Positions 1 to 64,000 of a stretch of 64,000 nucleotides of DNA are shown here, piece by piece. The position numbers were made by a program, and so were the translations under genes. Below the pieces are notes generated by a model, which saw nothing but the letters and a program-made list of their open reading frames with translations, was not told where the DNA came from and made no database searches. Every line of letters starts with the position of its first letter. Position 1 is the first letter of the stretch. The stretch spans positions 7,437,778 through 7,501,777 of the forward strand of contig CM026431.1 in assembly GCA_014871385.1 (NCBI GenBank). Direction: 5' to 3'. This stretch comes from Ceratodon purpureus (lineage: Eukaryota > Streptophyta > Bryopsida > Pseudoditrichales > Ditrichaceae).

Positions 1-532
1 ACTTTGTGTTCTAGTTTGGTAATTTGGGCAAAGTAAAAAGAGAAAATTTAGCCCGTGATCAAGGCTTCACACTTCAACAGTGGATATAATCTTGTCATTA
101 ACTGGCTCTTTATGTTTTGTAACTGTTGAATCTTTCTTCCTAAACTTGAAACATGTACGAGGTGTAACCTTGTGAATAGCTGTGGATGGCTTAGCCATCA
201 GTTACAGACTGGGGTCTGGACTATTTGAAGATTGGGAAGGGCAGGATCAGGACAGTGCTACTCATATGACAAAAAAGCTGACATTACAGATGAGCATTTT
301 CCTGATGGAGAACCACATGTAAGTTCCCTATGAACAACTTTTGCATACAATGTCTAATAATGATACGCAATTGCATAAAAAAATGCTTTAAAATGACCAT
401 GTTGAGTGAAGGTGAACTACCGTATATTTCAATCCTAAAGTGACCAACTACTATGCTCCAAAGAGTCACCTGCAGATCGCACAGGCTTGAGCGATCTAGC
501 TATCTGGGTCTTCGTATGAAATGACCAGACCG
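1..532. other. Non-coding stretch, subtilase 3' flank
   Basis: No convincing gene is seen. The right end lies directly downstream of the stop codon of the minus-strand subtilase fragment, so part of it may be the old 3' flank of that gene. The short open frames here have no recognisable content. Confidence 0.4.
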
Positions 533-753
533 CTAAATGACTTCGCCCACGAGTACTGACACAGGAATGCGCACAACATGGCCATGACTGCCATGCCATA
601 CCAATGAGCCGAACGTGAAGGTGCCGGTGGTTTGCGTCGCGTGCAGAGTTACTGTTACGACCACACTTTCGCCGCCTCGCAACTGGAACCAATCAGGCCA
701 CACTCTCACGTCCACCCCTGTGGGCGCGCTCACCGCCACGGTGTAGCTCTCCG
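533..753 (-). pseudogene. Subtilase C-terminal fragment (fn3-like domain)
   Basis: Only the last ~73 codons of a subtilisin-like serine protease gene are present, on the minus strand with the stop at 533. The peptide reads [18 protein letters not shown], then [19 protein letters not shown], and ends GSLVWHGSHGHVVRIPVSVLV. That is the fibronectin-III-like domain closing plant subtilases, including the conserved W-D-G/H-x-H-x-VRSPI-type ending. The catalytic domain (Asp, His and Ser blocks) is absent. The homology stops abruptly near 753, where SCAR/WAVE coding sequence begins on the opposite strand. This is a gene fragment left by a rearrangement or carried by a mobile element. I am confident of the family and of the truncation. 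Confidence 0.8.
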
Positions 754-3434
754 CTTGGTCAGCCCAACCCGGAGCTTTACCGCGCGACTGAGCAAGATGA
801 TTCCGAGGGGCTGCTTGAAGGCGTCGCCATGGCTGGCCTTGTTGGCCTTGTTCGCCAGCTCGGTGACCTCGCTGAGTATGTGTTCCAATCCTCCTTGCAT
901 TTTTTTCTTACATGAAAGATGAGCTCCTTTCAGTAACCGGTGTTTTAATTGGAAGAGATGTCAGTTGCTGTTGAAGGCCTCAGTAATCTCTACCTTAAAT
1001 TGTGAAGTTTAATTTGCTTATATCATAGGTTCTCTCTCACAGTTTCTTCGCAGATTTTGCTAGACGAGGTGATAGAATGCTTATAAAAGTATCAATAAAC
1101 TTTCATATCTTACATGGAAGAGTAATGGTTATCTCGAGCTGCTTTCACTCTAAGGTTAACCGTTGTTTATTGGTAGAGATGAGTTGCTGCTGAAGGCTTC
1201 AATAATCACTAACTTTATTGCTCTCAGATTTGCAACTGTCATGGGTTGGTCATCACAAATTTTGTTAGACACGGTGATAGAATGGTTACTAATAGACTTC
1301 ATAGAGTCTATTAGACTTCATGAATTGAAGCTTATCCTGTTTAGTGGTTATCGAGAGCTGGTTGCCCGTTATTTGTTGCTGTTGAGGTTTTTAAAGGCCT
1401 CAGTAATCTCAACCTTATATTGTGAAGTTTGCTCTCAGATCTGCTTATATCACGGGTTCGCTCACACATTTGTTGCTAGACGAGGTGATAGATTGCTTAT
1501 AAAAGTAACAACAGAGTATATGAGGTTCCCGAAGGCTTAAGTAATCTCTACCTTAGATTGTGAAGTTTTCTCTCACATTTTTGGTGATAGAATGCTTACA
1601 AGAGTAGCAATAGAGTGTATGAATTGAAGCGTATTCTGTTTGCAGGTTCGCAGCTGAGATTTTCCACGACCTTCATGACGACATCATCAAAATTGTGGCT
1701 CGAGGGCAGAGTGTGAAAGAGCGAGTTACACGTCTGGAAGCAGATTTGCCTCAGGTGGAGAAGGCATTGCTTGCGAAAGCCAACCAGTTCAAATTTGCCT
1801 ACACTGCCCGTAAGCTACATACTCACCTATGCTACTACAAATACCAAATGACCTCTATTCAAGTTATTTATGAGCTCCGATAAGAAAGGATATTGTGAAC
1901 GGGATAAAAGCTTTCGGGAGAACCTGGCTCTGATGATGATGTTTTTGGTTGGCAGGGTCCAAATGGCGTGCACCGTTGCCAATGGATCAAAGCGTGTGCG
2001 GGCAAGGGGAGCTTCCACGCTTCGTCCAAACCTTCTATGATGACTGTCGAGGCCCTCCTCGTCTGTTCCTTCTTGACAAGTAGGAATCTGTTTCAACACC
2101 ATTTTGATTTCTAGCTTAAGGCAAATTTTTTTTAATATCGGAAGTATGGACCAGGTTTGATGGAGGTGGGCGAGGTGCGTGTGTGAAGAGGTACACTGAC
2201 CCGACATTCTTCAGGCTCACCTGGGCCACCTCGCAGCTAGAGAGAGCTGAGCAACTCGAACGTGAACGTCAAGAGCATTTTGAGGAACTCGAAGCACAAA
2301 AAATAGTGAGCTTCCTATTCCCTCTATTCTTTCTCGACTTTTCATCTCCATTTTCCCTCGGTATTCAGACTCTCTAGATACCATCATAAAGATGATTGTC
2401 GCCATAAGTTGTCACCTTCTCTTTGATCACTGTGACACATAAATCATGGTTGTTATGATTTTTTAAGTTCCCGAGACCCTGTTTCACTACAAAATATGAT
2501 CACTACCTACACTCTTCATTTTAAGTACATTCCATTCGTGTACAAATGAGGTGATTGAGTTGAGTGAGTAACGATTTTCCAGTGGCCCACTTGAAGCTCA
2601 GAGCGATTATATGGTGTTCGTGAATATGCTCTGTTTGATTTTGCACTGAGGTCTCGAAGTGGTCCATGGAGTTAAGAGTTTGACATTGTGACGTTTCATT
2701 GGCAGCAAAAGCAATCTAGTATGAAGAAAGGATCCAAAATTGCAGGGTCGGTGTATCCCAGGTACTTTTGTTTGAACAATGTCTTACATGCGTTTCTTTT
2801 CCAAGAGTCTAGTGAGTATACAAGGGTGGTCTGTCTTTTCGGCACTGAAGTTCTGAACAATAACAGAGAACGGTTATCGTCAGCCCACTTCGAAAATCTC
2901 GAAGGGTTTACAGGCGATTTCACTCCCGAGCTTCGTTCCATGCGACTGGACCCATTACCAGAGGGCGGTGACCTCACACCCGACGAGCCTCAGTCTCCAG
3001 TACAACAGAAACCACAACAACAGCAACAACAACTGCCTGAAGTAGACGAAGGGCCAGTTCTAGCGCCACTAAAAATCAGTGCCAAAGACATCGAAAGTGC
3101 AAGGCGGGGACGCAGAATGCAAACTCCAACTTCAGAGGACGATGGCGCTAGTGACTATGTGGATGCAATGACGACCATGGGCTCGGATGCCGACTCCGAA
3201 CTCGGTCGGTGGAGTGCTCGCAATTCTGCACGCCTTTCGGCCGACTCTGCTCAAAGTCCAATGCCTGTTGAGTGGGAGCATTTTGAGGCTCAGCCTGTTG
3301 ATGCTAAGTCTGATATCACCATCAATAGGCGAAGCTACCCCAGGGGGGCAGGTGGCAACCGAAGTCCAATCCGAGGTTGGAGTGGCAGGGGAGGACTTGA
3401 CCAACCCAGGAGTAGTAGCGGGGGTTCAATCTGA
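754..3434 (+). pseudogene. SCAR/WAVE homolog lacking its first exon
   Basis: Exons inferred from GT-AG junctions and family similarity are 754-875, 1646-1809, 1956-2079, 2155-2305, 2706-2761 and 2867 to about 3330. They encode the SCAR homology domain. Landmarks are [56 protein letters not shown] and KRYTDPTFFR, then a charged helix and a KKGSK basic segment. SCAR proteins activate the Arp2/3 complex and drive branched actin assembly at the plasma membrane. The family's start (MPLVR-type first residues) is missing: upstream of 754 the sequence switches to a reversed subtilase fragment and no ATG is in frame. No WH2 or acidic VCA tail was found downstream. All junctions still splice in frame, so loss may be recent or a replacement first exon may exist. 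Best read as a truncated gene. Confidence 0.75.
940..1640 (+). repeat. Degenerate tandem repeats in the SCAR intron
   Basis: About four imperfect copies of a ~170-230 bp unit fill the first SCAR intron. Recurring landmarks are 'ttgctg.tgaaggc', 'cagtaatctctacctta', 'attgtgaagttt' and 'gacgaggtgatagaatgctta'. Copies begin near 950, 1170, 1355 and 1525 and differ by many substitutions and indels, which suggests an old duplication. The short open frame across 1163-1540 is an accident of these repeats. Confidence 0.6.
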
Positions 3435-4349
3435 GTCCGGGGTAATGGGAGAGGTCCATCCAGAAGCGCCAGAGGTGACGGCTGCTGCACCATCCGATCC
3501 TGCAGGAGAGCAAGAAGTCCAACCAGCAGAAGTGACAGCAGCTGAAGTCCCACCCGAACCCAGGGTAATGGAGGAAGTTCTCCCCGAGCCAAGTGAGGAA
3601 AGAGGAGACTTACCAGGACAGGAAGCGGGGGAGGCACCTTCACTGATGGAGGAGAGGATGGCTGCTGCCCCATCCGAGTCGGGAGCAGGGGAGCAAGCTC
3701 GACCAGGGGAAGAAGCAACCGTGGTTGCCCCACCCGAGTCGGTGGCAGAGAAAGAGGTCCCACCAACAGAGGAGGTGACCGACAGCCTACCTGAAGCAGG
3801 AGTAGAGGGGACGTCAACCCATGGAAGGAGGTGATTGCCAAGACTCCACCCGAACCTGCAGCGGAGGAGGAAGCTCGACCAGGAGAGGAGGCGAGCGTCG
3901 AGATCCAACCCGAGCCAGGAATGCTGGTAAGTGAGGCTGTGCCCGATAACCTGCCCAGGGTAGAGGCAGTGGTGGCTGATGAGACAGGGCAGCAGGATGG
4001 AACCTCAGGGGAGGATGCCGTAGCGGAGGAAGGATCCGTACCAGGGGAACCTATGGGCCCACCCACTGAAGAGCCTCTCCCGGACACCACCGAGGTACAG
4101 TTGAACGAAGCTGAGCCAGGGTTCATCATGATACCCGAGACTCCGATAGTGGTTCCAGAAGAGGTCGTTCTTGCTGACGAAGACGTCCTCTCCGGTGGGA
4201 CCGAACCATTGGATGCGGGACCTGCGGTAGTTGCATCCAAGGGAGGTCCAGGACTCAGGGAAGGCACGGGCGGCAACCCGGAGGAGCGAGGCGAGCTTGA
4301 GGTTACCAGCACCCTAGTTCGAGGGGACCAGGGGACTCGATCGGCATAG
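3331..4349 (+). pseudogene. Acidic Pro/Glu-rich coding remnant with two frame changes
   Basis: An open frame continues from the SCAR-like exon but switches frame twice. Up to about 3330 the frame is that of the SCAR exon, from 3330 to about 3830 it is +1, and from 3831 to 4349 it returns to the first frame. The translated text is one continuous low-complexity style throughout (repeats like PPEPRVMEEV, PSESGAGEQARPGEEA, PPEPAAEEEARPGEEA), which supports a single ancestral frame broken by two compensating single-base indels. The long opposite-strand frame (3335-4453) is Ser/Pro/Leu-rich and looks like a shadow. No domain is recognised. It may be the disordered middle part of the SCAR-like protein or an unrelated acidic gene joined to it. 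Confidence 0.45.
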
Positions 4350-4474
4350 ACACAACACGAACAATCCTCTGAAGTTGGGCCCTCCCGCATTGAGGCAGCA
4401 GATAGCGTGCGTGCTAGACGAAGTCGCTGAGTACGTGAACCCGGAGAGTGCAAGTGGGGATGGTGGGGATGTGT

Positions 4475-5349
4475 GAACCAAGCTCAGTGGGGATGGTGGA
4501 ACCAAGCGTGGTGGTGGTGCAGAGAAGGACGGGCGGAAGTTGGAGGAGTTGCAGAAAGCAATATCAACTCAGACTGCGCCTTTTCAAAAGTGCGCACAAG
4601 GAATTGTTGAGAAGAAGGAAGCGCTATCGAAATTGGAGGCCGAGAAGCTGGAGTTGGAAGCCCAAGATGAAAACTTGAACTCCAAGAAGGAAAAATTGCG
4701 TAAAGCTTCCAAAGACTTTGCGAAAGCTGGGGACCTGAAGGAGAAAGCGCGTGTGGACAAGGAGCAACGACTGCTCAGTGCTCAGATTGCAGCCAACAAC
4801 GAAACTTTAGAGGAATGTGAGACAAGGCTTGAGGATTCAAGGAGGTCTATAGTCGAGGAGGAAGAGAAGCTAAGTTCTCTCAAAGAGGCGGTAGCTCAGC
4901 TGCAGAAGAAATGCGCAGCCGAGAGAGCAGCTCAATACTCTATCAAGCCGAAAGAGCCTGTTGGAAACAGGACTGCAACTGAAATAGGGGTGCCAAATCT
5001 TAAGACCGAATCACCATATATTGTGTGTCAGCTACTCTTTGTTTCCAACACCGCAGTCTCTTTTTCTTGTGGGTGCTTGTTTCACCCGTGGTGCTTGTGG
5101 GCAGAAATCCTTTCAGGATGTCGTGATTGTCGTCGGTGTTCAAAAGTGGCCGATCCTTTCTGGTTGGAATCTTGGGGGTTTGACTTGTTAGAAACGCCCG
5201 ATAGTAGCATTAAACCCGAAGAAAAGGTCGAGGAGGGAGAGTCGGTCATAGAGCGCAAGAAGAAGGGTAAGGCAAATTCTAGTGTTTCACTCAAGCCATG
5301 TCATTGTTTGCCCATAGTTGTGCACATGTGTAGAGCGGGTTGTGCGTAA
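4475..5349 (+). CDS. Coiled-coil plus RING/PHD-like Cys-His segment, unknown
   Basis: An uninterrupted frame runs from just after a stop at 4474 to the stop at 5347-5349. Its first half is a long charged coiled coil (KKEALSKLEAEKLELEAQDE; LEDSRRSIVEEEEKLSSLKE). The second half has a cysteine/histidine cluster reading SCGCLFHPWCLWAEILSGCR then DCRRCSKVADPFW, which resembles a zinc-binding RING/PHD-type knuckle but does not match one I can name. It ends with a Lys/Glu-rich tail. There is no ATG at the left end of the frame, so this is either an internal exon or a remnant. The following 0.5 kb contains a diverged duplicate of its 3' end. Function unknown. Confidence 0.4.
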
Positions 5350-5860
5350 TGTGTGTTGAGGCTAATGCAAAGGAACCGTTGTGCTGGATGTTGGAAACAA
5401 CAGCTAAAGCAGTGGAGGACAAGAAGAAGGGAGAGCATAGCAAGGGGCCTAAAGATGACAAAAACACCCCATCAGCAAACTTAAGGCAAAGTCTCCTACA
5501 GCGTCATCGAAGGAGGCACAAGGCTTCCAACCTGTCCAAGTTAACAGTGGTACCGACTCAGACGAAGTTCCTTTGTCTGACGTGCGTTGAGGGCTGCGCA
5601 AGAGGCCAGCTACTACTGTCGCTGAGGGTGAACCACCTACTAAGGTGCCGAAGCAACAGAGGAATCCATCGACTATGGCTGGTAAGGCAACTTCCAGTCG
5701 TTCAATTAAGCCATATCATTGGTTTGCACATTGTCAAGGGCATGTTGCGTATTGTGTGAAACGCAAAGTAATTGTTGTGTTGGAAACGTCCTTTGTTGGA
5801 AACAGCAGCTAAAGCTCTGGAGCCCAAGAAGAAGGGAGAACGTACGAAGGGCTGCATCAC
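5288..5860 (+). repeat. Direct duplication, ~410 bp apart
   Basis: The segment 5288-5450 recurs in diverged form at 5700-5853. Shared landmarks are 'aagccat.tcattg.tttgc', 'ttggaaaca.cagctaaagc' and 'aagaagaagggagaacgt.c.aaggg'. Both copies follow the coiled-coil frame, so the 3' end of that gene appears to have been tandemly duplicated and then decayed. Confidence 0.6.
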
Positions 5861-7080
5861 TGAGTCGGATGGGATGCTCGAATTTGGCTGCATGTTGTTG
5901 TTGGTCGGAGTTAGACGGGATGTCGGGATTTTGCCGGAGGTTGTTGTTTGCATCGTGGAATTGGAAAATAATGCTTGACATCCTACTTTCCCTCACCCAA
6001 AGCTTTAAGTGCAATGATGGATCACATTGGCATGTTCAACCTCTATTGGCCGTGGGTTGTGCATGTACAAGTTTACATGCCTTGTGTGGCATTTAGTACT
6101 TGTTCAAAAAGAAAGTCATACAAGGTAGAAACACTTCACACACGTACCTCTACTAGGCTTCATATATTTTAACAATCATGACTGTGACATATTAAAGGGC
6201 TCATTATTTTGCTCATGTCGAATTAAGTCAAATGATGCTTCAAGTACTATGTTCAATCTATGGAAGCATTGACAAGTTTTGTCCATGTGTTTCTTTTGTC
6301 TCTTTTGGGTAAGTCTACAGTTTTGAATAGGTGTCTACAACACCTTCACTTCAAAAATTCGTATGAAATTACTCATGTGTCCAAAAATTCTGACTCCAAG
6401 ACCCAACACTTCGTCTCCAATTTGCTAACACATTCATGGTTTCACTTCATGCATTCTGCACTCCCCGGTTACAAATTCCCTTATTTTGTCATGAATGGGT
6501 GTTCCTACCTTAAGGAACGCTTCATCAGAACCAATCTGGAACTAAGGTCGAGTCCAAATTGAAAATTTTAGGGATTTGCAAGAAAAAAATCCCATTGGCT
6601 GGCTGGGCTCCGAAAATGGCTCGTAGGGGCAAAATACTGACATCCCTCCTGAATGTTTGAAGTGACTAATTATAGGAATCAAAACGGTGGGCCTCGGGTC
6701 ATTAGCATTACGAACGGACACTTCATTCACGCCGGCCCCTTACAAAGGAACCGGAGTTTCTATCTATCTATCTATGAATCAAAAACGTCGAGGTTGCTAC
6801 TAGTGGCTGGTAAGGTCCACCAGTTTTACCATTGGAGTATTGGACTGTAATTTCAAGACCCACAATGGATGCGCTTAATGAGGCCCAAAGGATGAAGTGG
6901 TCCATCTTGAGAGTTAGAAGCGGGCATTTAGAGGTCAAAGAGCTAAATTGGTGGGGAGTGGAGAATGCTTTTTAGTCTTGTTTGGAGTGGAGTGGAAACA
7001 ACAAAAGAGATCTGAGAGAACCATGCAGCCGTCGTTGCTTCACGTGGCCCGGAGTAAAATAAATACTATATAATTATGTA
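5860..7080. other. No gene seen
   Basis: Several short open frames exist on both strands but none has a codon pattern, domain or splice structure I can support. The right end becomes AT-rich just before the GC-rich promoter array at 7125. Confidence 0.4.
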
Positions 7081-7124
7081 TAATTATACCAAACATATAA
7101 CAGTGCATCACCCGCCCTGCCCCA

Positions 7125-7300
7125 AAGGAACCCGCCCAGCCTGGGCAGGAACCCGCCCAGTAGGGCAGGAACCCGCCCAGGAGGGGGAACCCGCCCAACA
7201 GGGCGGGAACCCGCCCAGGCTCGGGTTAGGGCGGGTTCCTCTGGCCAGCTATATAAGGGCTGGGCCCTCATTAGGAACCCGCCCTTCCTAGCTCCCATGA
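7125..7300 (+). promoter_or_regulatory. TATA promoter with GGAACCCGCCC array
   Basis: Five direct copies of GGAACCCGCCCA (the G before AACCC varies) lie between 7128 and 7217. One inverted copy (GGCGGGTTCC) is at about 7230-7239, and a sixth direct copy is at about 7273. A good TATA box, TATATAAG, sits at 7250-7257 inside the array. Spacing between direct copies is about 18-22 bp. The arrangement resembles a promoter with clustered binding sites for one factor. The next open frame starts at 7390. Confidence 0.6.
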
Positions 7301-7389
7301 CCCACTTCTCCTCGTGAGTGTTGGGTTCCGGGATTGGGGGAGGGCGTTCCAGCATACCCGGAGGCGATTATTTGCAGGTTTTTTCTACG

Positions 7390-7766
7390 ATGGCGACACT
7401 GATACCGGGTTTAGTCCGCAAGGCGGAAAAAGACAAGACACGTAAACGACAAGGGAAAACCCAACAGTCGCGAAAACACGTGTTGGACAACCCCGACAAA
7501 TTGGCTTTTCGAGGGTGGGAAGACGTACCCGATCCTTGGACTTTCGACTACGCCAAAGCATTCATCGAGTGGATGATGGTTTCTACTATAATCGAGAAGG
7601 GGTGAGGTACCGCCGCTTAGGTGAAGAGGACTACTATACATACGAGGAGGCATCGTCCATTTTGGAGGGCAGTGCAGGGTTGGAACGAGTGCCATCAGGA
7701 GTGGTAGATGCTATGGTAGAGGAGGCAATGGACTATGCAGACCCATTGAGTGCATGGGTAATGTAA
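7390..7766 (+). pseudogene. Small orphan gene with one frameshift
   Basis: From the ATG at 7390 (MATLIPGLVRKAEKDKTRKR) the frame runs to about residue 61 (...WTFDYAKAFIEW), then a one-base loss near 7571 shifts it. The other frame continues as DDGFYYNREGVRYRRLGEED, YYTYEEASSILEG and ends VVDAMVEEAMDYADPLSAWV at 7766. Corrected length is about 125 residues: a basic N-terminus and an acidic, Tyr-rich C-terminus. No family is recognised. It lies 130 bp downstream of the TATA box at 7250. Either a recently broken gene or a sequencing indel. Confidence 0.5.
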
Positions 7767-7824
7767 TTTTCTGTAGGTAAAACATTTTGCCGTAAAAAAC
7801 CACGTGGGATTTGACGTGGCTGTC

Positions 7825-7965
7825 CACCGTGGCGTCGGGGCGGGTGCGAATGTGGCAGGGCGGGTGCGAATGTGGCAGGGCGGGTGCGGATGTGTCAGGG
7901 CGGGTGTGGTTTATGCGGGGCGGGTGCGGATGTGGCAGGGCGGGTGCGGCGGGGCGGGTCCCGAT
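7825..7965. repeat. GC-rich 20-bp minisatellite
   Basis: About six to seven copies of a ~20 bp unit close to GGCGGGTGCGGATGTGGCAG, with the last copies degenerating into GGCGGGTCCC. The core GGCGGGT also occurs in the promoter array 600 bp upstream. Open frames through it in several phases are artefacts of the repeat. Confidence 0.75.
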
Positions 7966-8640
7966 CCCCCGACCCCGACCCCCCAGCGGTCGCCGGTCCC
8001 CGAAGTCGGTCGGAAGCGGGGTCGGGGGCCCTACAGGCGGTCGCCCACAGCTCCCCCTCAACTATTGCGTACGCAGCCTCATCTGTGATTATCTGCCCAT
8101 CGGTCCCTTGGCAGAATTCAACGGCACGATTTACACTCACAGACCCCCCCTTGGGGTGAGGATGATCATCAGATTTGTCGTCGGAGTCGGAATCGTGATC
8201 GTCCTGCTCATCCCGCCCCATCTGATGGTCCGGGCTCTCCGCCCCCTGAACACGGTCTGTCAGGTCCTCCCCCGCTTTGGGATTGTTGTGCTCATCCCAT
8301 CCAATACCAAGGGGTCATTAATCACCCCCATCATCATTCCCCTCGCGAGTGGATTATAGCCATGATCACACCCCAGGGCACATCCAAGGTACTGTTACTC
8401 TGCCACGTCGGTTTCCCATCCATTGTCACAGCCGCCACGACCAAATCCGCAATAATCACTACTTATGCTCATCCGCCGCCAACGAGGGTTCAAATGCCAA
8501 GGTCTGTCCCAGGGAGTGGCTACATTTGCTCTCCGTGCCTTTGCATCCGCTCGCTCACACATCCGCGCTGCCCTAATCGGCAAACTCGCACCTTGCTTCC
8601 CCTCTCACTAATCCCTTACACCACATCGTTCCTTGGCCAA
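7966..8640. other. GC-rich non-coding stretch
   Basis: No supported gene. The sequence is C-rich, with many overlapping open frames expected from its composition. Confidence 0.4.
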
Positions 8641-8647
8641 AATGCGA

Positions 8648-8735
8648 CGTGGCATGTGACTCTGTAGAGTCACATTTTTTGCTGACGTGGAATATGACTC
8701 GGTAGAGTTATCTTTTTGCTGATGTATCCTTGGAG
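8648..8735. repeat. Two short hairpin-containing direct repeats
   Basis: GTGACTCTGTAGAGTCAC near 8656-8673 is an imperfectly looped palindrome followed by 'ttttttgctgacgtgg'. A diverged second copy (tatgactcggtagagtta, tctttttgctgatgt) follows about 35 bp later. Each has the same order: GCTGACGTGG or similar, hairpin, T-run. Confidence 0.55.
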
Positions 8736-8848
8736 GGTGAGTTCCCTGAGCCTCCTAATTCTCCAACGATCACCCTGGAGCGAGATTCAGGTTTTAGTGA
8801 GCCGCACATATAATGCCGTTCAAAGTCATCCCGTCATTAGTATTAACT

Positions 8849-9766
8849 TTATACTGGCGTAGGCACATCAAAGCGAATAGGATGTCGCGGATAAAACACA
8901 AACGTCCTACCTGCCGAGAGAGGGTGATCGCCAATGTCTTCACTGTCTGGGGTGGTCATATCAACATGAGAGAGGCTGGATGCTCTACCTGAATTTCGAA
9001 CTGGGTAATTCGCGGCGGCACCGTCTTCTCCAGACTCGGATGTTCTCCTAGTGACAGAGACGTCCTCATGTGACAACTCCTCGTTCGGCAGATTCGTTCC
9101 ACTGTCTGTGATTATGACCGACTCAACTATTGCCGTCGCCGATGTGTGTGCTTCGTCCTCTGCTGCAACAGGTGATTGGGCTGGGACAGTCGATGCGACT
9201 TTGTATTTTTCTCCCATTCCCAAACTTCCTGTACCAGCCCCCCCCTTTGTAAGACTCAGCTTGTACAGTTCTGAGGTTAGGGACTCTACCTGCCTTTTCA
9301 TCGCGGATACCTCCACTATCTTCAATGACATGGCCTCTCTGGTGTTTTCGCTTTCCTTCTCTAAGGCAGCTACTTTCATCTTTGTCCTCGACATGTCCAG
9401 TAGAACATTTTGTAGTCCACGTCGTAGAGTGTGAACTAGCTCATCTAGCCCGTCGTCCCTACCGTCGGCGAGAACAATGTTTCCAGTCTGCACTGATGTG
9501 GGAGGGGTCTCCAGCCGCTCATCGAGAAGGGACGTCGATACATGCAGAGCGCGTGACGTTCCCACTCCCTGGGGGATACTATCAGACCATCTGTCCACCA
9601 TGTCCGTGTTCATGTCGCTGTGAGAGGCGAGGTCTGCATTCTCCTGCGCAAACATGATCACATAATTCTCATCCAGAAATCGTATACATGCACTCGCATT
9701 AACATCATAATACCCTTCTCTGTAGTAAGTCATGGCTCCAAAAAAGTGAATTGAACCTATTTGCAA
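8849..9766 (-). CDS. Coiled-coil protein of transposon-like locus, 3' exon
   Basis: A minus-strand open frame of up to 305 codons ends with RHPIRFDVPTPV and a stop at 8849. The middle is a heptad-rich helix (LDELVHTLRRGLQNVLLDMS; KMKVAALEKESENTREAMSL). The N-terminal ~20 codons overlap a plausible splice acceptor ('gcaaatag' before GSIHFFGAMTYYREG), so this is probably a downstream exon of the Transposase_24-like gene whose frame ends at 9854. I could not settle the joining phase. CACTA accessory proteins often pair a conserved N-terminal domain with a C-terminal coiled coil, which fits, but the assignment is inferred from position only. Confidence 0.45.
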   Translation of the reverse strand: MQIGSIHFFGAMTYYREGYYDVNASACIRFLDENYVIMFAQENADLASHSDMNTDMVDRWSDSIPQGVGTSRALHVSTSLLDERLETPPTSVQTGNIVLADGRDDGLDELVHTLRRGLQNVLLDMSRTKMKVAALEKESENTREAMSLKIVEVSAMKRQVESLTSELYKLSLTKGGAGTGSLGMGEKYKVASTVPAQSPVAAEDEAHTSATAIVESVIITDSGTNLPNEELSHEDVSVTRRTSESGEDGAAANYPVRNSGRASSLSHVDMTTPDSEDIGDHPLSAGRTFVFYPRHPIRFDVPTPV

Positions 9767-9853
9767 TCAATGCATGCTATAGACAGAGATTGGAGGACTA
9801 TGGACCACATTCAAGTATGCATGCCGATAAAGGCATGCGGACTGCGAGTCATC

Positions 9854-10937
9854 TTATGCAGGAGCGAAGACAAGCCGTACCATCGCGGCCTCGGGGTTAT
9901 AACCGGAGCCGACGTTGGATCCCTCAGAATTGGACGTTACGCCACTGTCTCGCATCAAATCCACAGGTCGTCTACATCCTCTCGCCCTTGTCATCCTTTC
10001 GCTCTCTTCGATGACTGGCTCGGACGTCCACTGCGCTACCAATGCAGGGTAGCGTTTTATCGGACAATTTGGATGGCGCGTCTTGTTCTTTATCCAGTAC
10101 TTCTTCCATTGATACCGTGTCCAACTCAGCGCTTCCTGTAAGTATGACTTTATGTAATCTTGTCGCAGGGGCGGGTCGACACTAAAGCTCGCGTGAATAT
10201 CGTGCTCTATAAGCTGGAACGCCGAAGGTGGGTGCTGGTTGAACTCCTTCAAACTAACGTCTGATACTCTTCCCGCTGTGTCCCTTATAGCCCTATTTAG
10301 AATCGACTTCAGTGATGTTACATTCCCATTGGCATCAGTCGGAATTCGAGGAAGCGCAGCAGCCGCGTTGGGGCCACGCTGGTTCCTCATGAACTCGTTT
10401 CTCTGACGGCGCATGAGGTTCCGTCGATGATGCGGGCTCCCTTCCACTCCGCCAGTAGTCGCAGATACTACCGGGGACGATATCGACGACGGCGACATCA
10501 TCTGCTGTGAGAAAGGTACGCGGCCCTGGGGTGAGAAACGTTCTACTCCACCGAGCATAGGTTGTCTATCCGGCATCACACCATGATTGGCGGGGCGGGG
10601 TGCATGCGTAGGAGGCGGCCGCGCTTGCTGTGACAGTATGACAGTGCAACCTGGTCCGTCCAAAATTCCAACGTCGCCGGCGGACCTCGAAGTCATCGCC
10701 GCTGGTGACATAAGCACAGGCGAGTTTTCCAAGCACATATCTCCGTCGTTTGGATGACCTCCCGAACTCTCCCCGACCATGAACGTGCTCTCCCCGCCCA
10801 GTAACGACCTCCGTGCATTCGGCGAAGGGGTTACGTCGGCACCAACCACGGTTTTCCCCCGGGAATTCTGGTGTGGCAGCGGTGAGCGATGAGCAGGTGA
10901 GCGGTGAGCAGAAAATTTCACCGCCGGCCACCAAAAT
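9854..10937 (-). CDS. Transposase_24-like transposon accessory protein
   Basis: The minus-strand frame extends to 11128, but its first ~65 codons run through non-coding tandem repeats, so the true start lies at or below about 10937. The C-terminal half reads LKSILNRAIRDTAGRVSDVS, FQLIEHDIHASFSVDPPL, SYLQEALSWTRYQWKKYWIK, then RYPALVAQWTSEPVIEESER and MTRARG. This resembles the Ptta/En/Spm 'Transposase_24' region found in accessory proteins of plant CACTA elements: tryptophan-rich helices followed by an 'aWtse...sermtrArg' motif. The N-terminal part is a Pro/Ser/Gly-rich disordered stretch. The product would be expected to bind element ends rather than catalyse transposition. No matching transposase lies next to it, so it may be part of a non-autonomous or rearranged element. 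Confidence 0.5.
10876..10925 (-). repeat. GCTCACCGCTCAC repeat block, matched at 36.76 kb
   Basis: Read on the minus strand: a GGCGGTGAAATTTTCTGCTC block, then repeated GCTCACC units ending in CTCACCGCTGCCACA. The same arrangement occurs on the plus strand at 36757-36815. Shared sequence in opposite orientation suggests two copies of one mobile-element end. Confidence 0.55.
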
Positions 10938-10988
10938 TTCGTGAAATGGGACCTATTTCCGCGGCACCGGGGAGCGAGAAAATTAGCA

Positions 10989-11117
10989 GGGTACCCCACC
11001 TGAACGAATCCGTGGATTTGAATATCCGATCCGACACGTGCCAAAATTAGGAGGGTACCCCTCTTGAACATGTCCGTGGATTTTAATATCCGATCCGACA
11101 CTTGCCAAAATTGAACT
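10989..11117. repeat. Two 61-bp tandem repeats with TCCGATCCGACA half-site
   Basis: The unit contains GGGTACCCC, 'tgaac', 'tccgtggatttt.aatatccg', ATCCGACAC and 'gtgccaaaatta'. Copies cover about 10989-11049 and 11050-11117. Each has a GATCCGACA half-site related to the palindrome described at 21.5-24 kb. They lie between the minus-strand accessory gene and the plus-strand gene at 11132. Confidence 0.7.
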
Positions 11118-11131
11118 AGAAGTGGCACTTG

Positions 11132-11587
11132 ATGGAGAGGGTAGAGAAGGAAACTGATGTTTGGGTTCCCAACGTGGAGGAATGTGAGGTCATCGACATC
11201 CTCTCAAACTTGGGTGACTATTCGGTGGTGAGTACATGTGTAGGTCCTACTGTGGATAGAGCTGAAAACATGCATGATGATTCCGTGGTTCCTCCAAGAG
11301 TTGGATCATACTGCGAGCTTCGCACTTCTGGAGTACTTCCAAAGATTTCAAGTCCGTCGTGGAAACCGAAGAGCTTCACTCCAAGCCAACCAAAGAAAGT
11401 TTGGAATGTGTCGAATCCATACGGAGGTGCGGTTGGGGACGGAAAGATGTACGTGTCACTGCTGCGAAAGCCTTATGTGCGACCCAGTGTGCCTGCGTCG
11501 ACGGAGACTGAGATTGGAATCAACCTTCAAGACCACGAGGGCTGGGAGAGGCTAGATTTCTTGGAAGAGTACACAGAGAACGGCTAA
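11132..11587 (+). CDS. Unknown 151-residue protein
   Basis: A single open frame runs from the ATG at 11132 (MERVEKETDVWVPNVEECEV) to a stop at 11587 (...GWERLDFLEEYTENG). It is acidic at both ends, with a basic Pro/Ser-rich middle (KISSPSWKPKSFTPSQPKKV). No domain is recognised. It begins 15 bp after the 61-bp tandem repeats that contain ATCCGACA half-sites and could share a divergent promoter with the minus-strand gene. It may belong to the same transposon-like unit. Confidence 0.4.
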   Translation: MERVEKETDVWVPNVEECEVIDILSNLGDYSVVSTCVGPTVDRAENMHDDSVVPPRVGSYCELRTSGVLPKISSPSWKPKSFTPSQPKKVWNVSNPYGGAVGDGKMYVSLLRKPYVRPSVPASTETEIGINLQDHEGWERLDFLEEYTENG

Positions 11588-11589
11588 GT

Positions 11590-12453
11590 TGAGCAGTAGC
11601 GCATAGGGCAGCGTATGTAAACGACTGCTGCGGTGAGGCCTGGTATTAGACTTGGAAAGCTTCAAGTTATCACAAGAATAGGTTGCAAGGAGTGATGACA
11701 TCTTGGCATTGTCTTGTTAGATTCCCAAATGGCTAGAGTGCGATGATTTGTAACAACTGTGTCGACGAGCAATAAAGGGATGATTAAGGCGTTAACGAAA
11801 AGGCCCTCCATTATATCCCCTCATATCATAAGCCACCGTTGGAACTTTCGGAAGGAAACTGGAGGAGGTGGTCGGGGGGTAACCACGACATGGATGAGTG
11901 GCCTAAACCCATTGTAGGATCCGACAGCAACATTCTGGGATCTGTCCATCAGGGGTACTACGGACATGGGAACAGAGCTGCAGTGGCATGGAATTCCGAC
12001 AGCCGGGTTACCACAATATCCGGTCCAGATGATACCTAGCCAGATAATAGTTTGAGTACTGCCCGCATGGGTGTCGGTTCGCATCGGGGACGAGGAATTC
12101 ATCATGCATTTCCGCCTAAAGTGCGGAATGGTCATGGGGATTGATGAGGAAGGTTTCGGTTGATTGATAGAAGCGATATAATACATACAGTGCAATTTGC
12201 AAACCTCATATGTAAGGAGTGGTGCTGATTTCAAAGTGATTATGTATGTATTAAAGGATCAAAATGAGAACAATACAATGATTCTCGCAAAGGCCTCTTG
12301 CGAATCTGCGATCAGTTCACGCTGTCTACTTCCTTCTCATATACTCATATACGTAGGTGAAAATTTGATGTCTCTCTGCATACGGCTGTCCCTCAGCAAC
12401 CTAGCGGGCCATGTACTACGGAGGACAATACTGGAATGTTGCAACAATAGATG
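11590..12453. other. Intergenic, one palindrome module
   Basis: Contains the first of three related ~80-bp modules (11881-11962) carrying TGTAGGATCCGACA. Minus-strand open frames exist (11821-12234) but lack recognisable content. One could be a 3' exon of the 12454 gene; the junction is not supported. Confidence 0.4.
11913..11926. promoter_or_regulatory. Palindrome variant TGTAGGATCCGACA
   Basis: A 14-bp near-palindrome with one change (A for C at position 4) from TGTCGGATCCGACA. It has the same form as the sites in the second intronic array at 22.8-24.0 kb. Role unknown. Confidence 0.6.
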
Positions 12454-13128
12454 TCAAACGGGAACTTCCTTCGCCACCTCCGATACAGACTGCAGACTTG
12501 GACCTATCACAGAACTATCACAAATCCATCTTTCGCCATTTCGTTTCCATAGAGAAATCATGCGCAGAGTAGGGCACTGCATCGAAGGGTTGTCAACAAC
12601 ATTAAGAACCTGCAGCCCCGAATACGCTTCCTGGCGGTACGTGTCCCTCCAGAAATCGACTCTGAGAAACGTGACTGGGTCGGGTGGGGAGGGCTGCGCA
12701 AAACACAACGTGACGCTGTTGCCGTCCGGGGAGAACCCCACCTGACTCAGTCGATGGAAGGTTGTGGACTCACTCGGAGGAATATGAGGTGTCATGATTC
12801 CTCCAGAAGGTGCTTCCTGAAATCCTTGGCCAGGTACCCAGACGAAAAGCATGATGCACCTCATCTTCTTTGGAGCGTCATTGGAATGAAAAAATTGATC
12901 ATCATAGAGCACACTGCAGGTAAACACCTTCAAAAGCCACGTCTTAAAATTCTGAGACCAATCCTCAGCGGACTGATAGAGTGAAAACTCAATCTTGGCC
13001 TGCGCGGAGGGCTTGCGAAACACTATATCCCCGATCTGCGGATCCATCATGGAGCTGGTGTCTAACATAATTCGCGATCTAAGGCCTAGGCTAAAGCAAA
13101 TCGGATTCATTGCGAGGTCTATTGGCAT
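12454..13128 (-). CDS. Unknown 224-residue protein
   Basis: Minus-strand frame with ATG at 13128 (MPIDLAMNPICFSLGLRSRI) and stop at 12454. The content is protein-like: mixed hydrophobic and polar segments such as KIEFSLYQSAEDWSQNFKTW, MRCIMLFVWVPGQGFQE and DPVTFLRVDFWRDTYR, with even composition and no low complexity. Alternating beta-like strands suggest a folded domain, but I do not recognise a family. Two exact TGTCGGATCCGACA palindromes lie upstream at 13672 and 14166, each in a shared ~80-bp module. It may be an orphan of the surrounding transposon-rich region. Confidence 0.45.
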   Translation of the reverse strand: MPIDLAMNPICFSLGLRSRIMLDTSSMMDPQIGDIVFRKPSAQAKIEFSLYQSAEDWSQNFKTWLLKVFTCSVLYDDQFFHSNDAPKKMRCIMLFVWVPGQGFQEAPSGGIMTPHIPPSESTTFHRLSQVGFSPDGNSVTLCFAQPSPPDPVTFLRVDFWRDTYRQEAYSGLQVLNVVDNPSMQCPTLRMISLWKRNGERWICDSSVIGPSLQSVSEVAKEVPV

Positions 13129-13671
13129 GAGGTGGAAATGACCCAGCGTTCTACAATAACCTCATATATAGAGATCAGCCCACAGGCAGTATGAGTGAGC
13201 CGCCGGCAATTACGATACTGCTGTAATGGTTTAGGGTGAAAAGGTGCGGTGAATCATCGTCCGAGGAATACGGCAGTGTTAAGGCTGTATTAAGGTGAGT
13301 AAACTGAAATTTATGAAACCAAGGTCATTATGATGGCGCACATGTCAGTAACCTCCAACAGATTGCTTCACTATCGATTACCATGGGATTACCAATAAAA
13401 CAACTTCTAGGCGTTAAAGTCCTAGATTCCTGTTTAGGGCTAAAGACCTGCACCTAGGTTTGAGGCATCAGATCAATGCTTTGGCTGCGGTTATTACAGT
13501 GTTATCGGATACCTGCAGAGTTAAGTCATCAAGACCGCCCACTGTTCTCAACAATCATTACTATTTAGTACTGTCGTCAGTGGCAAAATCCCAACTCGCT
13601 GTCCATCAAATACCTATGCAACGAGGGCCGACCGAGGCCACCCACGACATTCGTTACGGGCAAAAACCCAC

Positions 13672-13685
13672 TGTCGGATCCGACA
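13672..13685. promoter_or_regulatory. Exact palindrome TGTCGGATCCGACA
   Basis: Perfect 14-bp palindrome, extended context AAACCCACTGTCGGATCCGA with CAATC following. It lies 544 bp upstream of the minus-strand gene starting at 13128. Confidence 0.7.
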
Positions 13686-14165
13686 ATCGCTTTCGGAAGG
13701 AGGTCGACATCGGGGTACTGCGGTTTGACGGTCGGAGCTGGAGTCCATTAGAAACTCGGGGGCCTGCTAAAAGTAGCCCCCCGGGCTTGCTCTTACTGCC
13801 CCCTCTTACTGTGGAGCGCGCTTGAAGTAACATGGGTGCCAGTTCGATGAATTAGAGAACCATTGAACGTGGGAAGATGCTTGATGACTGAGAATTTGTT
13901 TAGGGTGAACATGAGATCAATGCCGTGGCTACGGTTATATTCGATAATAAATGCGGAGTAACCGGCCACCTGCATCGTACCATCATCTAAACGGCTCTGT
14001 GCGCTCAACAATTATATTTTTTAACCACTAGAAGATGAATATTGGTGGACGAGAAATACCTCATCTCTCATGAGTGGCAATAACCAGAGGAGGGGTCCGT
14101 CAGAAAACTATCCGACGAGGGTCGCCTGGCGCCACCCGCGACATTGCTGAGTGGCCAAAACCCAC

Positions 14166-14179
14166 TGTCGGATCCGACA
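14166..14179. promoter_or_regulatory. Exact palindrome TGTCGGATCCGACA
   Basis: Second perfect copy in the same ~80-bp module type as 13672. It sits about 0.5 kb beyond the 3' end of the MULE gene and about 1 kb upstream of the gene at 13128. Confidence 0.7.
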
Positions 14180-14716
14180 ATCACTTTCGGGAGGAGGTCG
14201 AAAGCGGGGTACTGCGGCCTAGCCCTAAGAGCCGGAGTGGCAATGAAACCCGACAGCCGGGTTGGAGTGGCACCCCGGCTGGCTCACACCCGGCCCATTA
14301 TTAATGTACAGTGGGGTTATCTATCGCGGCTGCCGGTTCCATGATTGAGACACCCCATTCAGAGTGGGACGTACCTAGATGAATGATATTTCGCTACATG
14401 AGTGATGATTGTCTGACTGTCCCGGCAGCCATGTAAACCGAGACATTTGCGTAAGTGCAATATGAGTGAGAAGGCATATTTCACACGGAATATAGATGTA
14501 TTTAAGAAGCTGTAATGAATGTCATACATGGATGCATGCATCAACGGTCGCGCATCTGAGATTTGCGGAAAATGAGTAGTGCCTTCTCCCTTATTCTAGA
14601 ACGTAGATAGTATAACGAAGTCGTCAAGGTAGTCGACCCTAAAGTTGGAGCGAAGCCGGTTCATGATTCGCATCCACGGGAGTTGGGCTAGGAGGTTGAA
14701 GTGGCAACAACGATCC

Positions 14717-15019
14717 TTAGAATGTTACTAGCTCAAGAAGGCCGCTCTCGAGGATCGTCTTCACTTCGTTAAAGCTGAGAGTTGGAGCATGGATGTAAGA
14801 GTCCCGATGCATTTCAAGGTTGCATATCGCGTTGTAGATGTAGTAAAGATGCTTGCAAGGGACCCAGGGAGGACGTTTCCCAAGGGACTTCACGGACATC
14901 TCCTTGAAGTTGGGGCAGGTGCATCCGGGCTCGGGGCCTACTGTGATCTTGTACAAGTTTGACTCGGAAACAGTCTCGGAGACAAGGCTGATTATGCAAC
15001 CAAACCTAGGTGTTGGTAT
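14717..15019 (-). CDS. SWIM zinc-finger segment, probable MULE 3' exon
   Basis: The minus-strand peptide FGCIISLVSETVSESNLYKI, TVGPEPGCTCPNFKEMSVKS, PPWVPCKHLYYIYNAI carries the SWIM pattern C-x-C-x(n)-C-x-H (CTC ... CKH). SWIM fingers close many Mutator-like transposases, and this one follows the MULE gene directly. A likely acceptor is the 'cacctag' just before 'gtttggttgcata'. The donor within the end of the preceding exon (15065-16144) is undecided because the obvious choices leave a phase conflict. It ends with a stop at 14717. The motif is clear; the splice connection is inferred. Confidence 0.6.
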   Translation of the reverse strand: MPTPRFGCIISLVSETVSESNLYKITVGPEPGCTCPNFKEMSVKSLGKRPPWVPCKHLYYIYNAICNLEMHRDSYIHAPTLSFNEVKTILESGLLELVTF

Positions 15020-15064
15020 CATTGTCACGGATTGGATATGAACCGTAAGTAGAAGCGACGACGC

Positions 15065-18000
15065 CTAATTGTTCTCGTGCTCGGTTCTAGGTACCCGGTT
15101 GCAGCGACGAATCTTGAAACCTCCACGCACAGTAGGATAAACTCCAGGAGCATCGGGTACAACCAAGTGCGAGAGTTCAAACCGTGGCCGCTGTGGAATG
15201 CTGCCGTCGCCGTCATGGAAAACTCGTTGAGAGGGTAGGTCCTGACGTTGAGGTAGTCTAAAACCTGCAGCCTCTAGGTCCAAAATCTCTCGTTTTGTCA
15301 GGCGAGTTCCACGCTTCACGGGCCAGATAAGCGGAGGGGGCGCCATGCTTGAGACCCAATTCCGTTTCGTGCCCATGACGCATCTCTGAATGTCGTCGTT
15401 ACAGAAGCAGAACTGCATCCATTTCTGACGATCCTTCCTGACTTCTGTAAAGGTGCCCCAGTAGCATGGCACAACTGTGGTCTTCCCTCCGCGTACGAGC
15501 CTGGCCTTGCACTTCTTGTTTGTCTTTGCCTGCTGTGCGAAACATGCCTTTGCACAGCCCTTCGGCAGCCTGACAAGATGCCACTTACTGTCGTCCATGT
15601 CCGTCTCCTCTACTGCAGTTACGTGTGGACGAGTCGTATTCTCGTCGGGGCTTCGGACGGGCGAAGAGGCTGCGTCCACAGGTACCGGTCCAGCTTCGAC
15701 CCGAGCACGCGTCTTCCTAGTGGCCACCCGTGGTTGTGAGAAGTTTACTTTGTCGGGTCTGTGAGAATCGTATTCGGATCCAATTGGTTGATCGAGCTTC
15801 CGCTTCGTTGAGCCAAAGACCTCTTCGCCTTCTCTGTGGGGCTGACGGGAGAGCATCTGTGGAGCGACGTCGAAGTGTTCCGTGGCATCAGCAATACGTT
15901 TGGGAATGCCCGACTTCTGAGCCCGCCGTAAACGGAGCTCGGCTTTGCTCGGTCCTTTACCTGGGTTTTCTCCTCTGAGGTAGGCGCTATAGTTCGTGCA
16001 CTGCATGAAGCCCCGGACATAGTCGTCGACTGTGGCCGTGTACAGGCTTATCCCACGGTTGCCTGACATCTGAAGCCAGATATTATGGACAGTCTCTGAG
16101 AGGTTGCACGACGGCATCTCGTCCTTCTCCTCGTCTGTGAGGTTCTGCATTCAAAGAGAACTCCATGAATTTAGCAAGCTCTACGTTCAGTGGCAGCAAG
16201 GGAATCGAATAGAATGACAAGTTTAGCGGAAGAGGACTCACTAATTGCATGTAACCGCCCCACTGCCGGTACCGATAGTGCCAAAAGACGAGCCACTGCT
16301 CCAGATGTTCGAGTCCAGCAGGTGTCGAGGCCGCGGATGAAATCCACCAAGAACGGATGGCATGGTAACGAATGTCGGCATCCTCCCATGTCTTTGCATC
16401 TCGATACTGCCTGCACAAAGCGTAATGTTGCCTTTGGAGATCGTGACCTCGAATGTGAGCCTCCGTATACTTCTTCAATGAACTTGCCCAGTGGAATTGG
16501 CAGGTACGCTCACGGTCGGGCATTGGATCGTCCGCGTTTCCGTTTCCATATATTACTCGAACAGCGTTCCAATTGGCCTGTGCGCTGTCCGCCATGAAGC
16601 CTTTAAAATTGACATTATTCACCTTGTGCTTTGCCATTACCCCGTTCAGACCCCGCCAGAGCAAACTCTGCGCCCGAGCGTCCTCCGACTGCATATCGCA
16701 TACGGCAACTGTCATAACACGGCAGTATTGGGAGTCATACACATGACATGCCATTGTTGACCAATCCTTCGTTCGCCTGACGTGATCAAACATGATCCAC
16801 GCATCTTCCAAGTCTCCGCCAGGCTGCATCCGCTTCACGAGATCCACCCCTGACCCGGGGCCCCTCTCCGACATCTTGAAGACGAAGACCTTCTCGCCCT
16901 CCGCCCCCTGTCCCGGAAATTTGTTCTCGTGTATAAACTCCCATTTGCTGCAACCTCGCAGCGCGGCTATCCCGTCCATTACTCCCTTGTTGCCGACGGA
17001 TCTGAAGGTCGTGACGTCGTTCTTCAGACCTGGCCTGCTAAGAGGATAATAGAGCCTAAACGCCTGATCGAGCTCCTCATCCGAAAGATATTTACGCACT
17101 TCGCCGGGTTGGGCAAGGAGGAGGTCACTCAAGAAGTCCTTGCTAGCTTCCAATGCAATAGAAGAGGTTTTGCCCTCTGGATTCTGACCGACATGCGACT
17201 CGACGAGGTTGAGGATCTTCTGTTTGCTTAACCTGCAGTCAGCGTATCCTACGGGATGGTCGTGCGTGCCAATATGGATGCACGCACGGGTCATGTCAGC
17301 CCCCCCTAGGACGTAGTATATTCTAGCAGGGCATTGGGCGAGGCATTGCGGAGGAGTCTTGCATATCTTACACACGAGCGTAGACTTTGCAGGGGGATCA
17401 CAACTTACCTGGAAGGGGGTCAGCGACACTCCATCCCACTCAGCCTCGTTGACCTCGCTCAGACGGTTCTCCCGTCGTTTGCGAAAGTCGCAATTGTCAT
17501 TGCAGCATCTCAGATGCCCTGCACAAACGGAGTATCGAAACGTAAGCCCAGAGTCGTTGGAAATATTGGACGTCATCGTCTTACACCACGGATGTCCGTC
17601 GTACTTCTTGTCCATTCCTGCCATTGATTTTGCCGTCGATGGAGTCGCGGGGGGCGCGGGAGGAAGCTCAAAAAGCACATCGCCATTGAATTTGCCCGGA
17701 AGGAAGGGTACCCGCTCTGTCCTCAACGTACTGAAGTTCAGCCTGGACAACGCATTCTTGGCGCCGGATCGTGAAGCTAGGCGTTTGAGACAAGAGACGA
17801 CACTCGGGCTACCTAAGGATGACTTCTGCGTCGGTATGGGGTGCTCTTGCGGAGTTCTAAACAAATCGTCCGATTCCCTGAGCACATGGATCTCTTCTAC
17901 CACTCGACCTAACTTCGCGGCCTCAGTACCAGGACCTGCATCCACAGTTGAAGTCATTGAGCGCCCGGGTGTAAGTATCTCAGTCGATGCTGCCCATCGG

Positions 18001-18257
18001 TCTGGAGTTAGTCCCCTAGCAACATACTTTCTGGCCTCCAGAAGCCACTCTCTCCCTTCAGTAGTCCTACTGGGCATCTGATAAACCGTGTGAACCAAAT
18101 TCCCGCCGTCATCGACAACCTCCTCCTCTAGATGGATGCTCTCCAGCACAAGGTTGTATCTCACGCTTAGAAGACCAGCGCTAACGGATCCGACTCCCTC
18201 GGCATTACAAGGTACATGGAGAGGAACTTCGTGCCCCTCAGCTCGAATTTGCGCCAT
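15065..18257 (-). CDS. MULE-type transposase with GCM-like zinc region
   Basis: Two exons on the minus strand, 18257-16242 (672 codons) and 16144-15065, join in phase through a GT-AG intron (donor gtgagt, acceptor tgaatgcag), giving about 1031 residues. A Cys-rich block at about residues 224-262 (WCKTMTSN, VCAGHLRCCNDNCDFRKR) resembles the GCM-type zinc domain known from WRKY-GCM1 relatives in Mutator-like transposases. The DDE core shows IMFDHVRRTKDWSTMACHV (D491) and FKGFMADSAQANWNAVR (D557), followed by CQFHWASSLKKYTEAH. The third acidic residue was not fixed. The second exon adds a basic linker and a Cys-containing segment (CFCNDDIQRCVMG). Transposition enzyme acting in the nucleus on its own terminal repeats, which I did not find. 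The frame is intact, so the element may be active or recently so. Confidence 0.75.
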
Positions 18258-18299
18258 GGTCGCGAGAAATCAGGATTAAACTATGGAGACGCGACGAAT

Positions 18300-18681
18300 G
18301 GTAAGTCCCATATACAGACTGCGCTTAGAGCGTGGTGTTGAAGGAACTACAATCAGCGGGATTCCGACCGCATCATTACCAAATTACGGTTGAACAAAAT
18401 TGGTTAGGGACTTAAGAAGGAGGACTATTTTAAAAATTAGAGGGATTTGTGATATTTAATTATGCAGCGCTTTTTACTAGGAGCCGTCAAAGAGGATGTC
18501 ATAAATGCAGGTCGTGATGTTTGCACATAGTGCAATTTTACCACATCCAGTAATTGGCATTCACTCGTCTCATTCATCTATCCGAGTGGAGTAATGTCCT
18601 CACTTCTCTCGTTCCATACCTTCGGGCTCGGACCAGAATGAGCGGAGCCGTCGACAGGGTTGACAGGTCTCACCGTCAACA
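18300..18681. other. Divergent intergenic region
   Basis: 380 bp separate the minus-strand MULE start from the plus-strand eight-exon gene. It is AT-rich, with no convincing TATA box or repeat, and may hold promoters for both. Confidence 0.35.
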
Positions 18682-21600
18682 ATGCCTAAGTCACGCTGCA
18701 TGGGGGAGTTGAGCTCACCCAAGCAGGCTACACCTGCGAAAGGGAAGAGGACGACGAAGAAGAAGGGGTTGATTTTGACAGATAGGAAGCGCAGCAATAG
18801 TAAGCAAAGTAATAGTAAGGTCAGTAAGGGAACCCGATCCGTTACGGCAATTCTTGGGGACCCTCGTTGTGATGTAGGGGGATGTCCGAGCTCGAACACA
18901 AGGGAGTCTGGCACCGAAGTAAGCAGCAGCCATCGCTCGGAAGGACATGTGGCGATTGACGATTCGACCGGGGTGGTGCATGACCTCGGCGTTGATTTGG
19001 TGAATGAGAGACCTCATTCAGATGTAAGCTTCCCTGCATGACTTCTTGGTACGTTCTTTTGAAGTGGTTCTTGGCACAGTTGAGATTGAGGATTGGAGGT
19101 ACTCTATTTACATGATTGTATGGACAGCTTCTTTTCATGATAGCTTAGTGGTACTCGATAGCGACGGCCTACAGTGATGTGACTGAGACCCTTCGAAAGT
19201 ACCCACGATCATGTAATGGTAAGCGCGAAACGCGGCTTGTGGTGATGGGATGTTTAAGGTTTTAAAGAATTATGGGTTCAATTAAAATCATCATTGTTTG
19301 GTGGGTTTTAGTACGCGGTTTTGGTTGAAGCCATCAGTGAGGGTTGGTGGCAAGGACAATAGAGCCGCGGCTAGGTTTGGGGATGAGAGCCGCCGGATCG
19401 CTGAGGTGTGCTTATGAAGCTATTGCTGGCTGGCTGTTTCGGAGCATAAAGGGCGAGGGGGCGCTCGTGAGCTATCCACAGACACGGGGTTTGGGTGAGA
19501 AGGAAGAGGGAGGAGAGCCTTCGAGTGTGATAAGAGAAACATGTTTGTATTGTTCGTGGGTTCTGTCAAGCCTGAGATTTAAATTGTTGTTAGCTTTATA
19601 GCATGTGAGGTTATGGAAGATTAGGACAGTGCTCACGGAGGACAGAGTGTGCAACGCTTGTTGGAGGGAATTGGTGATCGACTGCTGCATTGTTTTTGTT
19701 GGTTTCAAGGTGTCAAAGCTCCGTTGAGCAGCTTTTCGAGAAGGCTTCAAGTCGCATGCACAAGTAATGGAGGTAACCGAAATGGTAGCGTCGCGGATAT
19801 AGGGAGAAATAGATGAGTTAGGGTTGAACATCATTTAGGGTTTTTGGCATGTTGTTTCGGGAGAGGATGTTTTTAGGGTTCCTTGCATGTTATTTATGGG
19901 CGTCTTATGATGTACCCGCATCTCTGTGCAGGGAACGATCAAGAACCTTGCTGATGTGGTTGTCGAGAACGCGGCCACAGTCAACGCCGTGTTGGAAGAC
20001 ATACAGAAGGGATCGATTCGGGACGAGTATATGGACAGCTCACATCCGCCGACCGTCGCGGTTGGTGGTCAAGTTGGCTCCGACGTCTTCATGGAGGACT
20101 TTGTGGATGGGGACGATCACGCGGAATCGGATAACCCACGTGAGGGTTTGAATCCGACCGAGGAGGAAGAGCCCAAAGGACCCCACGACAAGATCGATGC
20201 CGACGCGGTTGTTGCATCAGGCGAATGTGAGGCCGAGGCTGCAACAGGCGAGGGTGCTGAAGCTCTGATGAGCATGTCGGCCGAAGTTGGAACGGGGGAG
20301 GGTGCAGCTGCGGTCCAGTTGCAACCTGCGGGGCGAGTTGGGGTTAACGAAGCACGAAGGCAGATTCGATCGGAAATGCAGCTGGATCCCTATTCGGCAC
20401 TTTTAAGAATGAGGCGTAAACCAGACAAGTTGTCATTGATAAAGATTCCTCTATGTCGATTGCTGCCATGTGATTTCGTTCGACCCGCGATGCTCAGTGA
20501 CGTTCAGAAATTGCAGACCGAGTTCTCCAATGGGATAAGGCCCGGCTCAGGGGCATTCTACGTTGCGGCAACGTCGCATATGGGCGAGGAGACACTTGTG
20601 ACGGAAGAGATGAAGTCTTCCTGGTGTTCAGTGTGGCATATCTTGAACAGCATGTTCGAGGCGGAGCTATCAAAACACGAGGAAACTCGTGATCTTAGTG
20701 GGAAGATGTTCTACGTCTTTGATGGTAATCATCGGACAAGGGCGTGGCGCGGGTTTATCGATATGGAGTACCCAGATGACTACGACTGGGCATATGCAAA
20801 TGGAAGACCGGATTGCATACTGTTGGAGGTGAAGGACAGTCGCGAAGCGCTAGTGACAGCTATGCACGCGATCAACAAGTAAGACTTCCAATTTTCAGCT
20901 TGTTCCATTTTTATGCAGTCCAGGGTTTTAACTTCCTTAATTGTCCTAATGGAACTAACATCTCTGCCTATGCAGGGCCAACGAGGAAGCTTTCATCAAA
21001 GAGAGACTGCCTCACACACTGCACAAGATTCAAACCTATGGAGGCATGTCCGCTGAGGATTTGGAAAAGAGTGGTATTTTGCCCCCAGATCTCATGGCCC
21101 GAACGAAGGCGGCTCCCAAGAGGTCGTGGCATACCATGCCGCACGAAGTCTTTGTGTCCTTTCTTCACGCGGTAAGTAACTCAGAATTTCTGAATTCCGA
21201 AGATGATGATTGGTTCATTGAGGTACAGAAACAAATATTGACATGTCAATTTACTCAGGGGACACTGGCCCGAGTCGCTGAGGAGGCAGTGCAGCTCTGG
21301 ATTACAGAGCACCCGGACGAAGACACCGGGGCTGAGATGAAGAATGCTGTGGAGAAAGCAGTCAAAGAAGCGAAGGATAAGTTGCAAAGCAAGTTCCAGA
21401 AGGAGCAGTCGGTGGCAAACCCGGCGCACGGAAAGGCGTTTCATGCTGAGGTATGTCCCCGAATTTGGGCAAGGGTCACGTAAAACTTAGAGAACAAAAG
21501 AGCATTGTCGGATCCGATATTGGTAATTCTGTTCAAGTAATATCGTGGTAACGTGTGTTCCTTAAATATTATTGTGGAAAATCTGTGTTGTTCAGTGAGG

Positions 21601-24600
21601 TACTTTTACAATTTTGGGAAAGGGTCTCGTAAGACAGACAGGTCAAAAGAGCATTGTCGGATCCGACAATGATAATTTTTAATCTGTAATGTTGCGGTAC
21701 TTTGTGTCCCTGAAATTTTATTCTCGAAATTCTCTAATGTTCAGTAAGCTTTTTTTGTAAATTTGGGCAAGGGTCACGTAAAACTTAGAGAACAAAAGAG
21801 CATTGTCGGATCCGATATTGGTAATTCTGTTCAAGTAATATCGCGGGACTGCGTGTCACTCAAATTTCATTCTCGAAATTCTCTGCTGTTCGGAGAGCTG
21901 TTGTTTTAAATTTGGGCAAGGGTCTCGGAAATCCGAGAGGTCAGAAATGCATTGTCGGATCCGACAGTCGTAATTTGGTTCAAGTAATTTTGCGGTACTC
22001 TTGGTCCAGGAGATTATATTGTCGAAATTCTCTGCTGTTCGGAGAGCTGTTGTTTTAAATTTGGGCAAGGGTCTCGGAAATCCGAGAGGTCAGAAATGCA
22101 TTGTCGGATCCGACAGTCGTAATTTGGTTCAAGTAATTTTGCGGTACTGTTGGTCCAGGAGATTTCATTCTCGAAATTCTCTGATGTTCGGATAGATATT
22201 TTTTTAAATCTGGGCAAGGGTCTCGGAAATCCGAGAGGTCAGAAATGCATTGTCGGATCCGACAGTCGTAATTTGGTTCAAGTAATTTTGCGGTACTGTT
22301 GGTCCAGGAGATTTCATTCTCGAAATTCTCTGATGTTCGGATAGATATTTTTTTAAATGTGGGCAAGGGTCTCGGAAATCCGAGAGGTCAGAAATGCATT
22401 GTCGGATCCGACAGTCGTAATTTGGTTCAAGTAATTTTGCGGTACTGTTGGTCCAGGAGATTATATTGTCGAAATTCTCTGCTGTTCGGATAGATATATT
22501 TTTTAAATGTGGGCAAGGGTCTCGGAAATCCGAGAGGTCAGAAATGCATTGTCGGATCCGACAGTCGCAATTTGGTTCAAGTAATTTCGAGGTACCGTGT
22601 TAAATTGTATGGTTATATGTCCAATATCACCCAATTATTGGACAAATGAGCTTAAATTCATGATACAGGCGTTAAAAACTAACTCTACATGCTAGAATTC
22701 GTGAAAATAGTGCAAGTCCTGTGATATTTGAACTACCACGAATCGTATTCTAGGATCCGACAATGGTTTTCGGAGAACTAAAAGTGCAGGGGTCTTCAAA
22801 AAGTTTGATCTTCAAAATGCTCTGTAGGATCCGACAGCGGTGTTTTCGGTTTTCAAATGTTGAGGGGATGTCGTTTTTCTCCGGATGCATGTTCTGTAAC
22901 TTTAATAATCGGTTCCAAACTCTTGAGATTTTTGCGAGGGGTCTTCAAAAAGTTTGATCTTCAAAATGCTCTGTAGGATCCGACAGCGGTTTTTTCGGTT
23001 TTCAAATGTTGAGGGGATGTCGTTTTTCCCCGAATGCATGTTCTGTAACTTTAATAATCGGTGCCAATCTCTTGAGATTTTTGCGAGGGGTCTTCAAAAA
23101 GTTTGATCTTCAAAATGCTCTGTAGGATCCGACAGCGGTTTTTTCGGTTTTCAAATGTTGAGGGGATGTCGTTTTTCCCGTGATGCATGTTCTGTAACTT
23201 TAATAATCGGTGCCAAACTCTTGAGATTTTTGCGAGGGGTCTTCAAAAAGTTTGATCTTCAAAATGCTCTGTAGGATCCGACAGCGGTTTTTTCGGTTTT
23301 CAAATGTTGAGCCTTGAGGGAATGTCGTTTTTCTCCGGATGCATGTTCTGTAATTTTAATAATCGGTGCCAAACTCTTGAGATTTTTGCGAGGGGTCTTC
23401 AAAAAGTTTGATCTTCAAAATGCTCTGTAGGATCCGACAGCGGTTTTTTCGGTTTTCAAATGTTGAGGGGATGTCGTTTTTCTCCGGATGCATGTTCTGT
23501 AACTTTAATAATCGGTGCCAAACTCTTGAGATTTTTGCGAGGGGTCTTCAAAAAGTTTGATCTTCAAAATGCTCTGTAGGATCCGACAGCGGTTTTTTCG
23601 GTTTTCAAATGTTGAGGGGATGTCGTTTTTCTCCGGATGCATGTTCTGTAACTTTAATAATCGGTGCCAATCTCTTGAGATTTTTGCGAGGGGTCTTCAA
23701 AAAGTTTGATCTTCAAAATGCTTTGTAGGATCCGACAGCGGTTTTTTCGGTTTTCAAATGTTGAGGGGATGTCGTTTTTCCTGTGATGCATGTTCTGTAA
23801 CTTTAATAATCGGTGCCAAACTCTTGAGATTTTTGCGAGGGGTCTTCAAAAAGTTTGATCTTCAAAATGCTCTGTAGGATCCGACAGCGGTTTTTTTCGG
23901 TTTTCAAATGTTGAGCCTTGAGGGAATGTCGTTTTTCTCCGGATGCATGTTCTGTAACTTTAATAATCGGTGCCAAACTCTTGAGATTTTTGCGAGGGGT
24001 CTTCAAAAAGTTTGATCTTCAAAATGCTTTGTAGGATCCGACAGCGGTTTTTTCGGTTTTCAAATGTTGAGGGGATGTCGGATTCTTCTTGACGCATGCC
24101 GTGTAACTTTGAAATTTGGTGACTTGATTTGTAGATTAAAAACCACTACGACAAACATCCGACGAAGGTGGAGATGAGTTTGGACAAATTGCTTATGGTT
24201 GCCACTACTGAAGCACTACCCAAAGCGAAGGCAAAATGGCTGCGAATGTGGAACGGGTCAGAGAGTTCTCGAAAGACGGTAAAGTTCCCTGCGAGTCCGT
24301 GCTCGGAGAATGTGCTCGGCCCCTGGCTTTCAAGAGCTGCCTTCTGGGCTAATGTAAGAATCTCCTGCTTAGCTTCGTAAATGTCCACCTTCATCACTTC
24401 GTTTTATATGGGAGATTCTACTAATATCTCTGTCTAAATCTCTTTCTTTGGGCTTATGGAATCTACAGATTGAGGAGGCCGCGGAAGCTGAGTGCTCAAC
24501 TTGGCTTGAAACAATTGAAAAGGAAGAAGAGGCGTCTGAATCCGGCCCCAAGATAAGGCCCAAACGAGTCTCCATGGAGACTTACATGGAGAAGTGGCGA

Positions 24601-26669
24601 GTGCTCCTTTGGGAGAAGGCGTACGGGGCATTCTTTACAGGTGCCAATGCTTACACAAGATCTCTTCCCTTCGCGTCGCAAGCCGGAACTGACATGGCTA
24701 TGAAGAGGCTGGTCTATAGGTACTTTAAGCGGGAGCTCATCCTAGCTGGAGTGGTAGACGCGTACCCAGCAGCCTGGGAGAGCTGGAAGGAGACCAACAA
24801 CTCGGAGTATATGTTTACAGTGAACCAAAGAAAGGTATACAACTTGCAGCACCTCAATGAGGGATGCTGGTACCTAGAGTGCCCAAAGACTATGGTCACT
24901 GAGGAAGAAAAGGCAATCAAGGAACAGCACACGAAGAAGAAGGATGGCGAAGAGGAGGTGAGTGAGTTCGTCGACGACATCCTCCCCCCAAATTTAGACA
25001 GTCTACCCAACTCGGATGCGCATGCTGTGTCCGCGGAGACGGGGGCTGCAGATGCAAGCGCGCGCAAACGAAAGAGAGGGGGTCAGCCGAAGACGACGTC
25101 AAGGGAGACCAGTAAGGAGCCACCGCAGAACAAGGAGCCATCGCAGAGGAAGAGGACGGCGAAGAAGCCAGGGAATCAGAAGGCTGAGACCACAGCACCC
25201 GAGAGGGTTGGCCTCTCTCCAAGCATCGAGCACGCCGAGAAGCCAGTGGTCGCCATAGCTGCGCATATAGAGGGCTCGCAGCAGCTGATCAAGAACGAAT
25301 CTGTAGCGGTATGGGCTGAGGAGGGAATGATCACTTCGTTCAAGGGGATGCCAGAGGGCTTCCATGCAGTATTTGACTGGATCAAGGGCATTACGAATAA
25401 GCGGCCAAGATACAAGAATGGCAAACTTGTTCGTGGGGGATATGCCGATCTCGTCATCGTGGATGTGCCGGAGAAGTTGAGCGTTCCAGGTGTCTCACTG
25501 CGAACAGATGAGATTCCAGATTGGAACAATCGAGACGACACTTTCCTTGCAGGAGTTTTCGGCGTCGCTGGACATATTTTGCATGACAACGGCGCTCTAA
25601 TCGTAATTCACAGCGCTGACGCCGGAGCAGTAGAGAAGGAAATGGAGGAGTGGTTGAAATGGTTCCCATTTAAGATTCACAAGTCCTGGTTAGGATACAA
25701 TCGCCTGCGGCTCAGTTCTTCGAAGAAGAGCGGATCCACGACAAATTGTTTTCGGGTCCACCTTCTTACCCATTCTACTCATTCGGAGTTCGAGTTTCGG
25801 ACGGTACCGCCAGAGTTTTGTAGGCACGGAATCGACATCGCCGAGGACGATGTCATCCAGAATTGGACAACGATGGCAACCCAGGCCATGAGGAATCGCG
25901 TACCCTGGCGCGGTCCGAGGGAGAAGGATCAGCTCTTCATGGAGAGCATAATTCGCGCCACGACTGATGAAGGGGACGTGGTCGTGGACGTTACCGCCGC
26001 CACAGGTAGGTCTTAGGGCCGAATTGTTATCAAATTCCTTTGCCTTAGAAGAAGTACTTGCTGGTACTTACTATTCAGTGGATATGGATTGTAGGAGCAT
26101 CAATCAAAGCCTGCCGAGATACTGGGCGCCATATCGTTGCATTAGAGGCAGACAAAGACATCTTCAACGAGGTACTCAAGAAGTTGAATCCTCCAGCACC
26201 ATCTAATCAAGCATTAGTACAGCCTGCCACAGCAGAGAACACCTCCACCGAAGAGACCACCACAGCGGACGCGGAGCCTCCTATCTCCACGAACTCATAC
26301 ATTGCCCGAAAGAGATTGAAGAAACTCGCGCTTGAGTAAGTGAGTATGGTCTGATTAATTCCTTCGTATCCTCTCATAATCTCACTATTGCTCAAGTTGA
26401 CTGAAAGTCTCTAATTGCAATCTATTCGCAGCAATCCGAATGTGCAACCCCATTCCGGCATACTCATGGAGTGTAGTCGGAAGATTATTCCGTCGCCAGT
26501 GATGCATCGAATTCCTGTTTACGCGGAGAACCAAGCGCAGGTGTTGAGCACACTGGACTCACCACCATCTCCAATAGCGAGGACCAAACTATTCGATGGA
26601 CGAGCTCAAAGGTTCCTTGATATTGAGGCAGAAGTAGAGCATACTTGCATCTCTGACCAGTCGTGCTAG
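18682..26669 (+). CDS. ParB-like + degenerate beta-class DNA methyltransferase protein
   Basis: Eight exons join in phase with GT-AG junctions: 18682-19023, 19932-20878, 20976-21171, 21259-21450, 24135-24353, 24469-26005, 26095-26335, 26432-26669, giving 1303 residues with no internal stop. Exon 1 is Lys/Ser-rich (KGKRTTKKKG). Residues 378-385 read DGNHRTRA within MFYVFDGNHRTRAW, matching the G-x-x-R-x-R-A signature of ParB/sulfiredoxin-fold domains. Basic patches lie near 830 (RKRKRG) and 861 (RKRTAKK). Then come ADLVIVDVPEK (DVPE at 964, in place of DPPY) and a late AdoMet-like loop VVVDVTAATGASIKACRDTGRHIVALEAD (1139-1145 in place of DPFxGxG). Catalytic block before AdoMet block is the beta-class N6/N4 methyltransferase order. 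Both key motifs are altered, so activity is doubtful. Likely nuclear. Intron 4 carries the palindrome arrays. Possibly domesticated from or carried by a mobile element. Confidence 0.6.
21456..22610 (+). repeat. Intronic array A: eight 149-bp units
   Basis: Units contain 'ttgggcaagggtctcg', CTCGGAAATCCGAG (a small inverted repeat), 'aggtcagaaatgcat', the palindrome, 'gtaatttggttcaagtaat', 'gcggtact' and 'cgaaattctctg.tgttcgg'. Palindrome starts are 21506, 21655, 21804, 21953, 22102, 22251, 22400 and 22550, a spacing of 149 bp (last 150). The first and third units end the palindrome as GATA instead of GACA. The later units are nearly identical, implying recent expansion. The array begins within a few bases of the exon-4 donor at 21451. 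Confidence 0.9.
22740..24085 (+). repeat. Intronic array B: nine 149-bp units of different sequence
   Basis: Units contain 'gcgaggggtcttcaaaaagt', 'ttgatcttcaaaatgct', TGTAGGATCCGACAGCGG, 'ttttttcggttttcaaatg', 'gaggggatgtcgttttt' and 'gcatgttctgtaacttt'. Site starts are 22823, 22972, 23121, 23270, 23426, 23575, 23724, 23873 and 24030: 149 bp apart except twice, where a small 'gccttgag' insertion adds 7-8 bp. A diverged leading site is at 22749. The unit sequence is unrelated to array A apart from the site itself. It ends about 50 bp before exon 5. Confidence 0.9.
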
Positions 26670-27055
26670 GCTTGGGAAAGAACTTTATGGAATGTATTTT
26701 ATTTCTTACTTGACTCGTTTATAAAGACATGTGAGTCTTGTCGGCAAAATATGTGCATTTGAATACCTATATTCCCAACTATCACCTAATAGCGTCCCTT
26801 CATATCTGCCATTATGATGGGTCGCACCTTTCTCATGCAACTCTTGAATATAAACCTCTTCCCTTCGAGTACCACTTTTCGTGGGCATTTTTGTATCTAA
26901 AAGGTATAACCGTTGCTGAAAAGGCATTATGAGTGATATGGAAGGAAAATCAACTTTGATTGTCAACATTTGAGAAGTTACAGTAATGTTGTCGTAATTT
27001 TGAAACTCGTAATCTACAGTCAAAGTTCAATCAAATATCGCTTTTATTTTATATT
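26670..27055. other. AT-rich intergenic stretch
   Basis: No gene seen. Base composition drops sharply in G+C compared with the preceding gene and stays low through the next gene and its 3' flank. Confidence 0.4.
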
Positions 27056-28087
27056 ATGGAACTTCAGAGATTTAGAGGCGTTTTATCATTGTTAAATCTC
27101 TTAATTTTATTTCGCTACGAACAAGTACATTCTTTCGATGAGGAAACTCCACAGAATGTATTGTCGCCAGTTGAAATTACAAATAATTTAAACAGGAAGG
27201 TATGGCTAGATTGCTTTGAAAAGGTGTATGATCATGGTGTGCCAAAAAAGCAACACGTAGTAAATGATCAAATCAAAGCTCATGCAAATGTCGAAGTTGG
27301 CCGCGGTCTTCTCGATTTTGAAGATAATTTGTTTTGTGATTTTGAATACAAAATCCGCGAATGGAACTGTGCCTTAAAATATGAGATTGATTTCATGTGC
27401 ATCTGGGAGCATCCTAATGCTCGTCTTACGCGGCACAAGGATGCAAATTTCAACGATGATAATTGCCCTATCTGTGAACAGGGTCCTAGCCCTGATTTAT
27501 ATCTGTGTCGATGGAATATTGAACGAGATGGTCTGTATGTTTCTCAGTTCCATCCTTTTAGCGGTAGACATCAGTACAAGCTTTTTAAGCAATGGAAGGA
27601 GGACGAGGACCACCACGAATTTCTGAAGGAGTATAGAGTGTCTATTTTCAATAATCTCGATGATGAATTATTGCTTACATTTGGAGTTATGGATGCCCCA
27701 ATGAATACTGTGAAAATTCCAGGACGACTTCTAGCACACATTTCCGAACGATTTTTTTACATATCCTTAAATCCACGCACCGACGAGCGTTTACTCAGTT
27801 CGCCTTGGATATGCAAATTTAAAGACCTGGGGAGTATGGCATATCGTAGAGATGTCAAAATATGGAAACCTCCTCTAGTGAACCACGTTCCAATGCCTAT
27901 CGACTGTATAGATTGCGCATGGAAAGCAGATAATGAAGGAATTTGGCTGGATCGAGTTGGATGTGGACAAACGGGATCAATTTGGGAAAAACGATACGAC
28001 TGGGTTCCAATACGGAAGCGGACAAGAGAACCTGACGGTGATAATCAACCAGCAAAGCGTCCAAAACAGGAGCACTTGGAACTGTAA
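27056..28087 (+). CDS. Orphan AT-rich 343-residue protein
   Basis: One uninterrupted frame with no introns runs from the ATG at 27056 to a stop at 28087. The N-terminus (MELQRFRGVLSLLNLLILFR) is hydrophobic and could be a weak signal or anchor. The body is rich in Trp, Phe, Tyr and Asp (VWLDCFEKVYDHGVPKK; DFMCIWEHPNARLTRHKD; SPWICKFKDLGSMAYRRD). There are paired cysteines (CPICEQG, CIDCAWK) and a basic C-terminus (RKRTREP, AKRPKQEH) like a nuclear signal. The codons are much more A/T-rich than those of neighbouring genes. Being intronless and compositionally distinct, it could come from horizontal transfer, a virus-like or fungal source, or a retrocopy. I do not recognise the family. Confidence 0.55.
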   Translation: MELQRFRGVLSLLNLLILFRYEQVHSFDEETPQNVLSPVEITNNLNRKVWLDCFEKVYDHGVPKKQHVVNDQIKAHANVEVGRGLLDFEDNLFCDFEYKIREWNCALKYEIDFMCIWEHPNARLTRHKDANFNDDNCPICEQGPSPDLYLCRWNIERDGLYVSQFHPFSGRHQYKLFKQWKEDEDHHEFLKEYRVSIFNNLDDELLLTFGVMDAPMNTVKIPGRLLAHISERFFYISLNPRTDERLLSSPWICKFKDLGSMAYRRDVKIWKPPLVNHVPMPIDCIDCAWKADNEGIWLDRVGCGQTGSIWEKRYDWVPIRKRTREPDGDNQPAKRPKQEHLEL

Positions 28088-28209
28088 TATTTTCTGAGAA
28101 TGAGAGGCATCACTACTATACTTATTTAACAAAAAAAAGAGAAAAGGATATTCAATTCATATCATTGTGATTCTTTCCATTTTATAGTCGTATTCGAATC
28201 ACTATAAAT

Positions 28210-28794
28210 TTGAGTTTGTAATTATGAATGCCAATTATTAAGACATAAGAGCCAATATCTGCTCTCCATCATCTTATCCCTTAAACTGACTGACATTCCC
28301 ATAAGCCAAATTAACTGATGTAGATCCCTAAGGCATCTCCCCATGGCCTCCCCTTCGGCAGCAGCCTTGGTACTTACGCTATTCGGTTTTAAAAAAAACT
28401 TGATTACGTTCGATCCCGCATAGACTGACGATAATGCTCACATCCCGCACCTGCTACCTGGGAAGTAGAGGCCTCTGCAACTGAGACCCCGGCAGCTCAT
28501 ACCCGGAATGCTCATACCCGAAAATTGCGATCGGCACATTCCAAATCTGAACCCCGGCGGCATTCTGCAATGCAAGAACTTGGCTTTCGGATCCGAGAAT
28601 GGATTTCTCGCTACTTCAAATTCCGCCGGCCTCGTTCTTGGCCTCCACGACCTTGTGCCCACCCAACACTTTTGCGCCCTGTCATCCCATCCCACTTTCT
28701 TCTGACCTAGCCGCCGCGGCCCGCGTGCCCTTACGGTATACTATAAATAGAAATCGTTTCCCTTATTTTGTCACCTTCTCATCGATCCTTCTCG
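28210..28794 (+). promoter_or_regulatory. Promoter module copy 1 with TATAAAT
   Basis: Segments 28210-28335 and 28440-28794 match 30930-31030 and 31040-31356 almost base for base. The module holds CCCGGCAGCTCATACCCGG repeats, CTTTCGGATCCGAGAATGG (palindromic TCGGATCCGA core at about 28590), a C-rich stretch, TATAAAT at 28742-28748 and a 5' leader ending in CTCG before the donor GTGAGT at 28795. Copy 1 has about 100 bp extra at 28335-28440. Confidence 0.7.
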
Positions 28795-29573
28795 GTGAGT
28801 CTCATTCTCTTCTCATTTCTGTTATTTAGCGTTGTTACCGATTTGCTATTTTCTCCTCTCCCATTTTTGTGGCCTTTGCTCATTTGCTAGTGTGTGTGCT
28901 TCTTTGTTGCGGCTATGGTGGTGGGGGGGCGGAGGCTCGAGAGGGCCGATGAAGCCCCTCCCGGCCTGGCCTTTGCTCATTTGCTAGTGTGTGTGCTTCT
29001 ATGTTGCGGCTATGGTGGTGGGGGGCCGAGGCTGGATAGGGCTGATGAAGCCCCTCCTGGCCTGGCCTTTGCTCATTTGCTAGTGTGTGTGCTTCTATGT
29101 TGCGGCTATGGTGGTGGGGGGCCGAGGCTGGATAGGGCTGATGAAGCCCCTCCTGGCCTGGCCTTTGCTCATTTGCTAGTGTGTGTGCTTCTATGTTGCG
29201 GCTATGGTGGTGGGGGGCCGAGGCTGGATAGGGCTGATAAAGCCCCTCCTGGCTTGGCCTTTGCTCATTTGCTAGTGTGTGTGCTTCTATGTTGCGGCTA
29301 TGGTGGTGCGGGGCGGAGGTTGAGAGGGCCGATGAAGCCCCTCCCGGCCTGGCCTTTGCTCATTTTTAAGAGTGTGTGCTTCAATGTTGCGGCTATGGTG
29401 GTGGGGGCCGAGGCTAGAGAGGGCCGATGAAGCCTTTCCCGGCCTCGCCTTTGATCATTTGCTAGTGTGTGAGCTTGTATATTGCGGCTATGGTAGTGCG
29501 GGGCCGAGGCTGTTCTTTGCTGGTTGAAGAATGCTATAAAATCTAATACGGAATTCATTGGTTTTTTAATTAG
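28795..29573 (+). repeat. 5'-leader intron filled with ~96-bp tandem repeats
   Basis: Seven copies of a ~94-96 bp unit (landmarks 'gctcatttgctagtgtgtgt', 'ttgcggctatggtggt', 'gggccgaggct', 'gatgaagcccctcc') lie between the donor at 28795 and the acceptor at 29572-29573. Because 96 is divisible by three, open frames of up to 178 codons run through it. These are judged artefacts. Confidence 0.75.
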
Positions 29574-29592
29574 GTGTTCTCGAAAGCAAATA

Positions 29593-30257
29593 ATGGGGAG
29601 CCGTGATCGAGTACCGCCATCAGCTGAAACCGAGGTACTAGATTAATAGTACACTAAACCTAAAATGTCTCTGATTTACAAACATGACTCCTGCCTCGTA
29701 ATGTATTGCTCACCTCTCATTTGAAAGTGAAATCTAACCTTTTTATCATCTCTGCTTTCCTAGGTGTATTCCGATGCATCTGAGAGGTCTATCTCCAACT
29801 CCTTTCCAGTGATCAATGTTTCCGATCTCTCGGATTCATATGATCAGCAGTTCTGTACCTGTGCTGGAGCAAGCCCTGTGAGTCTTGGTGGTGAGCCGTT
29901 CGAGGTTCATTCTCCACAGTACATGCCTACTTCTCCAGTTTACATGCCTACCTCTCCAGTTTACATGCCTACATCCCCAGTGTATGAGCCTACCTGTCCA
30001 GTTTACACGCCTACATCCCAGTGTATGAGCCTAGCTCCCCAGGTTTCATGCCCATTTCTCCTCCACAGGATTCACCGCCAATGTCTCCTCCCTCTCCTTC
30101 ATCGCCTATAAGAGTGAGGAGGCCAGCCCATGTAGTCTTTGCCCTTCCGGCAATACTACCGTGCCCTGTCCAACAGACCAGGCGATATTGGAGGAGGCGC
30201 CGCCACTGGAATTGTAGACAGTCTCGGGAATATTATAGTCGTGCATCACGTAGATAG
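29593..30257 (+). pseudogene. Small protein with RNA-polymerase-II-CTD-like heptads, one frameshift
   Basis: Exon 29593-29634 (MGSRDRVPPSAETE) splices in phase to 29764 onward ([20 protein letters not shown]). From about 29922 the protein repeats a heptad: YMPTSPV three times, then [14 protein letters not shown]-like, YEPSSPG and FMPISPP. This closely echoes the YSPTSPS heptad of the RPB1 C-terminal domain. One C is missing near 30017 (ACATCCCAGTG versus ACATCCCCAGTG in the preceding repeat), shifting the frame. The other frame resumes the heptads and ends in an Arg-rich tail (RRRRHWNCRQSREYYSRASR) at 30257. Corrected length is about 179 residues. It lies behind promoter copy 1. Function unknown; the heptads suggest a substrate for proline-directed kinases or CTD-binding proteins. 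Confidence 0.55.
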
Positions 30258-30499
30258 AATGTAAATGTAAACGTAGAGAGAATGTGAATGTACTTCTTTC
30301 CTAAGTAACATTTTCAATAGGATCTCATTCCCATATAAATTGCATAGCCATGTGTGTTTATTTCATATCCATGAAGTCCATCCTCTGCAAGCAAACATCA
30401 TCTACACAATCACATTGCAACACTCCAAATTGACACCCCATTCGCATCTCCAATTTGCACCCCCTTGGACATCAGCCTTGGCTCCAGCATTTAATGGTG

Positions 30500-30830
30500 T
30501 ATTAAATAACCGTTATGTCGGATCCCGCTGAGACCCGGGGATCCCATATCCCGGCAGATGATATCCGGGCAACTAATACGCAGGATGAAGAAACCCCGGC
30601 CCCTGCAACTTGCTGCGACACCCAGAGAATATCCGGAATGCACATACCCCGGCAGCGTCTACGCGTGCAGCCCATACCCTCGCCGTTGGGTTCCTGGTAG
30701 CTGATATCCGGGCAGAACATAACCTGGCCGCTTCGACCCTGAGTTTTAGAATGCAAACCTCGGCGGCAGCCTGCAAAGCACAAAAACGGCTGTCGGATCC
30801 GACAATCATGTTCTTTGTTCTTCGAGATTC
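30500..30830 (+). promoter_or_regulatory. Diverged third promoter-like module
   Basis: CCCGG-rich segment with 'catacccggcagc', 'gatatccgggca' and 'aatgcaaacctcggcggcag', similar in style and order to the modules at 28.44 and 31.04 kb but strongly diverged. It contains an exact palindrome at 30791. No TATA box or gene follows before the second module. Confidence 0.4.
30791..30804. promoter_or_regulatory. Exact palindrome TGTCGGATCCGACA
   Basis: Context AAAACGGCTGTCGGATCCGA followed by CAATC, matching the flanks of the sites at 33495, 13672 and 14166. It sits inside the diverged promoter-like module. Confidence 0.7.
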
Positions 30831-30929
30831 AGAGGTCCCGGTCCCGGACGCGGAAAAAACACTCTCAGATCCTTATAGGCGTCTCTTAATGGCCCCCCCT
30901 TGGACAGCGGCATGAAGAAACTTGAGTTC

Positions 30930-31356
30930 GTAAATATGAAAGCCAACTATTAAGACATTAGAGCCAGTATCTGCTCTCCATCATCTTATCCTTTAAACTA
31001 ACTGACATTCCCACAAGCCAAATTAACTGTTGGTCACTGCAACTCGGACCCCGGCAGCTCATACCCGGGATGGTCATACCCGAAAATTGCGACCGGCACA
31101 TTCCAAATCTGAACCCCGGCGGCATTCTGCAAAGCAAGAACTTGGCTTTCGGATCCGAGAATGGATTCCTCGTTACTACAAATTCCGCCGGCCTCGTTCT
31201 TGGCCTCCACGACCTTGTGCCCACCCAACACTTTTGCGCCCTGTCATCCCATCCCACTGTCTTCTGACCTAGCCGCCGCGGCCCGCGTGCCCTGACGGTA
31301 TACTATAAATAGAACTCTTTTCCCTTATTTTGTCACCTTCTCATCGATCCTTCTCG
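30930..31356 (+). promoter_or_regulatory. Promoter module copy 2 with TATAAAT
   Basis: Near-identical to copy 1. TATAAAT lies at 31304-31310, CTTTCGGATCCGAGAATGG at about 31146-31164, and the leader ends at the donor GTGAGT at 31357. The high identity over ~400 bp, including leader and donor, indicates a recent duplication or conserved mobile module. Confidence 0.7.
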
Positions 31357-32518
31357 GTGAGTCTCATTCTCTCCTCTCCCATTTGTGTCACCTTTGATCA
31401 TTTGCTAGTGTGTGTGCTTCTTTTTTGCGGCTATGGTGGTAGGGGGCCGAGGCTCAAGAGGGCCGATGAAGCCCCTCCCGGCCTCGCCTCTACTCATTTG
31501 CAAGTGTGTGTGATTCAATGTTGCGGCTATGGTGGTGGGGGCCGAGGCTCGAGAGGGCCGATGAAGCCCCTCCCGGCCTCGCCTCTGCTCATTTGCTAGT
31601 GTGTGTGATTCAATGATGCGGCTATGGTGGTGGGGGCCGAGGCTCGAGAGGGCCGATGAAGCCCCTCCCGGCCTCGCCTCTGCTCATTTGCTAGTGTGTG
31701 TGATTCAATGTTGCGGCTATGGTGGTGGGGGCCGAGGCTCGAGAGGGCCGATGAAGCCCCTCCCGGCCTCGCCTCTGCTCATTTGCTAGTGTGTGTGATT
31801 CAATGATGGGGCTATGGTGGTGGGGGCCGAGGCTCGAGAGGGCCGATGAAGCCCCTCCCGGCCTCGCCTCTGCTCATTTGCTAGTGTGTGTGATTCAATG
31901 ATGCGGCTATGGTGGTGGGGGCCGAGGCTCGAGAGGGCCGATGAAGCCCCTCCCGGCCTCGCCTCTACTCATTTGCAAGTGTGTGTTATTCAATGTTGCG
32001 GCTATGGTGGTGGGGGGCCGAGGCTCGAGAGGGCCGATGAAGCCCCTCCCGGCCTCGACTTTGCTCATTTGCTAGTGTGTGTGCTTCTTTGTTGCGGCTA
32101 TGGTGGTGGGGGGGCCGAGGCTCGAGAGGGCCGATGAAGCCCCTCCCGGCCTGGCCTTTGCGCATTTGCTAGTGTGTGTGATTCAATGTTGCGGCTATGG
32201 TGGTGGGGGCCGAGGCTCGAGAGGGCCGATGAAGCCCCTCCCGGCCTCGCCTCTACTCAATTGCTAGTGTGTGTGCTTCAATGTTGCGGCTATGGTGGTC
32301 GGGGGCCGAGGCTCGAGAGGGCCGATGGAGCCCCTCCCGGCCTCGCCTCTGCTCATTTGCTAGTGTGTGTGATTCAATGTTGCGGCTATGGTGGTGGGGG
32401 GCCGAGGCTCGACAGGGCCGATGAAGCATCTCCCGGCCTTGCGTTTGTAAATATGCTTGAAACTTTTGTTTGATTGAATTTGTGTGTGCCTACTCATCGT
32501 GCTCTTTTGATTTTGCAG
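31357..32518 (+). repeat. Second repeat-filled leader intron, ~11 units
   Basis: Same ~94-96 bp unit as the 28.8-29.5 kb intron, about eleven copies, mostly with 'gattcaatgttgcggctatg' variants. The intron ends at acceptor 'ttgattttgcag' (32517-32518), immediately before an ATG at 32519. Confidence 0.75.
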
Positions 32519-32970
32519 ATGGCTAGATGTTCCTCGAATGCTGCAATGGACTGCAAGACTTGCCCTTCCCTCGGTGCTTGCGCCTGTCTCAGAATGTGTA
32601 GCCCACCAGTGCTCGAAGTCCCGGTCCCGAACAGTTTGCCTCCAACTCCACCCGAGGAGCACTCTGACCACTGTGGTCACCAACCAACGACCGTATGCAC
32701 GTGATGTGTGTTGAAGGTCACGGGCGCTCTATTTGCTTTGAAGTGAAGAGTTCTGACGAAGGTCTCCCCGAGTGGGTCCAGAAGTGGATGGACGAAGTCG
32801 CTGCTGGAGGCGACGGGCGAGAATTCTACCCGGAGGATGGTTGTTACCCATTTGTGGATGAAGACTCGGATTGTTTAGAGTACGCTGGAGAGGAGGTTTA
32901 CGATGCGGTAGATGGTCCTGGTATCCCACTCGTACTTCTCAGCGACGACGACGAAGATTCGGATATGTAG
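32519..32970 (+). CDS. Small Cys/Pro-rich and acidic orphan gene
   Basis: The acceptor at 32518 is followed directly by ATG: MARCSSNAAMDCKTCPSLGA, then CACLRMCSPP with eight cysteines, then a Pro-rich tail, stop at 32704 (61 codons). An overlapping frame from 32695 (MHVMCVEGHGRSICFEVKSS) continues for 91 codons to 32970 with the acidic end LVLLSDDDEDSDM. The two could be separate proteins, or one protein of ~150 residues split by a small indel near 32695. No family is recognised. It is driven by promoter copy 2, as the CTD-like gene is by copy 1, although the coding regions are unrelated. Confidence 0.45.
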
Positions 32971-33440
32971 ATGTGGGCTTCTCTAGTTATCTGACATTCA
33001 ATCGCATACGTATTTCTCGGCTCTACGAGATGATGCTTCTGTTAAGCACTTAGAGCCCTTCGAACAGTTTTGAATGTATACCAACATAAGTTATTTGTAA
33101 ATAAATATATCGGCTTTTAACATATTTTTGCTTTCCGTGGATTACGTGCTATGAAGCAAGCTTTAATACATATGAAGTAACCTTTCAAATAGTACATGCT
33201 AGATTTAGATTCTCCAGAATAAGTACCTAAGAGCTAATGATGCATCATGAAGGAAGAGCTTGGTCCCACTGCGGTGAGCAAAATCTCGATGATAATAATA
33301 GAACTTTAAAGCAAAAGGACTCATCACCGTTGTAAGATCCACGAACTAGACGAACTTTGACGAACGCGATGATTTCTATTCAAGACATGCAAACAATCAA
33401 GTAGTCAGAAGTAAGCGAGTAAAGATGATAGTAGTAGGAG
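32971..33440. other. AT-rich intergenic stretch
   Basis: No gene seen. Probably the 3' flank of the preceding small gene; AATAAA-like sequence occurs near 33100. Confidence 0.35.
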
Positions 33441-33447
33441 TACAACC

Positions 33448-33798
33448 ATGCGCGCAACGGGGGTCGCTGGATTGCCTTCCTCTCGGAAATCGGCTGTCGG
33501 ATCCGACAATCAGTTTTGCAGTTCTAGCAAGACGGCCGGGGTCGAGAGATTGACATTCGCTTGCCTCGTTGGTACGCGGGTAACAGGTACAGTCCATGGG
33601 TATGAACCTACAGAATGGATATCAATGTTCATTCGCAAGATGAGTTGCCTCGTCCGTACGCGGGTAACAGATACAGTCCGCGGGTATGATCCTACAGAAT
33701 GGATATCAATGCTCATTCGGAAGATGAGATTACAACATCCAGTGATGGTAACAATTTCTGAAACCCAACTGTGGTTATGCTTCAAATGTCATGGATGA
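33448..33798 (+). repeat. 84-bp tandem duplication, open in frame
   Basis: Two copies of an 84-bp (28-codon) unit at about 33560-33730 read CLVGTRVTGTVHGYEPTEW and CLVRTRVTDTVRGYDPTEW, each followed by ISMxIRKM. A frame of 116 codons spans them. It could be a small gene, but both strands are open here and no domain is known. Confidence 0.4.
33495..33508. promoter_or_regulatory. Exact palindrome TGTCGGATCCGACA
   Basis: Context AATCGGCTGTCGGATCCGA followed by CAATC. It falls inside the open frame starting at 33448 and would encode VGSD there, which argues against that frame being coding. Confidence 0.7.
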
Positions 33799-33879
33799 TA
33801 TCTCATCGTCGACGCATGGAGAATTCTAGGTCCTTATTATATAAGTTTCTAAATTAACCATCCTGATGAAAACGATGGA

Positions 33880-34015
33880 TTCTGAATCCTAGACAAAACT
33901 ACACACACCTTGCACATTTTAATCCTGGAAGTCTTTATGCACATATGAAACAAAACTACACACACCTTGCAGATTTTAATCCTGGAAGTCTTTATGCACA
34001 TACGAACTAGTTATA
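33880..34015. repeat. 62-bp direct repeat, two copies
   Basis: 'aaaactacacacaccttgca', 'attttaatcctggaagtc' and 'tttatgcacata' occur twice in tandem with one or two differences. Non-coding. Confidence 0.7.
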
Positions 34016-34378
34016 GCTTGGCACAGGATGCTACGCTTCTAACTTCAGTGTCGTTAAACTACTCCCGCTCCGGACTAATACATATAACTCTGATAAAATT
34101 CTGAATTTCGCCTCCTCGTGGACCCCTGAAAACAGCCAACCTTATTACATGTCATTGCTTTCGAAGACACTCTACAGCATGACATAAAAAGAACATAAGT
34201 TCAACTGGCAGAGTTCATCCTACAACACTTTGAGGACTCTGAATTACTTTGAAAGCAATACCTAACCGAACAACAATCCTCAAAATTTTAGAACATAACT
34301 CACTGCGCAAAACATGAGTTCAAACTACATAAAACTTCTTCATGCAAAACTATTTCGACCAGGCCGTGATGTTTACCT

Positions 34379-35008
34379 TCACTTTGCTGACCCTTTCCCG
34401 AGTACGGCATTCAGGTGCGCCTTAGGACGTATTGGCAGCTTCAAGTATCCACAATAGACTGCCCGTGGTGCCCAGTATTTAGGAAATACCTTTCTCTCCT
34501 TTGACGACGACCCAGGTCCGGAAGAAGAGGATGAACACATGCTGTAGCCAGGAGGAGGACCCATTACCTCCATCTCGTAGCTGTTCCGAAGGTGGTCACG
34601 CAGCATGACCTTCTGCTGCAGCGATAACTCACAGAGCTCCGTGTTGACAAGACTCTCGTCGATCTCAAACGGGATAATCCGATCGGTCATAAACAGTACA
34701 AGTGCCTCAGCCCAGTACGCATGAACCATACCAGTACCCCACTCATCTTTCCGCTTCCTCACATCTCGCGACTCCTTGAATGCCACTACATACGCACACC
34801 ATGCGGGCATGGAATCTATCAGTCGCTCCCACTGGTCACCTCTCTGGCGCAAGTTCTCCAAAAGCGTCATATAGTCATAACTCCACTCTGAGCTCTGAGT
34901 GTAATGTGGGTGCAACTCCGGCATGAGGTCGGGAAACAACTCTGCCATCGCAGATTCAGGAGTGACCCAACTCTGACTAAAGAGGTCCGTAATCACCGCA
35001 AAGTCCAT
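34379..35008 (-). CDS. Unknown 209-residue protein
   Basis: Minus-strand single-exon frame with ATG at 35008 (MDFAVITDLFSQSWVTPESA) and stop at 34379. The content looks like a folded helical domain (ELFPDLMPELHPHYTQ; MTLLENLRQRGDQWERLIDS; YVVAFKESRDVRKRKDEW), then a Ser/Gly linker (CSSSSSGPGSSSKERK) and a basic Pro-rich C-terminus. No family is recognised. An exact TGTCGGATCCGACA palindrome lies 224 bp upstream of the start, a plausible promoter position. Confidence 0.5.
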   Translation of the reverse strand: MDFAVITDLFSQSWVTPESAMAELFPDLMPELHPHYTQSSEWSYDYMTLLENLRQRGDQWERLIDSMPAWCAYVVAFKESRDVRKRKDEWGTGMVHAYWAEALVLFMTDRIIPFEIDESLVNTELCELSLQQKVMLRDHLRNSYEMEVMGPPPGYSMCSSSSSGPGSSSKERKVFPKYWAPRAVYCGYLKLPIRPKAHLNAVLGKGSAK

Positions 35009-35231
35009 CCTGCTCTGTAGAAACTTACAAACGACAAGTGCAAAATGCGGAAGAAATCCTTGAAATTAACAAATGACAAATGCAAAATGCGGAATAAAAC
35101 GTTATCCCAGACACATATAAGGTGAATCTGTTGACTGCTCTCTTGATATCTTCCCTCATCCTTGGAAGCCTGCCCTAATTCTGGCTTCTTTATGCCAGGT
35201 ACTACACTAACCAATTACTACAATTTTAGGC

Positions 35232-35245
35232 TGTCGGATCCGACA
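35232..35245. promoter_or_regulatory. Exact palindrome TGTCGGATCCGACA
   Basis: Context TTTTAGGCTGTCGGATCCGA. It lies upstream of the minus-strand gene starting at 35008, the clearest promoter-like placement of a single site in the window. Confidence 0.7.
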
Positions 35246-35249
35246 TAGA

Positions 35250-35850
35250 CATTTAAGTAAATTACAACATCAGGGATAGACCGTTTAGTTCAGGGTTTCA
35301 AGCCAAAATTAATGCACTATGACGGCACCGGCATGGCAGGTACTCATACATGGCGGCTAATGAATGATCTTCATGTATCTCAATTACTTCTTTTGATTAT
35401 TACGGTGCCTACATTGCCATAGATTGCCTACATTGCCTGCATTGCCCCTTAACTCTACTAGATGAATTTACTCCCGACGTGCAAATGATTAGCTCCGTTG
35501 GAGCACTGCTTTATCACGCATGCCATTCTCATTCAGTGTGTAATTACTTGTCCCTTGTGAAATATGGAGTATCCTGACAAACCAATGGGAAAGACATCTG
35601 GTCCACATCCCAAGACATCGCCGTCATTCCTCATTGTTTTGGTAGCAGAAGACATTTACTCTGAGATGATGTGAAGATAGTAAAGCGAGCTCTCTTCCTA
35701 AACGTATCACCCAGGGACTATCTTTTCGACTGTTCCATTTGTAAGCGCAATGGATCGTTCATTTGTAATCTCTGCGAAATATTAGGGAGCCTCTCACTTT
35801 TACGAAGGTGCTTGCTATTACTCTTTGATTCCTTTGCGTGCATTGCAGTC
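35250..35850. other. Intergenic, nothing recognised
   Basis: Contains a short direct repeat of 'attgcctacattgcc' near 35415-35445, and no gene. Confidence 0.35.
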
Positions 35851-36567
35851 ATGGACTCATCGGCTCTGCCCAGAGCGCTTGCTCCGACCCACGTCACGGA
35901 CCAAACCTCTCCAACTCGAAGAGTGGAGATCAAGTCATCGATGCCAGCAGACTCTGAAATGCTACAGGTTTACTCCTTTTCTTTCACCTCCCTTTGTTTG
36001 AAACTGGATTGGCCTGCTCATTTCTCATGAAATGCTTTGTTGGACCATCGGCATTGCATCGGTGTTATTTCGGTTTCGCCATCTTTAGACAGACCTCTGA
36101 ATATTAAACATATGTGGCGTGATTCGTATGACTCCTGTGTCACAATGTTACTGCAGGACGATTTGCCATGGCACAATTGGGAGTTGCGTGAATATATATG
36201 GAGGGTGACGTACGAGGACAAAGACCGGCGGGTAGGCAAACAGGTTGATGTATTTTCTGAGGTTGAGCAGATGAATCGAGTCCTTCGATCCAATCGAGCC
36301 CTGATAGACTGGACAGAGGACGACGTGCGCTCGCTCAGGCGCATCGAGTTCCTTACTGGAATAACCAGCGTGGAGCCAGAGCTTTTCCAGTACTACATTC
36401 CTCGTCCTAGTTCGACCTTCACGCCTGCTCATGTGATCTTCGATGGGAACCCCGGGTCGTCGGCCGCTGTGGATATTACAGACTTACAGGATGTTGTTTG
36501 GGAGTCTGAGCGTAGTGCCTCACCCGACCCATTCACCTTCCTAAACCAAGAGAGATCGGAGGAGTAA
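35851..36567 (+). CDS. Unknown two-exon protein, 175 residues
   Basis: Exon 1 is 35851-35967 (MDSSALPRALAPTHVTDQTS...SEMLQ) and exon 2 is 36157-36567 (DDLPWHNWELREYIWRVTYE...). They join in phase 0 through GT-AG (CAG/gtttac; ctgcag/GAC). The second exon is rich in acidic and Trp residues (VFSEVEQMNRVLRSNRALID; WTEDDVRSLRRIEFLTGI) and ends acidic (FTFLNQERSEE). I do not recognise a domain. Exon layout, size and style match the other small orphan genes in 29-38 kb, which may form a set. Confidence 0.55.
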
Positions 36568-36659
36568 GAGTAGACCGTGATGCTAGTATGCTAGCTTTGA
36601 CTAGACAGCTCAACCTTACCGACATTAACATTTTTGTATTAAAAATATTATATAATGAA

Positions 36660-36830
36660 GGTACCACGCCAAATTTCCACGGTAATAGGCTCCACATTAC
36701 CGATCCCGGCGGTCATTTTTTCAACCCCGGCGGCGAAAATTTCTGCTCACTTTTGAACCCCGGCGGTGAAATTCTCTGCTCTCTGCTCACTGCTCACTGC
36801 TCACCGCTGCCACAGTAGCATCGCTGGGTT
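36660..36830 (+). repeat. CCCCGGCGG / GCTCACTGCTCAC element end
   Basis: Three successive 'aaccccggcgg.gaaa.tt.tctgct' blocks are followed by TGCTCACTGCTCACTGCTCACC and GCTGCCACA. The last ~60 bp match 10876-10925 in the opposite orientation. Probably a mobile-element terminus or shared promoter. Confidence 0.55.
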
Positions 36831-37162
36831 TTCCCCTTCGCCTGTCTTTGAGTCTCGACATACGTTTCGTACGCCCGTTGGAACATAGGATGTTCCATGA
36901 ATGCCATGCGTGACGCTCCTGAATTCGACGTCGTCTCTTGGTACTCTGGGGTCGACGGGGGCACGTGAGGGGTCCGTGGGATGCCTGAAATTGCTATTCC
37001 GAACGACGGAAGGAGAGTATGAATACTCTGTAGCAAATCAGCGACATCTCCACCCTGCAACACATCGCACCACTGGGCATACCTCATGAGACCTGCACTG
37101 AAGCTGTCATGCAACTGGACAGGCAAAACAAGGAAACGACGAAGCAGATGTAGCAATGGCAC
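36794..37162 (-). pseudogene. Possible transposon accessory-protein remnant
   Basis: A minus-strand frame with peptide FMEHPMFQRAYETYVETQRQ and a Pro/Ser-rich segment resembles accessory proteins of En/Spm-type elements only loosely. It ends inside the GCTCACC repeat block shared with the 10.9 kb element. Low confidence; could be a chance frame. Confidence 0.25.
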
Positions 37163-37987
37163 AACCGGATGCTGTCATGCCCGGAGATAACACACGTACC
37201 ATGGCCCAACCTTCCACGCCCTCCATCTCCACTGCAGGACCGAACGAGGTGATGACGGCCGCTACGAGGAATGTATGAACCGGTTCCGCCTCTCACAGAG
37301 TGCTTGTGAGTAGAGTGATGAGACGATGGAGACCAAAGGATGTTGAAGGGAAGAAGGAGTTCACTTGGCGTCGACCACGTTCAGGACCCGTGAGAACTGC
37401 AGTTAGTCAAACCCCACTCGCCTTCCATTGCGGGAGAACTGCTGTTCTAACATCGCCATATCCGGGGTACAATAGCGAGGAGATACACAAATTGACAATG
37501 ACCCTATCATCCCACGGCAAACGGCAACCATCTGAGGGGATGTCACGACGATATACCAACATGTGTCCTCTCAAATTCGGTGGCAGCGCGTTAGGTTCGG
37601 GACGACAACATGTCCACATGCGTTGATTCGGACGGCGTCTACGTAGTACCTTTCGGGCATGGTATCGTTACATGAACACAAAACCTGCTTAATTCCGCTC
37701 ATTTTCATTCCGAGTTTCAACGCTGCTGAGGTACGTTTTTTTCCTTCACACTCTGCTGCGCATTGCTCCTATGTTGCACCTGAATTGTGAAATTGCGCCA
37801 TGCTCCTGCTCCATTCGAGATAGACAAACGTTTTTTCCCTGCACATATGTAGTTTAGTTGCGGAATTAAGTGAACTGTCCCTATTGATCCATACTTCACG
37901 TGCATTCAATCAGATATTATAGTTCAGGTACATTTACTTTGCATTATCGCAATATTGAGGTGTACAGAGGTATAGCGTCAGAGTTGA
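37163..37987. other. Intergenic, nothing recognised
   Basis: Short frames only on both strands; no supported gene or repeat. Confidence 0.35.
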
Positions 37988-38497
37988 ATGAGGAGCGAGT
38001 CTTCCCTGATGGCCATCGAGAGTCACTCCTGCGAGGGTGAATACGAGGACTGGTTGATCGGGGACGGCCAGGGGGCTGTGGAAGACTACCTCCGCATAGC
38101 ACACGAGCACAACGCCGCATTAGCGATGAGAGACGCCGGAGTACCCCTCCCTCCGGGTCATTTCTCCGGATACCTCCCCGTTTCTACTCTGACCGTCCTT
38201 CACGCTCTGCCTCTAGACGTTGTGTCGAAAGTAATATGGCCATTGCTGATGGAGTCACGATGCCACTTGGAGAATTATAGGCTATGCTCCACTTTACGTT
38301 GTGTTTCAACCGGCTGGAAAGAGTACGTCGAACGTCAGAGGGAGTGGACGCTAGGCATGGTGGCCCATGCTCAGCATAGACAGCAACGATTAGAACAGGA
38401 GGCCCCCGATGATTTCCACAGAAGCACTGATTCGGAGACAGACTCGGAATGGCAAGACAACGACGCGTTCGACTACTGGGACGATATGGCGCCATAG
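37988..38497 (+). CDS. F-box-like protein, 169 residues
   Basis: ATG at 37988 (MRSESSLMAIESHSCEGEYE). The centre reads ALPLDVVSKVIWPLLMES (about residues 73-90) and LRCVSTGWKEYVERQREW (103-120). The 'LP.dv...i...L ... lrcVs..Wk..v' spacing is that of an F-box, whose usual role is to bind Skp1 in SCF ubiquitin ligases. The C-terminus is acidic (STDSETDSEWQDNDAFDYWD) and there is no long substrate domain. A paralog at 50764-51375 shares WPxL, N-x-x-x-C-x-xLRCVxxGWKxYVE and the following EW. The pair flanks the CACTA region. The domain call is a pattern match. Confidence 0.5.
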   Translation: MRSESSLMAIESHSCEGEYEDWLIGDGQGAVEDYLRIAHEHNAALAMRDAGVPLPPGHFSGYLPVSTLTVLHALPLDVVSKVIWPLLMESRCHLENYRLCSTLRCVSTGWKEYVERQREWTLGMVAHAQHRQQRLEQEAPDDFHRSTDSETDSEWQDNDAFDYWDDMAP

Positions 38498-39427
38498 CTT
38501 GCTTTCCGAATAGGCTTCTACTTAAGTCGTAGTTAGTACACTCTGAATATGGAGTGTTCTGATATGGATGACTTCTATTACCCCCGCTATGCTCCCTCCT
38601 GTCGAGGGAAACTAGGATGGATGGATAGCAAGCTGTAATGCTGTTTTTTTAATATCGACGAATGACTTTTAGAATTCCTGCGTCTGCTGTTTTTTTCACT
38701 ATATCTCAAATTAGGGCATATTGAATATGAAAGGTCGTCTTCCATTTCTGTGTGTTTTTACTCTAGCTTTGCTGTATCGCCTTCGCTTTCGTTAGGTTCC
38801 ACTATGCCCGATTTAGGGGTTCAGGTGGCGTGGGTTGTAAGCGGAAGCATGCCTGCCTCCTTTAGTCGTTAGTCTTGGTCGGCCTCCCCGTGGCTAGAGC
38901 TGTTGTGGAATAATAGCTACGGTTTAACCCGCTATTGTATGGGGATCGAATTGGACTCTGTAGCTCCTGCCTCTTCTAGTTATTTCACAGACACGCGTAT
39001 CACGGCATAGCTGAATGCCTATGTGTCCTGTACTATTCGCGGTAGCTTGCGCTGAGCCCGCGATCTGTGTTGTCGACTTCGCGATGCGAGAGCTTAGACC
39101 GATTACCAATCGTCGGCCCATTCTCCCAATTTCAACACGCTTTCGATTCAGATCCCAACACACCGATTATGGCTAGTTTCGAAGGCACCGCTGTCAACTC
39201 GGGTTATGTAGCCTCTCTCTCCCAACCTGCACATAGTCTGTGTGACGTCTGCATTCCCCAAATCACGAAGCGATTGATACGGAAGTGTTGCCGGAACACA
39301 GGTTTTTAGGGTTCTAAGTGTTTCAAAACCTTACCGATTTTCAATTTTTGTGCGACAATTCTCTCACGTACAGTTAATGGTTGTGCTTATCCTAATCAGG
39401 GAGCCCTATGACAAACTTGGAGTCGCC
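38498..39427. other. Non-coding 5' flank of CACTA gene
   Basis: No gene seen. A CACTATGCCC sequence near 38800 was examined as a possible element end but has no inverted partner that I could find. Confidence 0.35.
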
Positions 39428-42400
39428 ATGCCGTACCGTCGCCCCCAAGGGAGGTTACCTATAGATCATTTGGGAAGACAGCGTGACCGGGACGCAAAGC
39501 TCTTAAGGAGGGAGATGGCCAGAGCCCGAACACAAGGTCTAGCTCGTGTGAGATGTCCGTGCCGGGTATGCAACCGGGGTGTTCGATCGTGGTACTCTAT
39601 CAAGACTGTGTCCCAGCACATCAGTGACTACGGCTACCATCCTTGGCAGCGTGGTAGCTCTGAGGTGCAATCCTGTACTATTTTGTATTTCAATGTTCTA
39701 CTTTACCCCATAAAATCTTGGTTGCTATCACCCCATACAATCTTCCAGAATACTCTTATACTACAACGTAGGTCTGTTCAGCTTCTTACCACTTACCCCG
39801 AGTTCTGCAGGGATTTAAAGGAGACGAGTCCGATGGGGAGTGGGATGAGCACATTGCTAGAGAATACGGTGAGGCAGCCAGACGAAGTAGAACGATAGTG
39901 CGGGACCCTGAAGTCGCTGGAGTAGACGTCGTAGAGGTTTTAAGGCAGACATTCGGGCTCTGGGATGATCTCCGGGGCACTGTGACAGACGATGCAGAAG
40001 CGCGTGGAGCAACACAACAGGAACAAGCTCTTGAGGACCAGGGCGATGACAGACATCCTCTGGGTGCACAGAGTTTGCCGAGCAGTCCACAGGAATCACC
40101 TTTCCATGGCATGGAGTTCGGATATGATAGTAGAGATGATCTCGACTGGGGAGACCCAGACACAATGGACGAGGCCACCGCTGCTCAACTAGAGCAAATT
40201 CAGGAAGTTGCACGAGTGCCTCTATACGAAGGGTCTCATCTATTGAGCCTGGAGGCGGTGATTCTGTTGCTCAACCAGCTAAGAGGGAACAATGCTACTA
40301 ACGTCCAGACAGACCAATTATTTGCTCTCCTTCACAGGGTGATTCTACCGCAGCCAAACACTCTACCCGATTCGGAGTATGCTGCCTCGCAGATGCTCCG
40401 AAAACTTGGGTTAGAATTCAACTGCATTGACGTGTGTCAAAACAACTGCGTGCTTTTTAGGGGGGAGTACGCAGATAATGTTCTCTGCCCTAGCTGCGGT
40501 TCTCCTAGACGACGAAGGCACGGCAAATCCATGGTACCGGTGAAGATCCTCCGGCATTTTTCACTTGGAGAGCGGTTGAGGAGAATGTTCATGAGCGCGC
40601 TTATGGCAGCCTCTATGACATGGATTGCGAGGGAAAGGCACGAGGATGGTATGGTGAGGCACGTATCGCAGTCACCGCATATGGAAGATATTAGAGCCAA
40701 ATATCCAGAATTCTGCAGCGATCCTCGGAGACTATTTCTGGCTCTATCGACGGATGGCATGAACCCCTTCAGCGAGAAGCGCAGCGTATACTCGACTTGG
40801 CCAGTCACATTGATGAACTACAATCTACCACCCTGGATGACGACGAAGAGGTACTGTATCATACTCTCCTTGATCATCCCTGGTCCGAAGGCTCCATCCG
40901 CAGACGACTTCGATACACTTATCGAGCCTTTGGTACAGGAGCTGGAAATGCTTTGGCACGAGGGAATCATGATGCAGGACGCGGCGCGATTTCGAAATGA
41001 AAGGTACTTTTTGATGAAGGTCATGTTGATATTCTGTACCCATGACTTCCCGGCGTACGGTATGGTCGCGGGGGTCGTCACCAAGGGATACATTGGATGT
41101 CCGATCTGTGGCCCGAACACTGTGTCTAGGAGATCACAGTTCCTAAAGAAGAACGTCTATGACAACCAAGCCCGTCGGCACCTCCCCATTGGACATCCTC
41201 TACGTTCTAATACCCGGGACTTTCGTGGCGCACCTGAGTTCCGAACAGCTCCACCGAGAGTCACAGGTGATGAGGTGATTGCATACGCAGAGCATCGACA
41301 ACGCTGGCTAGACGGTGGAGGGCAGCCTGGTGCACCTGGGGATCCGGTACGGACAAGGGGGGTAAAGCGACGTTCTATCTTGTTTAGACTGCCTTACTGG
41401 AAGGTAACTGTATTGACCCTGTATTACTTGAAACTCTAGTATTCCGTTTTATCAGCCACTTCGTCGGTGTTGTGGTATATGGGGTTTTCATGTGAAGTGT
41501 ATGTGCATTCGCCTGGACCTTCTGTAAATTTAAAATCGACTGGCTAAATTTTTTTCATCATGCAGAAATTGAAGATACGCCACACTCTCGACGTCATGCA
41601 CGTCGAGAAGAATGTGGCGGCGAGTATTCTGGGATATGTGATGGGAGATAGAGACACTATCGACTGCCGTAAGGACATGGAGGCGATAGAGGTATCTCCA
41701 GAACTACACCTGCGGGCCAGACCCGGGCGTGCAAGTTTTTTAAAACCGCATCCTCCTTACTCTCTCTCGCCCTCTGAGTCAAGTAAGTTTTTAAGGACTG
41801 TCCGATCTATAAAGGTGCCCAAAGGGTATAGTGCCAGCATGACCAAAAATATAGGGGAGAAAAAATTCCACGGCCTCAAAAGCCACGACTATCACGTTCT
41901 CATTCAAGACATCCTCCCAGCCTGCATCCGCGGATTGCTACACCCCGGGGCCAGGGATGCTGTGATCCGGTTGGGGAACTGCTTTAAAAAGATATGTGCA
42001 AAGGCCATCGATCCAGCGAGCATACCCAGTCTCCGACAATACGTAGCCGAAACGATGTGTCTACTGGAAGTCTGGTTCCCACCGGCATTTTGGGATATAA
42101 TGCCTCATTTAGTGCTTCACCTGGTCGATGAGTTAGAGTGGTTCGGTCTTGTCCACTCTCGTTGGTGCTACGGTGCGGAGCGGTACTTGTATGTTCTCAA
42201 AAAGTACGTCCGGAATAGAGCCAAGCCGGAGGCGTCGATAGCCAAGGGATACTTGTATGCAGAGGCGCTTGGGCACATGAGCGAGCATTTATCTCTCTAT
42301 CCGGGACACCAGAAAATGTGGGACCCCGATGACAACGAGAGCTACAATGGAGAAGTGCTGGAGGGGGCTCCCAAGAAGGTATTACTCCCGGAGAGCGAGC

Positions 42401-43671
42401 TTAAAGCCGTTCACGAGTTCATAATATACAATTTGCAGGCGACAGAGACACTTCGGCAGTAAGTTCACTGTAAACCATATTTTGTATTTCTATGTAATGT
42501 TGGTGTGTTGCTGAGCGAGGGACCCTCCACTGTACTGCCACTGTTCATGCAATATGCGCACAGTGGGATATATTTTGGATGTGTGTATACATGTATTTTG
42601 CGGATTACGTTTGGGATGTGAGCTAAGGATTCGGTAATGCAGGGAGTACGATGTGGCCGCGATGGTGCATCGACGTAGGCCGAGGGGGAGAGCGTTTCCA
42701 CTGTTCTCAGCGTGGTTGGAGACACGCGTGGATGCTATGCTTGCCGGAGGCGAAGAGGTGACAGCAGAACTTCGGAACCTGTCGCAACTGCCCCTGCCGT
42801 GGGTGAACGAATACAAACGAATGGCGGCGTTTGGAAATCACTACAAAATCGAGGACCCCGGAGTGGGGAATACATTTGAGACTTACGACTCTGGGGTGGC
42901 ATGTGTTGCGGCAACCCTGTGTCAAGCTTCTACCGTAGACCAACGACCGGTAGAGGCTGACCTTAAGTACGTAGGTGTGCTACGCCGAATCATACAGGTG
43001 AATTATGTTTATCGACAAATCATAGTAATGGAGTGCAGTTGGATCAAACCGAACGTTACCGGAAACGTAACCATGAAACAAGATGACCATGGTTTCTGGT
43101 TATTCAGGAAAGACGCTTTCCAGGGCCCACGAGTGGAACCATACATTCTCCCGGTTCATGCCTCCCAGGTACGCATGATTTCACGGCTTTTTTTTCTCCA
43201 TGTTTTTTGGATTTGAAACGACATTACTGTCCTTCGCTACCCTCTCTACTAGGTAACAGATGTTTGCATTGAGTCTGACCTGAAGTCTATTTTGTATCAA
43301 AGGTATTTTTTGCCCTAGACCTTCAGAATCCGAACTGGATGGTAGTCATTCAGAAAGAACCAAGATCCCGAAGAGTGGAGGGGGATTCGGATGAAATTGT
43401 AATCGGCGCATCAGGATATGCCAACCCTGTCACGTCTGGCGATGGGAATGTCGGACATGCTGACGGTAGCGACGTCGGTGATCACGAAGGTGACAGCGTC
43501 CCGGTCCAGGAGGTTTATGTGGTGGATGCTGAGAGAGAGCATGCCAATGCTCCTGAGGATGTCTATGACATCGACCACATCGATGATGACGACGATGACG
43601 ACATAGAAATCGAAGAAGATGCGGCTGAAGAGGACATTGTGGAGTCTCTGGCTGCCATGGGATTTCACTGA
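39428..43671 (+). CDS. CACTA (En/Spm, TNP2-like) transposase, intact
   Basis: Five exons join in phase: 39428-39664, 39811-41403, 41566-42458, 42643-43168, 43303-43671, giving 1205 residues. The N-terminus has the transposase-associated zinc pattern VRCPCRVCNRGVRSWYSI then HISDYGYHPW. The core Transposase_21 region shows LALSTDGMNPFSEKRSVYS (D394), TWPVTLMNYNLPPWM, LIIPGPKAPSADDFDTLI, EPLVQELEMLWHEG and FCTHDFPAYGMVAG (D491), then LDVMHVEKN (E624): the D-D-E arrangement expected for CACTA enzymes. The C-terminal DUF4218/DUF4216-like parts read WFGLVHSRWCYGAERYL and VFFALDLQNPNWMVV, then an Asp/Glu tail (DDDDDDDIEIEEDAAEED). It cuts and pastes elements by binding subterminal repeats in the nucleus. 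No stop or frameshift is present, so it could be functional. Confidence 0.85.
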
Positions 43672-44749
43672 TGTCTGGCACGGCAAGTGGACGTATAGTG
43701 GAATTGATGAGCGAGATTTAATGGCCTATGCGTCTGCTATGGCTGCTGTAGGTAGTTGTAGTCTGATTAACACAGGGAGGGTCCGAGCAGATATAAGCGG
43801 ATGTGCGAATTCGGACGTACCGCTGGTAATGTCTAAGCTCCTATAATATTATGCACGTGTCAGTGAATTCTGTCCCTCGAATGATCTGTGAACGTGCGAT
43901 CCAAAGTACTTCGAATGTGATGAGTATGATATTGACATTTACAGTTGATGGATACGGGGTAAGAGGACATGGTGTGACGTTAACTGCATGTGATGTACCG
44001 ATTACTGAATCACTTTTTCGTCACATCAAATATAATAAGGGATTAATATGTTGTTTTAAAATGTATAGGAATGTGACGTAGCACGGAAGGTCCTTTTCCA
44101 TGAACACCGTGTGGGGATCAATTAGGATGAGTCACTTTCCTTGTATCATAAGGGTCAGTGAATCTGTGGATGGATTCATTCATGCTAGATGAGCCCTGAT
44201 GTAGAGGTGTATACCTGTAGCATAAAGGGAATGTTTACTTACCTGAAATTTAGGCCATACATAGGACGACTATGTACGTGGCTAATATACTTTTTTTTCG
44301 GAGCAACTGCAGCGGAACTGGAGTTTGTATAAATGAACTGACTGTGTGTAATGGGTGTGGCAGTTGGGGAGGAATGCGCTTCAATGCATCGAACGAAGTC
44401 AGTGGAGTTGGACACGTCAGCAGCTCTGATTTTAGAAACTTCCTGTGGCCGATGAATTTTTGGAACTTGTACTTGTGGGTGAATTCACAGTACTATACGC
44501 CATCCAAAGTCGTTTTTAGACATAGTAGACGGGGTAGGCGATACTAGGTGAGCCATTATACATCTTCAAGTTTGCGGCTGGAGAGTTGCGTTGAGAGAGC
44601 GGTACATCAAGTCTGACCCCGTTCTGAACAAACATCTCATTGTTATGTTGACGACGGTAATTCAGGCAGTGTGTATTACATGTCAAGTTCTATCAACAGT
44701 CACACAATTTTTTAATTTTTTCCCTCTTATTTTCTGCAGGTGTGATGCA
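43672..44749. other. Inter-gene region inside the CACTA locus
   Basis: No supported gene. 3' flank of the transposase gene and possible promoter for the Cys-rich ORF. Confidence 0.35.
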
Positions 44750-45393
44750 ATGTCAGGGTGCGCCGTTTCGATTCTCGATGAGGATGGGATTCCGCTCCCA
44801 TTCGGCCAACTGCGGAATGTGAACGTGCAAAAGAAGGTGAGTTTTCAATTGGACGGCGGGGGGTGACTCTAACTAGAGCATGGATGATTGTACACATCAA
44901 TACTTTAGTTTGAATCTTTAGTGGTATGAGAATCTTCTCGCACCGTCGTAGACAAAAACTAAGTGTGGACTACTCATTCCAGCCGGGGCGAGTTACAACT
45001 GCATCGATGAGGGTTCCTGAGAAGTACCAGTATCCGCGGGATGCTACGTCTATGTGGAACGGCCCCAACTACAGGCATCTCTGTAACCACTGCCGGTGTT
45101 TTTTTTGCACGGCACTTAGATGGGTGGTACTTCCCCACTGCAAGTGCAAGCTTCCGAGTGTTCGTCTGGGATTGACGTTGGACGCTAGGTTGCGGGCGAA
45201 ACGAAGACTATGTAGACACCTACCGAGACACAAGACAAGCAGTTTCTACGACTGTTTATGCGTGGATTTCGGACATGGCTGGAGGGCGATTTGTCATGTG
45301 CAAGACTGTGACTTAAGCAAGGGTAATCCTACTGGGTTATTGCCCAGCGAAGATAAGTTCGTAGACTCTACTACATCGTTCAGAACAGCTTAA
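44750..45393 (+). CDS. Cys/His-rich small protein in CACTA locus
   Basis: Exon 44750-44836 follows a good acceptor (ttttctgcag) and reads MSGCAVSILDEDGIPLPFGQ...VQKK before the donor GTGAGT. A second exon in 44930-45393 encodes LSVDYSFQPGRVTTASMRVP, a cysteine cluster (HLCNHCRCFFCTALRW, LPHCKCKLPS) and an Arg-rich helix with more Cys/His (CLCVDFGHGWRAICHVQDCD), ending FRTA. The acceptor of exon 2 and its phase are not settled. The Cys/His spacing suggests a zinc-binding, perhaps DNA-binding, fold that I cannot name. It sits between the transposase and its partner gene and may be a third element protein. Confidence 0.4.
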
Positions 45394-46735
45394 TTTGGAA
45401 CATGACGTCAGGTACGGCTTCATGTTAGGGAATTTTTAATCAAAGTACTGGAGTGTAATTTGATTATATCTTACATTTTCGTCGACAATGTTTGACAAAT
45501 TCAGTTTTTAATTTCTGATTCGATTCCTATAACCGCATGTCCCTGATTTATGGTTGAATAAAGTGAAATTTATATTAACCGTTTATGTGCTACATTTATC
45601 CACAAATTATTGTATTTGATAACAGCCGGAAGAAGGTACGTTTCATACAGCAATTGGGAGTTATTGACCTATAGGGAAGATATTGAATTAGTCTGCTTAT
45701 CCTTTTCCAGTGTATTTTTATATACACTCGTGGATGGGTGTTTGCAAGCCCCTTCAATGTTCTACAAATAGACAGTTGGAATAAATCCAATTCACAAACC
45801 TGTCGGTAGAATACCTTAATAATGACGGAACATATGAACTGTTTTATATAATACGGACATTTATTAACCTTGTACTCATCATTGACCTAGACTGGATTTC
45901 CTTGAGTCGTAGACAGCTCACCAGTGTAGGATTAATTTTTTTCTAACTATATCACTGCATAAAAGATTTAAATTAGGCAATATTGTATGTGTGGCTAATT
46001 GAAAGTTACTGTATTTGCTGTATAGTCCTTCATGTTTTACTAACATCAGAGTATGTTGATGTCCGAGCCAGGAGGGGGCATGAGACATAATTTCACAAAT
46101 CCCCACCTTTAGGTATGACATTCATTCATAACGGGATAATTAGAGTCATTATGATAGTAATTTGGGTTACGAGTAAATGGAGTCATTCTGATAGTGAGTA
46201 TAGTTATTCTGATAGTAACTTGGGGAAATTTTGGCATTCTGTTAGTGAGATTGGATGGAAAAAAAAAAACACACGATCAGGATGGGGCCTGAACTCAGTT
46301 GTAATGATGCCATCTCTTTACGGGACATGATACATGGTTTTTATGGGGTAGTGCAGCATGGGCATGTGTTTGATTGACATGCTTCTGACCCATGATATCC
46401 CAGCCGATAGATTATAGTGGCATTCATTTTCATGACCCAGCGATCGTCGGATTTGCTAAACTTGAAATGATGGTGGCAAGGGGTGCCCATTGTGTAGCAT
46501 GTTTATGCATGGGATGCCACCATGGAGCACTCTGGATTTATAATGAGATCAATGACAAGACTAGACCTTTTGAGAACATGGCAATGAAAGCCACTCCAAG
46601 AGGGGGAATTGATAATCAGTATCCCTGTGGAGGAGACGGTTGGACTCATGATGAACGTGATGTGGGGATTCGGGAACTCGCCTGGCATGTCATCTGACGG
46701 CGCACTTCTCCACTCCATTAGTCACATACTGTGCA
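45394..46735. other. AT-rich non-coding region with short repeats
   Basis: No gene seen. Around 46125-46250 there are four imperfect copies of 'gtcattctgatagt' (or 'tagttattctgatagt'). Confidence 0.4.
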
Positions 46736-46740
46736 ACGTA

Positions 46741-46748
46741 GTATAAAA
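46741..46748 (+). promoter_or_regulatory. Possible TATA box (GTATAAAA)
   Basis: GTATAAAAC in a moderate-GC context, about 700 bp upstream of the ATG at 47440. The intervening 46775-47410 could be leader and intron; no coding exon there is supported. Confidence 0.3.
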
Positions 46749-47439
46749 CATGGCTTGCTAATACAGGGAGCTCATTGTGTCATTCGCATGAACATCGGAG
46801 TGTGTTAGCGAGTGCTGAGAGCTTGAGTCCGTGGCTGGTATTCAGGAGCGTCGAGTTCGGTGACTTGAGCAACCCAGGGAGGCAATTGGTGGAGCAATTC
46901 GAGGAGGTTGGTTCTGTTCCGTTTGTGTTGGACATTTCTGCGGTGACTTTGATATCATTCCTTGCAATGCTTGCTGGATATAGACGTAGTGTTTTGTCTG
47001 TTGACTTCGCTTGCGGCTCTACGTGTGGCGGAATGTCTCCGAGGTAACGCACTTGTGCAATCCCTTTGTCCGTTTGCTCGGTGGGTTTTAGCACTCGCTC
47101 CAACCGCATGCAATTGGTGGCGGAGGTGGGTTTTGCAGGACACAGACTCTCATCCGCTTCCGTTTTGGCGCTTTGGCGACAGAGGCGGAGGGGAAATAAC
47201 AGCGCTTCAGAACATCCTCGGTACGAGATTTGATTTGAGAGTTACATGCATAGGCCATGGTAGTCGAGTATTCGCGTGTTTGCAGATGTAGATGGGTAGG
47301 AGGAGTGTATGGATTTAGAGCTTTCTGTCTTGTGATTAGTATTCTGTGTCTACGAAACATATGCACTCGGAGTAACTGTGTTTTCTGAAAATCTATCTGG
47401 CCAGGCAAAGTATCGCGGAGAAACACCCAAACGGTCGAC

Positions 47440-49662
47440 ATGGTGAACACGCGAAGCAGACATGAAGGATGGAGGAAGGACCTCAAAGCTCTAGCCTCGG
47501 CATCAGAGGATCGTGAAGCTGGCTCAATATGGTGGTTCAGAGAGGAGAAGGGTCTAAACGGCCACGGCGTCATTCCGGGGACGTCGCTGGAAGCTCGACA
47601 CTGCTCGCGAAAGGAGTATGTTGATTTCTGGGGAGAGAAGAACTACCACAACGGTGGTCACTACAAGCACAGAGTGTCTCCGAGAATGGTGAGGCGCATC
47701 CGACATATGTATCAGTTGTGTTTTCAGCGACCCGTTGGTTCGGCGGAGGCCATCCCATATCATTTTGGGCGTGGTTTACTTGCGGAACGGAATGGACACC
47801 CGGTGAATTGGGCGGCATATGCCCGGAAAATGACTCACCGCGGTACGGGCGATAGGGCCCATCTGGGAGAGAAGGGGACTCCACCCGGGGAATTGCGCCG
47901 GAATGGTCTACCATTTGCCTTTGTAACTATGGAGGAGCTGCGAAAACGCACGAGGCCCGAGGATTGGCCGAAAAACGAGGCAGTTGCTGAAACGGAGGAT
48001 GAAGAGGGACACGACACTGATTGGGAAGTGAACGTCGAGTTTATGCCGGACGATAATGATGTGGCTAATCTAATACGCCTGGGGAAATCGAGAAATCTCT
48101 GTCCACAAGAAGCGACTACACCATGTTCGAATTCGCCGGGAGTACTTCCAGTTAGTGAAACTGCCGCTGGTAATTTCTGTACTCAAAGTGTATTATACTT
48201 TGTTGTCCTGTTCCGCAATGTGTGATGTCAATTGGTGTATGTTTGTGATATTCGAAGCACGGCTTAATAACGGGAACTCCTACAACGTATAAAATTGAAG
48301 TACATGTTCTCAACTAACGGCGGTGGTTGTGATTTTCCAGAGGCTGAGGAGGACGGATCTCTACAAAATGAGGGTGGAAACGTGGTCGTGGAATGCAATT
48401 GCGCGAACAAGCGTGCACGTACTCGATCTGTGGCGGTGAAAGAAGAGCCTGCTATCCCAGCCTTCGAGGGTGTCATTCCGGGTGAGTGCAATGGAGTACT
48501 GTGGTATACGCTGAATTCCGTTTGGGTACTGTATGCCTCCTTAAAACATGTCGTTGCGTACACATTTGCAAATGAAGTCGGATTCCCAGTTGCATATGAA
48601 TTGGAAAACTGAATCTAGTGGGGGCTATGACAGGACTTCATGTGAAGGAGGAGGCTGTGGAGTTCTGTGGACTGGACCTTCCGATGGATGACTCGGCAGA
48701 GGGAGAGGAACCGACTCTTCCAAGGTGGACTGCTCCTCTTCTGGCAGGAGATGGGCACGATGCTGAGGAAGTCTCCCAAATGGGCGCGGAGCAGCATATG
48801 ACGGAGGCCGAATGGAAGGTCGCTTTTTTGAATAAGAGAAGGGAGGAACCGAGGCTACGAGGTGACCAAGGTACATTATTCAGTCCAATAGCGATCTTAA
48901 AAGACCTGGACATTTACTGATACAGAGTTTAATTTTTTAGAAGTCATTGGCAGCCGTGGTTTCAGTACAAATTGAGGTCTTTGCAGCATTGCCAAAATAT
49001 GCCGTCATCATTCACTATTTCTAACGTGCTTGGAAATCTCTTAAGCAGGAAAGGACCTGCCAGAGCTACCGCCTCTAACATTAGAGGCATGCCGACAGTA
49101 CGTGGACCTGAAGATGAAGAGAGCAGCTGAGATTCTGGACGAGAAGGCGAAAAGACTTTCGGAGGTGTTGCTGGAGTTCAAGCTGGACACGGCGGCATGG
49201 AGGATGCAAACGCTTCGGGCGGAGCATTTTCGAAAGCAGTACGATCTCGCGGCCGCGGTCACAGCACACGTTCGAGGTCGATATGGAACAGGACAGCAAA
49301 GCGTTATAGCATACGCTGATGAAGTGGATGCGCTGAGACGGAAAACCGAGGCGGAGCACCAATGCATCAATGAACGGGCGAGGGCGATGGAGACGGGGGA
49401 TGATATGGAACGTATGACAGGAGAGCTCCACGCGCTGGAAAAAGATATGGCAGATTGGGCGGCGAACGCCGACCATCATGCGGAGGAGCTATTCCGGCAA
49501 CTGAAGCGCCGAGACATCGACGAGCAAACCGCGTTCTACGCCGCAGGCCTTGACTGTCCGTGCAGCGACGACAGATGCGAATACCCTTACGCGTTCACAG
49601 AGCAGAATGGGCATGGACCATCTGTCCAACGATGTCCGCGGACATGGTCCTCTCACTCGTGA
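47440..49662 (+). CDS. CACTA partner protein with coiled coil, 578 residues
   Basis: Four exons join in phase through GT-AG introns: 47440-48169, 48341-48481, 48619-48870, 49049-49662. The start MVNTRSRHEGWRKDLKALAS is basic. A conserved-looking N-terminal region follows (WWFREEKGLNGHGVIPGTS; YHNGGHYKHRVSPRMVRRIR). The middle is acidic, and the C-terminal exon is a long charged coiled coil (KMKRAAEILDEKAKRLSEVL; ALEKDMADWAANADHHAEEL), closing with a small Cys cluster (CPCSDDRCEYPY). It lies 3.8 kb downstream of the CACTA transposase on the same strand. By position and coiled coil it may be the element's TNPA-like DNA-binding protein, but I see no sequence similarity I can name. The frame is intact. 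Confidence 0.6.
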
Positions 49663-50763
49663 TTCAGCCTACGGATGCGGACTGGGAGAGGGAAAGGGCA
49701 TGGGAGATGTGCAAAGGTATCGCGAGTGGGAAAAGGAGAGGAGATGTGGACGGTCATTAGCTTCAAGGGGGAACCGAAGACTGTCCGTGAACACCTTGTT
49801 TTTTTTTGATGCAGCGAGTTTCTGTAGCTGTAGAAAAAGAAGCCATAGCGTTAGTGCGGGGTTATATGTGATAAGTATGTCTAGTCCAGGAAGTGTATTT
49901 TTTTGTATAGCATTGACTCTCCCCCCGGGAGATATGTAATTACCAGGTGCAAAAAATGCACCTTCAAGGAGTCAGACTTGAACAGAATCTCCCGTATTTT
50001 GTAAGAGTTTTGGACACTTAGGCAGTTGAATTCATCGCAGCATTGTGTTACGTTCTTGTCAATCCACACTCATAGAACACGAGATGTTTCAAAAACAGAA
50101 TGTTCATTGTAATTGGCGTGATTGATATTTCGGACAGTGTGAAAGTTTAACATCTGGCATTGATTGAACTAAGTTGGCAAACTGAATGAATGCCCCTGCC
50201 GGAACTTCATAGTACTCGTCTTAGATGTACAGAGTGCGCAGTCGCTGTTCCGATGATTCTGGGAAATGCATGAGTCACTATGTTTTGGAATCGAAATTAA
50301 ACGGTGAGGCGGTTGTAGATTTTGAGTTGAAGCAAATGTACTTGGACCCGTACCTGCAGTCCCCTGTGCAATGGAATTACCCAGGCAGTGGACAATGGGG
50401 TTTAATTTACCGTCACATGATCAAGCGAAAATCACGTACTCTTAGTCCTACGCAGGAAAACCATATCCACAAATCGGTGCACCTCGGAGGAGGCACTTCA
50501 TGCGCCCAACCACCCTGCCACCTAAAACCCAAAGGCATCCCATTTCTCCTTTCAGAATCGAATGCTGCCTTAGTCGACCCTCACAAAGGTCAGTCACTCC
50601 CTCTATAACCCTCTGTGTGCCGTTTTCCGAATGTTAATCCTTGTCATCTTCCACTTCGATCTGCAAAGCCGTTTTGTATAGCGCCACCGAATCCCTTGTA
50701 CGCTTTGTGTTGCGCAGTGGTTTTCTCTGTCGAATCTTCGTCATGAGAGTGTATTGACAGATT
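49663..50763. other. Intergenic, one weak frame
   Basis: A plus-strand frame at 50225-50608 (VDFELKQMYLDPYLQSPVQW) has some protein-like character but no domain and no supported start context. Nothing else is seen. Confidence 0.3.
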
Positions 50764-51375
50764 ATGATTGCGGGAATAGGAAGCTTTACGTCCACAGCCA
50801 TGGAGAACTGCGACTTCATCGAGTATGACCTCTACAAGGAAGGGGTGAAGAGCAAGTTTTGGTCGAAAATGCCGCTTGCAATACACGATACCATGGCGTG
50901 TGCAGGTGAATCTTCAAGGTATCGCATTGGTATGAACCTTCTGGAAGAAGAACGGTTGCTCAGTTCCATTCCTCAACATGAGAGAGTGGATCTTTTCTCC
51001 AAGAGCACTGGATCCTTTCTCGAGGAGCTCGGCGATGACCTCGTCCTAACACTGCTGTGGCCGAAGCTTGTGGACGGCAATACGAAGGTGGGCAACTTCC
51101 AAACGTGTTGCCTTCTTCGGTGCGTATGTTCGGGTTGGAAAACGTATGTGGAGGACCGTGCGGAATGGCAGAAGGGTCTCCTATCTTGGTCCGCGGGAGA
51201 TCACCGCAGTTGGCAAGAGCTTCCTGCAGACTACATGGAGCGCTTACAGAGGAGAGGAGAAAACGAAACATCTGAGTCCGGGAACACAACTGAAGAAGAA
51301 GGGGACATACATGCATCCTCGGATGAAGCTGAAGAAGAGTCGTCACCTTCAGAAGATGATATGAGTGACATGTAG
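50764..51375 (+). CDS. F-box-like protein, paralog of 37988 gene
   Basis: Frame from 50764 (MIAGIGSFTSTAMENCDFIE; an internal Met at residue 13 could be the start) to 51375, 203 residues. The shared core is LGDDLVLTLLWPKLVDGN and LLRCVCSGWKTYVEDRAEW, matching the 37988 protein at WPxL, LRCVxxGWKxYVE and EW. As there, the C-terminus is strongly acidic (TEEEGDIHASSDEAEEESSP). An F-box-type Skp1-binding role is a pattern-based guess. The two paralogs lie 12.8 kb apart on the same strand with the CACTA genes between them. Confidence 0.5.
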   Translation: MIAGIGSFTSTAMENCDFIEYDLYKEGVKSKFWSKMPLAIHDTMACAGESSRYRIGMNLLEEERLLSSIPQHERVDLFSKSTGSFLEELGDDLVLTLLWPKLVDGNTKVGNFQTCCLLRCVCSGWKTYVEDRAEWQKGLLSWSAGDHRSWQELPADYMERLQRRGENETSESGNTTEEEGDIHASSDEAEEESSPSEDDMSDM

Positions 51376-52190
51376 TTCTGTAAGAGCGTTGCACACTCAG
51401 CAGTCGTGCCCGTTTCGTCAACATACTTCGAGAGTAATTGTACCGTCACTTTCACATGAATTGAAAGACCTTTCATCTACTTGTCCATGTTCCTCTGGGA
51501 AATAAGGTGATCACAGTATAAAATTTGAAATTGCGAACTCAGACATACATCAACCCTAAATCCGAACGATGAGGATATTACTTGTTCTGACTCTACAACG
51601 CCTATGTAGACCATATCAAAATGGTCCGTCGTAGAGGGCAGCTTGAAATTCCGAACATGGTAATATCAAGATCCCCATGCTCGTGTGAAAATTTGATCGC
51701 CTAGCCCAACATGAAATTTGAGAAACGGCATGTGCAAGATGGACCAACCAATGACGGATACTGAGGTCGCTTACCAGCCCCGGAAATCATCTCAAATAAG
51801 TAGCCGCTGTCTAGGTGTGTGGGCAACGGTAAAAGTGAATAACATGTCCCGAACTCTCCGATCCAGATTAGAAAGTAAACCCCACGCTTCGCAAAAATGT
51901 ACCACCGGTAAACTTTGGTGTACATTGATGAGCGCATCCTAGTATCGAGATAGGGGAGATGGTGAATGTATCCCTAAACGTAGGTAACTTTCCATGCCCT
52001 TAGATCGTCAGGAGGGTAAATAATACACACGGAACCACAAGACGACACAGGATACAGCGCTAGGAAGAGCCGGAACGCAAACGGATGGTCGATAGATCGG
52101 GGACATCTGAAACTGGTGGTACTTCTTCACTGCGAGTAGAAAAAAAATGGAGAAGGACCTCCGCACTGGAGAGAAAAAACCCGGTTTCCT
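51376..52190. other. Intergenic, nothing recognised
   Basis: No supported coding or repeat structure. Confidence 0.35.
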
Positions 52191-52194
52191 ACTA

Positions 52195-52750
52195 GTGATG
52201 GCGACTCTCTCCGACATGTTGCATCGATTCGCTCGGGGGTGGTATTCGAGGAAGAGCAGCTCTCAAGCACATCTTCATACAGGTCAGTAAGTGGGCTTCC
52301 AAAGCTCTCGCTTGCTCTGTCAGAGTCTTCACTTCTCTCATCACCTTGCAGCTCCAGCTCCTCACGTGGTAACACATCAAGGTTCTGCAACTCAGACACA
52401 TCCCCTTCAGATCTCACAGAGCCACTTTCCGAACTCCCAACGACGATCTCTTCTATCGATGTAGAGTGTTGGAAATTGAGATTGGTGGCAAGATTTAGTG
52501 ATATCCTTGGAAGAAAACTGTGAAGTATCGTATCCTGGCATCCTGACCTGGATTGCTCCAAAGAGGAACCATCGCTCATAGGCTCCTTGCCCTTCCTATG
52601 CTGTGCCCTTTCTCCAGGCAAACTTGCGCCGTATCCTGCTTGTGCTTCACAGGGACCGAAGTCTTCTGTTCCAGGAGTCTCCTTGGAGAGAGGTTTTGCA
52701 TCTGGTGGGACATCTGGTGCAAACCTGTGGTGTATGAAAGCACACAGGTT
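52195..52750 (-). pseudogene. Duplicate of the Q-rich gene's C-terminal segment
   Basis: The minus-strand peptide from FIHHRFAPDVPPDAKPLSKE through LDVLPREELELQGDERSED to ERIDATCRRESP is ~90% identical to the end of the gene at 57158-58439. Similarity covers about 550 bp (57190-57738 in the other copy) and stops abruptly at both sides. Beyond CRRESP the frame reads into unrelated sequence. The rest of the gene (Q-rich repeats and upstream exons) is absent. This is a partial segmental duplication with the kinase gene lying between the copies. Confidence 0.75.
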
Positions 52751-52799
52751 TGGCAACATTACATGAATGGGAGGAAGCACAATAAAGTGTACCAAAGAA

Positions 52800-54290
52800 G
52801 TGCTTAACTATTTCCCAATTTCAGCCCCTTCCGTAAACACTAGAAAAAATGGGATCTACATTTTGTCGATGCAAGATTAAGTTTGGGATACGGAAAGTAG
52901 ACTTGATCTTCTTCAACTTCCCAAAGTTGCGGGAGAAGACATTGAGTTTACAATGGAAAACGGAGACGTCGAACTCGGGCAAAATGAATGGCCTCATTTG
53001 GAAAAGTGAACATAACGGTTTAGGATTTTGTCCAAAATCACTTTTAATTTCGCGGGGCCCTCCGTATGCTGAAGAGGTATTCTAAAATAGTCAATTCATA
53101 TACTCATTAATTGATTTAGGGTTCCAAAAGTATCGCAAGGATGCTTTTTAAGAGGGTCATTTCCGCGATACTTTATGTCAGTTTTTTCCACCGAACATTA
53201 TTTTTTAAATTGAAAAAAACATCATCTAAAGACAATAGAGGGCCCCAAATGAAGAAATCAAGACTTCGGAAAAGTTCATTTTCATGATTTAGAACTAGTG
53301 GTCAAATTTAGTTTCAATTCAGGATGTTCTTTTTATGAAGATGTGTGTAAGATACCTCATGACACCTTTAAAAGTGACTAAAATGCTCAAAAACTACACC
53401 AAAATCCTCAAAATCAGCTTTGAGCCTTCAAAAACTGCACATTTCATTTTCACTTATTAGCGGTCACATGTTGCACTTTGTGATACACTTTATTGTGCTT
53501 CCCCCCGAATCGAAGATTCTGCAGTGCAGATGATGGACCGTGTAATTCGTAGAAGCTAAGTTAGCTGATTCCTTGCTTCACAATAGATGGTAATGGTTCA
53601 TGTTTAGAATAGAGCAGACCCTAGCACCTCAAAGATTTTGTAACATAATTATTCAAATTCTGAGTACCGTGACGCGGACTTTATGTCCTGATTATTCCTT
53701 TGTAACCACCGGTCGTGTGACGTGCCCCCTCCCCATTGGTCTAGTTAGACAAGATTATACTCCGTAGCCACACTCAAACTCTCGTGAACTTCGGAAGCAA
53801 TCTCGTAACCCTCAGCCCCTGTGAATCCTGGACTCTGATTGGCCGAGAGCAGCAAGGTTACAAGTCGTAACCTATCGATAATGATTACTCGATGAAAAAG
53901 GAATCTAGTCTTGGATGGTAAGCAGAATCTCATCAAATTCAAGCAGAATCTTGTCACATTTGAGCGGAATCCGTCCATCCACGACCGGTGGTTACGTACG
54001 GACTCGGCTACATCCCGTAACCCTCCTCGTCCCCCTGGTTACCTTGTCCATAACCGACAGGTGCTTCGAATGTCAAACAAGTCTAGCTGAAGAATCGGGT
54101 ATCGTACTGCTCGCTCACATGGATTTTGACGAAGCACTAGCACTGAGCTGAGACATACCAACGATCAAGTAACATGAATGTCTACGATATCGTTTGCTAA
54201 ACATCCACATGAATCTAGGTGATTAACGGAACCTTTTCAGTTAAGCCCTAAAGTAGAACAAGCGAGACTTAGGGGATGTCTCGAGGGGTA
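52800..54290. other. Intergenic, nothing recognised
   Basis: AT-rich at 53080-53480. No supported gene. Confidence 0.35.
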
Positions 54291-54639
54291 CTGTGCAGTG
54301 TGCAAGTCTCGAAGCACTGCTTCCTCGCATTTGCTGAGCAGGGTGCATATATTGATCCGTTTTGGAGTTAGCCACTCACTGTTCATGGATTGTCGTACTG
54401 TGTTAGGAATAGTTTGTGCAGGTGTGGCGCAGATTCGCGAGGCAAAGAGCCTGCCGCACGCATTCGAGGCAGGTCAACCTGTGGTATATGCGGCTACTGC
54501 TCATCTCTCCGACGAGGCTCCAACACCCCAGCACCTTAGTTGTGCTTCACGAGGGTTTGCAGTTCGTACCACAGATTTGGAGTCTGCGCTTGCAAGGAGG
54601 AGTGTATTATTATCGCCAGCGTTGCCGTTGAAACTTTCA

Positions 54640-55100
54640 AGCTCACGACATCACCTGGTATCACTTTGACGGGTAAGTTCCACTTCTTCTTTTCTCTCTT
54701 TTCTCTTCGGCCCTTGAGCACTTGTGGAGTGTTTTACTTTGCATCTGATTTTTCCGTTGTGCAACTCTACCAGGAATTAGTTTCATGTGGAAGTGGTTTC
54801 TTAGACTGTGGTTGCGGGTTCTACGAGCGTGCGTAGTGCTGGATTTGTGTGCTCTATTTACTGGCCGTTTCTGCTTGTCTCAAGCTCTCGACATCTCCCA
54901 GCTTTCGTGGAAAGGTAAGTTACTGCGATACTCCCTCCTGTTCTTGCGATCTTGTCAAACGTGGGCGTAGGACTTTTGCAGCATCTCTCTCTTCTCTTCT
55001 CACCCTTGAATAATGCGTCTTGCACGCATCTGGTTGTGGGCATTTCAACTCCGTCGTGAGTTGATTCCTATGTGCAAGTAGTTTCCTCAGATCGTGCATA
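54640..55100 (+). repeat. Diverged duplication in kinase 5' region
   Basis: Two ~220-bp blocks (about 54638-54835 and 54885-55105) share the order 'caagctc.cgacatc', a GGTAAGTT donor-like sequence, 'ctcttctc..ccttga', 'gcatctg' and 'tgtggaagtggtttcttag' or 'tgtgcaagtagtttcctcag'. They look like duplicated leader exon/intron units upstream of the kinase ATG at 55262. Confidence 0.45.
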
Positions 55101-55261
55101 CGGTTGTCTCCGAGTTTACAAACTCATTGCTGGATTGACAGGCTCAGTTTGCACGAAACTCTAAGGGCAAGTTATACACACCGTTGGGTTATCCTAGCAC
55201 CTCATCTTTGCTCGCAAAGCTGACTGGCAAAGCGACTAACAATTGAACACACTGAGCAGAG

Positions 55262-56587
55262 ATGGCAGCGACAAGCGGATCAGATCCTTCATGTGCGATG
55301 GGTGGATCAGGTGAATCGGAGTATTTCACAGCACCTGCGAGTGCGACCACGTCTTCGAGTTTCGTATCTGCAGTGGAGGAGCAGATCGAGCGCTCTAAGG
55401 CGCATTGGAGCACTCTGGTGGATCAGTCCGAGTACAGTGATGATGATGAGGATTGTGTAGCTGAAGTGAGCAATGTCAAAGAATTCATGGAGTTGCAGAG
55501 ACATCCCATCTGGGGTACTTTCTTCCAAGCATTTAGTGACAATATGGGAGTGTGGAAAAAAATGGGTGAGTTGGTGGTGGGGGAGATGTTTGCCGAGGGT
55601 GGGCAGGCGCAGCTCTTCCATGTCAAGGTTCTATGGTCTGATCCAAGGAATATTGCGATTGATCAAAGGGAAGGAAATCAGCATGTGTTGAAGGTTTTCA
55701 AGAAGGGAACTTTCTTGAAACAAGTGAAGTCCTTGTTGCCTCATGGGTTGTTGCAATTCCATGCCTTGGAGCAACAAAATCATATGTCTCTCGCACCCAA
55801 GGTAGTTGTTCCAAGGTACTATTGTAGGGTGCATCATGGGATATTGTTGGAGGATGGAAGATTTGCGTTCTTGATGAAAAGGGAAGATGTTGATTTGCGC
55901 ACTTTGATTGAAAGCAATATGGAAGCAAGGAGTGACATACGTTATGGACCATTTCCAAATGATGTAGTTGGTTACATAATGTATGATGTTGCATTGGGGG
56001 TGAATTGGCTACACCATCATGACATAGTACATCGAGACTTGAAGGCATCAAATGTGCTTGTAAAAGATTGGAACCTTCCTTGGTCAGAATGGGAATGTTA
56101 TATAGCAGACTATGAATGCTCGGTCGGAGTTTTAGGAACTGGATTCTTTGGAGCACCTGAGGTTTTGCAAGCATGCATGGACATGGACAAAAAGACAAGG
56201 TTGAGACCGGAAGTGAAGACAAGGTTGAGACTGGAAGTGTTTTCAAGAGCAGCAGATGTATATAGTTACGGAATGACTTGCTATGAGATATTAACAGGAA
56301 AGCTTCCATTCGAAGACTTGCATCGAGTCATTTATAACACGCATGAATTGAAGGATTTAATCATCAATCAACACCTTCGGCCCAATGTACCTGAATATGT
56401 AGAAGAATGGATACGGGAGTTACTAAGCAGATGTTGGCAACATGATCCTGGAGCAAGACCTACATTTGATGAAATATTGAGTGTACTTTCAACTAATTCA
56501 GTTGAAGCAAGGAGAATTGAGGATGGCTTAAAGAAGGTGTATGGCAAGAATTTCAAGCGTGGGCTGTATGCTGAAACCTTACATTGA
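55262..56587 (+). CDS. TKL-like protein kinase with DYE in place of DFG
   Basis: Single-exon frame of 441 residues from the ATG at 55262. The kinase domain spans about 100-410: glycine-rich region GEMFAEGGQAQLF (107-119), ATP-site lysine in HVLKVF (K144), catalytic HRDLKASN (257-264), DYE at 283-285 where DFG is usual, GTGFFGAPE (activation segment to APE, 292-300), then DVYSYGMTCYEILTGKLPF and CWQHDPGARPTF. The lysine, HRD aspartate, Asn264 and the metal-binding Asp283 are kept, so it may still be active. The DFG glycine is replaced by Glu. Residues 311-326 contain a perfect 8-residue tandem duplication type (KTRLRPEV, KTRLRLEV). The cytosolic Ser/Thr or dual-specificity class cannot be decided. 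This style of large-family kinase is common in mosses. Intronless coding region with a complex leader. Confidence 0.8.
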   Translation: MAATSGSDPSCAMGGSGESEYFTAPASATTSSSFVSAVEEQIERSKAHWSTLVDQSEYSDDDEDCVAEVSNVKEFMELQRHPIWGTFFQAFSDNMGVWKKMGELVVGEMFAEGGQAQLFHVKVLWSDPRNIAIDQREGNQHVLKVFKKGTFLKQVKSLLPHGLLQFHALEQQNHMSLAPKVVVPRYYCRVHHGILLEDGRFAFLMKREDVDLRTLIESNMEARSDIRYGPFPNDVVGYIMYDVALGVNWLHHHDIVHRDLKASNVLVKDWNLPWSEWECYIADYECSVGVLGTGFFGAPEVLQACMDMDKKTRLRPEVKTRLRLEVFSRAADVYSYGMTCYEILTGKLPFEDLHRVIYNTHELKDLIINQHLRPNVPEYVEEWIRELLSRCWQHDPGARPTFDEILSVLSTNSVEARRIEDGLKKVYGKNFKRGLYAETLH

Positions 56588-56799
56588 TGAGAATGTTATT
56601 TAGCAAATTGTACAGGAAATTTTCTATGGTAGAAGTAGAATAGATAATTGCCAACTTCCTCATCATGTGTTGAAGTTGTTAACAGTATTGTATTTTGTTC
56701 TCAGTGGGTATAATATATGGATCAGTGACATATTGGGTATAATATATAGGGTTATGGAACTTATGCAAGCAATGTCCATAAAATTTATGCAATAGCACT

Positions 56800-56915
56800 A
56801 CCATCTCACTTGGAGGGGATTGTGAGAAAATAGAAAAGTATGGGGGAGTTGTTGGTAGGGAAGAAGTTTGTGGACGGGTGGGGATATGGAGCTCTTCCAT
56901 GCCCACATCACATGG
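56800..56915 (+). pseudogene. Kinase glycine-loop remnant
   Basis: 'atgggggagttgttggtagg' and 'ggagctcttccatg' match the kinase sequence around 55562-55622 (MGELVVGEMF...QLFH). The remnant lies 220 bp after the kinase stop and covers only ~110 bp, interrupted afterwards. It is a decayed fragment of a tandem copy. Confidence 0.5.
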
Positions 56916-57157
56916 TAGTAGGACACTTGCAACACTGTGCAGGCATATTTGTGATATGCAGTATTCTTATGTCAAGTCCTGTCGTATCTCTATCCACTCT
57001 GAAAATTCTCACCAGACTTGCAAGATACAATAAAAGATTAATCTGAAAGAGCATCTTCTTCAAAATCATGTATACAACGTGATGCAAGCCTCAGTGAACA
57101 TCGAACGGTAACCTCGTTAACATGCGGTTACATAAATGAGTACCTTCATGGACCAGC

Positions 57158-58439
57158 CTAATGCTCAGAAGATGGCTGCACTGGTGCCAATGGCGACTCT
57201 CTCCGACATGTTGCATCGATTCGCTCGGGGGTGGTATTCGAGGAAGAGCAGCTCTCAAGCACATCTTCATACAGGTCAGTAAGTGGGCTTCCAAAGCTCT
57301 CGCTTGCCCTGTCAGAGTCTTCACTTCTCTCATCACCTTGCAGCTCCAGCTCCTCACGTGGTAACACATCAAGTTTCTGCAACTCAGACACATCCCTTTC
57401 CGACCTCACAGAGCCGCTTTCCGAGCTCCCAGTGACGATCTCTTGTATCGATGCAGAGTGGTGGAAATTGAGCTTGGTGGTAGGATTCAGTGATATCCTT
57501 GGAAGAAAACTGTGTAGTATCGTATCCTGGCATCCTGACCTGGATTGCTCCAAAGAGGAACCATCGCTCATGGGCTCCTTGCCCTTCCTATGCTGTGCCC
57601 TTTCTCCAGGCAACCTTGCGCCGTGTCCTGCGCCTTGTGCTTCACAGGGATCAAAGTCTTCTGTTCCAGGAGTCTCCTTGGAGAGAGGTTTTGCATCCGA
57701 AGGGACATCTTGTGCAAACCTGTGGTGTATGAAAGCGAAACCAACCGTGATGGTTTCGTAATTCAGACGATTTCTTGGAGCTCCTGGACTCTGGCTCATG
57801 TCGTACTGATTGCCCGGGTTCATTGCTGGTGCTTGTGCTGTCTGCTGAGGGTTGTTTAGTGCACCTGGATACATTTGGTTCTGAGGGTTGTACATCGCTG
57901 CTTGTGCTTGTGCTGTCTGCTGGGGATAGTTTGGAGCACCTAGATACATTTGGTTCTGATTGATATACATCGCTCCTTGAGCCTGTGCTTGAGCTGTCTG
58001 CTGGGGGTAATTTGGTGCACCTGGATACATTTGGTTCTGATTGTTATACATCGCTGCTTGTGCTTGTGCTTGTGCTGTCTGCTGGCCCGGGTAGTTTGGT
58101 GCACCTGGATACATTTGGTTTTGAGGGTTATACATCGCTGTTTGTGCTTGAACTTGTGGCCAATTGTAAGATGGAGCTCTTTGTTGGGAATAATTTGGGG
58201 GAAGTTGGACTGAAGGTCTTGCTCGTAGCTGTTGTCTCATCATGGATACTTCCCGGAACTGATTTGCTTGCAGTGGACCTCGTCGTGATCCTCGTCGAGC
58301 AGCTATTGGCATAGCAGCAGGAAATTCGTCCTCACTGCTTGAGTCTACTAGTCGCCGAGGAGGGGCTGTTGCCCATGGAAGTTGAAACCCAAAACATCCG
58401 ACGTAATCGCTGGACTTCAGATACTTGGCTCTCGTCAAT
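57158..58439 (-). CDS. Q-rich C-terminal exon of a minus-strand gene
   Basis: The exon begins after acceptor 'aatgtatgtag' at 58440 (LTRAKYLKSSDYVGCFGFQL) and ends with a stop at 57158. The order is a basic/acidic linker (DSSSEDEFPAAMPIAARRGS), an Arg/Gln segment, and four copies of a ~29-residue repeat with core NQMYPGAPNYPQQTAQAQAQ (about 57800-58165). Then comes a Ser/Glu/Asp-rich tail (SGSVRSERDVSELQKLDVLP) ending LAPVQPSSEH. It looks intrinsically disordered. It is probably the cytoplasmic or nuclear tail of the protein encoded by the upstream minus-strand exons. The preceding mini-exon 58576-58614 (ILRTPTTFSLMD) fits in phase, but the further junction is unresolved. Confidence 0.55.
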
Positions 58440-58575
58440 CTACATACATTTGAGAAATGGATTAGTTCAAATAGGGGTGGTACTTCGTACAAATGTCAAA
58501 TAATCGTTACTATCACGACTTAGAGTGGGTAAGTCACTAGTTAAATCACTGTAGAGGCCAGAAGAGTGTTCGCAC

Positions 58576-61055
58576 CTGTCCATCAAGCTGAATGTAGTTG
58601 GTGTGCGTAGAATCCTGCACATCGGTTTACATCACATGGTCATGGACGTTGGCCAACAGCGGAAAGTTCCTTTCACATTCGAAAACAATCTCTCTAAGCT
58701 TACTAATTGTGAATATGCATCCTGACAATATCTACAATGCAACCAGCCAGGTATCCCAGGTTTCAACGACGACAATGCTACGCTAGACCTCATACGAGGA
58801 GCATGACCTACAGGCTTTTTATCTCCCTGCGTCGTTGCATCAACAACACCGAATTGGGAGTAGATTCGATGTTGTAGTATCCTGGTTGGCTTGGAGCACA
58901 CGGCATCCACATTGGATTGAAAACCTGCATGATTAATGCTTGTGCTTAAAATCTGGTAAACTAATTTCCATAAGACCCTAACCCAAAATCTGCATCTAAT
59001 TAGTTCCTGTCCTCTTCGAGATTGGAATATATTGTGAAATAGCCAACCCTTCTGCAAAAACAATATCTGATAGTATTGCTTGTCCTTTAAAAGTGTGTGC
59101 AGAAGACAGACCGAACTTGGACTAAAACATTTACGGATTTTACTTGCCCTGTTCTGTTCGCACTCCTGCTGATCCCGAGTTTCCCGAGCCATCAAGACAT
59201 TAAATCTTCGAAGAGATGAAACTCCAACCGAATTGAGACAGCCGATGCAGCAAAGGCCACAGATGCCTACCATGCACACTCCCGCCACCGTGGCCTGGAA
59301 CGTAGACAGGCTGGTCACTGATAAACACAATGAAAACCAACACTAGGTTACCCAAACTTCACTCAGCCAGTCGTGTCTACCAAAACTTGTGAAGATCCGG
59401 TTCAGTATTAAGATGGACCTCCAGTTATAGAGAATACAATATGTAACTTAAATACGCGGCATAGGACTTCAAACCTACAAGCAGTTGGTGCCCAAATGTA
59501 GATGGTCTTGGACTCGGTGAATGCGATCACCCTGTTATCTCTTGCAGATGTGGCATTCCAATTCAAAGTAATCGTCATGGTTGCTTTGCCAACGATATCC
59601 TGCTTGCCCCCACCTACCAAAGCACTTCTGGTCATTACTTAGCAGTATCAACGCCCTTAATAAAACTATTTACTAATGCACAGCCACCCTCTTTCAGATA
59701 TCTCCTGTTCATAAGCTAAAACATCATTAAGCCAGTCTTTGTGACATTTGGTAAAGAAGTCTACAGAACTGAACAGGTATTCTTCGATGACCTGATTATT
59801 TCCTTGAGGTTCAACAGTGCCACGACTAACTAAAACTCTACAGAAGAAACAGGTTAAGAGGTATATACATTGTCTGCGCCTTTTCCGTAAAGAAGAGTGC
59901 CAAGAGCATTATTGGCAATGGACACGTTTTGGTTGAACTTGATGCCCAGACCAGTCACTGGCCACGAATTGTTTAGAGGAAGTGATGGCAGGATCCACTC
60001 GCCGGTGGGGTCAGTCTGAACCATGGTAAAGTTTGCAACAGATTGGGGCAGGATCACACGAGCAGCACCCCCGCGGCATTGAATAGTTAACCACACCATC
60101 AACCCTGCAAGTGTCAACTAACATAAACAAGCTGAAATTGCCTGGATCGTCTAAGTGAACGTTTACAATTGAATATCTGACCAGTTTGTGTATAATTTTC
60201 ATGTTTTTACAATGATGAAGTTACAAAATCAAAAGGTCGATTTAAAAGGAAGACGATTGAATTACCAGACGGCGCCTGGATGTAAATAGGTCGGATGGGA
60301 ATCCCTGAGGTGAATACATATAACGATGTAGAAAAAATAGCATATGGGGCACTGATGAGAACCCGCGTTTCAGGGGTAATAACATTTGTCTCTGACGTTA
60401 TGAAGTCATCACTTGAACCTGCCCAAAAGCCCTCAAATCCCACCATCAGCAACGTCTCAAGTAATACTCTTACCGATCATGTTCTGAAAGCAACCTCACG
60501 GTTTAATTCCTTTACAATTTGCAGCAGGAACCATAACCAAACTTGATTACGGATTCTAACAAAAGGGTAGCAAAACAGCAATTGGCAGAAAATTAACTTG
60601 AGGGTTGCCCTGAGAATTGGTGTTCTTGGGAGGTGTGCGAGAGTACCTGAGGACAAGGGACCAGCAGATGTGGAAGTTGGGGGGTTCGACGTCGAGGAGT
60701 TGGAAGTTGAGTTGGAAGTGGGGGAGTTGGAAGCCGGGGAGATGGAAGTTGTGGAGTTGGAAGTCGTGGAGTTGGAAGCTGTCGAGTTTGAAGCTGGTGC
60801 GCTCGGCGGACCATTTTGAGCGTGAAGAGGACAACACAAGCTCGACAGCAGTAAAAGCCCAACCAACTTGGCCAGCTGATCTTGCAAGTGCTGGTTTCTG
60901 GAACCAAGTGTCTCTCTTCGAAAAATGTAACTCTGAAACATGCTGACTCTCCACAAAGTAATTTGCTCTGCTAGATCAGTCGTTACACTAAGAAAGCTCC
61001 TCACAAAAGAGTCATCGCCCCCGTTAGCTAATAACATATCTGAAGGTGGACCCAA
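58576..61055 (-). CDS. Putative secreted/membrane protein, upstream exons
   Basis: Exon-like segments on the minus strand, most bounded by GT-AG: a signal-peptide-like start near 60936 (MFQSYIFRRETLGS then LAKLVGLLLLSSLCCPLHAQ); a stretch with many N-x-S/T sequons (ASNSTTSNSTTSISPASNSP) to about 60650; GSSDDFITSETNVITPETRV...FTSGIPIRPIYIQAPSG (about 60424-60270); WLTIQCRGGAARVILPQS...NNALGTLLYGKG (about 60102-59867); GKATMTITLNWNATSARDN...WAPTAC (about 59622-59478); and VAGVCMVGICGLCCIGCLNS...RRFNVLMARETRD (about 59320-59150), a likely membrane span. It reads as an extracellular beta-rich region, one transmembrane helix and a cytoplasmic tail. No family is recognised and exact phases are not all resolved. 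Confidence 0.45.
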
Positions 61056-61199
61056 TACTTCTTAACTCCATACAAGTCCAGACCCGGATCCTTCAGCATT
61101 TCCAAGTTTTTATCATCAAATTGTCAGCTCTTCCTTTCAAACTCATGACATATTCGAAAACATTTGAAATCCATACAGAACGCCTCCAGCCTTCTTCAG

Positions 61200-61850
61200 C
61201 ATTCTCCGCTCAAGCTCTCATGTGATATCCTGGCTAATATGTTGACGCTTAATTCAAACGATGCGGCCAAAAACTTCACCTTCGTAATCCCAATTGGAAA
61301 CAAAATATAATAATTCCGCCAAAGCCAATTCAATCGTGAGTACTTATAATACCTCACTTCAAAACAGAGCACAACGCTAATAGGCTCAAGACCTGCTGAT
61401 GAATTTGATGCGCTCACCACTTTCGCGACGACATCAACTCGACGGTTCATCAGGTCACAACAAGCATGACAGTGCAGTGTGGATTAGAATTTAGCACAGG
61501 TTGCACAGCATCTTAGAGAAGACTAACAACCTGTACTGAATAAAGTGCATAGGGATCTGTATTCGTGACAGTGGCCACGAGTCAATATAGAATGATAATT
61601 GCAGGTTGCAAGTAAGGGAGAAAATTAATATGCCAACCATACAAAAGATATTGCACAACAAGCAAAGGTCTGCTCACAACGGCGCTTGCAAGAGTGAATG
61701 GGGCTGAGCGGTTAGATTTGAACTTAACGTCTGTTGGCACTCCAGACGTCTCCACAAAAGTGACACCTGGATGTACTAGGGTCAAGTAACATCCGTCAAC
61801 TGCCACTTTCTGGGGCAGTTTCACCAGAAAAAACTTTGGAAAGGTAAACT
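61200..61850 (-). CDS. Further exon-like segments, possibly same gene
   Basis: On the minus strand, KFFLVKLPQKVAVDGCYLTL, VHPGVTFVETSGVPTDVKFK and SAPFTLASAVV end at a GTGAGC donor near 61683. ATVTNTDPYALYSVQ (near 61531-61575) is followed by a GTTGTT donor-like site, and KVVSASNSSAGLEPISVVLC lies near 61360-61430. These look like extracellular beta-strand exons similar in style to those downstream, but they precede the signal-peptide-like start at 60936. They may belong to a neighbouring paralog or to an alternative 5' end. Confidence 0.35.
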
Positions 61851-62231
61851 TGGCATTCGGTTCAAATAATCAAAGAAGAATGCGAACCTTCAATTCTACT
61901 ATAGATAAAAATCACAAGATGTAACTAATCCTGTGACGTACCATCCAGCACCTTCGAACCTCACCTTGTGAACATGCTAGTTTATCCGCACAAAATATTA
62001 ACTAGATCATCTAGAAAATAACTTGTAGATAAATTGAGAGTGAAACCAAGAGCGACAAGAAGAATAAAGCGCCCAGCTTACTTCCTCACCGCATGCATTC
62101 AGCCCAGTGAGGGCCTTAAAATTGTGAGTGAAGCCTGGGTGAAGATTCGTTTAAGAAAATTGGAAATTAAATGTAAAGTTGGATACACTTTCACTTCATA
62201 ATATTCTACTACAGAAGAAACATCTAAAAAA
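61851..62231. other. Intergenic, 3' flank of dapB
   Basis: No gene seen. AT-rich; it holds the 3' end of the minus-strand dapB transcript. Confidence 0.4.
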
Positions 62232-64000
62232 TTACCGCATGTTCCCTTCACGCAAAACATCAATCATATTATACAACTTCTTATCTGCCCTCTCTCGAAT
62301 CTGCGCATACAGAAAAAAAATTAAGTTAGAAAGGCCTGCCTTGAAACTTATTCAAGAAGAAAATATAAATCAAGTAGGTAAACTTCTTTTTCTAAATCAA
62401 ACAGGAATCTAGATCTTTGTCGGATCATACCTTCTTCGCTAAAAACAAGACGGCGTCAACAGTACCCTCTGCATATATTGACCTCCCACACACATTGTGC
62501 TGAAATTCGAAGTTGACCCTACATGACCGAAAAGACCCAATTGGACATCAATACCCACCAGAAGATTTATAACAACAATTTATAATGCCAACTTCGGTGA
62601 ATAAATGATTCATGCTTCAACGAATCAGAAGCGCCAGGAATGCAATAACAATACATCGCTACTTCATGGATAGGGAAGTATACGCACATGCCGTCTGGCG
62701 AAACAACACGGTATGTATGAAAAGCATGGCCATTGAGGTGTTCTTCAGGCACTTTCATCTCTTCAATTTGCCTCTTAGGGTCCCTGACCATCTCAATCTG
62801 CCGATACCCAAACACTGTCATCAGCTAGGAGATCATTGCAAAAAAATCCGAAATATCCGGTAGTGACAAATCTCAGGCGAAGCTGAAGCGTCAAAATGTA
62901 GATGAAAGTTAAGGATTTGACACCTCTTCCATGTCATAGGCAAGACCTAGTTTCTGGAAGCTGCCAATGATAGCTTTCGCGGTTCCTGATGTATCCACTT
63001 TCGTGGATTGATGTGATTCTGTGACCTGCCAGCAATCGCTAAATCAGTAAGTGAAACCACACAAGTACTCACTGACAGACAGACTACCAAAACCCTAAAA
63101 TAATTGAGCATACTCTTACACCACTCACCATAATATCAATGCACACCATAAAAATCTGCATCACGTTTGGGGTTGTCTAAGAAAGAAACGTTAACCCGAA
63201 CTTCAAATCCTTACAGTAAAAACTAAGTTTGAAACGCTATTTGCCTACATTGTATACAAGAGAAATTGGAAATTCTTGAAACCTGTAATTTGTAGCCTGA
63301 AAAAGCTCCTGGAAACTGCTCAGCCATGATCGCCATAGCCGCCTGAAATGCTACAACCTGAAACACACATATTTAGTCCAAAGCTGAAAAACTTTCACAA
63401 TTCCACTTCGACGCTGCAAACCAAATGACAACACTCATAAAATCCAAAGCAGCCCACTATACAACAACCTTCCGTCACATTGTCTACACTTCAGCCCATA
63501 AAAGAGTCCATGAACACGAAATACACCAAAAGAACCCCTACCTGCTTCCCCATTTGAGGAGCAATAACAGAGTACACTCCAGACTTCAGAACGTCCTCAA
63601 TCAGCTTCTCCCGGTCACCACCAGTGGTGCCCATCACGAACGGTAATCCCCGACTGCAATAAAATTCAGCATTTCCTGTAAGAACACCACTCCAACACCT
63701 TCACAAACGTCCCCCAAAAAAACCACACCCAACGAAAAAACCCTAAACCTCTCCAAATACAAAACACCCCAAACTTCTACTCACAATTTAGGGCTAAATC
63801 CAAACACTCACCATTCACAGCCGCCGGCAAAGTATAATCCACCACAACGACATTGGGATACTCCTTCAACACCTGGTCCATCACACCTTCCCGGTCCCTG
63901 GAATCCACAGCCTCCACACTCACCCCCTGAACGCTAAACGACCGCCCCAATCCCGGCCCTGTAAGACAAACGGGAACCAACTGCAACCCTGCACCAACAG
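62232..64000 (-). CDS. dapB: 4-hydroxy-tetrahydrodipicolinate reductase (partial, 5' end outside window)
   Basis: Seven exons on the minus strand all join in phase: 64000-63812 (open at the edge), 63675-63542, 63357-63283, 63025-62924, 62797-62688, 62518-62431, 62300-62232. The enzyme reduces the DapA product with NAD(P)H in lysine synthesis by the diaminopimelate route and in plants acts in plastids. Visible motifs are VVVVDYTLPAAVNGN, LPFVMGTTGGDREKL (the GTTG nucleotide-domain motif), IAPQMGKQVVAFQAAM, the catalytic-region ESHQSTKVDTSGTAKAI (the plant form of E-x-HH-x(n)-K-x-D-x-P-S-GTA), VPEEHLNGHAFHTY, FEFQHNVCGRSIYAEG and a C-terminal YNMIDVLREGNMR. The N-terminal P-loop-like GCxGxMG and any transit peptide lie beyond the window. 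About 252 residues are visible. No defects seen. Confidence 0.93.

Follow-up and report, generated by a model that had tools for sequence, protein, structure and literature searches.

The moss Ceratodon purpureus carries a predicted eight-exon gene fusing a ParB-like region to a methyltransferase-like domain, and this gene belongs, as an accessory gene, to a terminal-inverted-repeat transposon of giant size (25-64 kb) that has 10-bp target-site duplications and is present in many copies. Our best reading, to which we give a probability of roughly 60%, is that the product would be a self-recognising DNA-binding accessory protein working like the VANC proteins of VANDAL elements. All coordinates refer to the window, the whole 64,000-nucleotide stretch analysed; its copy belongs to family 1, and related copies fall into families 2 and 3.

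A giant transposon carries the fusion gene

The first-pass annotation placed a plant nuclear gene at 18682-26669, amid MULE and CACTA genes. Those coordinates do cover the gene, but the description misses the main point: the gene is itself part of a larger unit, the many-copy transposon at 10860-36826.

10850-10859, + strand: left 10-bp target-site duplication GGTTTTCCCC, identical to 36827-36836
10860-36826, unstranded: whole mobile element, 25,967 bp, delimited by terminal matches in other copies
10872-10927, + strand: left terminal inverted repeat, aligned part, 89% over 56 bp with 36760-36814
15068-18260, - strand: transposase-like ORFs (16086-18260 and 15068-16150), divergent from the fusion gene
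27056-28087, + strand: third element gene, a 343-aa ORF with 71-85% amino-acid identity to three family-2 copies, its frame broken in one of the three
29764-30108, + strand: ORF with YMPTSPV heptads, an 85-aa part of which is 89% identical in one of three family-2 right arms
36760-36814, - strand: right terminal inverted repeat, aligned part, pairing with 10872-10927
36827-36836, + strand: right 10-bp target-site duplication GGTTTTCCCC, identical to the left copy

Both ends recur elsewhere in the genome. The right end has 40 genomic matches, the window's own included, and in 20 of the 20 right-end loci fetched the terminal bases were constant while the flanks looked unrelated. At the left end the match begins at 10855-10860 in 10 of 14 loci, the other four having no match where inspected. 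Ten other copies carry 10-bp duplications of their own, nine of them perfect and the tenth with one mismatch. MULE target duplications are 9-11 bp long, and the 10 bp found in the window and in these ten copies falls in that range; the transposase-like ORFs had no Pfam match, no MULE transposase was recognised in them, and we assign the element to no superfamily. We call them transposase-like on the basis of sequence motifs, the inverted repeats and the duplications. The ORF at 16086-18260 has at least 62 genomic matches, and among the matches listed a divergent ParB exon lies within 8 kb of it in 55 of 62. For family 2, the left end alone was found, in two copies; right-end-like sequence is present in one, with no duplication by eye. 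Contamination was rejected, as copies are spread over many contigs and spliced.

The predicted exons of the fusion gene, all on the + strand and all obtained by exon joining, are as follows.

18682-19023: exon 1, also supported by family-2 comparison
19932-20878: exon 2, holding the ParB-like region (about 20427-20878), also supported by family-2 comparison and at least 127 genomic matches
20976-21171: exon 3, also supported by family-2 comparison
21259-21450: exon 4, also supported by family-2 comparison
24135-24353: exon 5, also supported by family-2 comparison
24469-26005: exon 6, with a middle conserved region and most of the methyltransferase-like domain, also supported by family-2 comparison and 84 genomic matches
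26095-26335: exon 7, completing the AdoMet motif I region, also supported by methyltransferase profile matches; its 3' end is a prediction
26432-26669: exon 8, predicted without comparative support

These eight GT..AG exons join into 3,912 nt encoding 1,303 aa with no internal stop, as the first-pass annotation had reported. The exon structure is more than chance because exons 1-7 and six of the seven introns recur, by sequence comparison, in a family-2 relative at 56% amino-acid identity, because between-family synonymous divergence has reached saturation in four of the six pairs listed and is about 3.1 in the other two, and because exon 6 has a dN/dS of 0.17, a ratio valid for intact copies (20 family-2 exons picked without stops from 55 listed at 50-53% identity, run with seven of eight family-1 exons, L007 being left out). 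Judged from these alignments, purifying selection is acting on intact family-2 copies. Among the exon-6 matches, 11 of 18 on C6 contain stops, compared with 6 of 66 elsewhere. The end of the gene lies in broken frames in the family-2 copy that was read, and the seventh intron and exon 8 stay predicted. Rfam and tRNA scans of the whole window gave no matches.

Domains of the fusion protein

Profile matches and a predicted structure support a beta-class DNA-methyltransferase fold for the C-terminal domain, in agreement with the original identification. Against PF01555 (N6_N4_Mtase), the window domain (exon 6 tail and exon 7) scores 25.9 bits for a cut-off of 26.7 and the full 1,303-aa protein 21.6 bits; the family-2 domain passes the curated cut-off with 34.1 bits. 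The window domain also matches PHROG DNA methyltransferases (E 5e-9), and exon 6 with exon 7 left off gave no methyltransferase match in PHROGs. The fold match was obtained on the family-2 protein P0007, not on the window copy: its model (pLDDT 66, pTM 0.69) matched M.BceJIV in Foldseek (E 1.2e-11, prob 1.00) and has the fold of DNA N6A/N4C methyltransferases, the bdelloid rotifer N4C enzyme among them. A PDB sequence search with exon 6 returned nothing at E <= 10, and phage tblastn with the methyltransferase part gave no matches.

Motif IV (DVPE, aa 964-967) precedes motif I (VDVTAATG, aa 1138-1145), the beta-class order that had been read from the sequence at the outset. M.BceJIV, CcrM and M.RsrI (PDB) share this order and the fold of the family-2 model, but they differ in that DPPY is missing here, and identity is 17-23% in the listed matches. 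The catalytic motif of the class is (D/N/S)PP(Y/F/W). At this position the window copy has the following, read from its translation and from relatives.

25462-25473, + strand: DVPE at the motif IV position, replacing DPPY

DIPE stands there in 20 of 20 family-2 exons, DLPE or DIPE in six of seven database proteins (the six that span motif IV); another copy, in L052, also has D[VIL]PE, and family 3 has QVPD. The earlier statement that both catalytic motifs are altered holds for the window copy; family 2, however, keeps DIGAGTG at AdoMet motif I, close to the usual motif, and among the lineages read the common change, as seen in these sequences, is the loss of DPPY only. The binding rather than modifying role suggested for the protein would fit, and the domain is probably a DNA reader, not a writer.

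The ParB-like domain is probable, not proven. The ParB/Srx signature is a box II of GxHR type after a beta strand, and such a box is conserved in families 1-3 and in a fern protein.

20721-20744, + strand: DGNHRTRA box, aa 378-385, from translation and pattern search

This is the sole match to [DE]G[NHE]HR..A in six frames of the window; family 2 has the same octamer, family 3 has DGNHRY and the fern protein EGNHRT. The predicted strand and helix order of the region agrees with the ParB order. PF02195 did not match the region in protein, domain or genome searches; one such search, of 14 genomes, was perhaps insensitive here, its control being positive in 10 of 14 and plant sulfiredoxin, which plants do possess, being missed. 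Box-level matches to DUF1015 (E 0.026) and ParB-like phrog_1033 (E 0.07), each with two of six sequences, were both below significance. The model of the region (pLDDT 45) is too poor for use and had no PDB match; a PDB search with the region's profile gave three matches, all unrelated (E 0.27-0.91), and a PDB sequence search with exon 2 gave none at E <= 10. Phage tblastn with the ParB part yielded two matches only, at E 6 and 7, and the full fusion protein matched nothing at E <= 0.001 in the protein database. The signature claimed by the first-pass annotation is present, but with no PF02195 or fold match, and the profile search and structure prediction it proposed recovered the methyltransferase (profile, and fold in family 2) but neither a ParB profile match nor a PDB match.

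Palindrome arrays as candidate binding sites

Intron 4 of the fusion gene contains two arrays of these sites, found by repeat and motif search, and motif search located further copies outside the gene.

13672-13685 and 14166-14179, unstranded: TGTCGGATCCGACA sites outside the gene
21462-22595, + strand: intron-4 array 1, 149-bp period, TGTCGGATCCGACA, two of its eight sites ending in GATA
22788-24080, + strand: intron-4 array 2, 149-bp period, TGTAGGATCCGACA
30791-30804, 33495-33508 and 35232-35245, unstranded: TGTCGGATCCGACA sites in the right arm

Sites in intron 4 are 149 bp apart in 12 of 17 intervals. The half-sites TGTCGGAT/ATCCGACA number 25 in intron 4 (2,684 bp), 14 in the remaining non-coding DNA of the element (13,751 bp) and 2 in the 38,033 bp outside it, with none in the 3,912 bp of exons or the 3,193 bp of transposase-like ORFs. 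Genome-wide, TGTCGGATCCGACA occurs at 591 sites and its backwards control at 0, and the family-2 motif at 854 with 1 for its control. The candidate site of family 2 is TGTCGGATTCT, with half-site TGTCGGAT spaced 74-75 bp, half of the family-1 period. Family 3 has a different motif in the same intron, in a 151-bp array in the sole copy with a long array; among four family-3-type introns (approximate boundaries, TRF), one has this array, one a 118-bp array (2.7 copies) and two none, and the word CCCGACCGCG is present 5-16 times in all four.

We propose that the fusion protein would recognise these arrayed sites within its own element, the palindrome serving as a dimer site, and would coat the element, much like ParB on parS or VANC on VANDAL. 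Such coating might keep the element open to transcription, or aid assembly for transposition. Motif and protein change together between families, which would therefore imply self-recognition family by family. The anti-silencing role is borrowed by analogy from an unrelated protein, and it could instead be the transposase or a host factor that binds the candidate sites. More tentatively, and leaning somewhat against it, we entertain a wider version: land-plant giant transposons may have made a self-recognition system out of a bacterial ParB-DNA-methyltransferase pair, anti-silencing in effect and arisen independently of VANC, in which a methyltransferase fold without catalytic activity and a ParB-like switch would read family-specific, often palindromic, parS-like arrays, perhaps on one helix face given the spacing (149, about 74.5 and 151 bp), protein and arrays changing together.

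TnpA of En/Spm binds repeated sites, bringing ends together for the transposase. A transposition accessory factor of this kind, joining ends and having no anti-silencing role, would suit the half-sites in both arms (11.0-14.2 kb and 30.5-35.2 kb) and the pairing with a transposase-like gene, but site density peaks mid-element, in intron 4, away from the ends, and we consider this unlikely.

Less probable still is an active enzyme that marks or protects its own element by methylating GGATCC/GATC sites (N4-cytosine or N6-adenine). The palindrome TGTCGGATCCGACA is frequent and contains GGATCC, the P0007 fold is that of DNA N6A/N4C enzymes, the rotifer one included, family 2 retains DIGAGTG, and the authors of PMC12477816, in the text available to us, propose binding and modification of the own element. 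Against this, families 1 and 2, the L052 copy and six database relatives have D[VIL]PE in place of DPPY, and family 3 has QVPD; the window copy also has an altered motif I; and GGATCC is absent from the intron-4 arrays of the three family-2 and four family-3-type copies cut out.

We are equally doubtful that the arrays are plain intron satellite expansions to which the protein is unrelated. Tandem arrays at 28870-29512 and 31391-32439 of the same element lack the motif, and family-2 arrays also repeat other words such as CAAGGTACCTTG, but families 1 and 2 have a half-site in common despite differing repeat units, and it occurs singly in both arms and is missing from the coding sequence examined. 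A domesticated host gene, or a decaying pseudogene, near transposons by chance would match the earlier description and the stops in exon-6 matches but is scarcely credible given at least 127 ParB-exon matches, exact ends with duplications and the dN/dS of intact family-2 copies, and for the window copy the element boundaries refute it.

Comparison with known systems

The self-recognition reading takes its model from VANC, the anti-silencing proteins of VANDAL MULEs in Arabidopsis (PMC5735166, PMC10398659), whose motifs, in the portion of PMC5735166 available, are repeated in tandem, all in one orientation, within introns and elsewhere in non-coding sequence and differ between related elements. 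The moss system is likewise transposon-encoded, with a short motif arrayed in introns and non-coding DNA, and motif and array vary by family. It differs in the motif and in that its best sites are palindromic, and anti-silencing here would be an analogy; no VANC homology was seen by profile search, in which the 1,303-aa protein matched nothing in Pfam-A but N6_N4_Mtase at E <= 1.

Phage ParB-N6_N4 methyltransferase fusions have the same domain pair, and the commonest eukaryotic ParB-fold member is sulfiredoxin, according to the part of PMC12704722 at hand; the moss gene differs from these fusions in having several exons, in belonging to a eukaryotic transposon and in its altered catalytic motif.

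Transposon proteins that join ParB and methyltransferase domains have been reported before, in algae (PMC12477816, whose authors also cite green and red algal proteins), and the moss version is a variant. As excerpted there, Sola1-1_Ec32 of Ectocarpus, a giant DNA transposon of 21.5 kb, encodes a 1,104-aa accessory protein with ParB-like and N4C/N6A methyltransferase domains, both in one protein as in the predicted 1,303 aa here. The moss gene shows the Ectocarpus-type layout, running opposite to a transposase-like gene within a giant DNA transposon, and has the methyltransferase-like domain, its ParB domain being only probable. Likened by description, the moss element differs in its land-plant host, 10-bp duplications, DVPE for DPPY and candidate target arrays; the available text of PMC12477816 mentions neither target motifs nor the catalytic motif of the Sola1-1_Ec32 protein. 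The algal proteins were proposed to bind and mark their own element. What the moss adds is a land-plant version for which a candidate binding site can be named; the site has changed in a related family, and the lineages read have in common that the catalytic motif is lost. With that candidate site, a simple binding experiment can test the algal self-binding proposal, and the moss element can serve as an independent case for asking whether sequence-specific self-recognition against silencing has evolved repeatedly among transposons.

Ends, copies and genes of the element

The element that carries the fusion gene (10860-36826) has both ends confirmed by genome comparison. Self-comparison of the window revealed an inverted pair (10872-10927 and 36760-36814; 89% over 56 bp), immediately outside which stands the 10-bp direct repeat GGTTTTCCCC (10850-10859 and 36827-36836), a perfect duplication. 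We fetched 20 of the 40 genomic matches to the right end; all 20 share the same terminal bases, with one or two substitutions in a few, and their 45-base flanks look unrelated. On the left, the match begins at 10855-10860 in 10 of 14 loci and is absent at the examined position in four. Ten other copies were compared at both ends, with a perfect 10-bp duplication in nine and a single mismatch in the tenth. Element lengths range from 25,206 to 64,480 bp (25,967 bp in the window).

Features of the window

15068-18260, minus strand: transposase-like ORFs (16086-18260 and 15068-16150)
18682-26669, plus strand: fusion gene, eight exons
27056-28087, plus strand: ORF, 71-85% amino acid identity in three family-2 copies, one with a broken frame
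29764-30108, plus strand: ORF with YMPTSPV heptads; one of three family-2 right arms has a counterpart with 89% identity over 85 aa
39772-42462, plus strand: CACTA-type transposase, with Transposase_21 (E 3e-60) and DUF4218 (E 5e-27)
52198-52741 and 57190-57736: the two copies of a direct repeat of 547 bp (95% identity)
55256-56584, plus strand: protein kinase gene (PF07714, E 2e-23)

Four family-1 (window-type) elements, at G000 C2:11486428-11550907 in the genome and three others of 55.6-58.0 kb, exceed twice the window element's length, each flanked by perfect 10-bp duplications. Matching end pairs also lie about 17-18.5 kb apart at G000 C12:1112077-1128980, C10:5065133-5081953 and C9:14811332-14829859, with no ParB exon among the matches listed between them; these are perhaps non-autonomous relatives. 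In family 2, a more divergent relative in the same genome, the left end (two copies) opens with the same 23 bases as the right end of family 1.

Across the 362.5 Mb searched, exon 6 has at least 84 matches, of which 29 show 70-100% identity and 55 show 50-53%; exon 2 has at least 127, of which 52 are on contig C6, and the transposase-like ORF at 16086-18260 at least 62. At 110.5 Mb, contig C6 would fit the large sex chromosome of Ceratodon purpureus. Among the matches listed, 11 of 18 exon-6 matches on C6 contain stops versus 6 of 66 elsewhere, and a divergent ParB exon lies less than 8 kb from 55 of 62 transposase-like matches, with seven lacking one. Mean dS and dN are 0.0072 and 0.0028 for family-1 exons (n = 7), and 0.0879 and 0.0150 for 20 family-2 exons picked without stops (dN/dS 0.17).

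Families 1 and 2 have two further genes in common, the ORFs at 27056-28087 and 29764-30108. The former reaches 91% DNA identity with family 2; its similarity exceeds that of the genes beside it (56% and about 70% at the amino acid level), which suggests exchange between families. The heptads of the latter resemble the RNA polymerase II C-terminal repeat.

The fusion gene, its methyltransferase-like domain and its probable ParB-like domain

As the first-pass annotation had proposed, the eight exons join in phase without a stop, and DGNHRTRA lies at aa 378-385. The joined sequence measures 3,912 nt and encodes 1,303 aa; nothing else in the window, read in six frames, fits the pattern [DE]G[NHE]HR..A. 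A family-2 relative (locus L043/L044) shares exons 1-7 and the six corresponding introns at 56% protein identity, so the model holds as far as exon 7, with the final intron and exon 8 as predictions. By region, identity to this relative runs from 76% (ParB-like region) through 71% (exons 3-4), 69% (surroundings of motif I) and 65% (exon 5 and likewise the beginning of exon 6) down to 48% (first part of the methyltransferase domain).

The box is conserved in three families and in a protein of the fern Adiantum nelumboides (E 8.3e-10). DUF1015, which holds SerK, a protein of the ParB fold, and a ParB-like phage family each gave weak box-level matches in two of six sequences (E 0.026 and 0.07, respectively). 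A poor model of the region gave no fold match, while its order of strands and helices counts for ParB. PF02195 was not matched in profile searches, including a genome-wide one that also missed sulfiredoxin, a protein that plants have. Altogether, we consider a ParB/Srx assignment of the box region quite likely.

The window's methyltransferase-like domain matches PHROG DNA methyltransferases (E 5.2e-9, 7.9e-8 and 5.9e-7) and scores just below the PF01555 cut-off; that of family 2 exceeds it (34.1 versus 26.7 bits). We modelled P0007 (Ceratodon purpureus KC19_N032100), a family-2 sequence as judged by eye (pLDDT 66, pTM 0.69). The model matched the folds of M.BceJIV (E 1.2e-11), CcrM, M.RsrI and others, as well as an N4C methyltransferase from a bdelloid rotifer (E 4.7e-9). 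At motif IV, family 1 has DVPE, and 20 of 20 family-2 exons have DIPE; of seven database proteins, the six that span the motif show DLPE or DIPE, and family 3, a further divergent family, has QVPD. For motif I, the window has DVTAATG, with VDVTAATG following DVPE in the order originally annotated, and family 2 has DIGAGTG. Beside a family-3 copy, locus L052 holds a further divergent copy (about 6084-9708, minus strand) with DLPE and DCTAATG. The loss of DPPY argues for a protein that would read rather than write methyl marks.

Candidate recognition sites in three families

The palindrome TGTCGGATCCGACA has 32 matches in the window at up to three mismatches versus 2.6 expected, 30 of them inside the element. 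Its 41 half-sites comprise 25 in the 2,684 bp of intron 4, 14 in 13,751 bp of other non-coding element DNA and two in 38,033 bp outside the element. None occurs in the exons of the fusion gene (3,912 bp), its other introns (1,392 bp), the transposase-like ORFs (3,193 bp) or the ORF at 27 kb (1,035 bp). Intron-4 spacing is exactly 149 bp in 12 of 17 intervals and 150 bp in one, the rest being 74, 156, 157 and 199 bp. Genome-wide there are 591 sites versus 0 for the backwards control; among the first 50 listed, 42 fall between matched family-1 ends, six have a family-2 match no more than 15 kb away and two are by neither. Two 95-96-bp tandem arrays (28870-29512 and 31391-32439) resemble each other and lack the palindrome; a 22-copy relative sits in a family-2 right arm.

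At the same intron, family 2 carries two arrays in which the half-site, within TGTCGGATT and its reverse, recurs mostly every 74-75 bp. Genome-wide, ATGATCTGTCGGATT was counted 854 times and its control once, and a 20-kb family-2 stretch has 23 half-sites, 17 in intron 4 and none in exons 1-7. Family-2 stretches of 20 kb also hold 2-4 copies each of a second palindrome, CAAGGTACCTTG (L043-L048, intron 4). In a family-3 copy, whose ParB region is about 40% identical, another motif, CCGACCGCGC, forms an array of 151-bp period at this intron, which holds all 16 sites found in 19.8 kb. Three further introns of family-3 type were excised with approximate boundaries: TRF reported a short array of 118-bp period (2.7 copies) in one and no array in two, and the word CCCGACCGCG occurs 5-6 times in each. 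CCGAC is common to all three families, which may be chance.

Proposed self-recognition and known systems

A transposon gene under purifying selection, its methyltransferase-like and probable ParB-like domains, and an element full of a short, evenly spaced and mostly palindromic non-coding motif that changes between families together point to self-recognition: the element would be recognised through this motif by its own fusion protein, which we infer to be the recogniser of the candidate sites.

The kind of protein is already known from algal ParB-methyltransferase transposon proteins (PMC12477816), and PMC12704722 places the N6_N4 methyltransferase among domains whose fusion with the ParB fold is commoner in phages than in bacteria. 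Among the matches listed in a literature search, neither a protein of this kind nor comparable arrays were described from a land plant. As far as seen, the variant is new in its probable land-plant host, changed catalytic motif, candidate sites and motif turnover. By analogy, the closest working model is VANC of Arabidopsis VANDAL elements. According to PMC5735166, the VANC motifs form arrays of uniform orientation in introns and elsewhere in non-coding DNA; VANC binds them, and they vary from one related element to another. PMC10398659 adds that the non-coding parts of VANDAL elements are targets of RNA-directed DNA methylation. No sequence relation was seen between VANC and the fusion protein; both systems have motif arrays in introns and non-coding DNA that differ between related families.
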